Of a stretch of 64,000 nt of DNA, positions 1 to 64,000 are shown piece after piece. Both the position numbers and the translations under genes were made by a program. The DNA comes from Fibrobacterota bacterium (GTDB lineage: Bacteria > Fibrobacterota > Fibrobacteria > UBA11236): contig JAQBPN010000096.1 of NCBI GenBank assembly GCA_028287505.1, positions 1 to 64,000 on the forward strand, read 5' to 3'. A model generated the notes under the pieces. The model saw only the letters and a program-made list of their open reading frames with translations, was not told where the DNA came from and did not search any database. Position 1 is the stretch's first letter. Every line of letters begins with the position of its first letter.

Positions 1-200
1 CCGATGACGGCGGCTATGGAGGAAAAAAGCAGGATCCCCAGCATCCAGGGTTTGGAGCCCAGGGAAGTTCCCATCGGCTTACGATAGACCCACGGGGTCC
101 GCAATTCCACCCGCCGGGCCTGTTTCATGGCCATATCGGCGCCGTTCCTGACGCCGTCCCGCATCCCCTCGAAGGTCTTTCGGTTCATCACTTTAATCAT
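1..200 (-). CDS. Small membrane protein, C-terminus cut by window edge
   Basis: The reading frame starts at ATG 198-200 and runs off the left edge after about 66 codons. The start is supported by a GGAGGG Shine-Dalgarno sequence about seven bases upstream. The N-terminal half is basic and polar (MIKVMNRKTFEGMRDGVRNG). Near the visible end a hydrophobic stretch (MLGILLFSSIAAVIG) looks like the start of a membrane segment. No family is recognised. It is divergent from the winged-helix gene at 491, with about 290 bp between them. Confidence 0.6.
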   Translation of the reverse strand, partial: MIKVMNRKTFEGMRDGVRNGADMAMKQARRVELRTPWVYRKPMGTSLGSKPWMLGILLFSSIAAVI

Positions 201-490
201 GGAAAGCCCTCCAGGCTGGCCCGGGCGGCGGTTTAAGCCTGCCTTCGGGACTTGAAGCGGCGTGAATTCGACGCTCCAACAACGAAAACGGTGCTGAAAG
301 TCCCGATTATCGGCCAATCAGCTGCAAGGTTCCCAATCTCCCCGGGAACCTTTAGCATTTAAATAAAATTCTACGGGTCGCCCTGCAAAGGACTTGCTCA
401 ACTACCCGGGTAACCGTCCCGTAGCTATATTGTGAAGCCCCTGTTTTACGGACACCCTGCATTTGCAGGGATACTTATGTTGGAGGATTA
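201..490. promoter_or_regulatory. Divergent intergenic region with leader hairpin
   Basis: This spacer separates two divergent genes and must hold both promoters, but I cannot pick a convincing -35/-10 pair. An AT-rich patch lies near 357-372. A perfect 6-bp hairpin with an ATTT loop (CCCTGC/GCAGGG, 455-470) sits about 20 bp before the start codon at 491, followed by a GGAGG ribosome-binding site at 482-486. The hairpin could affect translation initiation of the downstream gene; this is inference. Confidence 0.4.
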
Positions 491-1597
491 ATGGCCAAGC
501 ACGATCAACGCATTTTGAAGTTCCTGAACCAGAACGCCGATAGGGCGCCCACCATCACGGAAATGATGACGCGCCTCAATATCAGCATCTCGGATATCAG
601 CGATTCCCTGGGCTCTTTGCAGAGCCAAGGCCTGATCACCAAGAAAACCAACAGCCAGGGCATCGAATGCTGGTTTCCCACCGGGCCCCAGGCATCGCCC
701 CAAATGGTGCAACCGATGCAGGTACCGGCGCCGCACCTCTCCTCCCAGCACATGCCCACCACGTCCATTCCCATTCTGGGCGAGGGCCGCAACCCGGGCG
801 ATCGCTCCGGAATGGACTCCCGCTTCTCGGGCGGCATGTCCGAACGGAGCATGCAGATCCCGGAACCCCAACCGCCCACCCCCAAGGCCCCTCCCGTGCA
901 GGTCCAGCATATCCCCATGGCGGAACCGGTCTATAACCCGTCCGGCCGCGGTGGAATCCCGCCCCAGCCGGAACCCGCCATGAACGGCAATACTCCCATC
1001 TATGGCCTGACGCAGCCCCCATCCAAGGGCGGCATCGGGTTTCTGACATTCGCATTGGGCTTGGTGGTGGCCGTTGCCGTGGCCACTTGGTTGAGCGGCC
1101 GGTTGGCCGGCAATGAAGTCAACAAAGCCGCCAAGAACTTCGTGGACAAAAAGGCCCTGACGGAGGCGACGGCCTCCTTCACCGAATTCCAGGAAAAGAC
1201 CAAAACCCATGTCACGGCGTTGGAAGCGGAAGTCAAGAAATTGACCGATCAACTGGCCTCGTCCAAAGCGGCCGCGGAGTCCCTTCAGACCAAGGTGGCC
1301 ACTGCCAAACCGGAAGCGGCCAAACCCGAAGAGACCGCCAAAGGGAAGGCCGGCAAGAAGGCTCCGGCAGCCGTCGCCAAGGCCAAGCCCGCGGCTTCGG
1401 CCACCAACGCCATCGCCAAAGCCGCCGCCCGCGGCGCGGCGAAAAAGCGGAAGTCCGCGGCCGCAAAGGCCCCGCGGGAAACCTCCGAATACAGCTCTTC
1501 GTCTTCCTCCTCGGAGTCGTCGGGTTCTTCGGAATCCTCTCCCAGCGTTCCGGAACCCCCTGGATTGGAAGAGCTGCCCCCTCCCCCTTCGGAGTAA
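491..1597 (+). CDS. Membrane-anchored winged-helix protein with coiled coil and H1-like Lys/Ala tail
   Basis: This is a 368-residue mosaic protein. Residues about 1-65 read as a winged-helix DNA-binding fold (ITEMMTRLNIS followed by LGSLQSQGLITKK). A Pro/Gln/Met-rich linker covers about 66-175. A single membrane segment lies near 177-197 (FLTFALGLVVAVAVATWL). A coiled coil follows (about 205-265), then a Lys/Ala/Pro-rich stretch like eukaryotic H1 or AlgP tails (about 270-330), a run of serines, and a Pro/Glu end. The arrangement suggests a cytoplasmic DNA-binding head and an extracytoplasmic tail, as in ToxR/CadC-type regulators, but the domains differ from that family. The start has a strong GGAGG site. 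The gene ends 8 bp from the convergent lipoprotein gene. The function is unknown. Confidence 0.85.
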   Translation: MAKHDQRILKFLNQNADRAPTITEMMTRLNISISDISDSLGSLQSQGLITKKTNSQGIECWFPTGPQASPQMVQPMQVPAPHLSSQHMPTTSIPILGEGRNPGDRSGMDSRFSGGMSERSMQIPEPQPPTPKAPPVQVQHIPMAEPVYNPSGRGGIPPQPEPAMNGNTPIYGLTQPPSKGGIGFLTFALGLVVAVAVATWLSGRLAGNEVNKAAKNFVDKKALTEATASFTEFQEKTKTHVTALEAEVKKLTDQLASSKAAAESLQTKVATAKPEAAKPEETAKGKAGKKAPAAVAKAKPAASATNAIAKAAARGAAKKRKSAAAKAPRETSEYSSSSSSSESSGSSESSPSVPEPPGLEELPPPPSE

Positions 1598-1605
1598 CGC
1601 CTAGC

Positions 1606-2469
1606 CTATTCCTGTTTGCTCAAGGCGCGGAAGTCCCGCGCCAGCTTCTCCACTTGCTGGATGAAGTGGCGCTTCTGTTCCGGGGTCAGGATGTTGTGGA
1701 TCATGTAGATCAGGGTCCGGAGCCGGGTTTCGAACTCCTTGTTCCTGGCGCGGAACACATCGCTTCGCAAGGAATCCGTATTCAGGTAATAGGTATTCAG
1801 ATAGCCCTGCAGCTCCGCCTGCGGGGCTTTCTTCTTCAGGAGCTCAGCCAGGTGGTCCTGGACCTTTTCCCGCATATCCAACCATAGGTCTCCGTTCCAA
1901 GGCAAGGTGCCGTTCAAGACCTTGATCTTGTTCTTCTGATCCTTTGTAAGCCTGCCCGTCCAATCTTCCATCTCGTCTACGATTTTGTGATACCGGTGAT
2001 CGAGCCGCTCCTCGACGCTGCCGCTGAAGTCCTTTCGCAATTTCTGGTTTTTCTTGCGCTGCTTTTCCAGCCAGCCGTCCACCTGCTCGGGCGTCAAGGC
2101 CGAAAGCAGGTTCAGGGACTTTTCCGTGACCGGTTCCATGGTGCGCAGGTACAAGGCCCGGTAGCGGGCGTACCCGGTATCGATTTCCGCGGGCCGAAGG
2201 CCGTTGCGGACGCTGTCCGCCACGTAGGTGAGGAAGTCCGCATAAGCGGGAAGCATCTGAGTCCGATGCCAGTGGAAATACGCGTTTACATCGTCCTTGA
2301 GATGTCCGCGCTGGACCTTGTCCAGATCGAAATTGTCTTCGACCGAATAGATGACCAGCCAATCGGCGTATTCGTATCCGAGCTTGAGTTTATTGCAGCC
2401 GGTAATCGCCAGCGTGGACGCCACAAGCAGAGCGGCGCCGGCAAACCTTGCGGGGAATCGGAAAGACAT
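1606..2469 (-). CDS. DUF6279-like lipoprotein
   Basis: A 287-residue lipoprotein. The signal peptide ends in a lipobox (LAITGC), so lipidation is expected at Cys25. The mature part is helical and charged. It has the pattern I associate with DUF6279: a Tyr/Trp-rich start (YEYADWLVIYSVED), FDL, then HWHRTQMLPAYADFL, and two LTPEQ motifs (LLSALTPEQVDGWL and NILTPEQKRHF). The role of this family is not established. The position suggests an envelope protein facing the periplasm. The gene is convergent with the winged-helix gene and has no obvious terminator in the 8-bp gap. Family assignment is from memory of sequence pattern. Confidence 0.85.
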   Translation of the reverse strand: MSFRFPARFAGAALLVASTLAITGCNKLKLGYEYADWLVIYSVEDNFDLDKVQRGHLKDDVNAYFHWHRTQMLPAYADFLTYVADSVRNGLRPAEIDTGYARYRALYLRTMEPVTEKSLNLLSALTPEQVDGWLEKQRKKNQKLRKDFSGSVEERLDHRYHKIVDEMEDWTGRLTKDQKNKIKVLNGTLPWNGDLWLDMREKVQDHLAELLKKKAPQAELQGYLNTYYLNTDSLRSDVFRARNKEFETRLRTLIYMIHNILTPEQKRHFIQQVEKLARDFRALSKQE

Positions 2470-2570
2470 GCCTCGGCATCCTCCTCCGGTTTTGGCAATG
2501 GGCCGATCAAAAGGATCGGATTTGCCGATTCAAAAGCCGCGGATGTCCGGAAGTCTTCTCCGGCGCGCGC

Positions 2571-3575
2571 CTAGAAAGTCAGATTGAGCGCGCGGACTTC
2601 CAGGCGGTCCCCGCCTTCCGTCCTGCCCCAGGCGAGCCCGGGCGGGTGCAACCATACGGAAGCTTCGTGACCGACGACTTCCTCGCGCTTCTTATCGTGG
2701 AGCCAGCGGGAAACATTGAACCCCAGGGTACCGCCCAGGGATGGGATGGCGAGCAAGGGGATGAAGGGCTTCCAGTCGATATCGTCGTTGGCGCCGGCCA
2801 GGTGGGCGATGTAAAATGCGCCCGCGCCCGCGGCGGCCGTGCCGGCCAGGGTCAGGAAGAGTCCGCCGTCCTCTTCATCGGTCTGGCCGATGAAATAGGT
2901 GGTCAGGGCGGAACCGATGACCATGCCGGTGGCGCCTCCCCAAAAGGCGCCCTGGTAATTGTCATAACGGATTCCCGTGAACTTGAGGGTGCCTTTATGC
3001 GCATTGGACTCGCCTTCGATGGCCGTCTCGATACCGCTTCCGATATAGAAGCCCAACGCTCCCGCCACCACCGAGCCCAGGATTCCGAAACCATATTCCT
3101 TGGCGATCATTTGCGGATCGTTGAAAAGGCGGACGTCCTGGGGAGCGCGTTTGATTTCGGCCGGCTTTTCCTCGATCTTCACCGAGGTAGGGGCATTGGA
3201 CGAGTCGACGGTTTCCACGGGCGTTGCCGCGGAGGCCTTCTTGGCCGTATCCGCCACGGGTGCGGCCGGAACCGCGGCCTTTGCGCTATCGGCTGCGGGG
3301 GTCGTTGCCGGAGCCTTGGCCGGTTCCTGGAGGGCCTTCCGGGCCGCTTTGGCCGAATCGGAGGCGGCGGCTTTCGCTTTGGCCTTGGATTTGCGCTTAG
3401 CCTTGTTGGCCTTGAGGGAATCCGCGGCCGCCGTGGAATCCCGGACCGCTTTGGGGTTGGAGGGCAAGGGCTGGGCCATTCCCGGCACCTGGGAGGCATC
3501 CTCCGAGTTGGTTTGCGAAAAACCGAAGGTGGCGAGGGATAAAACGAATGCAAAGGCCAAACACGCTCTGAACAT
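2571..3575 (-). CDS. Secreted Ala/Lys-rich protein with glycine-rich C-terminal membrane domain
   Basis: The chosen start (ATG 3573-3575) gives 334 residues and has an AAGGAA site about six bases upstream; a longer frame to 3665 lacks one. It begins with a signal peptide ending at FGFSQ. A low-complexity Ala/Lys/Ser region (about 45-125) follows. The C-terminal part, from about 150, has several Gly/Ala-rich hydrophobic stretches (GFGILGSVVAGALGFYIG, GGATGMVIGSALTTYFIG) and ends in a terminal Phe (LNLTF), which is typical of outer-membrane proteins. It may be a small pore, a glycine-zipper membrane protein or an OM anchor. No specific family is recognised. Confidence 0.75.
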   Translation of the reverse strand: MFRACLAFAFVLSLATFGFSQTNSEDASQVPGMAQPLPSNPKAVRDSTAAADSLKANKAKRKSKAKAKAAASDSAKAARKALQEPAKAPATTPAADSAKAAVPAAPVADTAKKASAATPVETVDSSNAPTSVKIEEKPAEIKRAPQDVRLFNDPQMIAKEYGFGILGSVVAGALGFYIGSGIETAIEGESNAHKGTLKFTGIRYDNYQGAFWGGATGMVIGSALTTYFIGQTDEEDGGLFLTLAGTAAAGAGAFYIAHLAGANDDIDWKPFIPLLAIPSLGGTLGFNVSRWLHDKKREEVVGHEASVWLHPPGLAWGRTEGGDRLEVRALNLTF

Positions 3576-3902
3576 GATTCCTTCCCGGCAAAAAACGCCA
3601 CGGATGCGACAGCACATATGAAAATCCAGTCCGACCGGTAAAATACACGATTCGGAGCTGGACAAAGATAGTTAATGCGCGTTTTCCGGCCCATTTTGAA
3701 ACCCATGGGACGATTATGCAACGTGCTTTCCCCGAGGTAACCGTTTCGCGGCCCCGCGGGGATGCCAAAACAGGCGGGAATCCTTCCTTGGCGCTCTGGC
3801 ACAATGGTTGCCATATATCAACCTTCATGTCCCTATAATGCAAACACCTTTTGTCCACCCGCAGGCCCTTGGCCGGTGGTGGAATCAGGATAAGGAGAAA
3901 AA
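3576..3902 (+). promoter_or_regulatory. Divergent intergenic region; promoter for HxlR gene
   Basis: This 327-bp spacer lies between the secreted-protein gene and the HxlR gene. A perfect -10 hexamer TATAAT sits at 3834-3839, about 60 bp before the HxlR start. The best -35 candidate, TTGCCA (3808-3813), is 20 bp away, longer than ideal. TTGCCATATATCAA (3808-3821) is an imperfect dyad that could be a regulator site. The apparent short ORFs here lack ribosome-binding sites and I see no gene. Confidence 0.45.
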
Positions 3903-4391
3903 ATGGTTCTCAAGAAATTCACCTGGCCCGCCGAGCTCACCTTGAATCTTATTGGCGGAAAATGGAAGGGATTGATCCTCAATCACCTTTTGACGGGAGA
4001 GTCCAAACGCTTCGGAGAGTTGAAGCGCCTGTCGTCAGGCATCTCGGCGAAAATCCTGGCGAAACATCTCAAGGAACTTGAGTTTGACGGCCTCATCACC
4101 CGGATGGTGGTAGGCACGGACAAGCCGCGCATCGTTTACGCCCCCACCCTGCGCAGCCGCAGCCTGGAGCCCATCCTTTCGGCCATCCGCCAGTGGGGCA
4201 CGGAGCACTTGGGAGCTTACGGGCCGGAAGCGCCCGGAGAACACCCGGTTCCCGGGAACCTTGTTCCAGGCGCGAGCGCGGACGCCGTTCCCGAGGCCTC
4301 GAGCGCGGACTTCGTTTCCGAAGAGCCCGCTTGGACCTTCAGGAAAGAGGCGCTCCCGACAGCGAGCTCATCTCATAGCGTTGCTTCTTGA
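3903..4391 (+). CDS. HxlR-family transcriptional regulator
   Basis: A 162-residue winged-helix regulator. Residues 8-100 carry the HxlR/MarR-like signature: a tryptophan-rich start, LNLIGGKWKGLILNHLL, RFGELKRLSSGISAKILAKHLKELEFDGLITR, then a wing. HxlR proteins usually have a Cys near the N-terminus used for redox or aldehyde sensing; here that position reads FTWPAELTL, with no Cys. The tail after about residue 105 is a variable Ala/Pro/Ser extension. The start follows an AGGAG site about six bases upstream. The last 53 bp overlap the convergent DUF1016-like gene. The target genes are not evident. Confidence 0.88.
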   Translation: MVLKKFTWPAELTLNLIGGKWKGLILNHLLTGESKRFGELKRLSSGISAKILAKHLKELEFDGLITRMVVGTDKPRIVYAPTLRSRSLEPILSAIRQWGTEHLGAYGPEAPGEHPVPGNLVPGASADAVPEASSADFVSEEPAWTFRKEALPTASSSHSVAS

Positions 4392-4821
4392 ACGCTTCCA
4401 GCAAACCGTCCCGGTTGAGGTTCTCCTTGAGGCACAGCTCAAGGTAGAACTCCTGCTGCGAGGGATCTTTGCACCGCTCCAGGATCAATTCATGTCGATC
4501 CCAGGGGATGAGGCGCAGCTTGGGCAGAAGCCGGTCCCGCTCGAAATAATTCAGGTAGAACAGCCTCATCATCTGGAAGTCGGAGGGCATGAGCCCCTTC
4601 ACTCCGACGAATTCCATACGTAACTTGCCGGATACTGCCACCAGGACCGGCTTGAGGGCGATGCCATGGGCGGCCATCATGGAAAGGCTGTGTCCCACGT
4701 CCCAGCAGAGTCCCACCCAATCGGAGGGGTTGGGCGGTTGCTTGCCTTCCCGGCGGGCCCTTAGATAGACCCGGACTTCATCGTGGAGCCATTGAATGGC
4801 GGTTGCTTCGTAAGGTTGCAT
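4339..4821 (-). CDS. Stand-alone DUF1016 N-terminal-domain-like protein
   Basis: This protein has 160 residues. The order of motifs resembles the helical N-terminal domain of DUF1016/YhcG proteins: WVGLCWDVGHSLS, a glycine turn, FQMMRLFYLNYFE, and then a segment matching the family's 'LPW..H..LL.....P..R.FY' pattern (LIPWDRHELILERCKDPSQ). In typical YhcG proteins this domain precedes a PD-(D/E)XK nuclease domain; here it is absent, so this is a short stand-alone version. There is no good Shine-Dalgarno sequence. It is convergent with hxlR and shares 53 bp with it. The function is unknown; DNA binding or protein contact is possible. Confidence 0.7.
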   Translation of the reverse strand: MQPYEATAIQWLHDEVRVYLRARREGKQPPNPSDWVGLCWDVGHSLSMMAAHGIALKPVLVAVSGKLRMEFVGVKGLMPSDFQMMRLFYLNYFERDRLLPKLRLIPWDRHELILERCKDPSQQEFYLELCLKENLNRDGLLEAFKKQRYEMSSLSGAPLS

Positions 4822-5192
4822 TTCGATTTCGTTTTCAGTTATGTGTCTTGGTTATAAAATAGTTCGGTATCGTGTCCGTTTTTGACCCCGATCCATCTTT
4901 TGGATCGGGGTAATCCAATTTTTGGAGGCGCCTGCCGGTAATCGGCCCTGCGCGCCCTTCCGCGAATGCGGTCCGGATGGGATGATAGCATACCGGATTT
5001 AGCGGGGCCACCCGCAAAATGGCCCGAATTCCCCAACAAACGCGAGGGTCGGAAAAGACCCGACCGTGAGGATCGGAAAGACCCATCTCTTCTGTATTTC
5101 AAACCGCTAGCGGGCAAAAAACATGGGCTATCGATTTAAACCCCATGGTAGAATGGATCCGTAGACCCAACATCCAAACTCAGGGGGTGGCC
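4822..5192. other. Intergenic region with hairpins
   Basis: No convincing gene lies in these 371 bp. A perfect 10-bp hairpin (CCCCGATCCA, loop TCTTT, TGGATCGGGG) spans 4886-4910, and a shorter one (GGTCGG/CCGACC) sits near 5048-5065. The bases following the first hairpin on the plus strand include only a short T run (AATTTTT), so it is at best a weak terminator. On the minus strand it would lie in the leader of the DUF1016-like gene. A related stretch, GGATCGGAAAGACCC, follows the second hairpin. Confidence 0.4.
4886..4910. repeat. Perfect inverted repeat (10-bp stem, 5-nt loop)
   Basis: CCCCGATCCA and TGGATCGGGG pair perfectly around a TCTTT loop. It lies about 65 bp upstream of the minus-strand DUF1016-like start codon. 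It could be an operator, an attenuator or a weak terminator; the sequence alone does not decide. Confidence 0.5.
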
Positions 5193-5327
5193 GTGGAAAT
5201 CCTGCACAACGATCAGATACAAATGGGAATCATGGTTTTCGGCGCGATGCTGTTCCTGGTCTGGATTCTTCCCGGCGTCGTCTGCCGCAAAGGCAAGTTT
5301 CCGGAAGATCTGCCCTCCCGGAAATAA
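5193..5327 (+). CDS. Small single-pass membrane protein (44 aa)
   Basis: A 44-residue frame with one clear membrane segment (MGIMVFGAMLFLVWILPGVV) and a basic C-terminal tail (CRKGKFPEDLPSRK). I chose GTG 5193 because a GGGGG purine run lies at a suitable distance; the frame is open upstream to an ATG at 5145 that lacks a ribosome-binding site. It ends 11 bp from the convergent giant TPR gene. No family is recognised. The hydrophobicity and the ribosome-binding site argue for a real gene, but such short frames can be chance. Confidence 0.4.
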   Translation: MEILHNDQIQMGIMVFGAMLFLVWILPGVVCRKGKFPEDLPSRK

Positions 5328-5338
5328 CCCGCTTCAAT

Positions 5339-8300
5339 TCACTCTCCAGGAACCATTTTCTTGTCTCCGCCCAGCTTGCGGAACGATTTGAAATATTGTT
5401 TCGCTTCCTTGGGCCGGTTGCTGCCCTGGGTTGCGACCCCCGCATAATAATACGCCATCTTCTCTTCAGGACAGATCCGGATGGCGTTGTTGCTCATGGC
5501 CAGCGTGGAATCCAGTTTACCGGCCGCGAAGTTCATCTTGGCGGTCTGGACCATCAGGCCGCAGGACAGGGGTTTGGCCTTCAGCCCCAGGCGCGCCAAC
5601 TCCATGGCTTCGTTTTGTTTCTTGCCGGATGCCAAGGCGTCCGCGAGGGCCACGGTGGCCACCTCATTGGAAGGATCCGCGCTCAACGCCTTGCGGGCCC
5701 ACTCCTGGGCCTCCGGCACCTTATTGTCCCGCAAGCTGACGCGCGAAAGGTAGGCCATTGCTTCCGGGAGCGGTGAGGACGCGATGGAGCGTTCAAGATG
5801 GTGTTGCACTGCTTCCGGCTTTCCCTGCGCCTCGAAAACCATCGCCAAGCCGTAGAGGCCGCGCGCCTTCCAGACCGGGTCGGCATGTTGGGAAAGTTCG
5901 CCGAAGGCGTTTTCGGCCTCCTTGACATCTTCGACCTGGATCAGGCAAAGGCCTTTGCGATACAGGGCCTCCGGATACTCCACGCGATAGGTCAGCGCAT
6001 CGGTGAATTCCCCCAAGGCTTTCTTCGGGCGGTTCTGATCGAAATATCCCAGGCCCAGATAATAGTGGTATTCCGGGCGGTGATCGTCCGTCTTGACCAC
6101 CATTTTCATCAGGTCCACGGCCTGGTCCACGTCGCCCTTGAGCACGTGCGCGTCCGCAAGGGCCAACTGCGCCTTGGCCAGAGAGAACCGCACTTCGGTG
6201 GCGTCCTGGAACGGCGAGCCGCCGGGGAGCTCCACCGCCTGCTCGGCCTTGCCCATGCGCACCAGCAGATCCATGCGGCGGGACAGCAAAGGCCCCGAGG
6301 CTTCCTTCTTATAGAGCGCGGCATACACTTCCTGGGCTTTGGCATAGTCACCGCCATGGGCCAGGCAATCTCCATAGAGCAGCCTTCCCGAAAACGTCAG
6401 ATTGGGCTCTGCCTGGACCAACACGGTAATGGCGGGTTTCCATTCGTCCTTGTCCCTTAGCAGCCTGGCCAGGGATTCCGCATAGCGGCCCTCGTCGGGT
6501 TTGAGCTGGTGGGATTTGCGGAAGAACTCTTCCGCCACGGCCGTCTGCTGGCGCTTGAGGGCGATTTGCCCTTGCCAATACAGGGGTTCCGGATCGGAAG
6601 GAGTCTTCTTGGCCAAATCCTTGAGCAGCGCTTCGGCCCAATCCAAATCGCCCTTATCCATGCGGATGCGCGCGAGGTCGAGACGCAAGGAAGGATCCTT
6701 CTCTCCCAGATCCACGGCCTTCTGCAAAACCACCGCCGCCTCGTCGGTCTTTTTCTGTTCCAGCAGGGAGCGCCCGAATTCAGCCCAGGCGCGGGAGTCC
6801 TTCGAGTCCTTGCAGGCGACGCGGTAGTTCTTTTCCGCGGCCGCGTAATTGCCTTCCTGGAAACGCAGCTTGGCCAGGCCCAGGGACGCGTCCGCGTCCT
6901 GGGGCGCGATACGGAGGACGTCTTCATAGGCGGGAATGAGATCGGCGGGGCGGGATTCCCGCGCCAGGACCAGCTTTCCCTTGGCCAATTCCAAATCGGA
7001 AGGCGCCAGGGCGAAAGCCTTCTTGTGCGTCTCCCACGCCTGATCCTTGCGGCCCAGGGCCGCGTTTCCTTTGGCGAGAGCCTTCCAGGCGTCCGCCCGG
7101 GCGGGATTGGCCGCGACCACCCTTTCCAACATGGGGACCGCTTGCGCGTTGTCGCCGGCCTTGGCCGCTTCCATGCCCAGCCAGTAGTTGGCTTCCGGAT
7201 GGGAGGTGTTCAAGATGAATACCTTGCTGTAATGCACCGATGCTTTAGCGAGATCCCCTTTGCCACGATAATAGGCTGCCAACTCCTCCTGGTACTTGAT
7301 CTCGCCCGGCCGCTTCTCAGCCAGCTTCTCCAGGTAGGCCACCGCGCCGGCTTCGTCTCCCAGCTTGCGCTTAAGCGTGATCAGATCGGGTAGCAAGGAA
7401 TCATCCTTGCCCTTGGCATACTGGATTTCCATGGCGGCCAGGGCTTCTTTGTTTTTCCCCAGGCCCATCAGGGCCTTGCCCTTCAAGCCGTCCAGATCGC
7501 CTTTGTCCTTGGGCGATTTCTCCAAAGCATCCAGGGACTTGGAGAAATCACCCTTGGCCAGATACACGCGGGCGGCGTAATAGAAGGCATCGACCGTGGG
7601 CGAATCCGCCAGCACGGTCTTGAAGACCAGGGCTGCCGTGTCCATGCGGCCTTCCCTGTATAGGACCAAGGCCCGGTCGTAGCGGTCCTTTCTTTCGCGG
7701 GCCAGACGTTCGCGCCGATCCTGATCTTCCTTGAGCTTGCGCGCCTTGGCATCCTCGATGCGCTTGCGTTCCTCCTCCTTGGCGATGCGCTCCTTTTCTT
7801 CCTTGGCCTTGCGCTCCGCTTCCTTGGCCAGCGCCTCTTGCCTGGCCTTTTCTTCCTTCGCCTTCAGTTCGGCAACCCTTGCGAGGGAATCCTGCCGGAC
7901 CTTTTCCGCCTTGGCCAGCATTTCCTGCTTCTCTTTTTCGGCCTTGTCCGCTTTCGCTTTTCTGTCGGCTTCCCTGGCGAGGGAGTCCTGCCTGGCTTTT
8001 TCCACCCTGGCCAGCAATTCCTGTTTTTCCTTTTCCGCCTTGGCCATCAGCTCTTGCTTTTCCTTGTCGGCCTTGGCCTTCTTGTCCGCTTCCCGGGCCA
8101 GCGAGTCCTGCTTGGCTTTCGCGACCTTCGCCAGGAGTTCCTGCTTATCCTTTTCCGCCTTGGCCATTTGCTCTTGCTTCTCTTTGTCCGCCTTGGCCTT
8201 CTTGTCGGCCTCCCTGGCCAGGGAATCCTGTTTGACCTTCTCCAACTTGGCCACCAAGTCCTGCTTTTCCTTGTCCGCCTTCGTCTTCTTCTCGCCCTCG

Positions 8301-9946
8301 CGGGTTATGGAATCCTGCCGGCTCTTGTTCGCCTTGGCCAACAACTCCTGGTTGTCTTTATCGGCTTTGGCTTGTCGATCCTGTTTGGCTTTTTCCTCCC
8401 TGGCAAGCTGCTCCTGTTTTTCCTTGTCGGCCTTGGCTTTCTTGTCCGCTTCCCGGGACAGGGAATCCTGTTTGGCCTTCTCCATCACGGCCACGCGTTG
8501 CTTATCGGCTTCAGCCTGCTTGCGCGCCAGCTCATCCTGCTTTTGCTTGTCCTCTTTGGACTTCTTCTCGGCTTCGCGAGCCAGTTGCTCTTGCTTGGCC
8601 TTTTCCTCTTTGGCCAGCTTCTCGGCTTCCTTGGCCAATTTCTCCTGCCGTTCTTTTTCCTCCTTGGACTTCTTCTCGTTCTCCTTGGCCAAGGCCTCCT
8701 GTCTGGACTTCTCTTCCTTGGCCTTGGCTTCCGCCTCACGGGCTTCTTTTTCCTTGTTCCCATCGGACTTGGAGGCGACGGGCAGGCTCACTGAAGGGGC
8801 GGGAACGGAAGGAGCGGCTGCGACCGGTGCTACGGCCGCTGGCACGGGAGCGGCGGTCGCGGGAGTCTTGGCCACATGCAATGCGGCCAGGCGCTTTTCC
8901 AGCTCCGCTTTGTAGATGCTGTCCTGATAGGCTTTCACGTCGAAAGGCTTGGGTTTGGGCGCAACCGCCACGGGCGCGGAGGGCTTGGGAGCTTCCTTGG
9001 CAGCCACCGGGGTAACGGGCGGGGCGGCGGGCTTTACCGCCTCCTTGGCAGGCTCGGGCTTGGCCGCGGCCACGACAGGCTTGGAGGCCTCTTTGGCGGG
9101 GACGGCGGGGGGAGCGGAAGGCTCGGACAGGATCTCCTGTACCTTGGCATCTTCGGCCAAGGTAACTTTAGTGTTACTCTGGGGCGAGGAAGCCGCCTTG
9201 GCAAGGCGCTGGTGTTCATTCTGATAGGCCGTGCGCTGGCCGGCATTGTTCGAATAGAAAGCGGCCTTGCGAAAGCACTCCCCGGCGGCTTGAACATCCG
9301 TGGACTCGAGAGATGCGCCCAGACCGGCCCAGTCCTCGGCGGATTCCGGGCTCTTCACCAGCAGGCCGCGGTATTCCGCTTCCGCTTTTTCCAGCTTGCC
9401 CCGCTTGAGATAGGCGGCCGCGAGCTTTTCCACATTGTAACGATCGGCGCCGGGCGTCTCGGTGATGGATTGCAAGGCGAACAGGTATTCATCCGGATAC
9501 TTGTCGGGACCGGCGGCTTCCACTGAGGCGAGCAACCGCTCGGCGTTTTTCCTGTCGCTTTGTTTTTTTCCCGCCAGCGCCCGCAATACCGGAATCTGTT
9601 CTTCGGTCTTGCCGGCGCCTTCCAGAGCGGACAGGTAACCCGCAAGGAACGCCTCGTCCCCGGGCTTGATGGATTCGGCCTTGGCGAAGGCTTCCGCGGA
9701 TTGAGGGAAACGTCCCGCCTCCAGATTGGCGTTGGCCAGGGATACCCAGCCTTCGCGATTGCGGGGTTCGTGTTCCACGCATTTGCCCAGGGTCTTGATG
9801 GCCTTGAGGACGTCGCCGGATGCGTACTGGGATTTGCCTTGGCGGCAAAGGTCTTTGCTATCGGCCGCGGGTTTGGCTTCCGCGGCGGGAATGGACGTGG
9901 ACGAAAGCGCACAAAAAAGCGCACCGATGGTCATAATCTTGTGCAT
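5339..9946 (-). CDS. Giant periplasmic TPR / TolA-like coiled-coil protein
   Basis: This protein has 1535 residues when started at ATG 9944-9946, which is preceded by GGGGGGAG about 10 bases upstream. A signal peptide comes first (ALFCALSSTSIPAAEA). TPR-like helical repeats fill about 28-245 and again 755-1535 (for example AYYYAGVATQGSNRPKEAK). Between them are an Ala/Pro-rich linker (about 280-395) and a Lys/Glu/Ala/Gln-rich coiled coil (about 400-750). The coiled coil is built from near-identical 40-residue units containing QDSLAREAD and resembles the TolA stalk. A role as a large periplasmic scaffold is inferred from architecture only. It follows no operon partner. Confidence 0.88.
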   Translation of the reverse strand: MHKIMTIGALFCALSSTSIPAAEAKPAADSKDLCRQGKSQYASGDVLKAIKTLGKCVEHEPRNREGWVSLANANLEAGRFPQSAEAFAKAESIKPGDEAFLAGYLSALEGAGKTEEQIPVLRALAGKKQSDRKNAERLLASVEAAGPDKYPDEYLFALQSITETPGADRYNVEKLAAAYLKRGKLEKAEAEYRGLLVKSPESAEDWAGLGASLESTDVQAAGECFRKAAFYSNNAGQRTAYQNEHQRLAKAASSPQSNTKVTLAEDAKVQEILSEPSAPPAVPAKEASKPVVAAAKPEPAKEAVKPAAPPVTPVAAKEAPKPSAPVAVAPKPKPFDVKAYQDSIYKAELEKRLAALHVAKTPATAAPVPAAVAPVAAAPSVPAPSVSLPVASKSDGNKEKEAREAEAKAKEEKSRQEALAKENEKKSKEEKERQEKLAKEAEKLAKEEKAKQEQLAREAEKKSKEDKQKQDELARKQAEADKQRVAVMEKAKQDSLSREADKKAKADKEKQEQLAREEKAKQDRQAKADKDNQELLAKANKSRQDSITREGEKKTKADKEKQDLVAKLEKVKQDSLAREADKKAKADKEKQEQMAKAEKDKQELLAKVAKAKQDSLAREADKKAKADKEKQELMAKAEKEKQELLARVEKARQDSLAREADRKAKADKAEKEKQEMLAKAEKVRQDSLARVAELKAKEEKARQEALAKEAERKAKEEKERIAKEEERKRIEDAKARKLKEDQDRRERLARERKDRYDRALVLYREGRMDTAALVFKTVLADSPTVDAFYYAARVYLAKGDFSKSLDALEKSPKDKGDLDGLKGKALMGLGKNKEALAAMEIQYAKGKDDSLLPDLITLKRKLGDEAGAVAYLEKLAEKRPGEIKYQEELAAYYRGKGDLAKASVHYSKVFILNTSHPEANYWLGMEAAKAGDNAQAVPMLERVVAANPARADAWKALAKGNAALGRKDQAWETHKKAFALAPSDLELAKGKLVLARESRPADLIPAYEDVLRIAPQDADASLGLAKLRFQEGNYAAAEKNYRVACKDSKDSRAWAEFGRSLLEQKKTDEAAVVLQKAVDLGEKDPSLRLDLARIRMDKGDLDWAEALLKDLAKKTPSDPEPLYWQGQIALKRQQTAVAEEFFRKSHQLKPDEGRYAESLARLLRDKDEWKPAITVLVQAEPNLTFSGRLLYGDCLAHGGDYAKAQEVYAALYKKEASGPLLSRRMDLLVRMGKAEQAVELPGGSPFQDATEVRFSLAKAQLALADAHVLKGDVDQAVDLMKMVVKTDDHRPEYHYYLGLGYFDQNRPKKALGEFTDALTYRVEYPEALYRKGLCLIQVEDVKEAENAFGELSQHADPVWKARGLYGLAMVFEAQGKPEAVQHHLERSIASSPLPEAMAYLSRVSLRDNKVPEAQEWARKALSADPSNEVATVALADALASGKKQNEAMELARLGLKAKPLSCGLMVQTAKMNFAAGKLDSTLAMSNNAIRICPEEKMAYYYAGVATQGSNRPKEAKQYFKSFRKLGGDKKMVPGE
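7904..8239 (-). repeat. Tandem 120-bp repeats encoding coiled-coil stalk
   Basis: Within the giant TPR gene, units starting at 8239, 8119 and 7999 are exactly 120 bp apart. Each begins K-x-(K/R)-QDSLAREAD and continues with KAKADKEKQE-type sequence. The third unit is shortened to 96 bp (next copy at 7903). More degenerate copies extend the array towards about 8480 and 7700. Such repeats change copy number easily by slippage or recombination, so length may vary between strains. Confidence 0.85.
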
Positions 9947-10299
9947 CGCTTCGGCTCCCCCCATTCGGGAAATGGGCATGACCGGCCGGGAGTGGCCAAT
10001 CATATTGGAATTATCAGAGGCTCATGTTGCCGGCGCGTGGATCCGTCCTTCACCGGCGCCGAGACCTGCCACGTCCCGGCTTTTCGCATGCCTGTGCCGT
10101 GGGCCCAGGGATGGAAAAGATTATCGCGGAAAACCGTTATAACCTGCTCAGAATGTAGGATAAGGGGCATGCGACCGCAGTAGAATCGCCGAAAATCGGG
10201 CATGGGAGACGGGACTGATCGTCCCGGAATTCCGGCGGGGTTGGCAAACCCCCGATTTTTAAAGAAACTTTCATTTCGGTCTTTTTGGGAGGTAGTAAT
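9947..10299 (+). promoter_or_regulatory. Divergent intergenic region with tandem leader hairpins
   Basis: This 353-bp spacer lies between the giant TPR gene and the WG-repeat gene. No gene is supported. The half nearest the WG gene contains two hairpins: GGGAC-TGATC-GTCCC (10211-10225) and GGGGTT-GGCA-AACCCC (10237-10252). The second is followed by CGATTTTT, the form of an intrinsic terminator. Both lie upstream of the WG gene, which suggests attenuation or termination of a leader transcript. No clear promoter could be chosen. Confidence 0.4.
10237..10260 (+). terminator. Terminator-like hairpin in leader of WG-repeat gene
   Basis: A six-bp stem (GGGGTT/AACCCC) with a GGCA loop is followed by CGATTTTT. 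It sits about 40 bp before the WG-repeat start codon rather than after a gene, so it may be an attenuator. It could also end a transcript from within the upstream spacer. Confidence 0.45.
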
Positions 10300-11487
10300 T
10301 TGAGGGTCCGAAATAATAATGGATTCCCCAAAGCCACCTTCCTGCTTGCCATGGCCGCTTCCATGGCATTCCTGGCCCTCCGTCCCCACCAGGAAAACGG
10401 CAAGCCTCCGGATCCCCGTTTTTCAACCGCCATGGCGCTTCCCGCGGCCGGCCCGTCGCCTCTTCTGCCGGGAATCCGTTTCTCCTGGGCCGGGGATTTC
10501 TCGGAAGGCATGGCGCCCGTGAGGGTAGCGGCCAAGTACGGCTTCATCGACACCGCTGGCACTCTGCGCGTCCAGCCGCGTTTCGACTATACCGGAGGCT
10601 TTTCGGAGAACCGGGCCCCGGCCCTGACCGGGGGGAAATGGGGTTACTTGGATGTTACGGGGCGGGAGGCCATCCCCGCCGTTTACGCATACGCGGGGGC
10701 CTTCCGGGAAGGCTTGGCTCCGGTGGCGACCGAAGAGGGCTACGGATTCATCGACAGCAACGGCGTCCCCGTGGGCGATATGGGGTATTCGGACGCACGC
10801 CCGTATTCGGAAGGATTGGCCGCCGTGCGCGTGGGATTCGACGACTACAGCGCGTGGGGGTTCGTGGACCGGCGCGGCGAGTTGGTCATCCCGCCCCTGT
10901 TCACGGACGTGCCGGGGGGCTTTTCGGAAGGATTCGCGGTCGTGAGAATGGAAAGCGAGATGCCTTATCGTTCCGGATTCATAGACAGTTCGGGGGGATT
11001 CGCCATCGATACCCTCTTCGATGCGGCCGGCGATTTCCATGAAGGGCTGGCTCCCGTCGGCCGGGGCGATTGGCGCGGCAACCGCTTCGAGGGGGATTGG
11101 GGTTATGTGGATACCACCGGCCGGTTGGTCACTCCCCTGGCTTATGCCTGGGCGGGGCCTTTCCGCAACGGCACCGCTTTGGTGCGGCTCAAAGGGGGCG
11201 GCAATGCCTGGATCGGAAGGAATGGCAGGGTCTTGCGGAGCTTTCGGGCGGATCTGGAGGTAACCCGGGGGTCCGAAGGGGATTTGGTAACGTACAAGCT
11301 ACGCAATCTGTGCGGATTCGTGGATTCCCTGGGCCAAGAGCCGACGGAACCCATCTTCGCCGAAGCGGGCACCTTCAGCCAAGGATGGGCGCGCGTGCGT
11401 TTGATCACAGCCGGGTCCAGGAATTGGGCTTATATAGATAAGCATGGGCGCTACCTGGGCGGATCGACTAATGGAACGGACGATTGA
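10300..11487 (+). CDS. Secreted WG-repeat protein
   Basis: This protein has 395 residues from TTG 10300, which has a GGGAGG site eight bases upstream; the frame is open a few codons further. An N-terminal hydrophobic segment (ATFLLAMAASMAFLAL) is a signal peptide or anchor. The rest is at least six repeats of about 45 residues with the WG (KWG) pattern: (Y/W)GF(I/V)D..G....P.F....F.EG.A.V. Examples are KYGFIDTAGTL, WGYLDVTGREAIP and GYGFIDSNGV. WG-repeat proteins are thought to form beta-propeller-like or solenoid folds, and their ligands are mostly unknown. It is monocistronic, with hairpins in its leader. Confidence 0.88.
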   Translation: MRVRNNNGFPKATFLLAMAASMAFLALRPHQENGKPPDPRFSTAMALPAAGPSPLLPGIRFSWAGDFSEGMAPVRVAAKYGFIDTAGTLRVQPRFDYTGGFSENRAPALTGGKWGYLDVTGREAIPAVYAYAGAFREGLAPVATEEGYGFIDSNGVPVGDMGYSDARPYSEGLAAVRVGFDDYSAWGFVDRRGELVIPPLFTDVPGGFSEGFAVVRMESEMPYRSGFIDSSGGFAIDTLFDAAGDFHEGLAPVGRGDWRGNRFEGDWGYVDTTGRLVTPLAYAWAGPFRNGTALVRLKGGGNAWIGRNGRVLRSFRADLEVTRGSEGDLVTYKLRNLCGFVDSLGQEPTEPIFAEAGTFSQGWARVRLITAGSRNWAYIDKHGRYLGGSTNGTDD

Positions 11488-11765
11488 AATTACTCCAATC
11501 GGGCCGCGCGCAAAAAACGGAACATTCCCGGTTCACGCAAAATGCTACGGAAATCGCGCCGTAATACCGCAAACTTCTCGCAAACGGGGGAAAATATCGG
11601 GACCATTCGCGGCTCGATGGGTTACTTTAGCAACCATACAGCCGCCGAATTTCCGGCGGAAACGCGTCAAGAAAAAAAATGTTGAGTTCGCCTGACCAAT
11701 TGTTTTTATTGAGGTGGTGCCGACCGCAAGGTAGGCCCGCGCTCCCGAACTCGGACGGGGATAAC

Positions 11766-13211
11766 ATGACGATGAAGGTTCACGCACAGATTGTGGCCGC
11801 CTGCCTGGCGGGGTGGATCGGCATGGCCGCACCGGCCTGGGCCGGCCCCCTGGAAGCGAATCGTAAACTCATCGTCACCGACAACGCTTTCACGGCCGAC
11901 AAGTATATCCTGGACCAGGCCTGCATCATGGTCGAACTCTATTATCGGATGGACGACGATGAAGGCCTGCTTTACGACCCGGACGCTCCGGAAGTGGTTT
12001 TCGGCAGGGTCCCCCTGCGCAACCTGAACGCCAAGACCGCCGAAGACAGCCTTGCCAAGGCCAAGGGGAGCCTGAAAGCGCAGTTGCATACCCTGGCCGC
12101 CTTGCCGGAAACGGAATGGACGGAAGAGCACAAGTCCCTGCGCAAGCTGTTTCCCGCCACCTGGACAGCGGAGGAAATATCCGCCTCCACGGAACGCATG
12201 GTGGCAAAGCGCGGCATGCGCCGCAGCTTCCGCGCCAGCCTCGAGAATTCCATGCAATACCAGGATCTGATGGATTCGGTGTTCCGCGCCGAAGGCGTGC
12301 CCACGCGCCTGAAATTCCTGGCCCATGTGGAATCCCGCTTCAATCCCGATGTGGTCTCCCCCGCCGGAGCCGCGGGCATGTGGCAGTTCCTGAAATCATC
12401 GGGCAGCCGCTATCTGATCATCGACGAACGGGTCGATCAACGCTTCGATCCGCGGGCATCGACCTTCGCGGCCGCCAAGTTCCTGAAGCTCTGCCGCAAC
12501 TACATGTCGTCCTGGCCTCTGGCCATTATGGCCTACAACAACGGCCCCGGCCAGATGCTGGACGCGGTAAAGGAAACCGGAAGCCGGGACCCTTCGGAAA
12601 TCATCCAGAATTACCAGGCGGGGGGGTTCGGGACCGTGTCCCGGAACTATTACGCCATGTTCCTGGCCGCCTCCAGCCTGGGCATGAAAGCCGACGCCCT
12701 CTTTCCGGGCCTGCGCAAGGCCATGCCCGCTTCGCCCGCTTTCAAGACCCTGAAACTGGAACATGAGTGGACACCTTGCCAATTGCGCATCCTCTCGGGC
12801 TATTCCACCGCCGTGCTCATGAAGTACAACCCGGCCCTGCGCCCCGTGGTTTTCGAACGCAATCTTCCGGTTCCCAAAGGCTTCGAACTCAAGCTGCCCA
12901 TGGGCCTGCCTTCCACGCAGGATCTGCAGTTCGCGGATTTGGGCATCATGGGAGAAAGATCGGATGGCCCGCAGACGCGGCACGCGGGAGCCATGGCGGG
13001 ATTTCCCATGCCCCGGTTCGCGGAAAACGTGTTGATGCGGGTGCAGAACACCCTTTTCTCCAAACGCCGCAGCGACGATCAGCCCGTTCTCGCTTATATG
13101 CATTCGCAAGGGCTATTGGACGCGGATCGTCTGGCATTGGCCAAGCAGGATCGGATCCTGATCGAACCGCACCCCGCATTGCACGCGATGATCCGCGGCA
13201 TGGGCGGCTGA
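11766..13211 (+). CDS. MltD-like lytic transglycosylase (GH23)
   Basis: This protein has 481 residues, starting at ATG 11766 with a GGGGATA site; the frame is open upstream to 11679 without support. A signal peptide precedes PAWAG. The SLT/GH23 domain includes the catalytic Glu in HVESRFNPDVVSPAGAAGMWQ (about residue 189), the following AAKFL and the AYNNGPG motif. These enzymes cleave peptidoglycan to 1,6-anhydromuropeptides. MltD normally carries LysM repeats after the catalytic domain. Here the C-terminal 130 residues show only a weak LysM-like trace (ILSGYSTAVLMKYNPALRP), so cell-wall binding may differ. The gene is followed by two strong hairpins. Confidence 0.9.
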   Translation: MTMKVHAQIVAACLAGWIGMAAPAWAGPLEANRKLIVTDNAFTADKYILDQACIMVELYYRMDDDEGLLYDPDAPEVVFGRVPLRNLNAKTAEDSLAKAKGSLKAQLHTLAALPETEWTEEHKSLRKLFPATWTAEEISASTERMVAKRGMRRSFRASLENSMQYQDLMDSVFRAEGVPTRLKFLAHVESRFNPDVVSPAGAAGMWQFLKSSGSRYLIIDERVDQRFDPRASTFAAAKFLKLCRNYMSSWPLAIMAYNNGPGQMLDAVKETGSRDPSEIIQNYQAGGFGTVSRNYYAMFLAASSLGMKADALFPGLRKAMPASPAFKTLKLEHEWTPCQLRILSGYSTAVLMKYNPALRPVVFERNLPVPKGFELKLPMGLPSTQDLQFADLGIMGERSDGPQTRHAGAMAGFPMPRFAENVLMRVQNTLFSKRRSDDQPVLAYMHSQGLLDADRLALAKQDRILIEPHPALHAMIRGMGG

Positions 13212-13238
13212 AAACAAAGCGTATCTTGTGAGTTACCT

Positions 13239-13259
13239 GTGGAATCCTCGGGATTCCAC
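13239..13259. repeat. Perfect hairpin GTGGAATCC/GGATTCCAC
   Basis: A nine-bp perfect stem with a TCG loop lies 27 bp after the transglycosylase stop codon and directly before a bidirectional terminator. It has no T run of its own. It may stabilise the 3' end of the transcript against exonucleases. Confidence 0.6.
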
Positions 13260-13262
13260 AGC

Positions 13263-13300
13263 AAAAGAAAAGGCCGGAGCGATCCGGGCCTTTTCTTTTT
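13263..13300. terminator. Bidirectional intrinsic terminator
   Basis: A 13-bp perfect stem (AAAAGAAAAGGCC/GGCCTTTTCTTTT) with a GC-rich inner part and A/T-rich outer part gives a T tract on both strands. It lies between the convergent transglycosylase gene and the unknown gene at 13334-13729 and should terminate both. Confidence 0.85.
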
Positions 13301-13333
13301 CACTTTCCCGCGGAGGGCGGGATGATGACGGGC

Positions 13334-13729
13334 CTATGCGCCGGTATCGGGACCGGTCGGCTTCGTCCTGTCCGGCGGAGGCAATCCCAGCAGGGGCTTG
13401 GCGGAGGCGGGCTCGTCATAGATGAGCTCGTCCAGGCTGGAACGGTTTCCCACCACGCCCATATGGCCCATCAGATCGACGAGGTCAAGGGCCCGGCGGT
13501 TCTCCAGGGGGCGCACGGTGAGCCCCGCATCCTGGCCGAAATCGACGAAGTAGAACTCGCCCAGATTGGTGGCGTAGATTCCGTTCACGTCCAGCTTCTC
13601 CTGCCCCCATTGCTGGATGGACACCGGGAAAGCCCGAACCGTGGTGGGCGCGGTTTTCCGCAACTCCGTCATGATATCCAGTTCGAGTTTTTCCAGTCTG
13701 CGGGCGCTCTCGAAGCCTTGCATTTCCAT
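13334..13729 (-). CDS. Conserved-looking hypothetical protein (131 aa)
   Basis: A 131-residue soluble protein with no signal peptide or membrane segment. The N-terminal half mixes helix (ARRLEKLELDIMTELRK) with a strand-rich centre (KLDVNGIYATNLGEFYFVDFGQD). The tail is Pro-rich (LLGLPPPDRTKPTGPD). No family is recognised. The start at 13727-13729 follows a GAAGGGCGG purine stretch. It is convergent with the transglycosylase gene across a strong terminator and divergent from the phasin-like gene. Regular codon use supports its being real. Confidence 0.65.
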   Translation of the reverse strand: MEMQGFESARRLEKLELDIMTELRKTAPTTVRAFPVSIQQWGQEKLDVNGIYATNLGEFYFVDFGQDAGLTVRPLENRRALDLVDLMGHMGVVGNRSSLDELIYDEPASAKPLLGLPPPDRTKPTGPDTGA

Positions 13730-13982
13730 CTAACCGCCCTTCGGTGCGTTGAGTCTTGGAACCTATAGCTGCGATTGCCGCGGATCCGGGATACCCGAGA
13801 ATTTACCAAGGAAAGGCCGCGGAAGCAATTGGAGAATTGCGGGCCGTGACAGCCGCCACGAAAACCGGTTCCGGCCCAAGCGACCCAAACGCCGAGCGCC
13901 TCAAAGGAGTCGAAGCTGGAAAGGCCGCAAAGTTGTAGATTATGAATGGACATCCCAGTCCGCTTCCGGAAGGAAACCCGAC
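13730..13982 (+). promoter_or_regulatory. Divergent spacer upstream of phasin-like gene
   Basis: This 253-bp spacer carries a perfect GCAATT-GGAG-AATTGC hairpin at 13825-13840. The AT-richer stretch near 13934-13948 could serve as a -10 region for the phasin-like gene. ORFs reading across this spacer have no ribosome-binding site and were not called. Confidence 0.3.
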
Positions 13983-14306
13983 ATGCTGTTCGAAACCCTT
14001 AAGAAAACACTGTACGCCGGCGTAGGCTTGGCCTTCCTTACCCGCGACAAGATCGAAGAATTGGGAAAGCGGGTCGCCGATGAGACCCGTCTCAGCGAGG
14101 CCGACGGCAAGAAATTCATCGATGAGATCCTGAAGAAATCCGAGGATGCCAAGAACGCGTTCGAAAAAGCGGTGAATGCCGGGGTGACCGCCGCCATGGA
14201 AAAACTCGACCTTCCCCGCCGCGGCGATATGAAGACCCTGGAAGCGCGCATCAAGACGCTGGAGGAACGCGTCCGGGCGTTGGAAATCCGGAACACGGGA
14301 TCGTGA
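13983..14306 (+). CDS. Phasin-like / PhaF-type small coiled-coil protein
   Basis: This protein has 107 residues. It opens with an amphipathic helix (LFETLKKTLYAGVGLAFLTRDKIEELGKRV), continues with an acidic/basic helix (EADGKKFIDEILKKSED) and ends in a coiled coil (KTLEARIKTLEERVRALE). This matches the short phasin-superfamily proteins annotated as polyhydroxyalkanoate granule-associated or regulatory proteins. No PHA synthase is in the window, so a lipid- or membrane-associated role with the adjacent kinase is equally possible. An AGGAA site supports the start. The gene ends 13 bp before the ubiB-like gene, so the two are probably co-transcribed. Confidence 0.75.
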   Translation: MLFETLKKTLYAGVGLAFLTRDKIEELGKRVADETRLSEADGKKFIDEILKKSEDAKNAFEKAVNAGVTAAMEKLDLPRRGDMKTLEARIKTLEERVRALEIRNTGS

Positions 14307-14319
14307 TCCGGGTGACTCC

Positions 14320-16014
14320 TTGATCCGGAATATCCGCCGGCTGGGCAAGACCTACCGGAACGTGAACCGCTTCCGGGAGATCCTCTCCGTATTCGTCAAG
14401 CACGGCTTCGGCGACCTTTCCGACAAACTGCATCTCGACAAATACCTGGACATGGGCACCAAGTATTTCCGCATGGCGCCCAGGGTCCTGGGTCCGCACT
14501 TGACCCGTCCGGAGCGTTTCCGCATGGCCCTGGAGGAGTTGGGCCCGACGTTCATCAAGCTGGGTCAGATGGTGGGCAACCGGCCGGATCTGCTGTCCCC
14601 GGAGTGGGCGGCGGAACTGGAGAAGCTCCAGGACTCGGTGCCGCCCTTCCCCACTCAGGAAGCCAAGGCGGTGGTGGCCGCCCAATTCGGGAAGCCCGTG
14701 GAAACCCTGTTCCGCGTTTTCGGGGAGGCCCCCATCGCCTCCGCGTCCATGGCCCAGGTTTACAAAGCCGAGCTCCTGACCGGCGAAAAAGTGGCCATCA
14801 AGGTGCAGCGGCCAGGCATCGAGGACCTGGTCAAGGTGGATCTGGAAATCATGTTCCACCTGGCCTTCCTGCTGGAGAAATACGTGCAGGGCATGGACGT
14901 CCTCAACCCGATGGGGATCTGCGAAGAGTTCGAGCGTACCATCCTCAAGGAATTGGACTTCTCCCTGGAAGCGTCCCAGATGGAGCGCTTCGCCCAGGCC
15001 TCCCTGGACCTTTCCATTTTCTACGTGCCCAAGGTGCACCGCGCTTATACCTCGCGCATGGTGCTGGCCTTGGAATGGATCGACGGCCTCAAGGTCTCGA
15101 ACCTGGAAGGCATCCGCCATGCGGGCATGGATCCCGGCCGGATCGCGGCGGATCTGTCGCAGGTGCTGCTGCATCAGGTCTTCAACCAGGGGTTTTTCCA
15201 CGCCGACCCGCATCCGGGCAACATCATGGTCCTGCCGGATCGCACCATCTGTTTCCTCGATTACGGCATGGTGGGATCCCTGTCCCCGAGCCATCGCGAG
15301 CGGCTGCTGGAAATCCTGGTGGGCGTGGCGGGACAGGACGCGGGCCGCATCGCCAAGACCCTGCTGCAATTGGCCTTCCAGCCCACGGATATCGTCGAGG
15401 ATCTGGAATTCCAGGTGGGCGAATTGTTGGAGGCCTATTCCTTCGTGACCCTGAAGGACTTCCGGATCGGGGAGTTCCTGAACCGCCTGATCCGCCTCAT
15501 CATCAACAACCGCTTGCGCATGCCTCCCGGATTCTACCTGATGCTCAAAGCCATCGTGACCCTGGAAGGCGTGGCCCGGCGCCTGGATCCGGAATTCGAC
15601 ATGGTCGAAACCATCAAGCCTTTCGCCAAGCAGGCCATGAAGGAGCGTTTGCGCCCGGACCGCCTGGCCAAGGACATGTACTACGGGGCGCTGGACCTGA
15701 CGCCGATGCTGAAGGAATTCCCCGCCCAGGCCCGGGACATTCTCGGGCTCATCAAACGGGGGAAACTGCGCATCGAGTTCAAGCACCAGGGCCTGGAGCC
15801 CATTCTCAAGACCCATGAACGGATGATGACGCGGCTGGTATTCGCCTTGGTGCTGGCGTCCCTGATCATCGGTTCGTCCCTGGTGGTGCTTTCCGGCATC
15901 CCTCCCAAGTGGTACGGCGTGCCCGTGATCGGAGTGGCGGGCTTCCTGAGCGCCGCCTTCGTGGGGTTCTGGCTGCTGGTCTCCATCATTCTGAGAAAAG
16001 GCAGCTGGAAATGA
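14320..16014 (+). CDS. ubiB: UbiB/ABC1/AarF-family atypical kinase
   Basis: This protein has 564 residues. The TTG start at 14320 follows a GGGTG stretch and keeps the N-terminal helix (RFREILSVFVKHGFG) typical of the family. UbiB signatures are all present: the KxGQ motif (FIKLGQMVGNRPDLL), the Ala-rich nucleotide loop (ASASMAQVYKAE), the catalytic HADPHPGNIM and metal-binding FLDYGMVG. Two C-terminal membrane segments (about 505-550) anchor it. Family members support ubiquinone or menaquinone biosynthesis or lipid handling by ATP-dependent conformational work. It follows the phasin-like gene closely. The specific role here is not shown, as no other quinone genes are nearby. Confidence 0.92.
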   Translation: MIRNIRRLGKTYRNVNRFREILSVFVKHGFGDLSDKLHLDKYLDMGTKYFRMAPRVLGPHLTRPERFRMALEELGPTFIKLGQMVGNRPDLLSPEWAAELEKLQDSVPPFPTQEAKAVVAAQFGKPVETLFRVFGEAPIASASMAQVYKAELLTGEKVAIKVQRPGIEDLVKVDLEIMFHLAFLLEKYVQGMDVLNPMGICEEFERTILKELDFSLEASQMERFAQASLDLSIFYVPKVHRAYTSRMVLALEWIDGLKVSNLEGIRHAGMDPGRIAADLSQVLLHQVFNQGFFHADPHPGNIMVLPDRTICFLDYGMVGSLSPSHRERLLEILVGVAGQDAGRIAKTLLQLAFQPTDIVEDLEFQVGELLEAYSFVTLKDFRIGEFLNRLIRLIINNRLRMPPGFYLMLKAIVTLEGVARRLDPEFDMVETIKPFAKQAMKERLRPDRLAKDMYYGALDLTPMLKEFPAQARDILGLIKRGKLRIEFKHQGLEPILKTHERMMTRLVFALVLASLIIGSSLVVLSGIPPKWYGVPVIGVAGFLSAAFVGFWLLVSIILRKGSWK

Positions 16015-16040
16015 AAACGGGAGCGGCCAAGAAAACGCGT

Positions 16041-18251
16041 CTAGTAATCGACCTCTAACGGTCCCAGGCCCAGGACTCCCTCCACCCGGCCCGCGGCCAG
16101 GGCCAATCGCCCCAGGATCCGGAAATACAGCGCATAGCACCGGCCCATGGCCTCTTCGGCGGCCGCATAGTGGGCGCCGTAGTCATGCTCCGCGGGCAGA
16201 GCGTCCATGGCATAATCGGCCAGCCCGGAAGAGCCCGGCTTGGACCCGAAAGGATACTCCAGGCCGTTGAACCCGGCGCCCAAGGCTTCCAGTTCCAGGC
16301 GGATGGCCAAGGCATGGGTCTTGAGCTGGGCTTCCATTTCCGGGGAGCTTTCATTGCCTTCCAGGTTTTCCAACAGGATGCCCATGCCGTGGAACGAACG
16401 CCGCAGGGATTCCAGGCGCGATTGGACGCCGCCGAGGGCCGCCAGCACAGGTAGCAGGCGGGTTACCTCTTGGGCGCAAGCGCCGGCATCCAGCAGGCAT
16501 TCGCGCACATGGGAATCCGAGAGCAGCCGCAATGCGGAAGCCATGCGCATGCGCATGGCATCTTCGAATGCCGCAAGCCCGGCCGAGATGTGGCGCTGTT
16601 CGGCTTCCGCTTCCTTGAAAGCCTGGGCGGCCTGGAGAGCGCCGCCTTTCCGCAGTTGAAAATCCCCCGGCTCAATCCAGAAATTCGCGCGCATCAGGGC
16701 CAACGCCTGGACGGCGTCCAGCATGCGCGCATCGGCGACGCCGAAAGCCCGGTACTTTTCCGCGGCCCGCGAATGATCCGCTTCGATATGCGCGCGGGCG
16801 GCCTTGAGGCGGGCCTGCAGTTTTCCGGAATCGGCGGGTTCCATCGAGGCCTTGCGGGAGACCGGCTCGATGGGACCGTCCGGACCGCATTCCAGGTCCG
16901 CCGCGGTCAGCCACATCGGCCGGAGATTGGTAAGCAGGCCCAGGAAATATCCAGTCACGGCGGCTTCGCCCACCTGCACTTCGCTTTGGCCCGTAACCAG
17001 GTCCGAAGTGGACATCATGCGCGATGGGTTGAAATCCTCGCCCAGGTCCCGGCGGTAAAAGGAAGTGGTGACGCGCCTGGAAAGAGCCGCGAAGTCCGAG
17101 AAGAGGGTGTGGGAAGGACCGCCGGCGCGGAACACGCCCCGGACGGAGATCCGGCGGGCGCGACGGACGCGATCGGCCAGGCTGGGATGGGTGTCGAACA
17201 AAGCGGTCTTTTCGGCGAGCAGGGATCGCTCCATCTTGAGCCGCACTTCCGGGATGAAGACCCGGGTGTGCGCCGCCACCAGGGCGGGAAGATCGTCTGC
17301 GAGCCGCCCTTCCCGCAGGGCCATGCCCAAGCTGCGGTTGGCCAGCCCCCAGGCGGCCTCTATCACTTTGGCCTCCAGCACCATGTTCGCGAACGTCTCT
17401 CCGCCCACCAGCCTGATGGCCGCGCTGTCCGCCTCGTGCTCCATCTGGCGCAGCAGCACGGAACTAACCGCCTGGCCCGCGCGCACGTGGGTTTTCAGGA
17501 TTTGGCTCACGATCCATGCGCAGATGCGCGCGGACCAGCCCAGGCAGAACAGGAAAGGATCGAGGCGTTGATTGCGGGCCGCCAGATCCCGTTCCCAGTT
17601 GTCCTCCCTGGATGCCGCGCGGGAGAACCAGTGGTTCACGGAGCGGATGCCGTACACCATGCGCATGGCCGCGCCCTGCCGGAAATGTCCCAATTCATGG
17701 GCGAGCACTCCGGCGAATTGGCCCAACTCCAGACCGCGCACCAGCGGCAGGCCCAGGACCAGCTCCAATCCTCCTGTCCAGAAATTCGTCCAGCCCGGGG
17801 CCAGGCGCGCGCTGGCGTTCACGTCCATGCTCACCTGGATGCGCATGGGAGCGGGCGATCCGAGCGCCGTGCAAATCTGGAGGATGAAAGCGTGCAAGCG
17901 CGGCTCTTCCCCAGGAGTGATCGACATGTCCGCTTTGGGACGGCGCCTACCCGTGATAAAGGGACGCAATAGGAAAAGGGAGAGTTCGACCAGGATCAGA
18001 ACCCCCAATACATAAGCCAGCCCGGTGGAAAAACCGGCGTCCGGACCCATTGCCCAATGCAGGTTCCCCACCAGGTGCGCGCGTAGCAGCCAGAGTACCC
18101 CGCCGCAAATAGCCAGATAGGAGGCCGGAAGGACGACGGTGGCGGCACCCACCGCCAACAACCCCAGGACATAGGCGACGGGCGGATGCGCTTCGATCTT
18201 TTTGCGCCGACGCAGGGTTTTGGGCACCCCGGATTTGGGCAGCAGAGACAT
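16041..18251 (-). CDS. Membrane-bound M48-family zinc metallopeptidase
   Basis: This protein has 736 residues from ATG 18249-18251, which has an AAGG site nine bases upstream; another ATG at 18260 and a longer open frame to 18575 are less likely. Two to three N-terminal membrane segments (about 25-105) precede an M48 domain with the zinc motif in VLAHELGHF (about 184-188) and the downstream EHEADSAA metal ligand region (about 272). The roughly 400 residues after the peptidase domain are helical, unlike HtpX or BepA, and unassigned. HtpX-type enzymes degrade damaged membrane proteins. The gene is convergent with ubiB and divergent from the GAF gene. Confidence 0.88.
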   Translation of the reverse strand: MSLLPKSGVPKTLRRRKKIEAHPPVAYVLGLLAVGAATVVLPASYLAICGGVLWLLRAHLVGNLHWAMGPDAGFSTGLAYVLGVLILVELSLFLLRPFITGRRRPKADMSITPGEEPRLHAFILQICTALGSPAPMRIQVSMDVNASARLAPGWTNFWTGGLELVLGLPLVRGLELGQFAGVLAHELGHFRQGAAMRMVYGIRSVNHWFSRAASREDNWERDLAARNQRLDPFLFCLGWSARICAWIVSQILKTHVRAGQAVSSVLLRQMEHEADSAAIRLVGGETFANMVLEAKVIEAAWGLANRSLGMALREGRLADDLPALVAAHTRVFIPEVRLKMERSLLAEKTALFDTHPSLADRVRRARRISVRGVFRAGGPSHTLFSDFAALSRRVTTSFYRRDLGEDFNPSRMMSTSDLVTGQSEVQVGEAAVTGYFLGLLTNLRPMWLTAADLECGPDGPIEPVSRKASMEPADSGKLQARLKAARAHIEADHSRAAEKYRAFGVADARMLDAVQALALMRANFWIEPGDFQLRKGGALQAAQAFKEAEAEQRHISAGLAAFEDAMRMRMASALRLLSDSHVRECLLDAGACAQEVTRLLPVLAALGGVQSRLESLRRSFHGMGILLENLEGNESSPEMEAQLKTHALAIRLELEALGAGFNGLEYPFGSKPGSSGLADYAMDALPAEHDYGAHYAAAEEAMGRCYALYFRILGRLALAAGRVEGVLGLGPLEVDY

Positions 18252-18560
18252 GGACCGCATCCTTGTATTGTAGCGGAAAGGCCCAAAGGGGACAACGCGG
18301 CATTGCGAATGCGCGGCCTTGGGAAAGGCCCCGGGCCCTTGGCGGTTGCAATCCCCGTTCCCGGTTCGGGTGCTTGCGCTTTTGGATGTTGCGCCGGATT
18401 TGAATGATTTGAGGAATCGTTTACGGTAAATCATTGCGAAAATCGGCCCTTTCCCCATCGCCGTCATTGCAGCGCGCTTCCGCCCACGGTACAATTGGAA
18501 ACGTTCTTCCAGGAAGCGCGACGGCTCCCGCATGCCGCCCTTCCGGAACCGATTGGGAAA
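18252..18560. promoter_or_regulatory. Divergent regulatory region with long-spaced inverted repeat
   Basis: These 309 bp separate the M48 and GAF genes and hold no supported gene. AATGATTT (18403-18410) and AAATCATT (18428-18435) form a perfect 8-bp inverted repeat around 17 bp, in an AT-richer patch. This geometry fits a dimeric regulator site or an extended promoter element for one or both genes. Confidence 0.4.
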
Positions 18561-20423
18561 ATGCCAGAAAATCACGAATCATCGCCGCTCAACCATCACG
18601 TAGATCCGGAACACCGGCACGGGGAAACGCGCCAAGTGGCCATCGTAGGCCTGAACCGGGAAACGGCCAACCTGTTGCCCAGCCTGCTGGACGCGGATGG
18701 CATCCAAGTCATCAAGGTGCTCAACCCCGAACTCGAGGACTTGAGCCGCCTGACCCAATATCCGCACCTGTCCATGGTCATCGACACCACCCATAACGCG
18801 TCCATCGCCGCCCGTTTGAAAAAGCTGCCGCTTAAAAAAGTGGATGTGATCAGCGGGCTGGGAGCCCGCATCCTTTTCTGCGGCATCCGCAAGGGCCATC
18901 CCGGAGAGAAGGACGGCATCCTGCAAAGCCTGGAGGAGATCAGGGAAGCATTGTGCCTGACCAAGAACAAGGCCGAGATCTTCAAGGTCATCCTGAACAC
19001 GGCGGTGAAATCATCCGGCGCGGATTGCGGTTCAATCATGCTCCTGGATCCCTCCAAACGCCAGCTGACCATCGAATCCGCCTACGGCCTGGAGGAGAGC
19101 GTCGTCGTCTCGTCCATCCAGCGCGTCGGCAAAGGCGTTTCCGGATGCGCCGTGCGCCGTTGCGAGCCGATCCTCATCAACGGGGCGGCGGACAAGCAGG
19201 CATACTCGGCCGATTACCAGAAACCGGAATTGGTTTCATCCATATGCTGCCCGCTCATGTTCGGAGAGGAAGCCGTGGGAGTCATCAACATCGCCAGCAA
19301 GAATCCCTCGCGCATCTTCGATCAGGCCGACGTGGCTTTCCTCGAGGAGCTGGCGCGCCTGGCGGCGGAAGTCATCAAGACCTCCAAGGATTACGAGGCC
19401 CCCCAGCATACGACCCAATCCCTGGGCCTGTTGAACAGCGTGCGGGAAATCCTCTCCATGAAGTACCGCTTCGAGGAGCGGATGAACCTGCTCCTGATGA
19501 AAATCGCCAACGCCCTCGGGGCCAAGGTCTGCACCTTCTACGAATTCAGTCCGACCGATCGCGTCTTCGTCGCCAAGGCATCCAGCTCCGTGAGCGTCAA
19601 CCTGCTGCGGGAACGGCCCATGTTCCTGGACGATTTCTTCACCCAGCGGGTCATCAAGACCAACACCACCTTTTGCGTGAACTCCACGGGCAAGGAGCCC
19701 CGCACCAAGAAATGGTACATGCTGCAGCCCATCCGCACGGGAACCGAGCTGGTGGGAACCCTGTTCATCTACCTGCATTCCGAGAAGAACCATCTGAAGG
19801 AAGAGATGGCTCTGATTAAAAAGGTCGGCGACATGCTGGCCCGGGAACTGGCCAAGAACCGCGAGATGGAAACCATCAAGGTCCAGTCGCTCAAGTACTC
19901 CGCCATCTCGCAATTCTCGTTCGATATCGCCAATGCCCGGAGCCTTCCGGATCTGATCAAGATGATCCTGTCCAACCTGCGGTTGATCCTGGAGGCGGAA
20001 ACCTGCGTGCTGCGGTTGCGCAATTCCCCCGCCGCGGCCTTGGAAGTGCGCGACAGCCTGTCCCACCGGAATCCGGTCTGGATGAAGGACATTCTGGCGG
20101 TGGACGAAGCCATCTGCTCCGACATGGTTCCCGGCAAGGGCGTGCTCAAAATCGACAAGCTGGGCGATAGCCGCTACGGTACGGAGAACCTGGCCTCGGA
20201 ATCCGTGCTCGCCATGGCCATCGAAATCAACGGGGAGATTCTGGGTACCTTGACCTTGTACGATAAGAAGGCCCTGGATCAGACCACGACGAGGAGCTTT
20301 TCCGATCAGGACAAGGACGTGATGCTCAACTTCTGCATGCAGGCAGGCAAGGGGTTGAAGCGGTTCTTCCCCTTCCCCGCCCCGGCGACGCAGTCCCAGG
20401 AGCCGGTCCTGGCCGATCTCTAG
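18561..20423 (+). CDS. Triple-GAF-domain sensory protein
   Basis: This protein has 620 residues from ATG 18561; the frame is open to a TTG at 18495, and neither has a strong ribosome-binding site. Residues about 24-115 look like a Rossmann or receiver-like domain (QVAIVGLNRETANLLPSLL) without phosphoacceptor motifs I can identify. Three GAF domains follow at about 131-300, 310-445 and 455-600 (for example SGADCGSIMLLD, GVINIASKNPSRIFDQAD and EILGTLTLYDKKALDQ). There is no histidine kinase, GGDEF, HD or DNA-binding output. It probably acts through protein contacts. It ends 17 bp from the convergent stress cluster. Confidence 0.82.
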   Translation: MPENHESSPLNHHVDPEHRHGETRQVAIVGLNRETANLLPSLLDADGIQVIKVLNPELEDLSRLTQYPHLSMVIDTTHNASIAARLKKLPLKKVDVISGLGARILFCGIRKGHPGEKDGILQSLEEIREALCLTKNKAEIFKVILNTAVKSSGADCGSIMLLDPSKRQLTIESAYGLEESVVVSSIQRVGKGVSGCAVRRCEPILINGAADKQAYSADYQKPELVSSICCPLMFGEEAVGVINIASKNPSRIFDQADVAFLEELARLAAEVIKTSKDYEAPQHTTQSLGLLNSVREILSMKYRFEERMNLLLMKIANALGAKVCTFYEFSPTDRVFVAKASSSVSVNLLRERPMFLDDFFTQRVIKTNTTFCVNSTGKEPRTKKWYMLQPIRTGTELVGTLFIYLHSEKNHLKEEMALIKKVGDMLARELAKNREMETIKVQSLKYSAISQFSFDIANARSLPDLIKMILSNLRLILEAETCVLRLRNSPAAALEVRDSLSHRNPVWMKDILAVDEAICSDMVPGKGVLKIDKLGDSRYGTENLASESVLAMAIEINGEILGTLTLYDKKALDQTTTRSFSDQDKDVMLNFCMQAGKGLKRFFPFPAPATQSQEPVLADL

Positions 20424-20440
20424 GCCGGAACGGCCGGACG

Positions 20441-20881
20441 TTAGGCCTTGACCGCGTCCAGGGCCCGGGCGGAATTCCTGGCGAGGTTCTCCCCTTCCGC
20501 TCCCGAAGCGGAATCCACGTTCTGGAAATCGCCCCGCAGCGCCTTCAGAGCGTACTTCTCCTCATAGATTTCCTTGCGCGATCGCAATCCCAGGCTTTTG
20601 AGGATGCCTTCCGAGGGGCGCCACTTTTCCTGGGCCGCCAGGAACAACAAAGGCAGGGATGCCCAGGTCAGTACGCGCCACAGACGGCTCCCGGCGAACC
20701 CCATGATCATGCCGAAGAGACCGGCTCCGGAAAGGGCCAGGGAGACGAACTTCTCCGCGTCCCATTCCTCGTCCAGGGACCGGATGCGTTCGGTCAGGCC
20801 TTCCTTGCCAAGGGATCCGTAAAACCGGACATTGTCCCCGGTTCTGGACTGCGTGCTGTCTCGTTCCCTTGTTTCGATCAT
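20441..20881 (-). CDS. Small membrane protein of the stress/glucan cluster
   Basis: This protein has 146 residues from ATG 20879-20881, preceded by a strong GGAGG site nine bases upstream. The N-terminal third is charged and soluble (LGKEGLTERIRSLDEEWDAEKF). Two hydrophobic stretches (VSLALSGAGLFGMIMGFAG and VLTWASLPLLFLAA) form a hairpin, followed by a charged helix (KSLGLRSRKEIYEEKYALKALRG). This resembles YgaP-type transmembrane modules (DUF2892-like), but the match is weak. It lies 14 bp downstream of the CBS gene and so is likely its operon partner. Confidence 0.65.
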   Translation of the reverse strand: MIETRERDSTQSRTGDNVRFYGSLGKEGLTERIRSLDEEWDAEKFVSLALSGAGLFGMIMGFAGSRLWRVLTWASLPLLFLAAQEKWRPSEGILKSLGLRSRKEIYEEKYALKALRGDFQNVDSASGAEGENLARNSARALDAVKA

Positions 20882-20895
20882 GCGCCATTTCCTCC

Positions 20896-21297
20896 TTACG
20901 ATGTGCTTGGATGCCCTTTGGGCAGGTGTCGGGCTATTTGCGATTGGGTGACGATGCCGGAAACCCAACCCCGGGCGTCGATGACGACCATGCGGCGCAC
21001 CCCGTGCCGTTGCATCAGCAGCGTGCACTCCTGGAGCAACGCGTCTTCGCCCACGGTCAGCGCGGGCCCCGTCTGGATTTCCCGGGCGGACATTTCCAGG
21101 GGATTCTTCCCTTGCGCCACGGTGCGCACGGCGATGTCCCTGTCCGTAATCATGCCGATGGGGATCATTTCCGTTTCATTCCTCACAACGGGTATGGCCC
21201 CGCAGGCGTTTTCGACCATGAGCCTGGCGACCCGGGTCACCGGCGTGCCAGGAAGACAGCATACCGGATGCTCTGTCATCACGTCCTTAACGCGCAT
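20896..21297 (-). CDS. CBS-domain pair protein
   Basis: This protein has 133 residues, essentially two CBS motifs: MRVKDVMTEHPVCCLPGTPV, then GAIPVV and GMITDRDIAVR, and the second with RRMVVIDARGWVSGIVTQ. CBS pairs bind adenosyl ligands and sense energy or ionic state. The short free-standing form suggests it regulates a partner. It is a close paralogue of the protein at 31967-32401, sharing the unusual double Cys after the first helix (PVCC versus PICC) and MVEN.CGAIPVV. The start lacks a strong ribosome-binding site but aligns with its paralogue. Confidence 0.88.
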   Translation of the reverse strand: MRVKDVMTEHPVCCLPGTPVTRVARLMVENACGAIPVVRNETEMIPIGMITDRDIAVRTVAQGKNPLEMSAREIQTGPALTVGEDALLQECTLLMQRHGVRRMVVIDARGWVSGIVTQSQIARHLPKGHPSTS

Positions 21298-21431
21298 ATG
21301 GGCCGCCGGACCGGATGATCCGGCTCGCTAAAGCCGTGGATCCGTCCAAGTGGAAAATACCTTCTGGGCGGGTGCGACGCAAACGGCAAACCCGCGCTTG
21401 ATCCGCGAGCGGGGAAGCTTGCGGCCGGTAA

Positions 21432-22148
21432 CTAAGGAGAAGCGATGGATTGCGATCCCCGGAGGCCGGGCCGCCATGAGGAGGATTCGGACATGTGGGA
21501 AACCATTCCCGTCCGGAAGGCTCCGGGTCCAAGCAATCCGGCGCCGCCGGCGCCGAGCAGCGTGGCTCCTCCCGCCACCAGGGCCGCCCCCTGGCCGCCC
21601 CGCAGCCTGTATCCGATGGATGCCAGGACAATGCCTCCCGCGGCCATGATCAGGGAGACCCAATAGGGGTAACTTCCCGGTTTCCTACGCGCGGGGCGGA
21701 ATCCGGGTTCCGCATCGTTCCAGGAAGTGAAGGGCGGGGTAAGGGCTTCCAGCCTGTTCTCCAGATGCCTGACCCCCCTCATGCCGGAAAGCCCTTCCGC
21801 CAAGGCTCGGATCTCCCCTTCGCGGGCCGTGCCCGCCAGGAAAACCTTGCCCTGTTCCACCCGGAACTGCACGGCATCCGGACGCGCGACCATGCGGCCG
21901 ATTTTCGCCTTGATTTTTTCCTGCAGGATGGAATCCGGAACGTCCGCATGCACGACCAGGGCGCGGATCTCCCGCAAAAGCGATTGCGTCCGGACCACGA
22001 CGTCCACGACCGAAACCGAACCCTCAGGAAAGGCGGCCCTGTCCTGCCGGGCCTGAGCCCGGGATTGGGCCGGATCGCGGCGGTTGAGCCATCGTCCCGC
22101 GACCGCGCCGAAGCCGGCCCCCGCCAGAAAAACGAGGAGTCTATCCAT
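21432..22148 (-). CDS. BON-domain membrane protein
   Basis: This protein has 238 residues. An N-terminal hydrophobic segment with Gly zippers (LLVFLAGAGFGAVAGRWL) is followed by a charged linker and a BON domain at about 72-135 (ILQEKIKAKIGRMV, FRVEQGKVFLAGTAREGE, LSGMRGVRHLENRLE). Two more Gly/Ala-rich membrane stretches follow (YWVSLIMAAGGIVLASIG, LVAGGATLLGAGGAGLL) with a short polar tail. BON domains bind phospholipid or other ligands at the envelope and occur in osmotic-stress proteins such as OsmY. It fits the osmoadaptation theme of the cluster. Confidence 0.82.
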   Translation of the reverse strand: MDRLLVFLAGAGFGAVAGRWLNRRDPAQSRAQARQDRAAFPEGSVSVVDVVVRTQSLLREIRALVVHADVPDSILQEKIKAKIGRMVARPDAVQFRVEQGKVFLAGTAREGEIRALAEGLSGMRGVRHLENRLEALTPPFTSWNDAEPGFRPARRKPGSYPYWVSLIMAAGGIVLASIGYRLRGGQGAALVAGGATLLGAGGAGLLGPGAFRTGMVSHMSESSSWRPGLRGSQSIASP

Positions 22149-22255
22149 GGACTTAAAATACCTTTTCCCGGGGCGCGGTGCGCCTCTTTGGAAAAATGCG
22201 CGGCCCCGGACGCGGCGCTGGGGCCGCGGCGCGGCGCAATGGCCGCATTCCGCCC

Positions 22256-23029
22256 CTAGGTGCGCTGGGCCTGGCTGTAGGCGGTTTCGCCCGTTTCCAT
22301 CAAGGACTTGAACCGGCGCAAATCCTCGTCCACCATCTTGTCGGGATCTTTTCCGAAAAGCTTGGCGAACGCCTTGCCGGCCTTCCCCGCGGGCATCTCA
22401 TACTCCAGATAGACCCGGATGTCCGTGGCGCGGCCGTCGGAAATGGGCTCGAAGATGACCACGCCGTTGTTCTTGATCTCGGAGGTGTCCAGCGACCTCC
22501 ACGAGACCTTCCGGTTTTCCCGATCGTCCGTGATCTCCGCGTCCCATTCGATCTCGATCCCCGCGGGGGCCTTGGCCACCCAATGGGATCGGCGATCATC
22601 GATGGAACGCACCGACTTGAGGTGCTTCATCACCCGGGGCAGGTTTTCGAAATTGCGCCAGAAACGGTACACCTCTTCCGGGGACCGGTCCACGGCGATG
22701 GATTTCTCGGCCTTGAAGCTGCCGGTGCTTATCGCCTTCTTGACGGCTTTGGTCTTGTCGGCGGTATTGATCCCGAAAGCCTGGTAAATCAGGCTGCGCC
22801 CCAGGGTGCCCCGCAAGATCAGGTTTCCGCCCGCGAGCGCCAGCAAGGCTCCCAACCAGGAACGCCTCCTGACTCCCAAGTAGATCAACCCGCCTCCTAC
22901 GGCGGCGGAGATCCACCGCTCCGGCATCGCGACGTTTATCCTGGAGTCGGCCCGCTCCCCGTATCCGCCGACGTTTTCCGCCGCGGCATCCGGCCCGGCG
23001 TTGTCCCTCGAAATCTGGCTTCCGTCCAT
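22256..23029 (-). CDS. SRPBCC (cyclase/dehydrase) protein with YgaP-like membrane domain
   Basis: This protein has 257 residues with a strong AGGAGG site. Residues about 35-85 are a short membrane domain (ISAAVGGGLIYLGVRRRSWLG, LLALAGGNLILRG) of the DUF2892/YgaP type. Residues about 105-245 are an SRPBCC/START-like fold of the polyketide-cyclase/Coq10 class (SIAVDRSPEEVYRFWRNFEN, LPRVMKHLKSV, WDAEITDDRENRKVSWRS). The fold binds hydrophobic ligands. The pair with the BON and CBS genes is a combination often seen together in stress islands. It probably binds a lipid at the membrane; the ligand is unknown. Confidence 0.85.
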   Translation of the reverse strand: MDGSQISRDNAGPDAAAENVGGYGERADSRINVAMPERWISAAVGGGLIYLGVRRRSWLGALLALAGGNLILRGTLGRSLIYQAFGINTADKTKAVKKAISTGSFKAEKSIAVDRSPEEVYRFWRNFENLPRVMKHLKSVRSIDDRRSHWVAKAPAGIEIEWDAEITDDRENRKVSWRSLDTSEIKNNGVVIFEPISDGRATDIRVYLEYEMPAGKAGKAFAKLFGKDPDKMVDEDLRRFKSLMETGETAYSQAQRT

Positions 23030-23200
23030 TTTTCATCCTCCTCGATTGGTTGCAAATCGGTGCCCGGCTCGCAGGCCGGGGGTTTCGCACCCGCGCCGAC
23101 GCGGGGGAAACCGTCTTTTGATCTGTTTTAAAATAAAGTCGTGAAGGATGCGGTCAAAGCATATTCCGCGCCGAATGCGAGGAGGGGACAGGACGAGGAA

Positions 23201-26200
23201 TCAGGCCACGGGGCGGGAGCTTCCCATGCCCAGGCGGATATGATGCGTTTTCCCGTCATCTTCCAGCATGAGGGATTCGGGAACCGCGTCCAGTTTCACC
23301 CCGTCCACCTCGCAGGTATCGATGCCGCGGTTGGCGCCGTTGGGATTGAGCACGGTGATTTCGTAGAGGGCGGAGCCGCGACGATAGCGGATCTCGAAGC
23401 GGCGCCAGTCCCGGGGAATGCAGGGATTCATCACCAGCTTGTTTCCCAAAAGCCGGAAACCCAGTACCCACTCCAGGCCGGCGCGGTACATCCAACCCGC
23501 GGAGCCGGTATACCAGGTCCAACCTCCGCGGCCCACGTGGGGCGGAACGGCGTACACGTCCGCGGCCGCGACATAGGGTTCCACCTTGTATCGGTAGACG
23601 CCCGCGCGCGTGGCCGCATGGTTGACCGGATTCAGAAGCGAGAGCAGCTCCGCGGCCTTGTCCCCTTCGCCCAAGGATGCGAATGCCGCCACCACCCAGG
23701 CCGCGGCATGGGTGTACTGGCCGCCGTTCTCGCGGACGCCGGGCAGGTAACCTTTGATGTACCCCGGGTCCAGCGGGGAATTGTCGAAGGGGGGAGTGAA
23801 GAGGAGGATAAGCCCTTCCGCGCGCTTGACCAGGTATTCCTCCACGGAGAACATGGCCTGCCTGGCCCGGGTGGGATCGGCCGCTCCCGAAAGCACCGCC
23901 CAGGTCTGGGCGATTGAATCGATGCGGCACTCCTGGGATTGCGAGGAACCCAGAGGGGTCCCGTCGTCGAAGTAACCCCGGCGATACCAATCGCCGTCCC
24001 AGCCCTGGCTTTCCATGGCTTCGCGGATATGCTCGGCCCGGTCCCGCCAGGATCTGGCCCTGGCGATATCGCCCCTGGCTTCCGCGACGGTCGCGAACCC
24101 CTTGAGGTTGGGGATCAGGAACCATGCCAGCCATCCGCTTTCGCCCTTGCCCAGATGGCCCACGCGGTTCATGCCGTCGTTCCAATCCCCGCTGCCGATG
24201 AGGGGAAGCCCATGCGCCCCCACCTCGAGGCTGCGGTCCAAGGCGCGGGCGCAATGCTCATAGACGCTGGCCGATTCCTCCGAAACCTTGGGCTGGAAAT
24301 AGGCGTCCTCCCGGCCTTCCGGCACCTCAGGGCCTTCCAGGAAGGGGGTCTTCTCTTCCAATACAGGAGCATCCCCGGTAACCTCCAGATAGTGCAATAC
24401 CGCATACGGCAGCCAGACCCTGTCGTCGGAGAAACGCGTGCGCACGCCGCGGCCGGAGGGCGGATGCCACCAATGCTGTACGTCCCCGGCCTTGAATTGG
24501 CGCGCGGAGGCCCGCACGATCTGCTCCCGGGCCAGAGAGGCATCCAGGACCGATAGCGCCATCACATCCTGCAACTGATCGCGGAAGCCGAATGCGCCTC
24601 CGGCCTGGTAGAATCCGGATCGCGCCCAGAGCCTGCAGGCAAGCGCCTGATAGGGAAGCCAGCGGTTCAGGAGCAGATCCAGGGAACGGTCCGGCGTTTT
24701 GATTTGCACTCCGCCCAGCACATTGTCCCAACGCTTCTGGACATCTTTCCAGGAAGCGTCGAAATCGATGCCGCGGTACTTGCGGACCAGGGCCGAAGCC
24801 GCTTGTTCATCGGAGGCCTGGCCCAACGTGAAGACGATCTGCACCCGGCCGCCGGGAGGGATTTCCACATGGGTCTGAAGGGCCGTGCAGGGATCCAGGC
24901 CCGCTCCGGAACGGTTGGAGAGCGGCCCGGAGCGCAGCAAGGCCAAGGGTCTGGCGCGATCGCCGTTACGGCCCAGGAACTCCGCCCGGTCGCAGGAGAA
25001 GCCGCTCTGGCGCCCTTCCAGATCCACGAAGCCGATCTGATCCGCGAACTCGGCGATCCAGGGATTGCGCGCGAAGATGGCGCCGGTGGCAGGATCGCGG
25101 TGGGTCTGGACGTGCTGGGTCGAGGGGCCGCGCGTGGTTCCCAGCACCCATTCCACGTAGAAGGTAACGTCCAGGTGACGCATTTCCGCGGACATGTTCT
25201 CCAGGGTCAGGCGCGAAAGCTTGATGGAATCCTCCCAGGGGACCCATTGCAACAGTTCCTGGCGGATGCCGTGGGAAGAGTGCAGGAAGCGGGAATAGCC
25301 GTGGCCGTGGATGGCCACATAAGGCCGGCCTTCCTCGCGGATGGGGAGCGCGGTGGGGCCCCAGACCGCGCCGTTGTCGCGGTCGCGGATGTAGACCGCC
25401 TCGCCGGCGGGATCGGAAACCGGATCGTTGGACCAGGGCGTCAGCTTGCGCTCCCGGCTGTTCCCGCACCAGGTGAATCCCGAGCCGGCTTCCGAGGCCA
25501 GGAAGCCGAAATTCGGATTGGCAATCACGTTCACCCATGGGGCGGGAGTCCATTGCCCTTCCCCCAGGATGATCTGATACTCCTTCCCGTCGGAAGTGAA
25601 TCCGCCCAGTCCATTGAAGAATTCCAGATACGGCCTGGGAGGCGGCGCGTTGCCCTCCCCCGAAGGCTCCATCCGTTTAGGCGAAGGGGCGATGGGGACG
25701 ACGACCCGGCGCATGCGCATCACCTGGTCCGAAAGGCTGCCGCGCCGGGCGCTCAAGACGGCCCGGGCCGCCGCCTGCAACAACAGCCGGTCCTCGGGAG
25801 GAATGTGGTCCCGGCGGAGCAGAAATACCCCGCCCCGGGTAGCCTGTCCCGCATGCCGCATGCGCATCAGACCTTCCAGTTCATTCTGCTGGGGTTGCAG
25901 ATAGGATTCGGACGGGTTCTCGTTCAGCAATACCAGGTCCACGTCCACCCGTTTCATCTCCCAATACGAATGGGCCTTCAGGAGGTCCCTCGCCAGGTTG
26001 CGGTCCCCGGCCTCATCGAAGCTGGCGAACACGATGGGCAGATCCCCGGAGATACCGTATGGCCAGAGCGCCTCCTGGCCCTTGCGGTTCAATGCCAAAA
26101 GGTCCGGGGAAGGCCGCAGGGCCGGGTCCGGAAAGAACAATCGGTTGGCCAGCCGCTGATACAGGCGGGCCTCGTCCGGGCCGATCCCCAGATGGCGCAG

Positions 26201-29200
26201 CTGGATTTGCGCCTGGGTCCACGCCAGGGTGGCCACGCGTTCGAAAGCCTCGGTCTCCCGGTACTTGTCCGAAAGCGCCAGGGCCTGTTCCCGGGTGCCC
26301 GCCGCCAGGGTGGTGAAGGTGAGGCGGACCTTTCCGCCTTCGGGGACCACCACGCGGCGGCGCAGGCTGAAAACCGGATCCAGCACGGCCCCGGCGGTGT
26401 TGGAAAGCGGCTTTCCGTCCACGACGGAGACCGGGCGGCGCACGGTGCGGCCCCGGCCCAGGAAACGCGCGCGATCCGTCTCATACTGGATACCCCCCAC
26501 CGAGCGGCCTTCCACGCCGCATACGTGGGCCGCCCAGGAAGGGATTTCCGAAGCCGAGCGCGCCCGGCGCGTGGCCAGCAGGGCGCTCATGTTGGACACG
26601 AATTCGGTCTGGACGAAAAGATTGGAAAAGGCCGGATGGGCCAGATCGGCCTCGTGGGGCGCCATCACCACCTCGCAATAGGAGGTGACTTCGATTTCCC
26701 GATCCCGGTTGCCGTTGTTCTCCAAAGTCAGGCGCCGGACTTCCGCGTCGTCTTCCGGAGAAATGACGATTTCCAGGGTGGAGGTGATGGATCCGTCCCG
26801 GCGCGTGATTTCCACGCGGTCCTCGGCGAATACCGCCTCGTAGAAATCCGGCTCCGCGCCCATGGGCTGGTATCCGGCCGACCAGGTGTCTCCGCTCTCG
26901 GGATCGCGCAGATAGAGATATTGCCCGTAGGCGTCGAGTACGGCGTCTTCGCGCCAACGCGTGATCGCCTGCCCCTGCCAGCGGCTGAATCCGGAGCCGG
27001 CGGTGGTGATGAGCACCGTGTAGCGGCCGTTGGAAAGGATATGCGTGCGGGGAATGGGCTCGTGAGGCGTGCTGAAGCGGTGCAGCACCGGCTCTATCTG
27101 GCTTTCCACGTGCAGCGGGCGGGCCACTTCGTCGGCATGGGGTTTGGAAACGGCCCCTTTGGGGATGCGCTCCTGGAGCAGCGGATCCACCGCTTTGATG
27201 ATGGGCTCGGCGTGGAAACGCTCCTGCATCCGCCCGCCCAGCAACACATCCCCCAAAGCCACCAGCATCATCCCCTGATGATGGGCGAAATAGGATTTCA
27301 CGATGGTGGCCCTATCCCCTTCCTGCAGGCGGACCTTGGTATAATCGATGGCTTCGTAGAAACCATAGCGGCCCTCCGCCCCTTCCCGGCGCAGGCGATC
27401 CAGGTTTTCCGCGGCTTCCCGCGGCGACACCAGCGCCGCCAGACCCGTGGCATAGGGCGCCACCACCAAATCCCCGCTCAGGCCGCGCTTGAGCCCCAGG
27501 CCCGGGACGCCGAAGCTGGAATACTGGTACGTCATTTCCAGATCGCGGATGTTGTACGCGGCCTCGGAAATGCCCCAGGGAATGCCGTTATCGTTGCCGT
27601 ACTCGATTTGCCTTTTCACCGCATAGCGGCAGGCCACGTCCAGAAGGCTGCCGGGCGGCGAACGCATCACCAGGAGCGGCATCAGGTATTCGAACATGGA
27701 GCCGGACCAGGAGAGCAGGGTGGCGCCCTTCCCCACCGGGGTCAGGGTGCGGCCCAACCGGAACCAATGGGAAGGAGGCACGTCGCCTTTGGCCACCGCC
27801 AGAAAGCTGGTGAGGCGCACTTCCGAGGCCAGCAAATCGTAGAAACTGGGATCCAGGGCCTCTTCGCGCACCCGGAATCCGATGGCGAACAACTTGCGCT
27901 GGGGATCCTCCAGGAAGGAGAAGTCCATATCCAGGCTCAAGCGCTCCGCAGTAACCGAGATGATACCCAGCCGATCCAATAGCGCGCGCGCTTCCCGCGC
28001 GGCCTTGATGAGTTGTCCCGCCAGCACGGCCGCGCGCTCGCGCGACAGGGGCGGCTCGGGCCCCTCGCCGGGCACGTGGGACGGCAAGCCGCGCAATTCG
28101 GCCGCGGCGGCCAGGCAACGGGCTTCCAGGACGCTCAGGGACAGGCGTCCGTGCAGGAGCCGGTGGGTTTCCGGAATGGGCAGATCGCACAGCGCTTCCA
28201 GCGTCAGTCCCGCGCCCGCCCAGGGAAAATAGGTCTGGATGTCCCGGGAGACGCCCGCCAAGGAGGCGCGCAGCAACTCCGCCCGGGCCTGCAACTCCGT
28301 GAAGACCTCATCCTTCTGCTCCATGGCCAGGCTGCGGGCCACGTCCACCACCGCCTCCGCCTGGGCCTCCCAATCGGAAACCCGCGAAGTCCATTCGCCC
28401 ACGTCGGCGGGAATGGGAAGCAGCAGGTCTTCCAGCGCTTCCAGAGCCTCCAGCATATGCTTGCGGCCGAAAGCCTGCACGCGCAGGTTTTCCGGCAAGG
28501 CCAGGGCGGACTCCTTCACCAGATTGATGAGATCGGCCAGCCCCTCTTCCAGGGAGGGAGACAGGATTTCCGCGCCCATGTATTCGAGGCAGGCGCGCTT
28601 GAGGGCCAGCAGGTGGCCGGCCAGGTTCCCGCTGTCCACCGTAGAGATATAGCGCGGCTCCAGGGGCCGCAGGTCCTGGGTGGCGTACCAGTTGAAGAAA
28701 TGCCCGCGGTAACGTTCCAGTTTCCCCATGGAGGCGAGCACGGACTCCAGGCGCTGCGCAGTTTCCGCCAGTCCCAGCCATCCCAGATCCCGCGCGGTGG
28801 AAATGGAAAGCAGGCAGAGGCCCATATTGGTGGGCGAGGTGCGATGGGCCACCACCGGTTTCGGATCCTCCTGGAAATTGTCCGGCGGAAGGTAATTGTC
28901 CTGGGGGCCCACGAAGTCGCGGAAAAACCTCCAGGTCTTCAGCGCCGTATACCGGAGGCTCAGCCGTTCCTTGGCGGACAGGCTTTCCTCGGGATGCTCG
29001 GCGCGCGGCGTGCTGGCCAGCAGGGCCAAGGCCGGAGAGACGATCCAAAGCACCAGCAAAGGCAAGGCGATGACGAGATTGCCTTCGCGATCCAGCAGAA
29101 ACATACCCCCCATCAGGGCTCCCGGCAGGATGACCGCTCCCGCCATGGAGCGATAGAAACCGAACAGGCCCTTGCGGAGGCTGGCTTTGGCCTGGGCCGC

Positions 29201-31915
29201 GGCCGTCCATTCCAGCATGTTCCCGTGGGACACGAACATCCGCCATAGGGTGCGGATGGCCGCATCGGAGAGAAGCCAGGCCTGGTGAGCCAGGAGAACG
29301 ATGGAAAGCAGATAATTGGAGAGGGCCTGGAGCAGGTTCTCGCCGGAATCCCTGAGATAGCGCCGCAGGGAAAAACCCGAACGCGGGGGCGAGACCGCTT
29401 CCGATGCCGAGACCAGGAAAGGAAGGATCATGGCGACCAGCACCAGGGCGGTCCAGGCGACCGGCGGGGTGGCGGCCAAAAGCCATCCGAGCGCCAGAGA
29501 CAGGAATGCGCAAGGCGGGACCAGGGCGCGGCGCAGGTTGTCCAGCATCTTCCAGCGTCCCAGGAAAGGCAGCCCCTTGCCCCTGCGCCCCAGGATCCAG
29601 GGAAGCAATTGCCAGTCTCCGCGCGCCCAGCGATGCTGCCTGACCGCATAGGCCTGGTAATGGGAAGGGAACTCTTCCAAAACCTCTACGTCGGTGAGGA
29701 GCCCCGCGCGCGCGAAAATGCCCTCGAAAAGATCGTGGGAGAGCAATGCGTTGTCGGGAACCCGATCCCGGAGGGAATCCTCGAAGGCGTCCACATCATA
29801 GATGCCTTTGCCGCTGAAGGAACCTTCGTTGAAAAGATCCTGGTAGACATCGGAAACGGCGGCCGCATAGGGATCGATGCCGCATTGGCCCGACGTGATC
29901 CAATGGAACAAGGTGCGCTCGGTGTTCTCGGGCAGGGAGGGGACCACCCTGGGCTGCATGATTCCGTAGCCTTCCGTGACCCGCCCCCGGGAGGAATCGA
30001 AACGGGCGCGATTCAGGGGATGGGCCATGCTTCCCGTCAGGCGCGCGGCCGCGCCCTTGGGAAGGCGCGTATCGGCGTCCAAGGTGATGACGTATTTGAC
30101 GTCCTTGGGGATTTCCGCGGCTTCCCGTTCCGACAACATGAAGGAGACATCGCGTTCCCCGCGCAACAACCGGTTCAACTCCCAGAGTTTGCCTCGCTTC
30201 CGTTCCCAGCCCAGCCATTTGCGATCCCGCGCATTCCAAAGCCGCTTGCGATGCAACAACAGGAAACGCGTACCTCCCTCCGGAAGGGGGCCGTATCGAT
30301 CGTTCAATTCGACCATGCCCGCCACGGCGGCTTCCAGCAGTTCCAGGTCGCCCGGCATCTCCGCCTGGGGCGCATCCGCCCAGTCGGTGAGCAGACTGAA
30401 GCGGATGTCCCCGTCCGGATTGGCCAGATAATGGACTTCCAGCCGTTCCAACAACTCCTGCACGTCCGCTTTGTTGCGCAAGAGCGCGGGGAGGGCCACC
30501 AGGGTCCGGCAGGCGCCGGGTATGCCTTTGGAAAAATCCAGCTTGGGCAGGATGCGGGGAGGCATGAGGGTTATCACGAAACGGTTCACGAGCGCCATGG
30601 CCCCTTCGGAAAGGGGAAGCGCGCCGAGGATTCCCAGAATGATCAAAGCTGCCAATCCCATGCCGCTGTCGGCGAGGGATTCCACTCCCTGCACGGCGAA
30701 CATGATGGTGAACGCGAGAATGGTCGCCGGATAGATCCAGATCCCATTGGCTTTCAGGAACCGGCCCAGGGATTCCCGGAAGCGCGGACGATATCCCAGT
30801 TCGGTTTCGAACCAAGGCAGTCCTTTTCCGATCAGGAAAAACCCGGCCTCCCCCGTGGCTCCCGGCATCCGGTTCCCGACGGCTTTCACCGCCTTGGAAG
30901 CCACCTCCGTTTCCTGCACTCCGGATCCGCGCGCCAGGTTTTCCACGGCGTGGCGGTAAAGATCCCGGGACGGGAAATCCATGTCCCGGTAGCCGGGAGA
31001 GGAACGCAGGATGGCTTCCACCTCGCTGGCGGTTTCGAAGAATTCCTTCCAATCCAGTTCCAGCACCAAGCGCATGCTGGTGATGATGTTGCGGACGGAT
31101 ACGTTGAGCGCGGCCTGCTTCTGGTGCTCTTGGCGGATGATTTCCTGCGCGGACAGACCCCGCCGCGCGAGTTCGCGATCGAGCCATTCCAGGGGCGGGG
31201 CCTGGGGCGGCGCCTGATCCTGCAGACGCTGGAAAAGCTGCACGGCGAAGGCCGCGAAATAGGGGGAATCCCCCAATTGCTCCCAGTCACGGGCGGTGAC
31301 GTCCGCGGCCCCGGCTTCCTGCGTGCGCAGCCCCAACAACATGTCCGCCACTCTGTCGGCCTTGATGCGCGCCTCGCGTCCGCCCACCACCAGGTCGGCC
31401 AGGCGGCGCAGGTTTTCGATCAGGGCCACCCGCAGGGTGATGGCCACGGCCCAGAGTTCGCCGATGGTCAGGGGCTGCACCTTCTGGTAGGCGCGGATGA
31501 ACCGCCCCAGAACCTCCGCGTCCAGGCGGCTGTCCGTATGCGCGATATAGGCGCAGATGACCGCATATACCCGCGGGTAATCCTTGAAACCGCCTTCCGG
31601 CAACTTCGGCAGGTCGCGGTAATAGGAAGGCGGCAGATGGTTGCGGATCTCGCGCAACTGCTCGTCCACCACGTGGAAGTTGTCGGTCAGCCATTCGGCC
31701 GCGGGAGTGATGCTCCGGTCCGCCAAAGCCGTGCGGGCGATGATCCGATGCGCCGCGCGCAGGGCGGCCCCGTTCTCCTCCACGCGATGGAGCAGCGGAT
31801 AGCCGCGGCGGCGGGGACGCGCGGATTTGTGGGATGCCGCCAGGGTGGCGGCGTATTCCTCAAGATGTTCGGCGCTGAAGATTTCGCCGCGGATGGGTTC
31901 GCTTTCCGGAGGCAA
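23201..31915 (-). CDS. ndvB: Cyclic beta-1,2-glucan synthase (NdvB/Cgs type)
   Basis: This 2904-residue inner-membrane enzyme makes cyclic beta-1,2-glucans from UDP-glucose for the periplasm. The N-terminal soluble region (about 1-390) precedes membrane segments at about 400-475. The GT84 glycosyltransferase domain follows, with the TLDADTRLP motif near residue 612 and RQHRWARGDWQ near 765. More membrane segments occupy about 790-1000. The glucoamylase-like domain carries TYQYSSFGVPGLGL near 1465. The C-terminal half has two GH94-type phosphorylase modules with the catalytic GSGDWNDGMN near 2575, which set ring size. The size is close to Brucella and Agrobacterium Cgs. The start is a TTG with a weak site, 51 bp after the CBS stop and in the same frame, so the exact start is uncertain. 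Confidence 0.93.
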   Translation of the reverse strand: MPPESEPIRGEIFSAEHLEEYAATLAASHKSARPRRRGYPLLHRVEENGAALRAAHRIIARTALADRSITPAAEWLTDNFHVVDEQLREIRNHLPPSYYRDLPKLPEGGFKDYPRVYAVICAYIAHTDSRLDAEVLGRFIRAYQKVQPLTIGELWAVAITLRVALIENLRRLADLVVGGREARIKADRVADMLLGLRTQEAGAADVTARDWEQLGDSPYFAAFAVQLFQRLQDQAPPQAPPLEWLDRELARRGLSAQEIIRQEHQKQAALNVSVRNIITSMRLVLELDWKEFFETASEVEAILRSSPGYRDMDFPSRDLYRHAVENLARGSGVQETEVASKAVKAVGNRMPGATGEAGFFLIGKGLPWFETELGYRPRFRESLGRFLKANGIWIYPATILAFTIMFAVQGVESLADSGMGLAALIILGILGALPLSEGAMALVNRFVITLMPPRILPKLDFSKGIPGACRTLVALPALLRNKADVQELLERLEVHYLANPDGDIRFSLLTDWADAPQAEMPGDLELLEAAVAGMVELNDRYGPLPEGGTRFLLLHRKRLWNARDRKWLGWERKRGKLWELNRLLRGERDVSFMLSEREAAEIPKDVKYVITLDADTRLPKGAAARLTGSMAHPLNRARFDSSRGRVTEGYGIMQPRVVPSLPENTERTLFHWITSGQCGIDPYAAAVSDVYQDLFNEGSFSGKGIYDVDAFEDSLRDRVPDNALLSHDLFEGIFARAGLLTDVEVLEEFPSHYQAYAVRQHRWARGDWQLLPWILGRRGKGLPFLGRWKMLDNLRRALVPPCAFLSLALGWLLAATPPVAWTALVLVAMILPFLVSASEAVSPPRSGFSLRRYLRDSGENLLQALSNYLLSIVLLAHQAWLLSDAAIRTLWRMFVSHGNMLEWTAAAQAKASLRKGLFGFYRSMAGAVILPGALMGGMFLLDREGNLVIALPLLVLWIVSPALALLASTPRAEHPEESLSAKERLSLRYTALKTWRFFRDFVGPQDNYLPPDNFQEDPKPVVAHRTSPTNMGLCLLSISTARDLGWLGLAETAQRLESVLASMGKLERYRGHFFNWYATQDLRPLEPRYISTVDSGNLAGHLLALKRACLEYMGAEILSPSLEEGLADLINLVKESALALPENLRVQAFGRKHMLEALEALEDLLLPIPADVGEWTSRVSDWEAQAEAVVDVARSLAMEQKDEVFTELQARAELLRASLAGVSRDIQTYFPWAGAGLTLEALCDLPIPETHRLLHGRLSLSVLEARCLAAAAELRGLPSHVPGEGPEPPLSRERAAVLAGQLIKAAREARALLDRLGIISVTAERLSLDMDFSFLEDPQRKLFAIGFRVREEALDPSFYDLLASEVRLTSFLAVAKGDVPPSHWFRLGRTLTPVGKGATLLSWSGSMFEYLMPLLVMRSPPGSLLDVACRYAVKRQIEYGNDNGIPWGISEAAYNIRDLEMTYQYSSFGVPGLGLKRGLSGDLVVAPYATGLAALVSPREAAENLDRLRREGAEGRYGFYEAIDYTKVRLQEGDRATIVKSYFAHHQGMMLVALGDVLLGGRMQERFHAEPIIKAVDPLLQERIPKGAVSKPHADEVARPLHVESQIEPVLHRFSTPHEPIPRTHILSNGRYTVLITTAGSGFSRWQGQAITRWREDAVLDAYGQYLYLRDPESGDTWSAGYQPMGAEPDFYEAVFAEDRVEITRRDGSITSTLEIVISPEDDAEVRRLTLENNGNRDREIEVTSYCEVVMAPHEADLAHPAFSNLFVQTEFVSNMSALLATRRARSASEIPSWAAHVCGVEGRSVGGIQYETDRARFLGRGRTVRRPVSVVDGKPLSNTAGAVLDPVFSLRRRVVVPEGGKVRLTFTTLAAGTREQALALSDKYRETEAFERVATLAWTQAQIQLRHLGIGPDEARLYQRLANRLFFPDPALRPSPDLLALNRKGQEALWPYGISGDLPIVFASFDEAGDRNLARDLLKAHSYWEMKRVDVDLVLLNENPSESYLQPQQNELEGLMRMRHAGQATRGGVFLLRRDHIPPEDRLLLQAAARAVLSARRGSLSDQVMRMRRVVVPIAPSPKRMEPSGEGNAPPPRPYLEFFNGLGGFTSDGKEYQIILGEGQWTPAPWVNVIANPNFGFLASEAGSGFTWCGNSRERKLTPWSNDPVSDPAGEAVYIRDRDNGAVWGPTALPIREEGRPYVAIHGHGYSRFLHSSHGIRQELLQWVPWEDSIKLSRLTLENMSAEMRHLDVTFYVEWVLGTTRGPSTQHVQTHRDPATGAIFARNPWIAEFADQIGFVDLEGRQSGFSCDRAEFLGRNGDRARPLALLRSGPLSNRSGAGLDPCTALQTHVEIPPGGRVQIVFTLGQASDEQAASALVRKYRGIDFDASWKDVQKRWDNVLGGVQIKTPDRSLDLLLNRWLPYQALACRLWARSGFYQAGGAFGFRDQLQDVMALSVLDASLAREQIVRASARQFKAGDVQHWWHPPSGRGVRTRFSDDRVWLPYAVLHYLEVTGDAPVLEEKTPFLEGPEVPEGREDAYFQPKVSEESASVYEHCARALDRSLEVGAHGLPLIGSGDWNDGMNRVGHLGKGESGWLAWFLIPNLKGFATVAEARGDIARARSWRDRAEHIREAMESQGWDGDWYRRGYFDDGTPLGSSQSQECRIDSIAQTWAVLSGAADPTRARQAMFSVEEYLVKRAEGLILLFTPPFDNSPLDPGYIKGYLPGVRENGGQYTHAAAWVVAAFASLGEGDKAAELLSLLNPVNHAATRAGVYRYKVEPYVAAADVYAVPPHVGRGGWTWYTGSAGWMYRAGLEWVLGFRLLGNKLVMNPCIPRDWRRFEIRYRRGSALYEITVLNPNGANRGIDTCEVDGVKLDAVPESLMLEDDGKTHHIRLGMGSSRPVA

Positions 31916-31966
31916 CAGGTTCTCGGTCGCGCTTCCGGGATTGATTTGGGTGGCCGCGGCGCTGAT

Positions 31967-32401
31967 TTAACGGTCTCCTGCCGGACGGGAGACTTCTTCC
32001 ATCACTTCCACGACTTCCTTTTCCCCCGTGTGGAGCGCGATGTCCGCCACGGAAACGATGCCCGAGCAGCTTTGGTTCGCATCGACGATAAGGACGCGCC
32101 GCAATTGATGGGCCTCCATTTCGCGGATGCACTCCTCCACGCTGGCGTCCTCTCTCACGGTCACGGGGCTGATGGTCATCACCTCTTCCGCCGTCATTTC
32201 CAGGGGATTGCGCCCCTCGGCCACGGCGCGGACGGTGATGTCCCTGTCGGTGATGATCCCGACGGGTTTCCAGCTTTCCTGATCCTCGACCACGGGAATG
32301 GCGCCGCAATCGTTCTCCACCATCATGCGCGCCACTTCCTCGAGCGCGGTTTCCCGCACGCAGCAAATCGGATTCTCGGTCATGATCTCTTTGATCTGCA
32401 T
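31967..32401 (-). CDS. CBS-domain pair protein upstream of ndvB
   Basis: This protein has 144 residues. The start at 32399-32401 is chosen because GGAGG lies seven bases upstream and because MQIKEIMTENPICC then aligns with the paralogue MRVKDVMTEHPVCC at 20896-21297. Two CBS motifs are evident (GIITDRDITVRAVAEG and RRVLIVDANQSCSGIVSVAD). A short acidic tail follows (EKEVVEVMEE). Its tight placement between the SRPBCC gene and the glucan synthase suggests that it senses nucleotide or ionic state and modulates the synthase or its expression. Confidence 0.9.
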   Translation of the reverse strand: MQIKEIMTENPICCVRETALEEVARMMVENDCGAIPVVEDQESWKPVGIITDRDITVRAVAEGRNPLEMTAEEVMTISPVTVREDASVEECIREMEAHQLRRVLIVDANQSCSGIVSVADIALHTGEKEVVEVMEEVSRPAGDR

Positions 32402-32414
32402 ATCCATTCCTCCT

Positions 32415-32873
32415 TCACAATCCGGCAAAACCGGTTTCAATCAGATCCGTCATCATATGCGAACCCTTGGCCAGGTAGCCCGGAAGGGAACGCTCCAGGA
32501 ATAGGTTGGCCTCGCCGGCGGCCCTGCCGGAAGCCGGACCGTATTCGATCTCCAAATCCAGGCGGGTGGACCCGGCGCGCTCGCGGAACCGCGCCCGCCC
32601 CGAACATTGGATCGGCGACTGGGAATCGCTGCCCCATTCCAGGTATTGATTGGGAACCAGACGGGTGATGACGGCGTCCCAGATAAAAGTGCGGCCGTTG
32701 GATCCGCCCAGTTCAAAGAGATAGCGGGAATGGCCCAGCTCCCGGACCGATTCCACCCCGTCCAGATACCGCGGCAATCCGGTGAAAGCGGTCCAATGGG
32801 CGAACACCTCTTCCACGGGCGCCTGGAATTCCAGGCTATGCCTGACATGATAGAACGGCTGGACCGGATCCAT
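32415..32873 (-). CDS. SRPBCC-family soluble protein
   Basis: This protein has 152 residues, a stand-alone SRPBCC/START-like fold: HVRHSLEFQAPVEEVFAHWT, LPRYLDGVESV, YLEWGSDS and EANLFLERSLPGYLAKG. There is no membrane domain, unlike its relative at 22256-23029. It starts after a strong GGAGG site and is the first gene of the minus-strand cluster that continues into the CBS and ndvB genes with a 13-bp gap. Members of this fold bind lipids or polyketides, and this one may be a soluble partner of the membrane version. The ligand is not known. Confidence 0.85.
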   Translation of the reverse strand: MDPVQPFYHVRHSLEFQAPVEEVFAHWTAFTGLPRYLDGVESVRELGHSRYLFELGGSNGRTFIWDAVITRLVPNQYLEWGSDSQSPIQCSGRARFRERAGSTRLDLEIEYGPASGRAAGEANLFLERSLPGYLAKGSHMMTDLIETGFAGL

Positions 32874-33176
32874 GGCTCAAGACCTCCCCATAGCCCAAAT
32901 GCCCGTGTAGGCGGGCATCGGGTTTAGCATGAAACTACGTTTTGGATTTTGGCTCAGAAAGAAGAAAAGCGCGAATAGCAGGCATGGGAAAGGCTTTTTC
33001 AGTCTGGATTCGAGGCATCGACCAGAAAAAAGGGTCGGAAGGTCCTGTCAGTGTTTCCCGGGCAAAAAAAAACGCTGCATCCAGAACCTGGATGCAGCGT
33101 ATCGATTGAAAACCTGCCAAGGCCGGAAAAAGCGTCCGCCCGGCTGCCCGGACGGAACCTCTCCAACCCGCGGGTC
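32874..33176 (-). other. Intergenic region holding the rpsA terminator
   Basis: These 303 bp lie between the stop of rpsA and the start of the SRPBCC gene, both on the minus strand. The rpsA intrinsic terminator occupies 33064-33100. The remainder (32874-33063) must hold the promoter of the stress cluster, but no clear -35/-10 pair is apparent. No gene is supported. Confidence 0.5.
33064..33100 (-). terminator. Strong intrinsic terminator after rpsA
   Basis: On the minus strand a 13-bp stem (ACGCTGCATCCAG paired with its complement, three-base loop) is followed by nine T residues. It is about 75 bp downstream of the rpsA stop. It is one of the clearest intrinsic terminators in the window and separates rpsA from the stress/glucan cluster. 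Confidence 0.92.
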
Positions 33177-34910
33177 TTACTCGCCTTCCAGCTTGGGCAT
33201 CACGTCGCCCAAGGTGGCGGGCTGGGGCTTATGGGCGCCGAGATAGGCCTTCCATTCCGCGTCTTCCTTGTTCTTGAAGTAGTCCACCACGCTCAGCGTG
33301 AGCTTGCGCGAAGCGGCCTCGACCTCGATGACGGCGGCAGGAACCTCATCCCCGGGCTTGAAGGCCTCGGCGGGACTGCGGATCGAGTCGGTCGTCAGCT
33401 TGGAAGTGGGGATGAATCCTTCGATTCCCCCGGGCAGTTCCGCAATCACGCCGCGCTCGAGAAGGCGGGTGATCTTGGCCTGGACTTCCGTCCCGACCGG
33501 GAACTTCTCGGCGAGGGTATCCCAGGGATCCTCTTCGAGATGCTTCATGGACAGGCTGATGCGGCGCTTTTCCTTGTCGATGGCCATGACGATGCATTCC
33601 ACCCGGTCGCCCTTTTTCAGGACTTCCGAGGGGTGATTGATCTTCTTGGTCCAGGACATGTCGGAAACGTGGATGAGACCGTCCACGCCTTCCTTGATTT
33701 CGATGAACGCTCCGAAAGCGGCCAGGTTGCGGATTTCGCCGGTAACCTTGGAGCCCACGGGGATTTCGTCTTCGATGTTCTGCCAGGGATCCGGGGTCGC
33801 CTGCTTGAGACCGAGCGAGATCTTCTCGTTCTCGGCATCCAGCTTCAGCACCACGGCTTCCACTTCGTCGCCCTGATTAAGGAGCTGCGAGGGATGCTTG
33901 ATGTGCTGGGTCCAGGACATTTCGGAAATGTGGATGAGGCCTTCGACGCCCTGGTCCAGTTCCACGAACACGCCGTAATCCGTAATGGATACGACCTTGC
34001 CCTTGACCTTGGTCCCCTCGGGGTACTTGGCCGCAACGTCTTCCCAAGGATGCTTGGTGAGCTGCTTCATGCCGAGCGAGATGCGCTCTTTCTTCTCGTT
34101 GAAATCCAGCACCACGACCTTGACCCGGTCGCCCAGGGAAACCACCTCGGAAGGATGGTTCACGCGGCCCCAGGACATGTCGGTGATGTGGAGCAGACCG
34201 TCTACGCCGCCGAGGTCGATGAACGCGCCGAAATCGGTGATGTTCTTGACCACGCCTTCGCGGATCTGGCCCTTCTCGAGGGTGTCGATGATTTCGTCGC
34301 GCATCTTCGAGCGTTCCTGCTCGAGGACCACGCGGCGGGACACGACGATGTTGCGGCGGATCTTGTTGACCTTGATGACCTTGAAGTCCATCTTCTGGCT
34401 GATGAGGGCGTCGAGATCGGGAACCTGACGGAGGTCGATCTGCGATCCGGGAAGGAACGCTTCGATGCCGAACAGATCCACGACCACACCACCCTTGATG
34501 CGGCGGGTGATGGTTCCGGTGACAATCTCTTCCTTCTCGAAGGCTTCGCGGATGCGTTCCCACACGCGCATGAAATCGGCGCGCTGTTTGGAGAGGATGA
34601 TCTGACCGTCGGCGTTCTCGACCTGTTCCAGGTAGACGTCGATGATCTTGCCGACCACCAGCTCGGTGTCGTCCTTGAATTCCATCTTGTTGATGATGCC
34701 TTCGGATTTGAACCGGATGTCGACGAAGACGTCCGTATCCGAAATGCGCACGACCGTGCCCTTGACAATGCTGCCTTCCTGATAGCCCGTGAGGGACATA
34801 TCATAAAGCGCGAGGACATCCTGTTTGACCTGGCCGGGGACCTTCGAGTCCACGTCTTCGCCGAAGTCCTTCAAATCTTCTTCTGTGCCGTAAAGCAGTT
34901 TCTGAGACAT
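33177..34910 (-). CDS. rpsA: 30S ribosomal protein S1
   Basis: This protein has 577 residues with six S1 (OB-fold) domains that bind mRNA on the 30S subunit. Conserved repeats include [20 protein letters not shown] and HITDMSW, then similar [11 protein letters not shown] and [11 protein letters not shown] copies. The start (ATG 34908-34910) is set by the family N-terminus and by GGAGA 11 bases upstream; the open frame runs on to 35039 without support. It is slightly longer than E. coli S1 (557). It lies 192 bp downstream of cmk, the common bacterial arrangement. S1 usually represses its own mRNA, and the long spacer could serve this. Confidence 0.97.
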
Positions 34911-35102
34911 GTGATTGGATTCTCCTTGAGTCTGCGCCGGGGACGGGATTGCTCCTTTCCGGGCGGTAGACCTTGCCTGCGCTGACGGGTTGAATTCCGG
35001 ACCCCGGAATAGGCTGACAGCGCGGCCTTCACGAACCATCGTCTTGCGGACCGGACCGGGAAGGCCCTGGACCCTTGAATCCCTCGCGGGACTCCTTGAA
35101 CC
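34911..35102 (-). promoter_or_regulatory. rpsA leader region
   Basis: This 192-bp spacer between cmk and rpsA is a plausible site for the rpsA promoter and S1 autoregulation. A short ATCCC-TCGC-GGGAT-like hairpin lies near 35078-35092. I cannot identify a clear promoter. Confidence 0.3.
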
Positions 35103-35780
35103 TTAGGGAAGGTTTTTCAAGACGTGGGAGACAATGATAGCAACTTGTCCCTCGAATGTTAACCCGCTGGTGTCAATCTCGATGGCATCCGGGGCCATGG
35201 TCAGGGGACCGTGCTCGCGGCCGGAGTCCTTGCTGTCACGCTCGGAAAGGTTGCTGAGGACCTGCGCGTAGTCCGCGGGGAGGTTCATGGACTGCAATTC
35301 CATAACCCTCCGTCTGGCGCGCACTTCCGGGCTGGCGGACATGAAGAATTTGAAGCGGGCATCCGGGAATACCACCGTGGCCATGTCCCGCCCTTCCACC
35401 ACGGCCGGTTGGCGCATGCCTATGGAACGCTGGACCGGAACCAGGGAATGCCGGACCTCCCGGATCCGGGCGTAATCGGAAACCGCGGCGGTCACGGGCG
35501 CGGTGCGGATATCCCCGCTCAAGTCGCGGCCATCAACCGTAAGCTTTCCCTGGGCATCCGCATCCCAATGCAAACCCTTCACCAGGGCGTCGATTTCGGG
35601 GGTTTGCCGGGGTGACAGGCCCGCTTCCAGGGCCAAAAAGGTCACGGCGCGGTACATGGCGCCGGTATCCAGATGCAGGATTCCCAGCTCCCGGGCCACG
35701 GTTTTGGCAGTACTGCTTTTGCCGGAGCCGCTTACTCCGTCGATGGCGACGATATAGTGTTTGCCAGGTGAAAGGTCCAT
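35103..35780 (-). CDS. cmk: Cytidylate kinase
   Basis: This protein has 225 residues that phosphorylate CMP/dCMP with ATP. The P-loop is in AIDGVSGSGKSSTAKTVA, followed by HLDTGAMYRAVT, VEGRDMATVVFPDARFKFFM and the LID region (MELQSMNLPADYAQV). The length matches the family. The start at 35778-35780 was chosen because it sets the P-loop at the usual distance; the upstream frame to 35891 is unlikely. There is no strong ribosome-binding site. It is followed by rpsA and is probably transcribed with it. Confidence 0.95.
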   Translation of the reverse strand: MDLSPGKHYIVAIDGVSGSGKSSTAKTVARELGILHLDTGAMYRAVTFLALEAGLSPRQTPEIDALVKGLHWDADAQGKLTVDGRDLSGDIRTAPVTAAVSDYARIREVRHSLVPVQRSIGMRQPAVVEGRDMATVVFPDARFKFFMSASPEVRARRRVMELQSMNLPADYAQVLSNLSERDSKDSGREHGPLTMAPDAIEIDTSGLTFEGQVAIIVSHVLKNLP

Positions 35781-35841
35781 TGTCCGGTGAAAATAAGCTA
35801 GGAAAATGGCCCGGCTATGGCATCGATTCGCCCTGATGGGA

Positions 35842-35847
35842 TATAAT
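35842..35847 (+). promoter_or_regulatory. Candidate -10 element for lipoprotein/C25 operon
   Basis: TATAAT is present at 35842-35847 on the plus strand, 61 bp before the ATG at 35909. The -35 candidate TGGCAT (35818-35823) at an 18-bp distance is weak. It lies in the divergent spacer between cmk and the lipoprotein gene. Confidence 0.45.
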
Positions 35848-35908
35848 CGACAAAAACCCAAACGTCCGCGCCTACGACCGCGGACGAGCATTGGAACCGA
35901 AACGATCG

Positions 35909-36691
35909 ATGCCGACCCGTCCCGCTCACCGCCATTCCCGTATCGCCAAGGCCGTAGGCCTGCTCTGCGCGGTTTTCCTCTTCCAGGGTTTCTACTGCGC
36001 CCAGAAGAACGATCCCCCCAGCCTGCCGAGCGCCCACCTCACCGATATCCATCTGAAAATGGAAGACCCGGCCTCCGGATCGCCGGGCGTTTATGTCGCC
36101 TGGGAATACCCCGCCGACGGAAAGGTTTCCTATTTCGATATCTACCAGGGAACGAAAAAGGACTCCTTGAAGCATCCTCTCCAGTCCCATCTTCCCGGCG
36201 ATTCCCTGCACGTGGTTCTGGCTCTTCCGGATTCATCCCGGCCATTCACCCTTTACTATGCGGTGCGGGCCGTGCTGGTGGAGCCTACGGGCCAGAAGCT
36301 GATAGGCGATACTTTGCCGGTGGATTCCCTGACCATCGCTCCCTCCCTGACCATCCTGCAGCCCGCCGGCGGATCCCATCAAAGCGGCCGGACCCTGACC
36401 ATGCAAGTGCAGACCGCCAGCGACAACGGCGTGATGATCCGGATGTCCTACTTTGAAAAAACCGGTCCGGACTGGTTCCTCAAACAGGATACCTGCCTGC
36501 CCACGGATCGATGCGGGTTCCCCATCTTCGGAAATTCCGTGCAGCGCGATTCCCTGATCCTGGAGCAGCACGCCGCCGGCGATACCATCCCGGCCCTGTT
36601 CTGCGTGGTGGGCACGGAAAGCTTCCAGGACCAACCCACGGGACTGATCCAGTCGCTGGGCTGCACGCGTTACTTCCGGGTGGATCCATGA
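35909..36691 (+). CDS. Probable lipoprotein coupled to C25 peptidase
   Basis: This protein has 260 residues from ATG 35909; a TTG at 35891 is an alternative. The N-terminus has a signal segment ending in a Cys (LLCAVFLFQGFYC), which fits a lipobox only loosely. The mature part is beta-rich, with an fibronectin-like region (VYVAWEYPADGKVSYFDIYQG; LYYAVRAVLVEP) and a second beta region with two Cys (CLPTDRCGFPIFG). The last four bases overlap the start of the peptidase gene (ATGA), so the two are translationally coupled. It may be an accessory or surface-anchoring partner of that peptidase. The role is not known. Confidence 0.78.
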   Translation: MPTRPAHRHSRIAKAVGLLCAVFLFQGFYCAQKNDPPSLPSAHLTDIHLKMEDPASGSPGVYVAWEYPADGKVSYFDIYQGTKKDSLKHPLQSHLPGDSLHVVLALPDSSRPFTLYYAVRAVLVEPTGQKLIGDTLPVDSLTIAPSLTILQPAGGSHQSGRTLTMQVQTASDNGVMIRMSYFEKTGPDWFLKQDTCLPTDRCGFPIFGNSVQRDSLILEQHAAGDTIPALFCVVGTESFQDQPTGLIQSLGCTRYFRVDP

Positions 36692-39600
36692 ACTCTCTGC
36701 GCCTGCTGGCCGCTTTGGGAACCTATTGCCTGGCCGCGGCGGCCGTGATTGAAGCCGCTCCCGTACCCTTCGACGCGGAATGGACCCTTGAAGCTTCCGA
36801 TGCCGCGGGAATGCGCTTGCTCTGGAAAAACTCCCAGGCAGGACAACCGGGCGGATCCCGCCTCCGCAGCCTGGCCATCGCGGTCCCTCCCGGCAACACG
36901 GCGGACGCGGTCCTGGAATCCCCGCAGACTCCCGGCGCCGTGCTCAAGGTCAGTCCGCCCTCGCGCTTCCGGGATGTATTCATCGCCGCCCTCAGCTTCG
37001 AACCTTCGGGATCGGCAAGCCCCGGGACCGGCGGCCAGGCGTCCAACGCTCCCGCCGAGGCGCGCATCCGCATCGCCTTCCGCAAAGCGGCCTCGGCCGC
37101 TCCCTTCCGGACCTCCTTCGCGGCTTCCGAAACCGCGCCCGCGGAGCGGCACCTGCAAGGTTGGCTGGCGAACTATCCCCAGTCCCGCGGATTCCGCAGC
37201 ATGCCCGCGACCGCCCTGGCCAAAACGGGAGAAGACGGACCGTGGGCGGGAGCCTCCCTGCCCAAGAATCGATTGGTGATCAAGACTTTGGACGAAAACA
37301 TCCAGGCGCTCGATTACGATGCGTTGGCGAAAGCGGGCGTTCCCGTCGGCCGCATCGACCCGCGTTACATGCGGCTTTTCAGCAACGGCAAGGAAATCCC
37401 CATGTACATCAATGGCGAGGGGGACGGCCATTGGGACCACGGCGACTATATCGAGTTCATAGGCAAGCGCGCCTCCGGACAGAACACCTACAACTCGTTG
37501 TATACATCGCGGGCGGTTTTCATCCTGGTCTGGGACGGCGGACGCCTGGGTCTGCGCGCACCCGCAGTACCGGTAGCTTCGCGCACGGGCGGTCTGATCC
37601 CCTCCTTTCCGGCCGATGCCAAAGCGGCTCTGCCCTTCCGCTCGCGGGTGCACGTGGAAGAGGATCTCGACATCCTCCGCATCGGCAACACCTCCGCCGA
37701 GGAACCCGTGGACCTGGCTTTGAATGGCCAGGAGGCTGAACTGGGCGATTTCTGGGTCTGGAAAAGGCTGGGCGCGGAAAAGGATGTCCTCGCAATCCCG
37801 TTCGTCCTGGCATCCAGTCCGTACTCGCCGGCCAAAGGCAGCGGCTCCGTGGGCGCCAACGGCGCCTTGACGGTCACCATCAACCTCAAGGGCGTCACCA
37901 ACAATCCCAATGCCAATCCCGATCACCACCTGAAATTCCTCCTCAACGACAAAACCATCTCCGATGCCGGAGGCAAGAGTTACGATGCCATTTGGGAAGG
38001 CCAGGAATCCTATACCTGGGTCTCGCCGCCCTTGGACCCTTCCGCGCTGTTGACCGGCAAGAACAGCCTGAGCATCCAAAAGGTGAACGACCTGATAACC
38101 TCGGACGGGCAGGTGGTGGAGGTGCAGGACGCTTATCTCAACTACATCGAATTGGACTTCCCCTCCCTCTACGCCGCGTTCGAAGACAAATTGACCTTCA
38201 GCAACTCCTTCGCCGACAGCGCCGGTCTGAAACTGTTCACGGTGACGGGATTTTCCACGGAGGACGTGAGCCTATGGGATAAGCTGGGCCGCAAGCTCAC
38301 CAACTTCCGCATGATCCGCCGCGGGGACGGATTCGAGATGAGCTTCCTGGACACCCTGGCGGGCCGGACCGACTATATCGCCTGCGCCGCCGCGAAACGC
38401 GAACTGCCGCTGATCGAGTTGGACACCCTCGACGATTTGACGAACCCGAACCAGGGCGCGGATTACCTGGTGATCACCCAGCGGGAACTGCTGGGCGACG
38501 CCCTCGATTCGCTCCTGCAATTCCGCACCAAGCAGGGGATGCGCACCCGCGTGGTCATGGCCCGCCATATCTACCAGGCCTTCGGCGACGGCAGCCTGGA
38601 CCCGGCCGCCATCCGCCGCTTCGTCGCGTATGCGTACAAGAACTGGACCCGGCCCGCGCCTACCTACCTGGTGCTGGTCGGGGATGCGTCCCAGAGCTTC
38701 GAAAAGCGCAGCGGCGAAACCATAGTCCCCTACCATCCCATCAACATCATCGGCTGGGGCGTGGCCGCCAACGATGATTACTACGGCAAGGTTTCGGGCG
38801 ACGACGACCTCTCGGATCTGTTCGTCGGGCGCATCCCCGTGGTCCGCAAAGAAGATCTGTCCAGCGTGGTCCGCAAAACCCTGCTTTTGGAAAACTCCCG
38901 GCCGCAAGGGCATTGGAGCAACAAAGCCCTGCTCATCTCCGGGTTCGAATCCCAATTCACCACCCAGAACTATGAGCTGCAAGGCATCGCCTCCGCCAAC
39001 GATCGCCAGTATTCCCGGCTCGATCTCTTTCCGGCTTCGCCCTATTACAAAAGCGCCCCCGAGCGGACCAATTTCTTCGATCAGTTGGATTCCGGTTTCA
39101 ACCTGGTCAGCTTCATCGGCCACGGAGGCGGGGCGGTCTGGTCGGATGCGGGCGTGCTCACCCTCAAGGCCCTCGACGAAGGCAAGCTGAAGGGCGAATA
39201 TCCCATCAACCTGGTCTCTTCGGTCACCTGCCTCACCGGCTTTTTCGAAGACAACGACGCCCGCTCGCTGGGCGAGGAGATGGTCCGGCGCAAGCAGGGC
39301 GGAGCGGCCGCATTCTACGGAGCCGCGGGATACATCTCCAACGTGGCCGGAGTGGCGCTTTCATCCGAAATCCTCAAAGCCGCCACCAGTAACGCCTATG
39401 CTACTACGGGCGAGATCATCACCCAGGCCGAAACCATGGTCAAGCTCAGGACCGGGAACGTGTTCCTGCCTATCATGGCCGAGTTCAACTTGTTGGGAGA
39501 TCCGGCCCTGGGCCTGCGCTTCCCCGCCAAGGAAGGCGACCTGGCCCTGGATCCGCAGGTGCTGGCGGGCGGGGCCGGCTTGGATGCCAGGGGAAGCAAA

Positions 39601-41511
39601 CTGGCGATCGACGAGGGCGATGGAGCCGCGACCGTGCTGTTGGGCGATTCCGTCGAAAGCGAAACGGCCGTGAAGGTTTCCGGCGGCGCGATTTCCATGC
39701 AGCGGACCTTCCCGGTGAAACCCGTCGCGGTCCAGAACGGAAAGGTCCTGATCCATTATTGGAACGAGAAGGAATCCCGCGTCGTGTCGGCCCCATTCTC
39801 CTCCCTGGACTGGCTGCTGGACTCCGTGTCCATCGAACCCGCGATAGCCGCTCCCGGAGACTCCGTGCGCATCCGCGTAAAGCTCAATACCGCCTACGCC
39901 AAGACCGCCCTCGCGAGCGGAGTGGCGTCCTATGTGGTGGGAGGGGATGTGGCGCCGCTTTTCCCGGGGGAAAACCAGAACGGACTGCAAACCGATGACG
40001 GAATCCATCTGAACACGGCCTCCAAAGTGTTGCTGGAAGTGCCCGCGGGGGACTTGACGGGCCCGCGCGTCTATCTTGCCTTCCGACTGAATGTGCAGAT
40101 TCTCGATGCCCAGGGCAACGCCACCGGGATCACCAACCTCAGTTCGCGCACCTATTCCCTGCCCCTGACGGAATTGCCGCGACTGGAGTTCCCGGCGAAG
40201 GCATTCCACCTTCCCATCCAGAAAAAGCCGGGTGTCTGGGTGCTCTTCCACAACAAAGGCGTGGGCGCCGCCAATGGATTGAAGGTATCCCTGACCCGGG
40301 ACGTGGAGAACGCATCCCCGGTGACTGATACCGTAGGCTACTCCTCCAAGCTGTACATGGGCGGATTGGATTCCGTGTTCTTCACCTTGGTGGACAGCAT
40401 GTTGTCCGGGAAACGTCTCAGAGCCACCTTGATTCCCTCCAAAGATGGGGACTTGGCCGCAACGGGAACCTCCCAGGACACGGTCTTCCATATGACCTCG
40501 GGGCTCCTCTCCACCAGGACCGATACCCTGGCTCTGGACACGCTGGGAACCTTCGTCGCCTTGCCCGAGTCCGGACCCAAGCCCATGCGCGTGTTCGCGG
40601 AAAAGGTCCTCATCGCCAGCCTGCCGCCCCATTTGGGACCGGTAACGGGCGGGCTACCCCTCACCGCCTATCGCATCCAGGCGGCCGGATTCTCGGCGGG
40701 CGGACTGGTGCTTGGAAAGACCGATCTTTCCCAGGGCCTGCCGAAGGCCGCGGCAGCCATCCTTCCCGCTTGGCATTACCGCGATGAGGACGGACAGAGC
40801 TGGGTCAAATTGGATACGGTCGCCTCCGGAACCGCGCGCGTGGGAACCGGCTTCCGCAACGGCCTGTACGCCTTGCTGCTGAACAAGGACGTCTCCCCGC
40901 CCCTGATCCAGCTCAGCAGCCGCGGCCAGACCCTTTTGCAGGACGATTATGTGCCCCTGAACACTCCCATCGACGTGGTCATCCGCGACGGCGAAGGCGT
41001 GGACCTGGCCTTGCATCCGCCCGTGCTGATCAGCGCCCAGCAAACCCTCGACTCCGCCAACCATGCGGAAGAAACCGCCAATATCTTTCCCACCCTGGCG
41101 CGCATCAACTTTCTCCCGGCCCGCAAATCCGACCGCGATTCCATCACCGTAACGGCGGAGGACGTTTCCGGAAACCTCTCCACCAAGACCCTCGTCTACC
41201 GCTTGGGCGACGACCTGAAAATCCGCGACCTGGGCAGCTATCCCAACCCCTTCGCGGATACCGCCACCTTCGTCTACAGCCTGACCGATTATTGCGACAG
41301 AGTGGATCTCAAGATCTATTCCCGCGCCGGCCGGGCCGTGCGATCGCTGGAACAGCGCAACGTGGTGGGCTACCAGGAAGTGGTCTGGGACGGGCGCACC
41401 GAATCCGGAAACAACGTGGCCAACGGCCTGTATTTCCTTAAGGTGACCGCCAAGGCGGGCGGCAAGGAGACCTCGAAGGTTTTCAAGCTGTTCAAGAAAC
41501 AACGGAAATAG
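36688..41511 (+). CDS. Large C25 (gingipain/PorU-like) cysteine peptidase with T9SS-type C-terminal domain
   Basis: This protein has 1607 residues with a signal peptide (LLAALGTYCLAAAAVIEA). The peptidase C25 domain covers about 590-960: DYLVITQREL, LVLVGDAS, the catalytic His in SFIGHGGG (near 808) and the catalytic Cys in SSVTCLTGF (near 845). Long beta-rich Ig-like regions precede and follow it. The end (about 1515-1607; LGSYPNPF, YSRAGRAVRSL, WDGRTESGNNVANGLYFLKV) is a FlgD-like/T9SS type A sorting domain. PorU-like C25 proteases act as sortases or secreted enzymes; the C-terminal domain suggests a secreted surface protein rather than PorU itself. No other T9SS gene is in the window. Confidence 0.88.
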   Translation: MNSLRLLAALGTYCLAAAAVIEAAPVPFDAEWTLEASDAAGMRLLWKNSQAGQPGGSRLRSLAIAVPPGNTADAVLESPQTPGAVLKVSPPSRFRDVFIAALSFEPSGSASPGTGGQASNAPAEARIRIAFRKAASAAPFRTSFAASETAPAERHLQGWLANYPQSRGFRSMPATALAKTGEDGPWAGASLPKNRLVIKTLDENIQALDYDALAKAGVPVGRIDPRYMRLFSNGKEIPMYINGEGDGHWDHGDYIEFIGKRASGQNTYNSLYTSRAVFILVWDGGRLGLRAPAVPVASRTGGLIPSFPADAKAALPFRSRVHVEEDLDILRIGNTSAEEPVDLALNGQEAELGDFWVWKRLGAEKDVLAIPFVLASSPYSPAKGSGSVGANGALTVTINLKGVTNNPNANPDHHLKFLLNDKTISDAGGKSYDAIWEGQESYTWVSPPLDPSALLTGKNSLSIQKVNDLITSDGQVVEVQDAYLNYIELDFPSLYAAFEDKLTFSNSFADSAGLKLFTVTGFSTEDVSLWDKLGRKLTNFRMIRRGDGFEMSFLDTLAGRTDYIACAAAKRELPLIELDTLDDLTNPNQGADYLVITQRELLGDALDSLLQFRTKQGMRTRVVMARHIYQAFGDGSLDPAAIRRFVAYAYKNWTRPAPTYLVLVGDASQSFEKRSGETIVPYHPINIIGWGVAANDDYYGKVSGDDDLSDLFVGRIPVVRKEDLSSVVRKTLLLENSRPQGHWSNKALLISGFESQFTTQNYELQGIASANDRQYSRLDLFPASPYYKSAPERTNFFDQLDSGFNLVSFIGHGGGAVWSDAGVLTLKALDEGKLKGEYPINLVSSVTCLTGFFEDNDARSLGEEMVRRKQGGAAAFYGAAGYISNVAGVALSSEILKAATSNAYATTGEIITQAETMVKLRTGNVFLPIMAEFNLLGDPALGLRFPAKEGDLALDPQVLAGGAGLDARGSKLAIDEGDGAATVLLGDSVESETAVKVSGGAISMQRTFPVKPVAVQNGKVLIHYWNEKESRVVSAPFSSLDWLLDSVSIEPAIAAPGDSVRIRVKLNTAYAKTALASGVASYVVGGDVAPLFPGENQNGLQTDDGIHLNTASKVLLEVPAGDLTGPRVYLAFRLNVQILDAQGNATGITNLSSRTYSLPLTELPRLEFPAKAFHLPIQKKPGVWVLFHNKGVGAANGLKVSLTRDVENASPVTDTVGYSSKLYMGGLDSVFFTLVDSMLSGKRLRATLIPSKDGDLAATGTSQDTVFHMTSGLLSTRTDTLALDTLGTFVALPESGPKPMRVFAEKVLIASLPPHLGPVTGGLPLTAYRIQAAGFSAGGLVLGKTDLSQGLPKAAAAILPAWHYRDEDGQSWVKLDTVASGTARVGTGFRNGLYALLLNKDVSPPLIQLSSRGQTLLQDDYVPLNTPIDVVIRDGEGVDLALHPPVLISAQQTLDSANHAEETANIFPTLARINFLPARKSDRDSITVTAEDVSGNLSTKTLVYRLGDDLKIRDLGSYPNPFADTATFVYSLTDYCDRVDLKIYSRAGRAVRSLEQRNVVGYQEVVWDGRTESGNNVANGLYFLKVTAKAGGKETSKVFKLFKKQRK

Positions 41512-41543
41512 ACCCCGCTCTCCAATGTGTACATTATTAGCCT

Positions 41544-42464
41544 ATGGCTAATGCTTCCGGCCTGGTATTCGACGAGCGCTTTTTCGATCACGTGATCGAG
41601 CCCGGGCATCCGGAATCCCCATCGCGGCTCCGGGCCATCGCCCGCAAGCTTTCGGAAACCGGATTGCGAAAGCATTTCACCCCGATTGCACCCGCGCCCA
41701 ATCCCTGGGAAGCCATCGCGGCCGTGCATAGCGCTGAGCATATCCTGGCTATTCAGGATCTTCCCGTGACCGGACCCATCGCGGCCCTGTCGGTGGGAGC
41801 GGCGCTGGCGGCGGTGGACGCGGTCTGCGAAGGCAAGGTGCGCAATGCCTTCTGCGCCGTGCGGCCCCCGGGGCATCACGCCCACAATCTGGGTGAGGAA
41901 GAGGGCTTCTGCTATTTCAACAACGTGGCCGTGGCCGCGCGCCATGCGCAGCGCAAGCACGCTTGCGACCGCATCCTGATCATCGATTGGGATTACCACC
42001 ATGGGAACGGCACGGAAGCGGCCTTCTACGAAGACCCCTCGGTGCTTTTCTTCTCCACCCATAAGTGGATGGCCTATCCCGGCACGGGTGACCCGGCCAG
42101 GCAAGGCTCCGGAGACGGGCGGGGCTTCAACATCAACGTGGATCTGGGCAAAGGCGCGATGGATAAGGATATCCTGCTGGCATGGGAGAAAAAACTCCTT
42201 CCGGCGGCGGAATCCTTCCGTCCGGATCTGGTGCTCATTTCGGCCGGATTCGACAGCCGCAAGGACGATTTCCTCGGGGACTTCCGCATCGGCGACGACG
42301 CGTTCCGGCGCATGACGCGCATGGCCATGCAACTGGCGGAGCTGGCCGGCGGCGGCAAGGTGGTTTCCCTGCTGGAGGGCGGATACAATCCGGAAGGCCT
42401 GGCGGAAGGGGTGGCCGCCCACTTGGAGGAATTGCTGGGCGTGTCCGGCGGTTCTCCCGGTTGA
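41544..42464 (+). CDS. Histone-deacetylase-like amidohydrolase
   Basis: This protein has 306 residues. The arginase/HDAC-fold family is clear: HPESPSRLRAI, RPPGHHA, zinc-binding DWDYHHGNGT, FSTHKWMAYPGTGD, ISAGFDSR and EGGYN. Bacterial members deacetylate small molecules such as acetylpolyamines or acetoin-pathway substrates; the substrate is not shown here. There is no Shine-Dalgarno sequence, and the start codon sits just after CATTATTAGCCT, so translation may be leaderless. It ends 78 bp before rsmI. Confidence 0.92.
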   Translation: MANASGLVFDERFFDHVIEPGHPESPSRLRAIARKLSETGLRKHFTPIAPAPNPWEAIAAVHSAEHILAIQDLPVTGPIAALSVGAALAAVDAVCEGKVRNAFCAVRPPGHHAHNLGEEEGFCYFNNVAVAARHAQRKHACDRILIIDWDYHHGNGTEAAFYEDPSVLFFSTHKWMAYPGTGDPARQGSGDGRGFNINVDLGKGAMDKDILLAWEKKLLPAAESFRPDLVLISAGFDSRKDDFLGDFRIGDDAFRRMTRMAMQLAELAGGGKVVSLLEGGYNPEGLAEGVAAHLEELLGVSGGSPG

Positions 42465-42500
42465 TGTCCCGCCGTGGAAACACCCCGCCCGGCAATGTCC

Positions 42501-42531
42501 TTGACCTCACAAACGCGACACGTTCTAGTAT
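42501..42531 (+). promoter_or_regulatory. Promoter for rsmI with near-leaderless start
   Basis: TTGACC (42501-42506) and TAGTAT (42526-42531) form a sigma-70-like -35/-10 pair with a 19-bp spacer. The transcription start would fall within a few bases of the ATG at 42543, and no ribosome-binding site is present, so the rsmI-lnt message is likely leaderless or nearly so. Confidence 0.55.
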
Positions 42532-42542
42532 CTTTCGCTTGC

Positions 42543-43397
42543 ATGTCCCAAATCCCCGAAGTACCCGGTTCCCAAGACGATTCCTCCGAAGAAATGGAGC
42601 AGGAAGGCCTTTCCGTCGACGACGCTGACAACGCTGACGAGACGGGCGACGGGGAGGAAACCGTCTACGAGCCCCTGGATCCGTTCTCCGCCCCGGCGCC
42701 CGGACTCTACCTGGTGGCCACGCCCATCGGCAACCTGGAAGACATGACCTACCGCGCCGTGCGCATCCTGAAAGCCTCGGATCTGATCCTGGCCGAGGAC
42801 ACGCGCCATTCCCGCGTCCTGCTCGGCCACTACGGCATTTCCAGACCCAGCGAAAGCTACAACGATTTCAACAAGGAAAAGCGCACGCCCGGCTACGTGG
42901 ATCGCCTCAAGAACGGCGAGCGGCTGGCCTTGATCTGCGACGCCGGCACCCCGGGAATCGCGGACCCGGCATTCAACCTGGTCAAAGCCGCCTTGGCGGA
43001 AGGCATCAAGGTCTACCCCATCCCCGGTCCCTGCGCCATGGTGGCCGCCGTGACCGCCTCCGGCCTGCCCACGGATCGGTTCTCCTTCGAGAATTTTCCT
43101 CCCAAGAAATCCGCCCAGCGTCTGCGCAAGCTCGAGTCCCTCAAGCAGCGTTGGGGCGGCGAGGAACAGCACGCCCCCACCTTGATTTTCTACGTGTCGC
43201 CCCACCAGATCCGCCAGTTCCTGGAAGAAATCGCGGAGGTGTTCGGACCCGACATGCACGTGGTGCTGGCGCGGGAGCTGACCAAGAAATTCGAAGAGTT
43301 CCTTTCCGATACGGCGGCCAAACTGCGCGAGTACTACCGGGAGCGCACGCCCCGGGGGGAATACGTGCTTCTGCTCCACCCCCAGAACAAGCGCTGA
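42543..43397 (+). CDS. rsmI: 16S rRNA (cytidine-1402) 2'-O-methyltransferase RsmI
   Basis: This protein has 284 residues. RsmI features are clear: GLYLVATPIGNLEDMTYRA, ILAEDTRHSRVLLGHYGI, LICDAGTPGIADPAF, PIPGPCAMVAAVTASGLPTD and FENFPPKKSAQR. It methylates the ribose of C1402 in 16S rRNA using S-adenosylmethionine. About 55 residues before the usual start are strongly acidic (Asp/Glu/Ser-rich) and unlike most RsmI proteins. The ATG at 42543 has no ribosome-binding site but a promoter close by. The stop overlaps the next start (TGATG), so it is coupled to lnt. Confidence 0.94.
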   Translation: MSQIPEVPGSQDDSSEEMEQEGLSVDDADNADETGDGEETVYEPLDPFSAPAPGLYLVATPIGNLEDMTYRAVRILKASDLILAEDTRHSRVLLGHYGISRPSESYNDFNKEKRTPGYVDRLKNGERLALICDAGTPGIADPAFNLVKAALAEGIKVYPIPGPCAMVAAVTASGLPTDRFSFENFPPKKSAQRLRKLESLKQRWGGEEQHAPTLIFYVSPHQIRQFLEEIAEVFGPDMHVVLARELTKKFEEFLSDTAAKLREYYRERTPRGEYVLLLHPQNKR

Positions 43398-45007
43398 TGC
43401 CGGGATTTCCAGGACTGCTGCGCAGGCTCCGCCCCCGCGCTCCCCGATGGCGGGACCTGGGATGGATCTGTCTTTCCGCCGTGGCCTGGGCGTTCTGCTA
43501 TCCGCCCTTTCCCCTGGGGCCTCTGGCCTTCGTGGTCCTGCTTCCGGCCTTCTTCGCCACCATGCGCCTGAACACGCGCCAGGCCTTCCTCTACCATTTC
43601 GCCGCCGGCATCGCTTACAACACGGTCATGTACTGGTGGATCTACAACGTGATCAAGGTCGGCCCCGCTTTCGTCATCGGGGCGGGCCTGGTTCTCCTCA
43701 TTCTCTACCTTTCCTTTTTCAACGCTCTGCTCGGCTGGCTCTTCCGCATCCTGGCCGGCAAACCCTTCGGCCTGGCCGCCTATCCCCTGCTCTGGGGCGG
43801 CCTGGAAGTGGTGCGCACCATGGGTGAAATGTCCTTCCCCTGGAACGACATGGGTTATACCCTGGGACATTGGCCCAGCCTGATCCAATCGGTGTCCTTT
43901 CTCGGCATCTTCGGACTGTCCATGGCCGTGATCGCCTGCAACTGCCTGGCCTTCACCCTCTGGCGCGGCAAGGGCCGCATCCGTTGGGCCGCGGGGGCGG
44001 TAGCTGCGGCGATACCCCTGGCGCTGGCCGTCCAGGGCCGGCTTTCCCTGGCCAGGCCCGATCCTGTGAACCCTCCCACCCTGGACATCAGCCTGGTGCA
44101 GCCCTCCATTCCCCAGACCAAGAAATGGGACGAGGACTATTTCCGCGAGGTGATGGAAAAGACCTGGGACACCATGGAAGGGCATCCCAACGACAGCACC
44201 ATCACCAAAGGCACCGACCTGATAGTGCTGGCGGAAACCGCCGTGCCCGACTTCCTGCGCAGCCGCGCGGACCTGTATGACCGGTTCCGCAAAAAAGCCC
44301 GGGACAGCGGCGCCGATATCCTGGTGGGGGCGCTGGACTATATCCCGGATCCCAAACCGTATCATACCTATCTCTTCTACAATTCCGCATTCCTGTTCCC
44401 GGCCAAAGGGGATTCGAAATCCGTCCTGCAATATTCCAAATTGCGGCTGGTTCCCTTCAGCGAACGGCTCCCCTTCGATGACGTCTTCCCCATCATCAAC
44501 TACGTGAACCTGGGGGAAGGGGATTTCTCATCGGGTCCGGATTATGAGATTTGGACCCGCGGCGTCCGCTACGCGCCTTCCATCTGCTACGAGATCATCT
44601 ATCCGGATTTCGTGCGCGGGGCCCGGCGCCGGGGAGCCCAATTGCTGGTCAACATCACCAACGACGGGTGGTTCGGTTACAGCAACGCCCCCTTCATGCA
44701 CGCCAACATCTCCCGCTTCCGGGCCATCGAAGCGGGAGCGCCAATCGCGCGCTGTTCCAACGCCGGCATCAGCGTTTTCTACGACTATAAGGGGCGCGTG
44801 CTGGGAAAGACCCGGCTCTCCGAGGTTACCGTGCTGCGGCGCAAGGTGCCCTTGATTTCCCGAGACACCTGGTATCTGCGCCATGGGGACGCGGTGGAAG
44901 GTTTTCTCGCCTGGTTCTTCGTGCCCGGGTTCCTGGGCTGCTGGTATATGGCGTGGCGGGACAACCGGGAGACCAAGAAGCGCTCGCGCCTTCCGCATTC
45001 CGCTTGA
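43397..45007 (+). CDS. lnt: Apolipoprotein N-acyltransferase
   Basis: This protein has 536 residues. The N-terminal half has six to eight membrane helices (AFCYPPFPLGPLAFVVLL; AGIAYNTVMYWWIYNVI). A periplasmic nitrilase-like domain contains the catalytic triad region: Glu in VLAETAVPDFL, Lys in SKLRLVPFSERLPF and Cys in SICYEIIYPDFVRG. The INITNDGWFGYSNAPFMH motif is also diagnostic. It adds the third acyl chain to lipoproteins, consistent with the several lipoproteins predicted here. It overlaps rsmI by one base. A membrane segment lies at the C-terminus (FLAWFFVPGFLGCWYMAW). Confidence 0.95.
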   Translation: MPGFPGLLRRLRPRAPRWRDLGWICLSAVAWAFCYPPFPLGPLAFVVLLPAFFATMRLNTRQAFLYHFAAGIAYNTVMYWWIYNVIKVGPAFVIGAGLVLLILYLSFFNALLGWLFRILAGKPFGLAAYPLLWGGLEVVRTMGEMSFPWNDMGYTLGHWPSLIQSVSFLGIFGLSMAVIACNCLAFTLWRGKGRIRWAAGAVAAAIPLALAVQGRLSLARPDPVNPPTLDISLVQPSIPQTKKWDEDYFREVMEKTWDTMEGHPNDSTITKGTDLIVLAETAVPDFLRSRADLYDRFRKKARDSGADILVGALDYIPDPKPYHTYLFYNSAFLFPAKGDSKSVLQYSKLRLVPFSERLPFDDVFPIINYVNLGEGDFSSGPDYEIWTRGVRYAPSICYEIIYPDFVRGARRRGAQLLVNITNDGWFGYSNAPFMHANISRFRAIEAGAPIARCSNAGISVFYDYKGRVLGKTRLSEVTVLRRKVPLISRDTWYLRHGDAVEGFLAWFFVPGFLGCWYMAWRDNRETKKRSRLPHSA

Positions 45008-45027
45008 TGTGCATGAGCACCCGCGGC

Positions 45028-45387
45028 TCAAAAGCCGGCGGGGATTTCCAGATGCAGACCGGTGCGCACATCTTTCCAATAGCGGATCATCTTCTCCCGG
45101 ATCACGTCCCCGGCCAGGCCTTTCAAGGCCTCCTGCATCGGCCCCACTTCCACCAGACGATTGTTCACCCCGCCGCATTCCACCAGACCCACCGGGCCTC
45201 CGGAATAGATGAGATTGCAGAAGTTGAAGGAACACCGGATGAAATGGCGCCCGGATATGGAAACGTTCTCGGAGATGAATTCCCGGTTCTGCACCATTTC
45301 CAAGCCCGCTTCCGGCCGTAGGGATTCCCCGGTCGGCGCTGCATTGCCCGCTTCGCCGGCCCCGCCGGTTGCTTCCTGATCATCCAT
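45028..45387 (-). CDS. Hypothetical protein (119 aa)
   Basis: This protein has 119 residues. An unstructured Gly/Ala/Glu-rich N-terminus is followed by a beta-rich core with pentapeptide-like features (NREFISENVSISGRHFIRCS, FNFCNLIYSGGPVGLVECGG). The C-terminal helix is amphipathic (QEALKGLAGDVIREKMIRYW). No family is recognised with confidence. It is the last gene of a seven-gene minus-strand run, 15 bp after panB, and convergent with lnt with a 20-bp gap. It has no signal peptide, so it is probably cytoplasmic. Confidence 0.65.
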   Translation of the reverse strand: MDDQEATGGAGEAGNAAPTGESLRPEAGLEMVQNREFISENVSISGRHFIRCSFNFCNLIYSGGPVGLVECGGVNNRLVEVGPMQEALKGLAGDVIREKMIRYWKDVRTGLHLEIPAGF

Positions 45388-45402
45388 GGTTCACAGCCCT
45401 TT

Positions 45403-46155
45403 TCATTTTTCGGGAAACCGGCGTTCGCGCACAGCCCGGCAATACTCTTCCGCCCCTGCCAAGGCGGCACCGTGCAGTCCCGCGAAAGCCTTGGCGAAAG
45501 GCGGTATGGGTCCCGGGTGCAAGCCCAGAAAATCGTGCAGCACAAGCACCTGTCCGTCCACGTCCCTGCCCGCGCCGATGCCGATGGTGGGAACGGGTAC
45601 CGCGCGGGTTACCTGGGCCGCCAGGTCGAAAGCCATGTGCTCCAGCACCATGCCGATGGCTCCGGCCTTGACCAGGGCGTCCGCCGAGCGCAGCACTTCG
45701 TCCCGTTCCGGGGGTTCGCGCCCCACCTGTTTGAAGGATTTGGCCGTCTGCGGCAACAACCCCAGGTGCCCGACGACGGGAATGCCTTCCGAGGTCAGGG
45801 CTTTGATGGCCTCCAGTTTGGCGCCTTCCAGTTTCACGGAATGGGCTCCCAGCTGGAGGAACCGGCGGCCATTGGCCACCGCCTTGGCCGGATCGGAATC
45901 CGAACCGTAGGGCATATCTGCCAGGATATGGGTCCGTGTGGCCCCCCGGGCGGCCGCGGCGACGAAAATGGACATGGTGTCCATGCCCACCTCGCGGGTG
46001 GAGGAAAGCCCCAGGACCACGTTGGCCAGGGAATCCCCCACCAGGATCACGTCCACGCCCGCCTCTTCCAGGATGCGCGCGAACGGATAGTCATAGCCGG
46101 TGGCCATGACCATGGGCGTATGCTTGAAGCGGGCGAATTCGGAGGCTTGGATCAT
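45403..46155 (-). CDS. panB: 3-methyl-2-oxobutanoate hydroxymethyltransferase
   Basis: This protein has 250 residues, making ketopantoate from 2-oxoisovalerate and methylene-tetrahydrofolate for pantothenate and CoA. Family motifs: MVMATGYDYPFARILEEAGVD, LVGDSLANVVLG, MPYGSDSDPAKAVANG, VKLEGA, PVVGHLGLLPQTA and the GIGAGRDVDGQVLVLHD region. The metal-binding Asp in VGDSL is present. The usual TAYD motif reads TGYD here. It is in a minus-strand operon with gluQ and recO, 15 bp from gluQ. PanC and PanD are not in the window. Confidence 0.95.
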   Translation of the reverse strand: MIQASEFARFKHTPMVMATGYDYPFARILEEAGVDVILVGDSLANVVLGLSSTREVGMDTMSIFVAAAARGATRTHILADMPYGSDSDPAKAVANGRRFLQLGAHSVKLEGAKLEAIKALTSEGIPVVGHLGLLPQTAKSFKQVGREPPERDEVLRSADALVKAGAIGMVLEHMAFDLAAQVTRAVPVPTIGIGAGRDVDGQVLVLHDFLGLHPGPIPPFAKAFAGLHGAALAGAEEYCRAVRERRFPEK

Positions 46156-46170
46156 CGGACTAAAAATAGT

Positions 46171-47187
46171 TTATGACGCGGGATCGGTCCCGGGTCCGGG
46201 CCGGGGCAATCCCGCCTCCCGGGCCAGGTCCGCCCAGAAGATGGGCCCGGCGGGAATCCGCTCCGGCGCGAAACCGGGCAACAGGTCCCCGGCGCGGGTC
46301 GGGTTCTCCGCCCGGATGCCCAGTTGCCGCGCGAAGAAAGCGAGCAAGGGTCCCGGGGTTCCCAGACTCTCCCTCAATCCCCGCAGGGAGACGGCCCCCT
46401 CCGATTTGGAAAGCTTGCCGGCCTCCTCATCCAACAACAGATCATGGTGGAGAAAGCGCGCGCCCGGAAACGTCTTGCAGCCCAATAGCCCCGCCAGCCA
46501 CAGTTGGGCTCCCGTGGAAGGCAGCAAATCCTTGCCGCGCACGATCAGGTCCATGCCGTATTCCTCATCGTCCACCAAGGAAGCGAGCTGGTAGGCCGGC
46601 TCGCCGTTCCGCTGCCAGACCACGAAGTCCCCCATTTCCCTTCCCGGCGCCAGGGTCGCCGCCCCGGCGGGAATCGCGGCCAGGGTAACCTCAGCGCTAC
46701 TGGGGACCCGCAACCGCAGCGGATAGGATTCCGTGGCCGGGTGCCGGTCATCGAAGGTCTTCCGCCAGGCGATACCGGCGGACCGGCACGTGCCGGGGTA
46801 TATGCCCGGCCGGCCGGCGGCCAGGGAGTCCCGCCTCACCTTTTCCCGGCTGCAGGAACAGGCGTACAACAAGGGCCCGTCCCCGGATTCCAGCGCCGCA
46901 AGCCGCTCCAGGGCCATCCGGTATTTGTCCAGACGCAAGCGCTGGCTGAAAGTCTCTTTGACCTCGGCGAGGGTGCGGGGACCGGTGTCCCAATCCACTC
47001 CCAGCCATGGCAGGGAAATGAAGATGTCCTCGATATATTCTTCCCGGAACCGGGCCGTGTCCAAATCGTCGACGCGGAGATGGATGGAAGCGCCTTGGCT
47101 GCGGGCCAGGAGCCACGTCAGCAGGAAGGACCAGGCGTTGCCGGCGTGCAAGAGGCCGCTGGGCGTGGGGGCGATCCTGGTTCTCAT
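46171..47187 (-). CDS. gluQ: Glutamyl-Q tRNA(Asp) synthetase-like protein
   Basis: This protein has 338 residues. It is a truncated glutamyl-tRNA synthetase-like enzyme without the anticodon-binding domain. The class I HIGH motif reads LLHAGNAW, and the KMSKS motif is KLSKSEGA. The GluQ-RS zinc site is suggested by YACSCS followed by IYPGTC (CxC...YxxxC). LRVDDLDTARFREEYIEDI replaces the usual RIEDLD. GluQ-RS glutamylates the queuosine of tRNA(Asp). It lies 22 bp after recO and 15 bp before panB. Confidence 0.88.
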   Translation of the reverse strand: MRTRIAPTPSGLLHAGNAWSFLLTWLLARSQGASIHLRVDDLDTARFREEYIEDIFISLPWLGVDWDTGPRTLAEVKETFSQRLRLDKYRMALERLAALESGDGPLLYACSCSREKVRRDSLAAGRPGIYPGTCRSAGIAWRKTFDDRHPATESYPLRLRVPSSAEVTLAAIPAGAATLAPGREMGDFVVWQRNGEPAYQLASLVDDEEYGMDLIVRGKDLLPSTGAQLWLAGLLGCKTFPGARFLHHDLLLDEEAGKLSKSEGAVSLRGLRESLGTPGPLLAFFARQLGIRAENPTRAGDLLPGFAPERIPAGPIFWADLAREAGLPRPGPGTDPAS

Positions 47188-47209
47188 CGCGGAGCCGGAT
47201 TCCCCACGG

Positions 47210-47977
47210 TCAGAACGTCTCCAGCATTTCGTGGTAGAAGTCCAGGGTCTTCATGGGCCGCGCCCCGCCCGCATGCTTGCCCAGGAAGGACAGGAGAAAC
47301 GCTTCCGCCTGGGATTCCTCGTCCCGGGGCAGGCGCCCCGCCCGGATGCCCATTTCCTGGAGCCTGCCGAGCCAGCGCAACAGCCGGCCCGGAAAGGCGA
47401 TGCCGCCCGCCCCGGCCCCGGCGCAGGCCGCGCAAACGGGGCCGCCCAGATCCGGATCCATACGGACCCGGAAGCCCGTGGCGGGCCGGCCGCATTGCAC
47501 GCATTCGGAAAACTGGGGACTGAAACCGGAAACCGCGCACAGACCCAGGAGAAAATCGCAGAGATGCAGGACGGGATCGAAGGCCGGATCGTCCGCCTCG
47601 TCGATCTGTTCCAGGCGCTCCAGCAGCATTTCATAATGCGGATGCGATTGCGCGGGCTCGGCCACGTATTTGAGATACAGTTCCATGAAGACGTGGCCCA
47701 GGGATTGCCGCGCCGGATCCGATTTCAGGCGCGGAAAGTCCCTGATCAGGCCGGCCTCCATCAGGGTATGGATTTCCGATTTCGATTTCTCGGGATAAAC
47801 GAACTGATCCAGGGTGAAAAAATCCAACAGGCCGCTGAACCTGGACTTGGGGCGCTTGGCGCCTTTGGCGATGAGGGTGATGAGCCCGGACTCGCGGGTG
47901 AAAACCTTGAGGATGAGGCTGCTGTCCGAAAAAGGGATCTTCTTCAGGATCAGGCCTGGCGATTTTACCGATGCCAT
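47210..47977 (-). CDS. recO: DNA repair protein RecO
   Basis: This protein has 255 residues. The N-terminal OB-fold (SPGLILKKIPFSDSSLILKVF, TRESGLITLIAKGAKRPKSR, GLLDFFTLDQFVY) and the Cys4 zinc site (SECVQCGRP ... VCAACA) are typical of RecO. RecO loads RecA with RecR at SSB-coated gaps. The length is normal. It is in a minus-strand operon between the mutarotase-like gene and gluQ. Confidence 0.94.
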   Translation of the reverse strand: MASVKSPGLILKKIPFSDSSLILKVFTRESGLITLIAKGAKRPKSRFSGLLDFFTLDQFVYPEKSKSEIHTLMEAGLIRDFPRLKSDPARQSLGHVFMELYLKYVAEPAQSHPHYEMLLERLEQIDEADDPAFDPVLHLCDFLLGLCAVSGFSPQFSECVQCGRPATGFRVRMDPDLGGPVCAACAGAGAGGIAFPGRLLRWLGRLQEMGIRAGRLPRDEESQAEAFLLSFLGKHAGGARPMKTLDFYHEMLETF

Positions 47978-48013
47978 CGACCCGGTATTCCCTTCACGGC
48001 CGGCTCCGCCGGA

Positions 48014-48874
48014 TCAAAGTCCGTACTGGATGGACCATTGCGTCTGGTTCCCGGGATGGAGGACGGTGTGGTAATAGGGTTCGAAGGAAATCGTGTTCTG
48101 GTTCGCCCAGACGGGCATCCACGCGACCGGGAACCGGCATTCAATCTTCACCTCGCCCAGGGCCGGATGCCTTTGCTTTATCTCAAGGGGCGCGCCGAAA
48201 GGCAGGTTGAGCAATTGGTAGCAGCCCGCTTTCCAATCGTATTCGGGATTGCGTTCCAGGGCCCCGCCGGCATTGAATCGGAATCCGCCGGCCACGGGGA
48301 CATAGGTGGGAAATGCGCATTCGACCGAAAGCGTGCCGCAGGCGAAACCGGCATGGGGAAAAAAGGGATGGGCGAACCAGCGGATGGGCGCGTCGGCCTT
48401 GCCCATGTTTTTGATCAGGGTGGTCGAGATCAGCGTGCGGCCTTTGAGAACGGTCCGTTTTTCCAGGTGGAGATCCCAATCCCGGAAAGTCTGCCTGGAG
48501 GTCATCGTCAGCATGGCTCCGGCCTGCACCACCTTCCAGGGGGCCAGATCGAGAATGGTGAAATTGTCCCGGACATGGAACGGTTTCACGGGGCTGGTCC
48601 GCTTCACCTTGCCCACGCCGATGACCCATACCGAGTCCCCCACTTTGGCATCCGCGGCGCCCAGGGGAATCTCGAAAGCCTCGGGAAGTCCCTGGCCGTC
48701 GAATGGCCTGGGTTCCGGTTCCGGAAACTGCGGGCCCGCGAACAAAGGGCCCTTGGCGTTGTCGGTCACCTGCCAGATATACCCGCCCGCGCAGTAGCGG
48801 GACCCTATGTGTTTACGGTCGGCGACCGGGTCCAGGATGGATACGCGGATACCGGCGCTGTCGAGGTTATACAT
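48014..48874 (-). CDS. Galactose-mutarotase-superfamily (aldose epimerase-like) protein
   Basis: This protein has 286 residues with the beta-sandwich pattern of the aldose-1-epimerase superfamily: a long beta-rich body with KHIGSRYCAGGYIWQV, TTLIKNMGKADAPIRWFAHPFFPHAG and ISFEPYYHTVL. The paired His in WFAHPFFPHAG and the late Glu (ISFEPYYH) fit sugar-ring binding. It differs from GalM, so a hexose-phosphate or oligosaccharide substrate is possible. There is no Shine-Dalgarno sequence, and TATAAC lies four bases before the start codon, so it may have its own leaderless promoter. It is 36 bp upstream of recO. Confidence 0.8.
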   Translation of the reverse strand: MYNLDSAGIRVSILDPVADRKHIGSRYCAGGYIWQVTDNAKGPLFAGPQFPEPEPRPFDGQGLPEAFEIPLGAADAKVGDSVWVIGVGKVKRTSPVKPFHVRDNFTILDLAPWKVVQAGAMLTMTSRQTFRDWDLHLEKRTVLKGRTLISTTLIKNMGKADAPIRWFAHPFFPHAGFACGTLSVECAFPTYVPVAGGFRFNAGGALERNPEYDWKAGCYQLLNLPFGAPLEIKQRHPALGEVKIECRFPVAWMPVWANQNTISFEPYYHTVLHPGNQTQWSIQYGL

Positions 48875-48944
48875 GGGTTATAAATTAGGAAATGCCGGGA
48901 CCGGCGGCGTTCCGGATGGCGTATTCGCTCCGGTTTCCGGTCCG

Positions 48945-49691
48945 TCAGCGCCCTGATTTCAGGACGCGCAACAACCCGGCGATGAAATCGAACTCGCGGC
49001 GATTGGGGTTCATCCTCTGCCAGAGCAGCCGGACGTATTCCTTCTGTGCTTCCTGCTTGCCGCCTTTGAAGAAGCCCCCGGCTTCCAGCGATGCGAGCAT
49101 GCCTTCCATGGCTTGGGCGGTTTCCCCCCGGGTCGGGAAACCCTCGACCGACGGGACTTCACCCTCCGCGGAAGCGGCGGAGCTTTCCATGGGACGGGGT
49201 ACGGAATCCAAGGCTCCCAGAAAAGCGTACAGGCCGATGGCCAAAGCATGGGAAACGTTGAGGCTCAGGGTTTCCGAAGGCAGGGGAATGCGGACCAGAT
49301 GGGTCAACAACAGGGTTTCCTCCCGGAACAGCCCTTGCGACTCGCGCCCGAACACGAGGGCGGAGATTCCGGACCCCACCCCTTTTTTCCAGGCCCGGGC
49401 GGCCGGATCCAGATCCTCGATGCGCTGGGAAGGATCCCGGGATCGGCGCGTGAATCCGTAAGCGGATCCGCAATCGGAAATGGCGTCGCTCAAAGAGGAA
49501 AAGTACCGGGCCGCGTCCAGAACCTCCGGGACCGCTTTGCCGGTTTTCCGCGCGGCGCCGTCCGCGGCGATCCCCGGACTGCCCACGATGCGCAGATCGG
49601 CGAGACCGTAGCAGGCCATGGTGCGGGCCACGAAGCCGACGTTGGCGGCCTGCTCGGGACCGACCAGCACCACGCAAAGGGCCGAAGTCAT
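48945..49691 (-). CDS. SpoU-family (TrmJ-like) tRNA/rRNA methyltransferase
   Basis: This protein has 248 residues. The SPOUT motifs are present: VVLVGPEQAANVGFVARTM (motif 1), SALVFGRESQGLFREE (motif 2) and IPLPSETLSLNVSHALAIGLY (motif 3). The C-terminal extension (RLLWQRMNPNRREFDFIAGLLRVL) matches TrmJ, which 2'-O-methylates position 32 of tRNA. A linker of about 40 residues before it is low in complexity. The exact target cannot be set from sequence. It is 28 bp after ispG. Confidence 0.88.
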   Translation of the reverse strand: MTSALCVVLVGPEQAANVGFVARTMACYGLADLRIVGSPGIAADGAARKTGKAVPEVLDAARYFSSLSDAISDCGSAYGFTRRSRDPSQRIEDLDPAARAWKKGVGSGISALVFGRESQGLFREETLLLTHLVRIPLPSETLSLNVSHALAIGLYAFLGALDSVPRPMESSAASAEGEVPSVEGFPTRGETAQAMEGMLASLEAGGFFKGGKQEAQKEYVRLLWQRMNPNRREFDFIAGLLRVLKSGR

Positions 49692-49719
49692 GGAAAAACC
49701 GGTTCCAAGAGCGGAAGCT

Positions 49720-51612
49720 TCAGGTTTCCGGTTCCGACCAGCGACCGTGTTCCTTGATCAGGTTCACGAGGGCCTCGGGGGCTTCCAGTTCCGGGATGTT
49801 CTTTTTGACCACGTCCCGGCCCACGTAGAGGTTGACCTTGTTGGGGGCCCCGCCCACATAGCCGAAGTCCGCGTCCGCCATTTCCCCGGGACCGTTCACG
49901 ATACAGCCCATGATGGCGATGGAAATGTTCTTGAGGTGGGCCGTGCGCTGGCGGATTTTCTGGGTGGTGGTCTGCAAGTCGAACAGTGTGCGCCCGCAAC
50001 TGGGGCACGCCACGTACTCGGGCTTGGTCCGCCGCACGCCCGCGGCCTGCAGGATATCGTAGCCCAGATGCATGCAGGCCTTGACCCCGGCGGGCCCGCT
50101 TACATGCACCATGTCGCCGATGCCGTCCACCAGCAGGGAACCGAACCGGACCGCCAGCAGCATATTGCCTTCCGGAGTCCCATCGCTCTCGCCCCTGAGG
50201 ATGATTGGATCGGGACGTCCCTTGCGGGCCAGCCAAGCCGCCAGGTACCGGTAACGGGCCACGGGGTTGAAGGCGGAGCCGGAGACGGGCGCGCAAGACC
50301 AGTAAAGATGCGGCAGGTTGAAAATGTCGGCGGGAAGCCTGTCCAGATGTGCCGGATCCTCCACCAGGATCTCCAGGTTGCCCGGAAGGTCGCTGAGGCC
50401 GGAAAGCAGGCGCGAACTGGTCAGGGCCACCAGATTGTGTTTGCTGGCGATGGCGAATTCCACCGTGCGGGGTTCCCATACGGTGGGAATGTCCTGGCGG
50501 GTGGCGTGGGAATCGTGGGTGCCGGACCATTCGATGCGGCGCTCGCCTTTGGGAACCGATTCCGATCCCGGATCGGGCGTGCCCACGGCGATTTTCTCGC
50601 GTCCGCCCACGGCCAGGCCGCCCAGGTGGAGCGCGGGGACTTCCCGGCGGTGGAAATTGTAGTAGTCCAGGCTTTCCGGCAAGGCGGGACAGGCTTCCAG
50701 CTGCGAAAGGTCGCACAGCTTCACCAGGGCTTTGGCCACGGGAATCTCGTGCACGGGATCTTCGGTCAGGGAGACGCGGATGGTGTCGCCGATTCCGTCC
50801 AGCAACAGGGCCCCGATGCCGACGGAGGATTTCAGGCGGCCGTCTTCCCCGTCTCCCGCCTCGGTCACGCCCACGTGGAAGGGATACGGCTTATGATCCC
50901 GGTCCAGGCGCGCGGCCAGCAGGCGGTAGGCCTGGACCACTACGCGGGGATTGGAAGACTTCATGCTGAAGACGATTTGATCGAAACCCTCGGCTTCGCA
51001 GACGAGCAGGTATTCCAGGGCGGACTCCACCATGCCTTCGATGGTGTCCCCGTATTTCCACATGATGCGATCGGACAGGGAACCGTGGTTGGTTCCGATG
51101 CGCAGGCAGACGCCGCGGTCCTTGGCCATGCGCACCAGGGGCGCGAACGCGTCGAAGACCTTCTGGACGCCGGCGGCGAAACTGGCGTCGTCGTAATCCC
51201 TGGGGGTGGCGGCTTTGGAGTCCACGAAGTTGCCGGGGTTGATGCGCACCTTCTCCACCCACTTGACCGCTTCCATGGCCGCGCGCGGCTGGAAATGGAT
51301 ATCCGCGGAAACGGGCACGTCGCATCCGGCGGCGCGCACCTTGCGCATGATCTCTTCCAGGCACTCCGAGTCCTTCTGGGTGGGCGTGGTGATGCGCACC
51401 AGCTCGCAACCGGCCTTGGCCAGTTCCAGGGTCTGGAACACCGTGGCGTCGATGTCCTTGGTGTTGGTGGTGGTCATGGACTGGACCAGGATGGGTTCGT
51501 CCCCGCCGATGTAGCGGTTGCCGACGCGGACCTTCAATGTCTTGCGGCGCTTGGGGGCGAAACGGTCGGCGGTATAGGGCAGGGGCGTAACGAGGGAGGA
51601 TTGGGTCTGCAT
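49720..51612 (-). CDS. ispG: Large-type IspG (HMBPP synthase, GcpE)
   Basis: This protein has 630 residues from ATG 51610-51612, which has an AGGAAG site seven bases upstream; the frame is open to 51756 without support. The N-terminal TIM barrel includes ILVQSMTTTNTKDIDATV, VPVSADIHFQPRAA, VRINPGNFVDSK, LRIGTNHGSLSDRI and FHVGVTEAGDGEDGRLKSS. The C-terminal iron-sulfur domain has YVACPSCGRTLFDL and GCIVNGPGEMADADFGYVGG, giving the three Cys and Glu ligands. About 250 extra residues lie between (about 290-520), as in the enlarged IspG of plants, Chlamydiae and Bacteroidetes. The window thus encodes one MEP isoprenoid step. Confidence 0.95.
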   Translation of the reverse strand: MQTQSSLVTPLPYTADRFAPKRRKTLKVRVGNRYIGGDEPILVQSMTTTNTKDIDATVFQTLELAKAGCELVRITTPTQKDSECLEEIMRKVRAAGCDVPVSADIHFQPRAAMEAVKWVEKVRINPGNFVDSKAATPRDYDDASFAAGVQKVFDAFAPLVRMAKDRGVCLRIGTNHGSLSDRIMWKYGDTIEGMVESALEYLLVCEAEGFDQIVFSMKSSNPRVVVQAYRLLAARLDRDHKPYPFHVGVTEAGDGEDGRLKSSVGIGALLLDGIGDTIRVSLTEDPVHEIPVAKALVKLCDLSQLEACPALPESLDYYNFHRREVPALHLGGLAVGGREKIAVGTPDPGSESVPKGERRIEWSGTHDSHATRQDIPTVWEPRTVEFAIASKHNLVALTSSRLLSGLSDLPGNLEILVEDPAHLDRLPADIFNLPHLYWSCAPVSGSAFNPVARYRYLAAWLARKGRPDPIILRGESDGTPEGNMLLAVRFGSLLVDGIGDMVHVSGPAGVKACMHLGYDILQAAGVRRTKPEYVACPSCGRTLFDLQTTTQKIRQRTAHLKNISIAIMGCIVNGPGEMADADFGYVGGAPNKVNLYVGRDVVKKNIPELEAPEALVNLIKEHGRWSEPET

Positions 51613-51810
51613 ATGGTGCTTCCTAAAATAGCCGATTTCGCCTTCTTTGTCCCGAATCCGTTTGGCGCGGGCCGATTTTCCGGGAAATCCGCGCCCAGGA
51701 TATGCCGCTTGGGCCGGTGGCGGGTGCCTGGAGCCATCGATTTTCCGCATTTTCACCCCCGAAAAAAATATGCGGACCCCCCTTGTCCGAATCCGGAACC
51801 GGGAATTACC

Positions 51811-51826
51811 TTAACCATATGGTTAA
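51811..51826 (+). promoter_or_regulatory. Palindromic operator overlapping tetR start codon
   Basis: TTAACCATATGGTTAA is a perfect 16-bp palindrome that contains the ATG of the TetR-family gene (51819). TetR regulators bind such dyads. Its location would let the protein block its own transcription or translation start and thus control the exporter operon. A weak -35-like TTGTCC lies at 51783-51788. Confidence 0.6.
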
Positions 51827-52574
51827 ACCAAATAGTTTATCCGCCAAGCCCGGAAAGAAGGCCAAGCCCGCTTCCGCGCGATCCGTCGCGCGCCGGCCCG
51901 CGGTTCCGAAAACCGCGCCCGGCCCGGAAACCGGCGAAACCGAAAAGCGCATCCTCGCGGCCGCCCGCAAGGAGTTCGTCGTGAAGGGACTGGAAGGCGC
52001 CCGCATGCAGGTCATCGCCACCGGCGCCGGAGTGAACAAGGCCCTGCTGCACTATTACTACCGCAGCAAGGAGAACCTGTACGGGAAGGTGCTGGAAGAC
52101 ACGGTGGCCACGGTGTGGGGCAAGCTCCAGTCGGAATTCCGGGCCCGGTCTTCGCTCGCCCGGCCGCAGGGAGACGGCGTGGAAGGGATTGTGCAGACCA
52201 TCGTCTCCACCTATATCCGGACTCTCTCGGCCAATCCGGATTTCCCCCTGTTCATTTTCCGCGAAATGGCGAGAGGCGGCGCGACCTTCACGGTGGTCCT
52301 GAATGAATTGCTGAAGAACTTCGGCGATGTCCCCGCCACCCTGATAAAGGCTCTGGAGGAAGAGGCCCGGGCGGGGCGGATCAAGCCCGTGCATCCCCTC
52401 CATTTCATCATGAACATGATGGGGATGACGGTGACCACTTTCCTGGCCATGCCCCTGCTCCAGCGCATGGGCCCCGCCGTGGGCCACAAGATCAAATTCG
52501 ACGAGGCGTTCCTGGAAGAGCGCATCCGTTCCATCACCGACACCCTGCTTAACGGCATCCGGATCAAGAGGTAA
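51819..52574 (+). CDS. TetR-family transcriptional regulator
   Basis: This protein has 251 residues. A basic Ala/Pro/Lys-rich leader of about 38 residues precedes a TetR helix-turn-helix: RILAAARKEFVVKGLEGARM, VIATGAGVNKALLHYYYRSKENLYGKVLEDT. The ligand-binding region is helical and the end fits the CerR/CecR-type families. It heads the exporter operon, with 2 bp before the TolC gene, like YbiH (CecR) upstream of YbhGFSR in E. coli. A perfect palindrome covers its start codon. No clear ribosome-binding site is present. Confidence 0.9.
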   Translation: MVKPNSLSAKPGKKAKPASARSVARRPAVPKTAPGPETGETEKRILAAARKEFVVKGLEGARMQVIATGAGVNKALLHYYYRSKENLYGKVLEDTVATVWGKLQSEFRARSSLARPQGDGVEGIVQTIVSTYIRTLSANPDFPLFIFREMARGGATFTVVLNELLKNFGDVPATLIKALEEEARAGRIKPVHPLHFIMNMMGMTVTTFLAMPLLQRMGPAVGHKIKFDEAFLEERIRSITDTLLNGIRIKR

Positions 52575-52576
52575 AC

Positions 52577-53905
52577 ATGAATCCGTTGCGCGCGACATCG
52601 CTCCTGTTCACGGCCGCGGCCCTGGCCGCTCCGCCCGGGCACGCGCTCTCCCTCCACCAGGCCCAGGAAATCCTGTTCCGGGACAATCCCGACCTGGCCA
52701 TCATGCGCCTGGAGGTCGAACGCTCCGAAGATCAGTTGCAGGAAGCCAAGGCTGCGTGGCTGCCCTCCCTGGACGCTTTGGGCAACTACTCCTACACCAC
52801 CGAGACCAGCCATCTGAAACTGGATCTCCCCATTCCCCCGCCCAACGGCACCAGCATCGACAAGGCCATCGGCGATCACGACAAAGTGGAACTGGGCCTG
52901 GACGCGAGCTACGCCATCTTCACCGGCTTCGCGCGCGGACATAACCTGGATGCCAAGCGCGCCGGCATACAGTCGCGGGAGGCCCAATGGCGCGGGGCCC
53001 GCAACCGGATGTCCATGCGCCTGGCAGCGCTCTATTACGCCTGGCAACTGGCCGGCTCCCAGGCGGCCTACCAGGAAAAAGTCCTGGCCCATGCGCGGGA
53101 TCTGCAAAAACAGTTGCAGGACTTCGTGCGCGCGGGTACGGCGGTTCGCAGCCGGGCGCTGGCCGCGGAAGCCAATGCCAAGGCCTCGGAGGTGCAACTG
53201 CTGGCGTTCCAGAACACCCGCGATTCCCTCGCCTACGAAGTCTTGGACTTCATGGGCGACAGGGAATCCGCCGCCCTGGCGTCCCCGGACGTTTTGGCCC
53301 GGGACACGGCCGCCATTCCGGAACCGGCCTGGACGGACGGAGACACCGCCCAAGCCCATCGGCCGGAAGCAGAAGCCATTGATCAGTCCATGGCCCAGGC
53401 CCGCTTCGGCAGCCAGGCCTTGTCCGGACAGAGGTTGCCGCAGGTGTTCGGGTTGGCCGGAGTGCGTTACGCCAATCCAGGACTGGATCTGGCGGGCGAT
53501 GAATTCATGCCCTACGGCCTGCTGGGCTTGCAGTTGAGGTGGAATCTGTACGACGGTTCCAGGAACGGCTCGCAGCGGAAGCAACTGGAAGTGCAGACGC
53601 GCGTGCTGCAGGAACAGAAGCGCAAACTGGCGCAGGAGTGGCGCAAGGACATGATCACCTCCCGGCTGCAATACTCCCGCTGGTCGGCCCAGTTCGAGGC
53701 GGCCAAAGCCTCCCGCGATGCCGCTGAAGCCGCGGCGTCCGATCTCAAACGGCAGTTCGAGGCCGGCGTGGCCACGGGTCTGGATTGGCTCGAGGCCAGT
53801 AACAATCAGGCGCGGGCGGAAATGATGATGGAACAGGCCAGGACCATGCAGAGGCTCGCCCTGCTGCAATGGGAATATGCTTCCGGAAAGGAGCTCAGAT
53901 TCTGA
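52577..53905 (+). CDS. TolC-family outer-membrane efflux protein
   Basis: This protein has 442 residues with a signal peptide (LLFTAAALAAPPGHA) and TolC features: LSLHQAQEILFRDNPDLAI, EAKAAWLPSLDALGNYSYT, long coiled-coil helices (LQKQLQDFVRAGTAVRSRAL), GVRYANPGLDLAGDEFMPY and LRWNLYDGSRNGSQRK. Its start follows GAGGTAA. The stop overlaps the next start by one base (TGATG), indicating translational coupling to the periplasmic adaptor. It provides the outer-membrane channel for the exporter. Confidence 0.92.
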   Translation: MNPLRATSLLFTAAALAAPPGHALSLHQAQEILFRDNPDLAIMRLEVERSEDQLQEAKAAWLPSLDALGNYSYTTETSHLKLDLPIPPPNGTSIDKAIGDHDKVELGLDASYAIFTGFARGHNLDAKRAGIQSREAQWRGARNRMSMRLAALYYAWQLAGSQAAYQEKVLAHARDLQKQLQDFVRAGTAVRSRALAAEANAKASEVQLLAFQNTRDSLAYEVLDFMGDRESAALASPDVLARDTAAIPEPAWTDGDTAQAHRPEAEAIDQSMAQARFGSQALSGQRLPQVFGLAGVRYANPGLDLAGDEFMPYGLLGLQLRWNLYDGSRNGSQRKQLEVQTRVLQEQKRKLAQEWRKDMITSRLQYSRWSAQFEAAKASRDAAEAAASDLKRQFEAGVATGLDWLEASNNQARAEMMMEQARTMQRLALLQWEYASGKELRF

Positions 53906-54834
53906 TGGGTTATCATGCAGTGGATGCAAAGAGTGTGAAAGCAACGGGATACCTCGCAGGGGCGGCCGCGGCGCTGCTGCTGGGGTGCGGGGGGCGCACG
54001 GATCCGGATTTCATCGGGTCCGCCGTCGTGGAAGCGCAGACCTATCAGGTGTCCGCCATGGTGCAGGGCAAGCTGGTGGGCCTCTACAAGCAGGAGGGCC
54101 AGGACGTGGCCGCGGACGAATTGGTCGCGGTTGTGGATACCGTCCCTTTCGTGCTGCAGCTTCAGGAGGTCCAGGGCGGCCTGACGGAATTGACCGCCGG
54201 GATGCGTTCCCGGGAAAACGAGATCAAAGCGGCCCAGGCGGAAATCCGCGGGCTGGAAAGGGACTACGCCCGCATCGCCCCCCTGGTCAAGGAAGGATCG
54301 CTTCCGCCCCAGCAGGAGGACAAATTGTCGTCCGCCCTGGACGCGGCGCGCCTGAAACTCTCGGCCGGAAAGGACATACTGCAGAGCCTGGGCGGAAAGC
54401 AACAGGGATTGGAAGCGCGCATGGCCCAGATCCGCGAGCAGTTGCGCCGGTGCTATCTGCGCGCGCCCGCTACGGGCCGGATCCTGACGCGTTACAAGAA
54501 CCCGGAAGAGGTGGCCGCTCCCGGGCAGCCCGTTTACGAAATCGGCAAAGAAGACACCTTGCAGGTGGATTTCTTCGTGCCCCAGACCTGGCTTTCGGGA
54601 ATCAAGTACGGGCAGCAGGTACGCCTGCGCCTGGATGCGCCCGAAGTGGACAAGAACGGCGTTTTCCTGCCCGCCACCATCAGCTGGATAGGCCATGAGG
54701 CCGAGTTCTCCCCCAAGAACATCCAGACCCGGGAAAGCCGCAATGAACTGGTCTTCCGGGTGCGGGCCCTGGCCGCCAACAAGGACGGCATGCTGAAGCG
54801 CGGGCTTCCGGTGGAAGTCTGGAAAGCCAGATAG
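53905..54834 (+). CDS. HlyD/YbhG-like membrane fusion lipoprotein
   Basis: This protein has 309 residues. A lipobox-like LLLGC follows the N-terminal hydrophobic stretch, so it may be a lipoprotein. It has the periplasmic adaptor order: short beta-barrel and lipoyl halves (QVSAMVQGKLVGLYKQEGQDV; YLRAPATGRILTRYKNPEEV), a coiled-coil hairpin in between (about 95-190), and VDFFVPQTWLSGIKYGQQVRLRL. GGAG precedes the start. It overlaps the TolC gene by one base and links the ABC permeases to the channel. Confidence 0.92.
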   Translation: MGYHAVDAKSVKATGYLAGAAAALLLGCGGRTDPDFIGSAVVEAQTYQVSAMVQGKLVGLYKQEGQDVAADELVAVVDTVPFVLQLQEVQGGLTELTAGMRSRENEIKAAQAEIRGLERDYARIAPLVKEGSLPPQQEDKLSSALDAARLKLSAGKDILQSLGGKQQGLEARMAQIREQLRRCYLRAPATGRILTRYKNPEEVAAPGQPVYEIGKEDTLQVDFFVPQTWLSGIKYGQQVRLRLDAPEVDKNGVFLPATISWIGHEAEFSPKNIQTRESRNELVFRVRALAANKDGMLKRGLPVEVWKAR

Positions 54835-54880
54835 AGTTCAAAATGCAAAGTGAAAAGCGCCTTCTCTCCGATGGAGCCAA

Positions 54881-55918
54881 ATGGAACCCGCAGTAGCGAT
54901 CAGGGACCTGGCCAAGGACCACGCCGGCGAGAAGGCCCTGCGGGGCATCAGCATCGACGTGCCCAATCCCTGCCTGTTCGGCATCATCGGAGCGGACGGC
55001 GCGGGCAAGTCCACCTTGATGAACATTCTGGCCACCCTCACCGATCCCGATTCCGGATCGGTGCGCGAACTGGGCCGCGATGCGGCCAGGGAATTCGCGT
55101 CCATCCGGGAAGACATCGGGTATATGCCCCAGCGCTTTTCCCTGTACCAGGATCTGTCCGTGGAAGAAAACCTGGATTTCTTCGCGGACATTTTCGGGAT
55201 CTCCGGCAAGGACAAAACGGACCGGATGGATCATCTCCTCGGATTCGCCGGGCTCAAGCCCTTCAAGGGCCGGCGGGCGGGACAGCTTTCCGGAGGCATG
55301 AAACAAAAACTGGCCCTGGCCTGCACCCTGGTCCACCATCCCAAGCTGCTGCTCCTGGATGAACCCACCGTGGGCGTGGATCCGGTCGCCCGCCGGGATT
55401 TCTGGACCATGCTGAAATCCCTGCGCGCGGAAGGCATCACCTTGATGGTCTCCACGCCCTATATGGACGAAGCCGCCCTGTGCGATTCCCTGGTCCTGCT
55501 CCACGAAGGCGGCATCCTGGCGGAAGGCACCCCTGCGCAATTGCTGGCGGCCTATCCCTACCGGCTTTACCGCGTGGAAGCCGCTCCGGACGCGGCCGTT
55601 TCCACCCTGAACTACCCCGGCGACAAGCCGCCGCCCCCCGGTTTCGTCCTCATCTATCCTTCCGGCGGCACCCTGCATGCGGCGGAAGCACCCGGGGGTG
55701 AGGCACCCCTTGCGGGTGAAGCACCCGTCGCCGGCGGCCGAACACAAGGGCCGAGCGGCGATCCCGTGCAGCGCCTGCGCGTCGCCGTGCCCGAGGCATA
55801 CAGCGCCACCCTCATCCAACCGTCCCTGGAAGATTGCTTCTTCGCCTTGCTCTCCGGGAAGATGGTCATGAAACCGAAGTCCGCGCCAGGTGCTTTACCT
55901 GCGGGAACGGGATCCTGA
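54881..55918 (+). CDS. ABC transporter ATPase (first half of YbhF-like pair)
   Basis: This protein has 345 residues. The ATPase core has Walker A (GADGAGKST), the LSGGMKQKLALACTLVHHPK signature, Walker B (LLLLDEPTVGVDP), and VSTPYMDEAALC. After the ATPase core, about 60 residues are rich in Pro, Gly and Ala with short repeats of GEAP (AEAPGGEAPLAGEAPVAGG), then a C-terminal tail. In E. coli a single YbhF carries two ATPase domains; here they are two genes. GGAG lies five bases before the start. It overlaps the second ATPase gene by one base. Confidence 0.92.
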   Translation: MEPAVAIRDLAKDHAGEKALRGISIDVPNPCLFGIIGADGAGKSTLMNILATLTDPDSGSVRELGRDAAREFASIREDIGYMPQRFSLYQDLSVEENLDFFADIFGISGKDKTDRMDHLLGFAGLKPFKGRRAGQLSGGMKQKLALACTLVHHPKLLLLDEPTVGVDPVARRDFWTMLKSLRAEGITLMVSTPYMDEAALCDSLVLLHEGGILAEGTPAQLLAAYPYRLYRVEAAPDAAVSTLNYPGDKPPPPGFVLIYPSGGTLHAAEAPGGEAPLAGEAPVAGGRTQGPSGDPVQRLRVAVPEAYSATLIQPSLEDCFFALLSGKMVMKPKSAPGALPAGTGS

Positions 55919-56661
55919 TGGAATATTCCATCCGCACCGAAAGGCTCAGCAAGCGCTTCGGCAGCTTCACGGCCGTGGATCACATCGATCTGGCGGTGGC
56001 CAAAGGCGAGATTTTCGGCTTCCTGGGCGCCAACGGCGCGGGCAAGACCACGGCCATCCGCATGTTGTGCGGCCTATTGGTTCCCACCTCCGGTACGGGC
56101 TACGTGGCCGGCTTCGACATCCTGAAGGAGAGCGAAAAGATCCGCACCCGCATCGGCTATATGTCCCAGAAGTTCTCCCTGTATCCGGACTTGAGCGTGG
56201 ATCAGAACCTGCGCCTGTACGGGAGGTTATACGGATTGGGTAAAAAGGATCTGGAAGGGCGCATCCGGGAAATGGCCGCCTTCCTGGGGCTGGATCCGTT
56301 GCTGAAACGCGTGACCGGATCCCTTCCCTGGGGCTGGCAGCAACGTCTCAGCCTGGCCTGCGCCAACCTGCATCGTCCGGAAATCCTCTTCCTGGATGAG
56401 CCCACCGGTTCCGTCGATCCCGTCAGCCGGCGGAATTTCTGGGACCTGATCCACCGGCTCTCTTCCCAAGGCACCACCATCTTCATCACCTCCCACTATA
56501 TGGACGAAGTGGAATATTGCCATCGCCTCTCCATCATGATCGAAGGCCGCATCGCGGCCATGGGCACGCCCAGGGATCTGAAGCGGGAAAGCGGGTGCGC
56601 CAGCATCCATGAACTCTTCCTCAAGCTGGTGGAAAGCAAATCCGCGCAGGCGGGCGCATGA
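55918..56661 (+). CDS. ABC transporter ATPase (second half of YbhF-like pair)
   Basis: This protein has 247 residues. Walker A is GANGAGKTT and Walker B is ILFLDEPTGSVDP, followed by TSHYMDEVEYC. The signature motif that is usually LSGGQ reads LPWGWQQRLSLACANLHRP, so it is degenerate. In heterodimeric ABC systems one active site is often inactive; this pair may be asymmetric. It starts at 55918 with a one-base overlap with its partner and overlaps the first permease by four bases. Confidence 0.92.
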   Translation: MEYSIRTERLSKRFGSFTAVDHIDLAVAKGEIFGFLGANGAGKTTAIRMLCGLLVPTSGTGYVAGFDILKESEKIRTRIGYMSQKFSLYPDLSVDQNLRLYGRLYGLGKKDLEGRIREMAAFLGLDPLLKRVTGSLPWGWQQRLSLACANLHRPEILFLDEPTGSVDPVSRRNFWDLIHRLSSQGTTIFITSHYMDEVEYCHRLSIMIEGRIAAMGTPRDLKRESGCASIHELFLKLVESKSAQAGA

Positions 56662-57767
56662 TTTCCCCGGCCCGCGTGCGCAGCATCGCCCTCAAGGAAA
56701 TGCGGCATATCTTCCGCGATTGGCAGACCCTGGTGGTGGTGCTGGTGATGCCGGTGATGATGATGTTCCTGTACGGATACGCCCTCAATGCGGACGCGCG
56801 GGAGATCCCGGTGATGATCGAGATGCCCTCCCCCGCCCCGGAAACCAGGGCAATCGCCGACAAAATCGACGCCAGCCAGATGTTCGCGGTCACGGGCATC
56901 GTATATGCCGCCCCGGATCCGGCCGAGCTCTTCAAACTGTACGGCATCAAAGCCCTGTTCCGGTTCCCTCCCGGATTCGCCCGGGACCTGCGGCGCCCCG
57001 GAGGCGCGCGGGTGCAGGTGCTCATCGACGGTTCCGATCCCAACTTGGGGACCCTCATCCGAAACGGGTCCGAGCCCATGTTGCTGGGGGCCACCCTGCA
57101 GGTTCTGGGGGTGCGGCAACCGCAGGTTCTCGATCTGCGCACCCTGGTCCTTTACAATCCGGAGCAGCGGAGCGCCCTCTTTTTCGTGCCCGGATTGATG
57201 GCGATCATCCTGCTGATGATTTCAGCCCTGCTGACCTCCGTGGCCATCGCGCGGGAAAAGGAACTGGGGACCATGGGCCAATTGCTGGTATCGCCCCTGC
57301 ACCCGCTGGAAATCATCGTCGGGAAAATCATCCCCTACGTCTTCCTGGCCGCGCTGGACGGATTCCTGGTGCTGGCGGTGGGGCGCATCGCCTTCGGGGT
57401 CCGGATCGCGGGAAACCCCTGGTTCCTGGGGTTGTGCAGCCTGGTCTACATTTTCACCGCCCTCAGCATCGGCCTCCTCATCAGCACCCTGGTCAAGCGC
57501 CAGCAGCATGCCATGTTCGCGGCCCTGGGCGCCACCCTCATGCCCACGGTCATCCTGTCCGGATTCATCTTTCCGGTCACCAGCATGCCCATCCCTTTGC
57601 AAATCGTATCCCATATCATCCCCGCCACTTACTTCCTCGAAATCGTGCGGGGCATCATCCTCAAGGGCGTCGGCCTGCATGAGCTTTGGACCCCGCTCCT
57701 GATCCTGGGAGGCGAAGGCCTGGTGCTGATGGCGGTCGCCATCAGGAAATTCAAGGTGAAGCTATGA
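56658..57767 (+). CDS. ABC-2 permease (YbhS-like)
   Basis: This protein has 369 residues with an N-terminal membrane helix (MFLYGYALNADAREIPVM), a large soluble domain (about 45-180), and five more helices (LFFVPGLMAIILLMISALL; GRIAFGVRIAGNPWFLGL; ATLMPTVILSGFIFPVTSMP). This is the ABC-2/DrrB topology of YbhS and YbhR. It overlaps its neighbours by four bases on each side (ATGA), a sign of tight coupling. It probably forms the transmembrane dimer with the next gene. Confidence 0.92.
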   Translation: MISPARVRSIALKEMRHIFRDWQTLVVVLVMPVMMMFLYGYALNADAREIPVMIEMPSPAPETRAIADKIDASQMFAVTGIVYAAPDPAELFKLYGIKALFRFPPGFARDLRRPGGARVQVLIDGSDPNLGTLIRNGSEPMLLGATLQVLGVRQPQVLDLRTLVLYNPEQRSALFFVPGLMAIILLMISALLTSVAIAREKELGTMGQLLVSPLHPLEIIVGKIIPYVFLAALDGFLVLAVGRIAFGVRIAGNPWFLGLCSLVYIFTALSIGLLISTLVKRQQHAMFAALGATLMPTVILSGFIFPVTSMPIPLQIVSHIIPATYFLEIVRGIILKGVGLHELWTPLLILGGEGLVLMAVAIRKFKVKL

Positions 57768-58948
57768 ATCTTTTCCGCGTCATCGTCCTGAAGGAATTCC
57801 AGCAATTGAAGCGGGACAAGACCAGCCTGCGCCTCATGATCATGCTGCCCATGATCCAGATGATAGTGCTGGGCTACGCCCTCACCACGGAAGTGAAGCA
57901 TACGCCGGTGGCCGTGCTCGATCATGACGGCGGTCCGGACAGCCGTTCCATGATCCAGGCCGTTTCCAACAATGCCTTGTTCGACTTCCGGGGAAACGCC
58001 GCTTCCGAATCGGATCTGAAAACGATGCTGGACCGCGGACAAGTGAAGCTGGGCATCATCATCCCCCAGGGGTTTTCCCGCCAATTGGAAAACGCCACCC
58101 GCCTGAATCCGGGTGTCGCAGGAACCGCGTCGGTGGGACAGGGCCCCGAGGACGCCGGCGCCAAGGTGCAATTATGGGTGGACGGGCAGGACGCCAATTC
58201 GGCCGGGGTGGCGCGCGGCTATCTCTCGGCGGTCCTGAACCAATGGGCCATGCGGCACCTGGGTACCCGGCTGGAAGCCTCGGGAATCCGCCTGGACCAG
58301 CTCATCCCCATCGCCACCGACGAGAACGTCCTTTTCAACCCCCTGCTCAAATCCACCTGGTATATGGTCCCGGGCATCGCCGTCATCCTCGTCACCATGG
58401 TCACCGCCCTGCTCACCGGTTTCTCCATCGTGCGGGAAAAAGAAGCGGGCACCCTGGAACAGTTGATGGTCACGCCTCTCAAACCCATCCACGTGGTGGT
58501 GGGAAAAGCCGTGCCCTTTTTCATCATCGGGGTGGTCGAACTGATGGTGGCGCTGGTCATCGCCCAGCTCAAGTTCCAGGTTCCCTTCCGGGGCAATTAC
58601 CTTACCCTGCTGGCCTTTACCTCGGCCTACATGCTGTCTTCCCTCGGGATCGGCATTTTCACCTCCACGGTGGCGCGCACGCAGCAACAGGCCCTGTTCA
58701 TCATCTGGTTCTTCCTGCTTTTTTTCATGCTGCTCTCCGGCTTCTTCCTGCCGGTGGAGAACATGCCGCATTGGGTCCAAATCGTCACCCTGGCCAATCC
58801 GGTCCGCTTCTTCATGCACGTATTGCGGGAAATGTTCCTGAAAGGGTCCGGGTTCCCCGAGCTATGGCGCGAAGGCGCGGCCATGCTGGGAATCGGCTTC
58901 TGCGTGTTCACGTTTTCGGTCTTGAAGTTCAATAGGAAAACGGGGTGA
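57764..58948 (+). CDS. ABC-2 permease (YbhR-like)
   Basis: This protein has 394 residues with the same layout as its neighbour: N-terminal helix (MIMLPMIQMIVLGYALTTEV), soluble domain (about 45-215), then helices including VPGIAVILVTMVTALLTGFS, FFIIGVVELMVALVIAQLKF and FIIWFFLLFFMLLSGFFLP. It is the last gene of the exporter operon. The stop is followed by about 250 bp containing the heptamer inverted repeat. The substrates are unknown; YbhGFSR relatives export drugs or act on membrane lipids and cations. Confidence 0.92.
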   Translation: MNLFRVIVLKEFQQLKRDKTSLRLMIMLPMIQMIVLGYALTTEVKHTPVAVLDHDGGPDSRSMIQAVSNNALFDFRGNAASESDLKTMLDRGQVKLGIIIPQGFSRQLENATRLNPGVAGTASVGQGPEDAGAKVQLWVDGQDANSAGVARGYLSAVLNQWAMRHLGTRLEASGIRLDQLIPIATDENVLFNPLLKSTWYMVPGIAVILVTMVTALLTGFSIVREKEAGTLEQLMVTPLKPIHVVVGKAVPFFIIGVVELMVALVIAQLKFQVPFRGNYLTLLAFTSAYMLSSLGIGIFTSTVARTQQQALFIIWFFLLFFMLLSGFFLPVENMPHWVQIVTLANPVRFFMHVLREMFLKGSGFPELWREGAAMLGIGFCVFTFSVLKFNRKTG

Positions 58949-59012
58949 AATGAAGATTGCTTTTGGAAAGCTGGGTGGGAATTGATTTGGCTGTGCCGAT
59001 AGCGACTATTCG

Positions 59013-59033
59013 TCGGGCGTCGGGCGACGGGCG
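59013..59033 (+). repeat. Left array of TCGGGCG heptamers
   Basis: Three copies of TCGGGCG (the third with one T-to-A change) occur in a row. They are reverse complements of the right array at 59108-59135, so together they can pair over about 21 bp. Confidence 0.85.
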
Positions 59034-59107
59034 TAAAACTTTTTCCGCACTCTAGGGCCTCGAAGAAAAATCGAGAAGAAGCGAACTCCGCTCCCTCTTC
59101 GGTTTTG

Positions 59108-59135
59108 CGCCCGACGCCCGACGCCCGACGCCCGA
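59108..59135 (+). repeat. Right array of CGCCCGA heptamers
   Basis: Four exact copies of CGCCCGA are followed by CG. They pair with the left array at 59013-59033. The 74-bp loop between holds a smaller hairpin. Confidence 0.9.
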
Positions 59136-59196
59136 CGAAATCCACCCACAACCCTCAGCCGCTTCAATACCGCCCCTCCCTCAATCCACGCTCTTC

Positions 59197-60297
59197 CTAA
59201 GGGTCGTCCCTCCTCGGATACCTCATCGCCGTCGTCTTTTTCCAAAGCGCCCATCCGCGCGCCTTCCCGGCCGCTTCCGTCAGATTCATGGCGGGTTGCT
59301 TTTTGATCAGATCGCTCCAGTTGTCCAGGTAGGCGGTCACGGCCGGGTCCTGCCAGGGTTGGGAGCCCATGAAAGCCTCGTATTCCTTTTGCATGTCCAC
59401 CATGTCCTGGAAGGCTTGCGCGGTTCCGGCGGTATCCTCGAAGGTGCGATAGAAAAGAGTGAGGAACTCCGCCGACTTGAGCTGGAACATGAATCCCAGG
59501 GATTGCTGCTCGTAGCCGCTGGAAAGGATCTTGGGCCCCGCATAGGATTGCACCCGCAGTTTCCGGCCCAGCTGGAAAAGCCCTTTGGCCGCATCGCGAC
59601 CCCGGATGCGGATATCGTAGGGATGGTCGGGCAGGGGCGACAGGAATACCGAATAAAGGATGTTGATGAGTTTTTCGAATGGCGGGAATGGAACCCGGCG
59701 ATAGAGTTCGACCGCCTCCGTCATGGTATAAGGATTGAGATGCCGGCTGTGGCTGAACAGGCCGAGCACGGCTTCCTCCAAGCGCGGGTAGTAGAAATTC
59801 CCATCGGGCAACCGGCGGGGATCCATGAACAGGGCCCGGGCCTGGCCCAGCTTGTCCTCCTGGAGGAGCACGTAGGCCTCAATCACCCGCAGCACCCCGT
59901 TTTCGGGATCGGCCGCCAGCGCCTTGTCCAGCCAAGGTCGGGCCATTTTCTCTTCCTCGGGTTTGTCCCTTTCCAGATAGGCCAGGCAGAGCTGGTAGGC
60001 GATCAAAGGTTCGCCCGGATGCAGGCTGTCGGCCCGCCGCAATCCGTCCACTTTGCCTTCCCAGGAGGAGTCCGTCAAAGCGCGGAGCAGATGCAGCCGC
60101 CAATCGTGGGGATACCATTCGCCTATCCAGTCCAGGGCTTCCGGGGGCTGAAAGCGTTCCAGGGTCACGGCTTTTTGCGAATCCGGAAGGGGTGATTCCT
60201 GAAGGGCGCGGCGGCCGTCGCATGCGGAAAACCCCAGCGCAATCAGGGCGGAAAGGGCCAACCTGCGCCGTAAAATCGTCCAGGTCCCTCTTTGCAT
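59197..60297 (-). CDS. TPR-like lipoprotein
   Basis: This protein has 366 residues from ATG 60295-60297; the frame continues to 60444 without support. A signal peptide ends in a lipobox (LIALGFSAC). The body is helical with TPR-like pairs (LIAYQLCLAYLERDKPEEEK, VLRVIEAYVLLQEDKLGQARALF) and a C-terminal helical region (QAFQDMVDMQKEYEAFMG). There is no strong ribosome-binding site. It is divergent from the MCE gene and convergent with the exporter operon across the inverted repeat. The role is unknown but envelope-located. Confidence 0.8.
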   Translation of the reverse strand: MQRGTWTILRRRLALSALIALGFSACDGRRALQESPLPDSQKAVTLERFQPPEALDWIGEWYPHDWRLHLLRALTDSSWEGKVDGLRRADSLHPGEPLIAYQLCLAYLERDKPEEEKMARPWLDKALAADPENGVLRVIEAYVLLQEDKLGQARALFMDPRRLPDGNFYYPRLEEAVLGLFSHSRHLNPYTMTEAVELYRRVPFPPFEKLINILYSVFLSPLPDHPYDIRIRGRDAAKGLFQLGRKLRVQSYAGPKILSSGYEQQSLGFMFQLKSAEFLTLFYRTFEDTAGTAQAFQDMVDMQKEYEAFMGSQPWQDPAVTAYLDNWSDLIKKQPAMNLTEAAGKARGWALWKKTTAMRYPRRDDP

Positions 60298-60466
60298 GGG
60301 ACAAATGTACAAACTGGCCCCGGCCTTGCCGGCCGGCGGGGCCGAGCGGGCATCCTTCCGGGAATATTTCGTATCATGGGATGTCGCCGCCAACGGGGTT
60401 GCGTCATGCGGCGGAACCGTGGTTGGCGCCAAAACCTTTATCACTTAGATTGCTGACGACCCATCT
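60298..60466 (+). promoter_or_regulatory. Divergent promoter region of lipoprotein and MCE genes
   Basis: TTGGCG (60423-60428) and TAGATT (60446-60451) with a 17-bp spacer form a candidate promoter for the MCE gene, giving a leader under about 12 bases. AATGTA (60304-60309; TACATT on the minus strand) is a possible -10 for the lipoprotein gene, seven bases before its start. Confidence 0.4.
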
Positions 60467-61402
60467 ATGGAAAGATACGCCCGCTTCGCTGGATACTCGG
60501 TGGCCTTGGTCATGCTCGCCGGCCTGTTGTGGATCGTGTCCATGCTGCGGGAAGGCGTGCTCTTCCCCCACAACCGCGTCAAGGTCGGTTTTCCCGCCGT
60601 CGGCACCCTGATGGAAGACGATCCCGTCAAACTCCAAGGCGTCCAGGTGGGACGCGTGGCGAGCATCGAGGCCGGCGACGGCGCCTCCATCGCCGTTCTG
60701 GAGTTTTTCCATCGCACTCCCGTTCCCAAGGGCTCCCGCTTCATCAATTACAACTACAGCCTGTTCGGGGCGCGCATGGTGATTCTCATCCCCGGATCGT
60801 CCCGGGAAGCCATCGATCCCAAGCAGGTGCAACAGGGGGATTTCAGCACCGGAGTGGCCGAGACCATCCACAGGGTGGAAGACCTGCTGGTCACGGTGCT
60901 GGAGTACAAGAAGTTGAGCTCCCGATTGGAAAAAGGGAGCGATACCTCCCTATCCATCCAGCAGTTGCTGACCACCAAGGTCTATCCCGTCCTGGAGGAA
61001 TTCGGAAATCTGACCCGGGATTTGGAAGCCTTGCAGAACGAGGCGGGGGCCCAACTGGATCAGTTGGCGGAAGCCAGCAATCAGGTCAACGGTTTCGGAC
61101 GCAACCTGTCCGCCCAAAGCGATACCCTGGTCCTGCGCGCCAATCGGACCTTGGCGCAATTGGCCACCCTGACCGCCCAGGCCACCGTGGTCCTGAAAGG
61201 GTTGGAGGAAATCGTGGTCGCCTGCGAGGACACCACCAAGGGATCCAACAAGTTCCTGGTGCGGAGGGAGATGTACGATCAAGCCCTGAGCCTTACCCAT
61301 GCCCTCCAGGATCTGCTCAAGGTGGCCAAGACGGAAGGGCTGACGGACGCGATCCATTTCTGGCGCAACGTCCACGTCAATTGGGGCAAGCCGAAGAAGT
61401 AG
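60467..61402 (+). CDS. MCE/MlaD-family protein
   Basis: This protein has 311 residues. An N-terminal anchor (SVALVMLAGLLWIVSMLREG) is followed by an MCE domain at about 38-120 (RVKVGFPAVGTLMEDDPVKLQGVQVGRVASIEAG in outline) and a helical C-terminal region. MlaD-type proteins form rings that pass phospholipids between membranes. The usual partners (MlaE permease, MlaF ATPase) are not next to it, so it is an orphan. It has no ribosome-binding site. Its last 26 bp overlap the convergent histidine-kinase gene. Confidence 0.85.
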   Translation: MERYARFAGYSVALVMLAGLLWIVSMLREGVLFPHNRVKVGFPAVGTLMEDDPVKLQGVQVGRVASIEAGDGASIAVLEFFHRTPVPKGSRFINYNYSLFGARMVILIPGSSREAIDPKQVQQGDFSTGVAETIHRVEDLLVTVLEYKKLSSRLEKGSDTSLSIQQLLTTKVYPVLEEFGNLTRDLEALQNEAGAQLDQLAEASNQVNGFGRNLSAQSDTLVLRANRTLAQLATLTAQATVVLKGLEEIVVACEDTTKGSNKFLVRREMYDQALSLTHALQDLLKVAKTEGLTDAIHFWRNVHVNWGKPKK

Positions 61403-62984
61403 CCAGGTCGAGACTCTCCCGGACTTTTTGGCCCAGCGCCAGGGGGGTAAAAGGCTTGGAAAGAAAGCCGTGCTCCCCTTCACGGATTCCGCAGCGAACC
61501 ACGGTATCTCCAGTATATCCGGACATATACAAGACCCGGATGCCGGGCCGAAGGAGGACCACTTCCTCCGCCAGCCGGCTGCCGTTGAGGTTGGGCATCA
61601 CCACGTCCGTCAGAAGCAGGTGGATGGTCCCCGGGTAGGCCCGAATCAAAGCCAGGGCCTCCATGCCATCGGAAGCTTCCAATACCAGGTATCCGTTTCC
61701 GGCCAGGAGGTGCCGGGTCAATTTCCGGACCGGATACTCGTCCTCCACCACCAGAATGGTTTCCGTGCCCCGGTAAGGCTCCGGCCATTGGCTGCCGGGG
61801 ATTTGCCGCAAGGCCTTCTGCTTCTGATCCGTTCTCGGCAGGTAGACCCGGAATACCGTGCCCCGGCCGCGCTCGCTTTCAATCCCCACATGCCCGCCGC
61901 ATTGCTTGACGATTCCATACACCGTGGAGAGGCCCAGTCCGGTTCCCCGGCCGGGCTTTTTGGTGGTGAAAAAGGGCTCGAAAAGACGATCCCGCACGTC
62001 CGGATCCATGCCCGTCCCATTGTCCGTGAAGCGCAAGAGCAGAAAAGGCCCGCCCGGTTTGGCGTCCGCCTCGCCGGAATTCCCCGGAGGCGCCGCTTCC
62101 CGGAAGGTTTCATCCAATTCCACGTTCAGGGTTTCCACCACCAGGCGGCCGCCCTTGGGCATGGCATCGCGCGCGTTCAGGGAAAGGTTCAGGATGATCT
62201 GCTCAATCTGCCCGGGATTGAACAGCACCGATCCCACTTTCGGGTCCAGGTTCAGCACCAGGTCAACGTCCTCTCCGATCAGGCGCCGCAGCATCCGGTG
62301 CATTTCCGTAACCACCTCGTTGACATCCACCACCTGGGGCGCCAAGGTCTGCTTGCGGCCGAAAGTCAAAAGCTGCTTGGTCAGGGAAGCGGCCCGCTCC
62401 CCCGCCCGGCTGATTTCCAGGAGGCCGGAACGGAGGGGACTGCCCTCCTCCACCATGTCCAGCAGAAAGGCGCTGAAGCCGTTGATGGCGGTCAGGAAAT
62501 TGTTGAAGTCATGGGCGACACCGCTGGCGAGCCGGCCCACCGCTTCCATTTTCTGGCTTTGCCGCAATTGCTCTTCGCTGATCCGGCTGACGGTCTCCGA
62601 TCGGCGCATCTCGGTAAGGTCCACCGCCGCCAGGCATACCAGCCTTTCCTTTCCGATACGCGCGCGGCGCGCGGAAAGGAATACCGCGACCACGGACCCG
62701 TCCCCGCGCAACAACCGGGTTTCCCGCTTGAACGTCGCATTCCCCTTATCCGCCAACAATGCATCCAGGAAGTCCTGGTCTTCGGGCATGAAGAACGAGC
62801 GCATACATGCGCCTGGAAGCAAGTCCGCGGGAACCTGAAGCAGGGCGGCGAATCTCGGGTTGCCGTAAAGGAGAGTCCCTTCCATGGACAGCGCCGCGAC
62901 GCCTTCATCCAGGGCTGCCGTGAGCTCCCGGTGGAAATCCTGATTGAGGGCTTTGACCCTTACTGCATTCAGGAGTTCTTTCAA
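61377..62984 (-). CDS. Hybrid histidine kinase (PAS-HisKA-HATPase-receiver)
   Basis: This protein has 535 residues, apparently soluble. A PAS-like domain (about 22-128) precedes HisKA with the phospho-acceptor His in GVAHDFNNFLTAINGFS, the HATPase (NLSLNARDAMPKGG N box; DNGTGMD; GRGTGLGLSTVYGIVKQCGG) and a C-terminal receiver with Asp in LLLTDVVMPNLNG and Lys in FLSKPFTP. The HDFNN motif places it in the common PAS/HisKA family of hybrid kinases. The TTG start at 62982-62984 follows an AAAGGGCG stretch. It is 67 bp downstream of the response-regulator gene, so they likely form one operon. Confidence 0.9.
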   Translation of the reverse strand: MKELLNAVRVKALNQDFHRELTAALDEGVAALSMEGTLLYGNPRFAALLQVPADLLPGACMRSFFMPEDQDFLDALLADKGNATFKRETRLLRGDGSVVAVFLSARRARIGKERLVCLAAVDLTEMRRSETVSRISEEQLRQSQKMEAVGRLASGVAHDFNNFLTAINGFSAFLLDMVEEGSPLRSGLLEISRAGERAASLTKQLLTFGRKQTLAPQVVDVNEVVTEMHRMLRRLIGEDVDLVLNLDPKVGSVLFNPGQIEQIILNLSLNARDAMPKGGRLVVETLNVELDETFREAAPPGNSGEADAKPGGPFLLLRFTDNGTGMDPDVRDRLFEPFFTTKKPGRGTGLGLSTVYGIVKQCGGHVGIESERGRGTVFRVYLPRTDQKQKALRQIPGSQWPEPYRGTETILVVEDEYPVRKLTRHLLAGNGYLVLEASDGMEALALIRAYPGTIHLLLTDVVMPNLNGSRLAEEVVLLRPGIRVLYMSGYTGDTVVRCGIREGEHGFLSKPFTPLALGQKVRESLDLATSSACPN

Positions 62985-63051
62985 GGTAACGCCCTTTTTT
63001 AAAGAGACTTATGCAAATCACTTACCACAAGGAAAGAGGAGTGAAAAGCTT

Positions 63052-63807
63052 TCAAACCAGGGCCCTTACCAGGGATTGCCGCACATTCTCCCAGAGCTCC
63101 GGGATGGTGTCCCGGGGGGCATCCGGAATGAGGGATACGGACTCCTGGCATTCCTCGACAAAGAGAACATCCATAGCCGGACGATGTTCCGAGAAATAGC
63201 GATGCCATTGCCCGTCCTGGCCGGGTTTGGGCGGGTCGCTCAAAAGCAGATGGATGACGCCTTCATGCCAGCGTCCCAGGAACTGGGCTTCGGCGGGATG
63301 GGCGGCGTCGAGCACCCAGAAGCCGCTCCCGGTCAGGCACTCCCTCACCCATTGGCGGCGGTGGACATCGGCCACGCAAAGAAGGATGGTTCCCCGTTGC
63401 CGGAAGCTGTCGCGCTCCAAAGCTCCCCGGGTGCCGTCCAGCATGCTCTCCACCCTTTGCAGAAGCACGATGGGTCCCAAAGGCTTCGGCAGAAAGTCCG
63501 AAAGGTCGTCCTGGAAGACTTCGGCCAGGCGCGGATCCCCCGCGTACGCCGAGACGTAGAGCGCCTTGAGGTCCGGATTACGCGCGCGCAAGCGCCTCAC
63601 CAATTCCACACCGTCGAAGTACGGCGGCATCATCACGTCCGTAACCAGCAGATCCGGGAGACCGTCCCGATCGCAGATCTCCAACGCCTCCACACCGTGC
63701 TTGGCGGTGACGGCGTGGTAGCCGTTCATGCGGAGCACGTCGGCCATCAGATTGCGCACGGCAGGCTCATCATCGACTACCAGGATTCTCGGGGCTCGTT
63801 CAGGCAC
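63052..63807 (-). CDS. Response regulator with a second, degenerate receiver-like domain
   Basis: This protein has 251 residues from GTG 63805-63807, which has a perfect GGAGG site eight bases upstream; the frame is open to 63873. The N-terminal receiver has ILVVDDEPAVRNLMADVL, LLVTDVMMPPYFDGVELV and DFLPKPLGP. The second half (about 140-250; GTILLCVADVHRRQWVRECL, HLLLSDPPKPGQDG) looks like another receiver fold without the full Asp/Lys set. There is no DNA-binding or enzymatic output. It is probably an intermediate in the phosphorelay with the hybrid kinase just downstream. Confidence 0.86.
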   Translation of the reverse strand: MPERAPRILVVDDEPAVRNLMADVLRMNGYHAVTAKHGVEALEICDRDGLPDLLVTDVMMPPYFDGVELVRRLRARNPDLKALYVSAYAGDPRLAEVFQDDLSDFLPKPLGPIVLLQRVESMLDGTRGALERDSFRQRGTILLCVADVHRRQWVRECLTGSGFWVLDAAHPAEAQFLGRWHEGVIHLLLSDPPKPGQDGQWHRYFSEHRPAMDVLFVEECQESVSLIPDAPRDTIPELWENVRQSLVRALV

Positions 63808-64000
63808 GGTACCAACCTCCTTCCCGCCGGGCGGGATATCCGGGCCGCCAAGGCGGCGCCGGGGGGGAGACAATACCCTCGGATACCGGGGTTTCAGGCC
63901 GAAAATAATTCATGACACCCTGACAAGCCAGGAAAAAACGCGGCCCTGAGGCCTCCGGAACCGGGCACGGAAACCGAAAATTGGTTAAATTGGTTACTTG
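63808..64000 (-). promoter_or_regulatory. Upstream region of the two-component operon, cut by window edge
   Basis: These 193 bp precede the response-regulator gene. The region includes a G/C-rich stretch and AT-rich patches at 63899-63912 and 63976-63998, but no promoter pair stands out and no gene is supported. Confidence 0.3.

Follow-up and report, generated by a model that had tools for sequence, protein, structure and literature searches.

In a window of 64,000 nucleotides from a Fibrobacterota bacterium (contig JAQBPN010000096.1, positions 1 to 64,000), a complete cyclic beta-1,2-glucan synthase (Cgs) is encoded in a discrete block of seven genes. We think it probable that this block is a genus-restricted envelope or osmotic-stress island at a site of gain and loss, and that the genes accompanying the synthase encode co-resident stress proteins and not dedicated regulators of Cgs. 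The block is real, discrete and variable, and between species it comes and goes. It is an assembly of known parts in a local arrangement, not a widespread new system.

Gene content and boundaries of the block

All seven genes lie on the minus strand inside positions 20441-32873 and run, from 32873 to 20441, in the order srp1, cbs1, cgs, srp2tm, bon, cbs2, smp. The first gene, srp1 (32415..32873), encodes an SRPBCC protein of 152 aa (Pfam PF10604/PF03364, Polyketide_cyc/cyc2) with an orthologue at 73% in the genus-mate G004. It is followed by cbs1 (31967..32407), encoding an HRP1-like stand-alone CBS pair of 146 aa (PF00571 twice), and by the synthase gene cgs (23201..31915). Downstream of cgs lie srp2tm (22256..23029; 257 aa), combining a YgaP-like transmembrane hairpin with an SRPBCC domain (PF11127 and PF03364), and bon (21432..22148), encoding a BON-domain membrane protein of 238 aa (PF04972) with two C-terminal hydrophobic segments by hydropathy (160-182 and 188-207). 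The last two genes are cbs2 (20896..21297), a paralogue of cbs1 encoding a tandem CBS protein of 133 aa (PF00571 twice; G004 orthologue at 63%), and smp (20441..20881), encoding a small membrane protein of 146 aa with a hydrophobic segment by hydropathy (44-64). Every named domain is backed by Pfam, BON alone falling just below its cut-off (26.4 bits in the window versus a 27-bit cut-off; 37.5 bits for the G004 orthologue). The seven co-directional genes with these domains, as listed in a first-pass annotation of the window, were thereby confirmed.

The island is a discrete block, because a strong intrinsic terminator (33072..33100, minus strand), a 13-pair stem followed by a T-run, separates it from rpsA, a convergent GAF gene (18495-20423) closes its other end, and the corresponding site is empty in one genus-mate, G001. 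Elsewhere in the window, at 36511-41511 on the plus strand, a large C25-family peptidase with a FlgD_ig/CHU_C-type C-terminal domain is encoded, which suggests type IX-like secretion in the host genome.

Short gaps separate srp1 from cbs1 (7 nt), cbs1 from cgs (51 nt, with the start of cgs taken as TTG 31915) and cbs2 from smp (14 nt). The gaps are longer between cgs and srp2tm (171 nt), srp2tm and bon (107 nt) and bon and cbs2 (134 nt), and these gaps of 107-171 bp make two or three transcripts plausible. No convincing terminator was found inside the block: its gaps fold no better than shuffled sequences, and terminator-like sites occur at chance rate (12 versus 10.9).

Two of the longer gaps contain short motifs. 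AAGGTATTTT (21354..21363, minus strand), in the gap before cbs2, is present in two copies in the window, versus 0.03 expected. AAAGGTATTTT (22155..22165, minus strand) lies 6 nt before the start of bon and is conserved before bon in G004. Seven exact copies occur across the window genome (L234-L240), and each is oriented towards a gene start that follows at short distance; read by eye, these are BON, Zn-ADH, aldo/keto reductase, bacterioferritin-like, UBP zinc finger, IlvB-like and small protein genes. AAAGGTATTTT may serve a stress regulon as a promoter or regulatory site or, before bon, act in part as a ribosome-binding site. A genome-wide stress promoter behind this motif was left as a lead, the shorter 10-mer being hardly more frequent than its reversed control (14 versus 11). 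The extra copies of the 10-mer lie mostly inside reading frames, and in genus-mates there is no obvious tendency for the motif to stand before the same genes.

The cyclic glucan synthase

Cgs of the window aligns with Agrobacterium NdvB/ChvB (8rf0, also 8rf9) over residues 5-2857, nearly its whole length, and has the same full-length architecture of GT84, GH189-type cyclisation and GH94 domains, so that the earlier description of a complete NdvB-type synthase stands. The isolated cyclisation domain of the Thermoanaerobacter enzyme (TiCGS, 8wy1) matches it as well. The published set of active-site residues of Agrobacterium Cgs (PMC10901819) was placed on the window protein by counting along the alignments, and all nine mapped residues are identical: D527, D624, D626, D739 and R773 in the GT domain, D1104 and E1300 in the cyclisation (CY, GH189-type) domain, where PF10091 (Glycoamylase) is present, and D2393 and D2528 in the GP (GH94 phosphorylase) domain, where PF06165 and PF17167 are present. 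Judged by these residues, the enzyme is ordinary and apparently intact. No other protein of the host genome was found to carry GH94 supersandwich domains. Ahead of TTG 31915, the first usual start, the cgs reading frame continues uninterrupted to the stop codon of cbs1 and includes no ATG or GTG; a Shine-Dalgarno-like GGAG lies ahead of an ATC near 31965, and TTG 31915 is a putative start.

What distinguishes this cgs from known ones is its genomic partners and its phylogenetic position. Among 83 Cgs proteins placed in one tree, those of the genus group on a branch of their own, which is not close to the Cgs of a Fibrobacter MAG and is sister to a mixed-phylum clade comprising Chloroflexi, Rokubacteria, Acidobacteria, Gemmatimonadetes, Methylococcales, Bdellovibrio relatives and copies on proteobacterial plasmids. 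The nearest relatives, from many phyla and plasmids, share about 50-58% identity. This mixed-phylum placement points to horizontal spread of the cgs gene. The host genome itself most likely belongs to Fibrobacterota, as RpsA of the window shares 62-64% identity with a named Fibrobacter MAG and with a class-mate, versus 43-52% with other phyla. The association of cyclic beta-1,2-glucan synthesis chiefly with Rhizobiales and Brucella is correct as history, yet a scan of a genome collection found Cgs genes in many phyla.

Gain and loss within the genus and neighbourhoods beyond it

The window genome (G000) was compared with five genus-mates (G001-G005). The full block is also present in G004, in the order rpsA - srp2tm' - srp1 - cbs1 - cgs - srp2tm - bon - cbs2 - smp - GAF. 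It is partial in G003 (srp2tm' - cbs1 - cgs - srp2tm - smp - GAF, with rpsA elsewhere) and in G002 (cgs - smp - GAF). G005 retains a remnant without synthase (srp2tm' - cbs1 - GAF), and in G001 the site is empty, with rpsA and GAF about 120 bp apart. Genome-wide searches found no cgs in G005 and no full-length cgs in G001. In G002 cgs is immediately preceded, at the contig end, by an ORF reading by eye like an IS-type ATPase (L115:1-700, G002:C44); no CBS, BON or SRPBCC gene was found next to cgs there, and further upstream genes may have been lost or may lie out of view. Genus-mates that have the block share its gene order, and its recurrence in close relatives, in full in G004 and shortened in G003 and G002, makes it more than a one-genome accident.

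In the RpsA tree G001 joins G003 with 86% support. Because G003 carries a form of the block, loss in G001 is the simpler reading, and the tree suggests, if weakly, that the island is ancestral to the genus and was later lost from some members, including G001. A recent insertion of the island was considered as well and set aside on this weakly supported grouping.

Content that varies at one site, made up of families that have different partners elsewhere, might also mark the rpsA-GAF interval as a hot spot of gain and loss which gathers unrelated genes with no common function. We regard so coincidental a collection as improbable: the order of the genes has been kept between species with 74-84% identity in Cgs, paralogues accumulate at the site (two CBS, up to three SRPBCC), some pairs are so closely spaced as to suggest co-transcription, and those accessory families that have a name are stress-type families.

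The first-pass annotation had proposed to look for conserved neighbourhoods of such synthases with CBS, BON and SRPBCC genes. Among the close relatives the block recurs in full or in part; beyond the genus no such neighbourhood was found at the loci scanned. The scan covered 80 Cgs loci from many phyla outside the genus with flanks of up to 10 kb where available, 1.11 Mb in total, many flanks ending at contig ends. Since single-query homology searches for accessory genes near Cgs were likely too insensitive, HMMs for BON, CBS and the SRPBCC type of the island were built from Pfam-located sequences and run on all flanks. The full Cgs-CBS-BON-SRPBCC combination was present at 0 of the 80 loci within these available flanks, and the same HMM search found island-type SRPBCC at none. 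A CBS domain was found near Cgs at six loci, four times inside larger proteins and twice as a small stand-alone protein (L036, L095). BON proteins occurred at six (L111, L085, L099, L095, L048, L038). CBS and BON came together only at L095, 7-8 kb from Cgs. These genomes carry roughly one BON domain per Mb, a density that predicts at most 1.1 in the flanks against the six loci observed (P about 0.001, Poisson, relatedness ignored); three of the six are in Betaproteobacteria, no more than 2.2 kb away from Cgs. Given this modest enrichment, it is plausible that Cgs and BON share an osmotic role. At L111 both genes are on one strand, and the BON gene stops about 100 bp short of the cgs frame.

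No recurrent cluster of Cgs neighbours elsewhere in the scan resembles the island; the recurrent neighbours are heterogeneous and comprise sensors, regulators (Crp/Fnr-like proteins among them) and phosphoglucomutase. On a conjugative plasmid of Phenylobacterium zucineum (L228), cgs is directly followed by phosphoglucomutase and universal stress proteins. This Cgs, of the neighbouring mixed-phylum clade, is likewise set among stress genes, whereas CBS, BON and SRPBCC genes are not annotated in the stretch viewed. Phosphoglucomutase lies near other Cgs loci too, a linkage to precursor supply. In the library searched, no paper was found to link BON, CBS and SRPBCC genes to Cgs.

Role of the accessory genes

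The accessory proteins resemble general stress components that each lineage has combined in its own way. The cbs1 product has ST2348 and Rv2626c/HRP1 as its closest solved relatives. Like HRP1 (E 4e-17), it consists of two CBS domains only, in the size range of about 130-150 aa (about 130-146 aa in this comparison), and the difference lies in the two CBS paralogues that the island carries. Orthologues of cbs1 occur in G004, G003 and G005; its relatives elsewhere are common stand-alone CBS proteins. The SRPBCC part of srp2tm is homologous to solved DR_A0006 (E 3e-33), and plasmids of Deinococcus and Roseomonas encode nearly full-length matches. Those sampled elsewhere, on Deinococcus, Roseomonas and Scytonema plasmids, adjoin zinc-dependent alcohol dehydrogenases and not Cgs. 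Smp has no family match in Pfam or NCBIfam. Remotely related to it are hypothetical proteins encoded by proteobacterial plasmids; in Agrobacterium, Neorhizobium, Cupriavidus and Sphingobium its relatives adjoin DUF2243 proteins or lie close to them. A role in anti-phage defence was also considered and dropped, a PADLOC search of the accessory proteins giving 0 matches.

The most serious alternative is a dedicated Cgs control module of this genus, in which the tandem CBS proteins would sense adenylates or ionic state and, acting through the membrane proteins SRPBCC, BON and Smp, would set synthase activity or glucan export. Part order is kept within the genus, cbs1 lies directly upstream of cgs in three genomes (G000, G004, G003), and smp stands beside the Cgs region in four of the four Cgs-bearing genomes and is absent, at the site, from both genomes without cgs. 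The kept order and the position of cbs1 are compatible with a functional tie. The same comparison holds the evidence against it: G005 has CBS1 and SRPBCC-TM without Cgs, no CBS, BON or SRPBCC gene was found adjoining Cgs in G002 (an IS-like ORF and the contig end lie upstream), and Cgs of other phyla comes without such neighbours. We therefore consider a control module unlikely, if less so than a chance collection. A general system of Cgs regulation is not supported, one restricted to the genus is possible, and the self-contained Cgs-regulating system of the first-pass annotation is not supported in view of the 80 outside loci, the synthase-free pair of G005 and the cgs of G002, which has only smp beside it (upstream cut).

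If any gene of the block encodes a dedicated partner of Cgs, smp (four of four Cgs-bearing genomes) and the downstream srp2tm (three of four) are better candidates than the CBS genes. That both in fact serve the synthase, for example in glucan release or export, with the CBS pair gating the enzyme by nucleotide state, is the least probable of the readings considered; if true, it would add a lineage-specific control layer to a classic osmolyte synthase.

We thus favour the stress island with co-resident accessory genes, because CBS and SRPBCC-TM persist without the synthase in G005 and Cgs elsewhere does without them. Cgs would polymerise glucose from UDP-glucose through its GT84 domain, the GH94 phosphorylase would trim the glucan chain and the GH189 domain would close it into a ring. 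Exported by a transporter encoded elsewhere, the glucan rings would then act as a periplasmic osmolyte. The two HRP1-like CBS proteins, the two SRPBCC proteins, BON and Smp would be stress proteins of cytoplasm and membrane, not synthase subunits, and would not regulate Cgs directly. The block would presumably be induced by stress, and probably as more than one transcript, with srp1-cbs1-cgs and cbs2-smp as its tight parts.

Regulation of Cgs by the accessory proteins would bear on the tuning of enzyme output; the comparative evidence does not favour it. With the window, a complete Cgs is documented in a Fibrobacterota lineage other than Fibrobacter, and its neighbour in the tree is a clade that extends across many phyla and plasmids. 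Within a single genus the full, partial, Cgs-less and empty forms of the block make up a natural series of gain and loss, on which the importance of each neighbour for the synthase could be tested.
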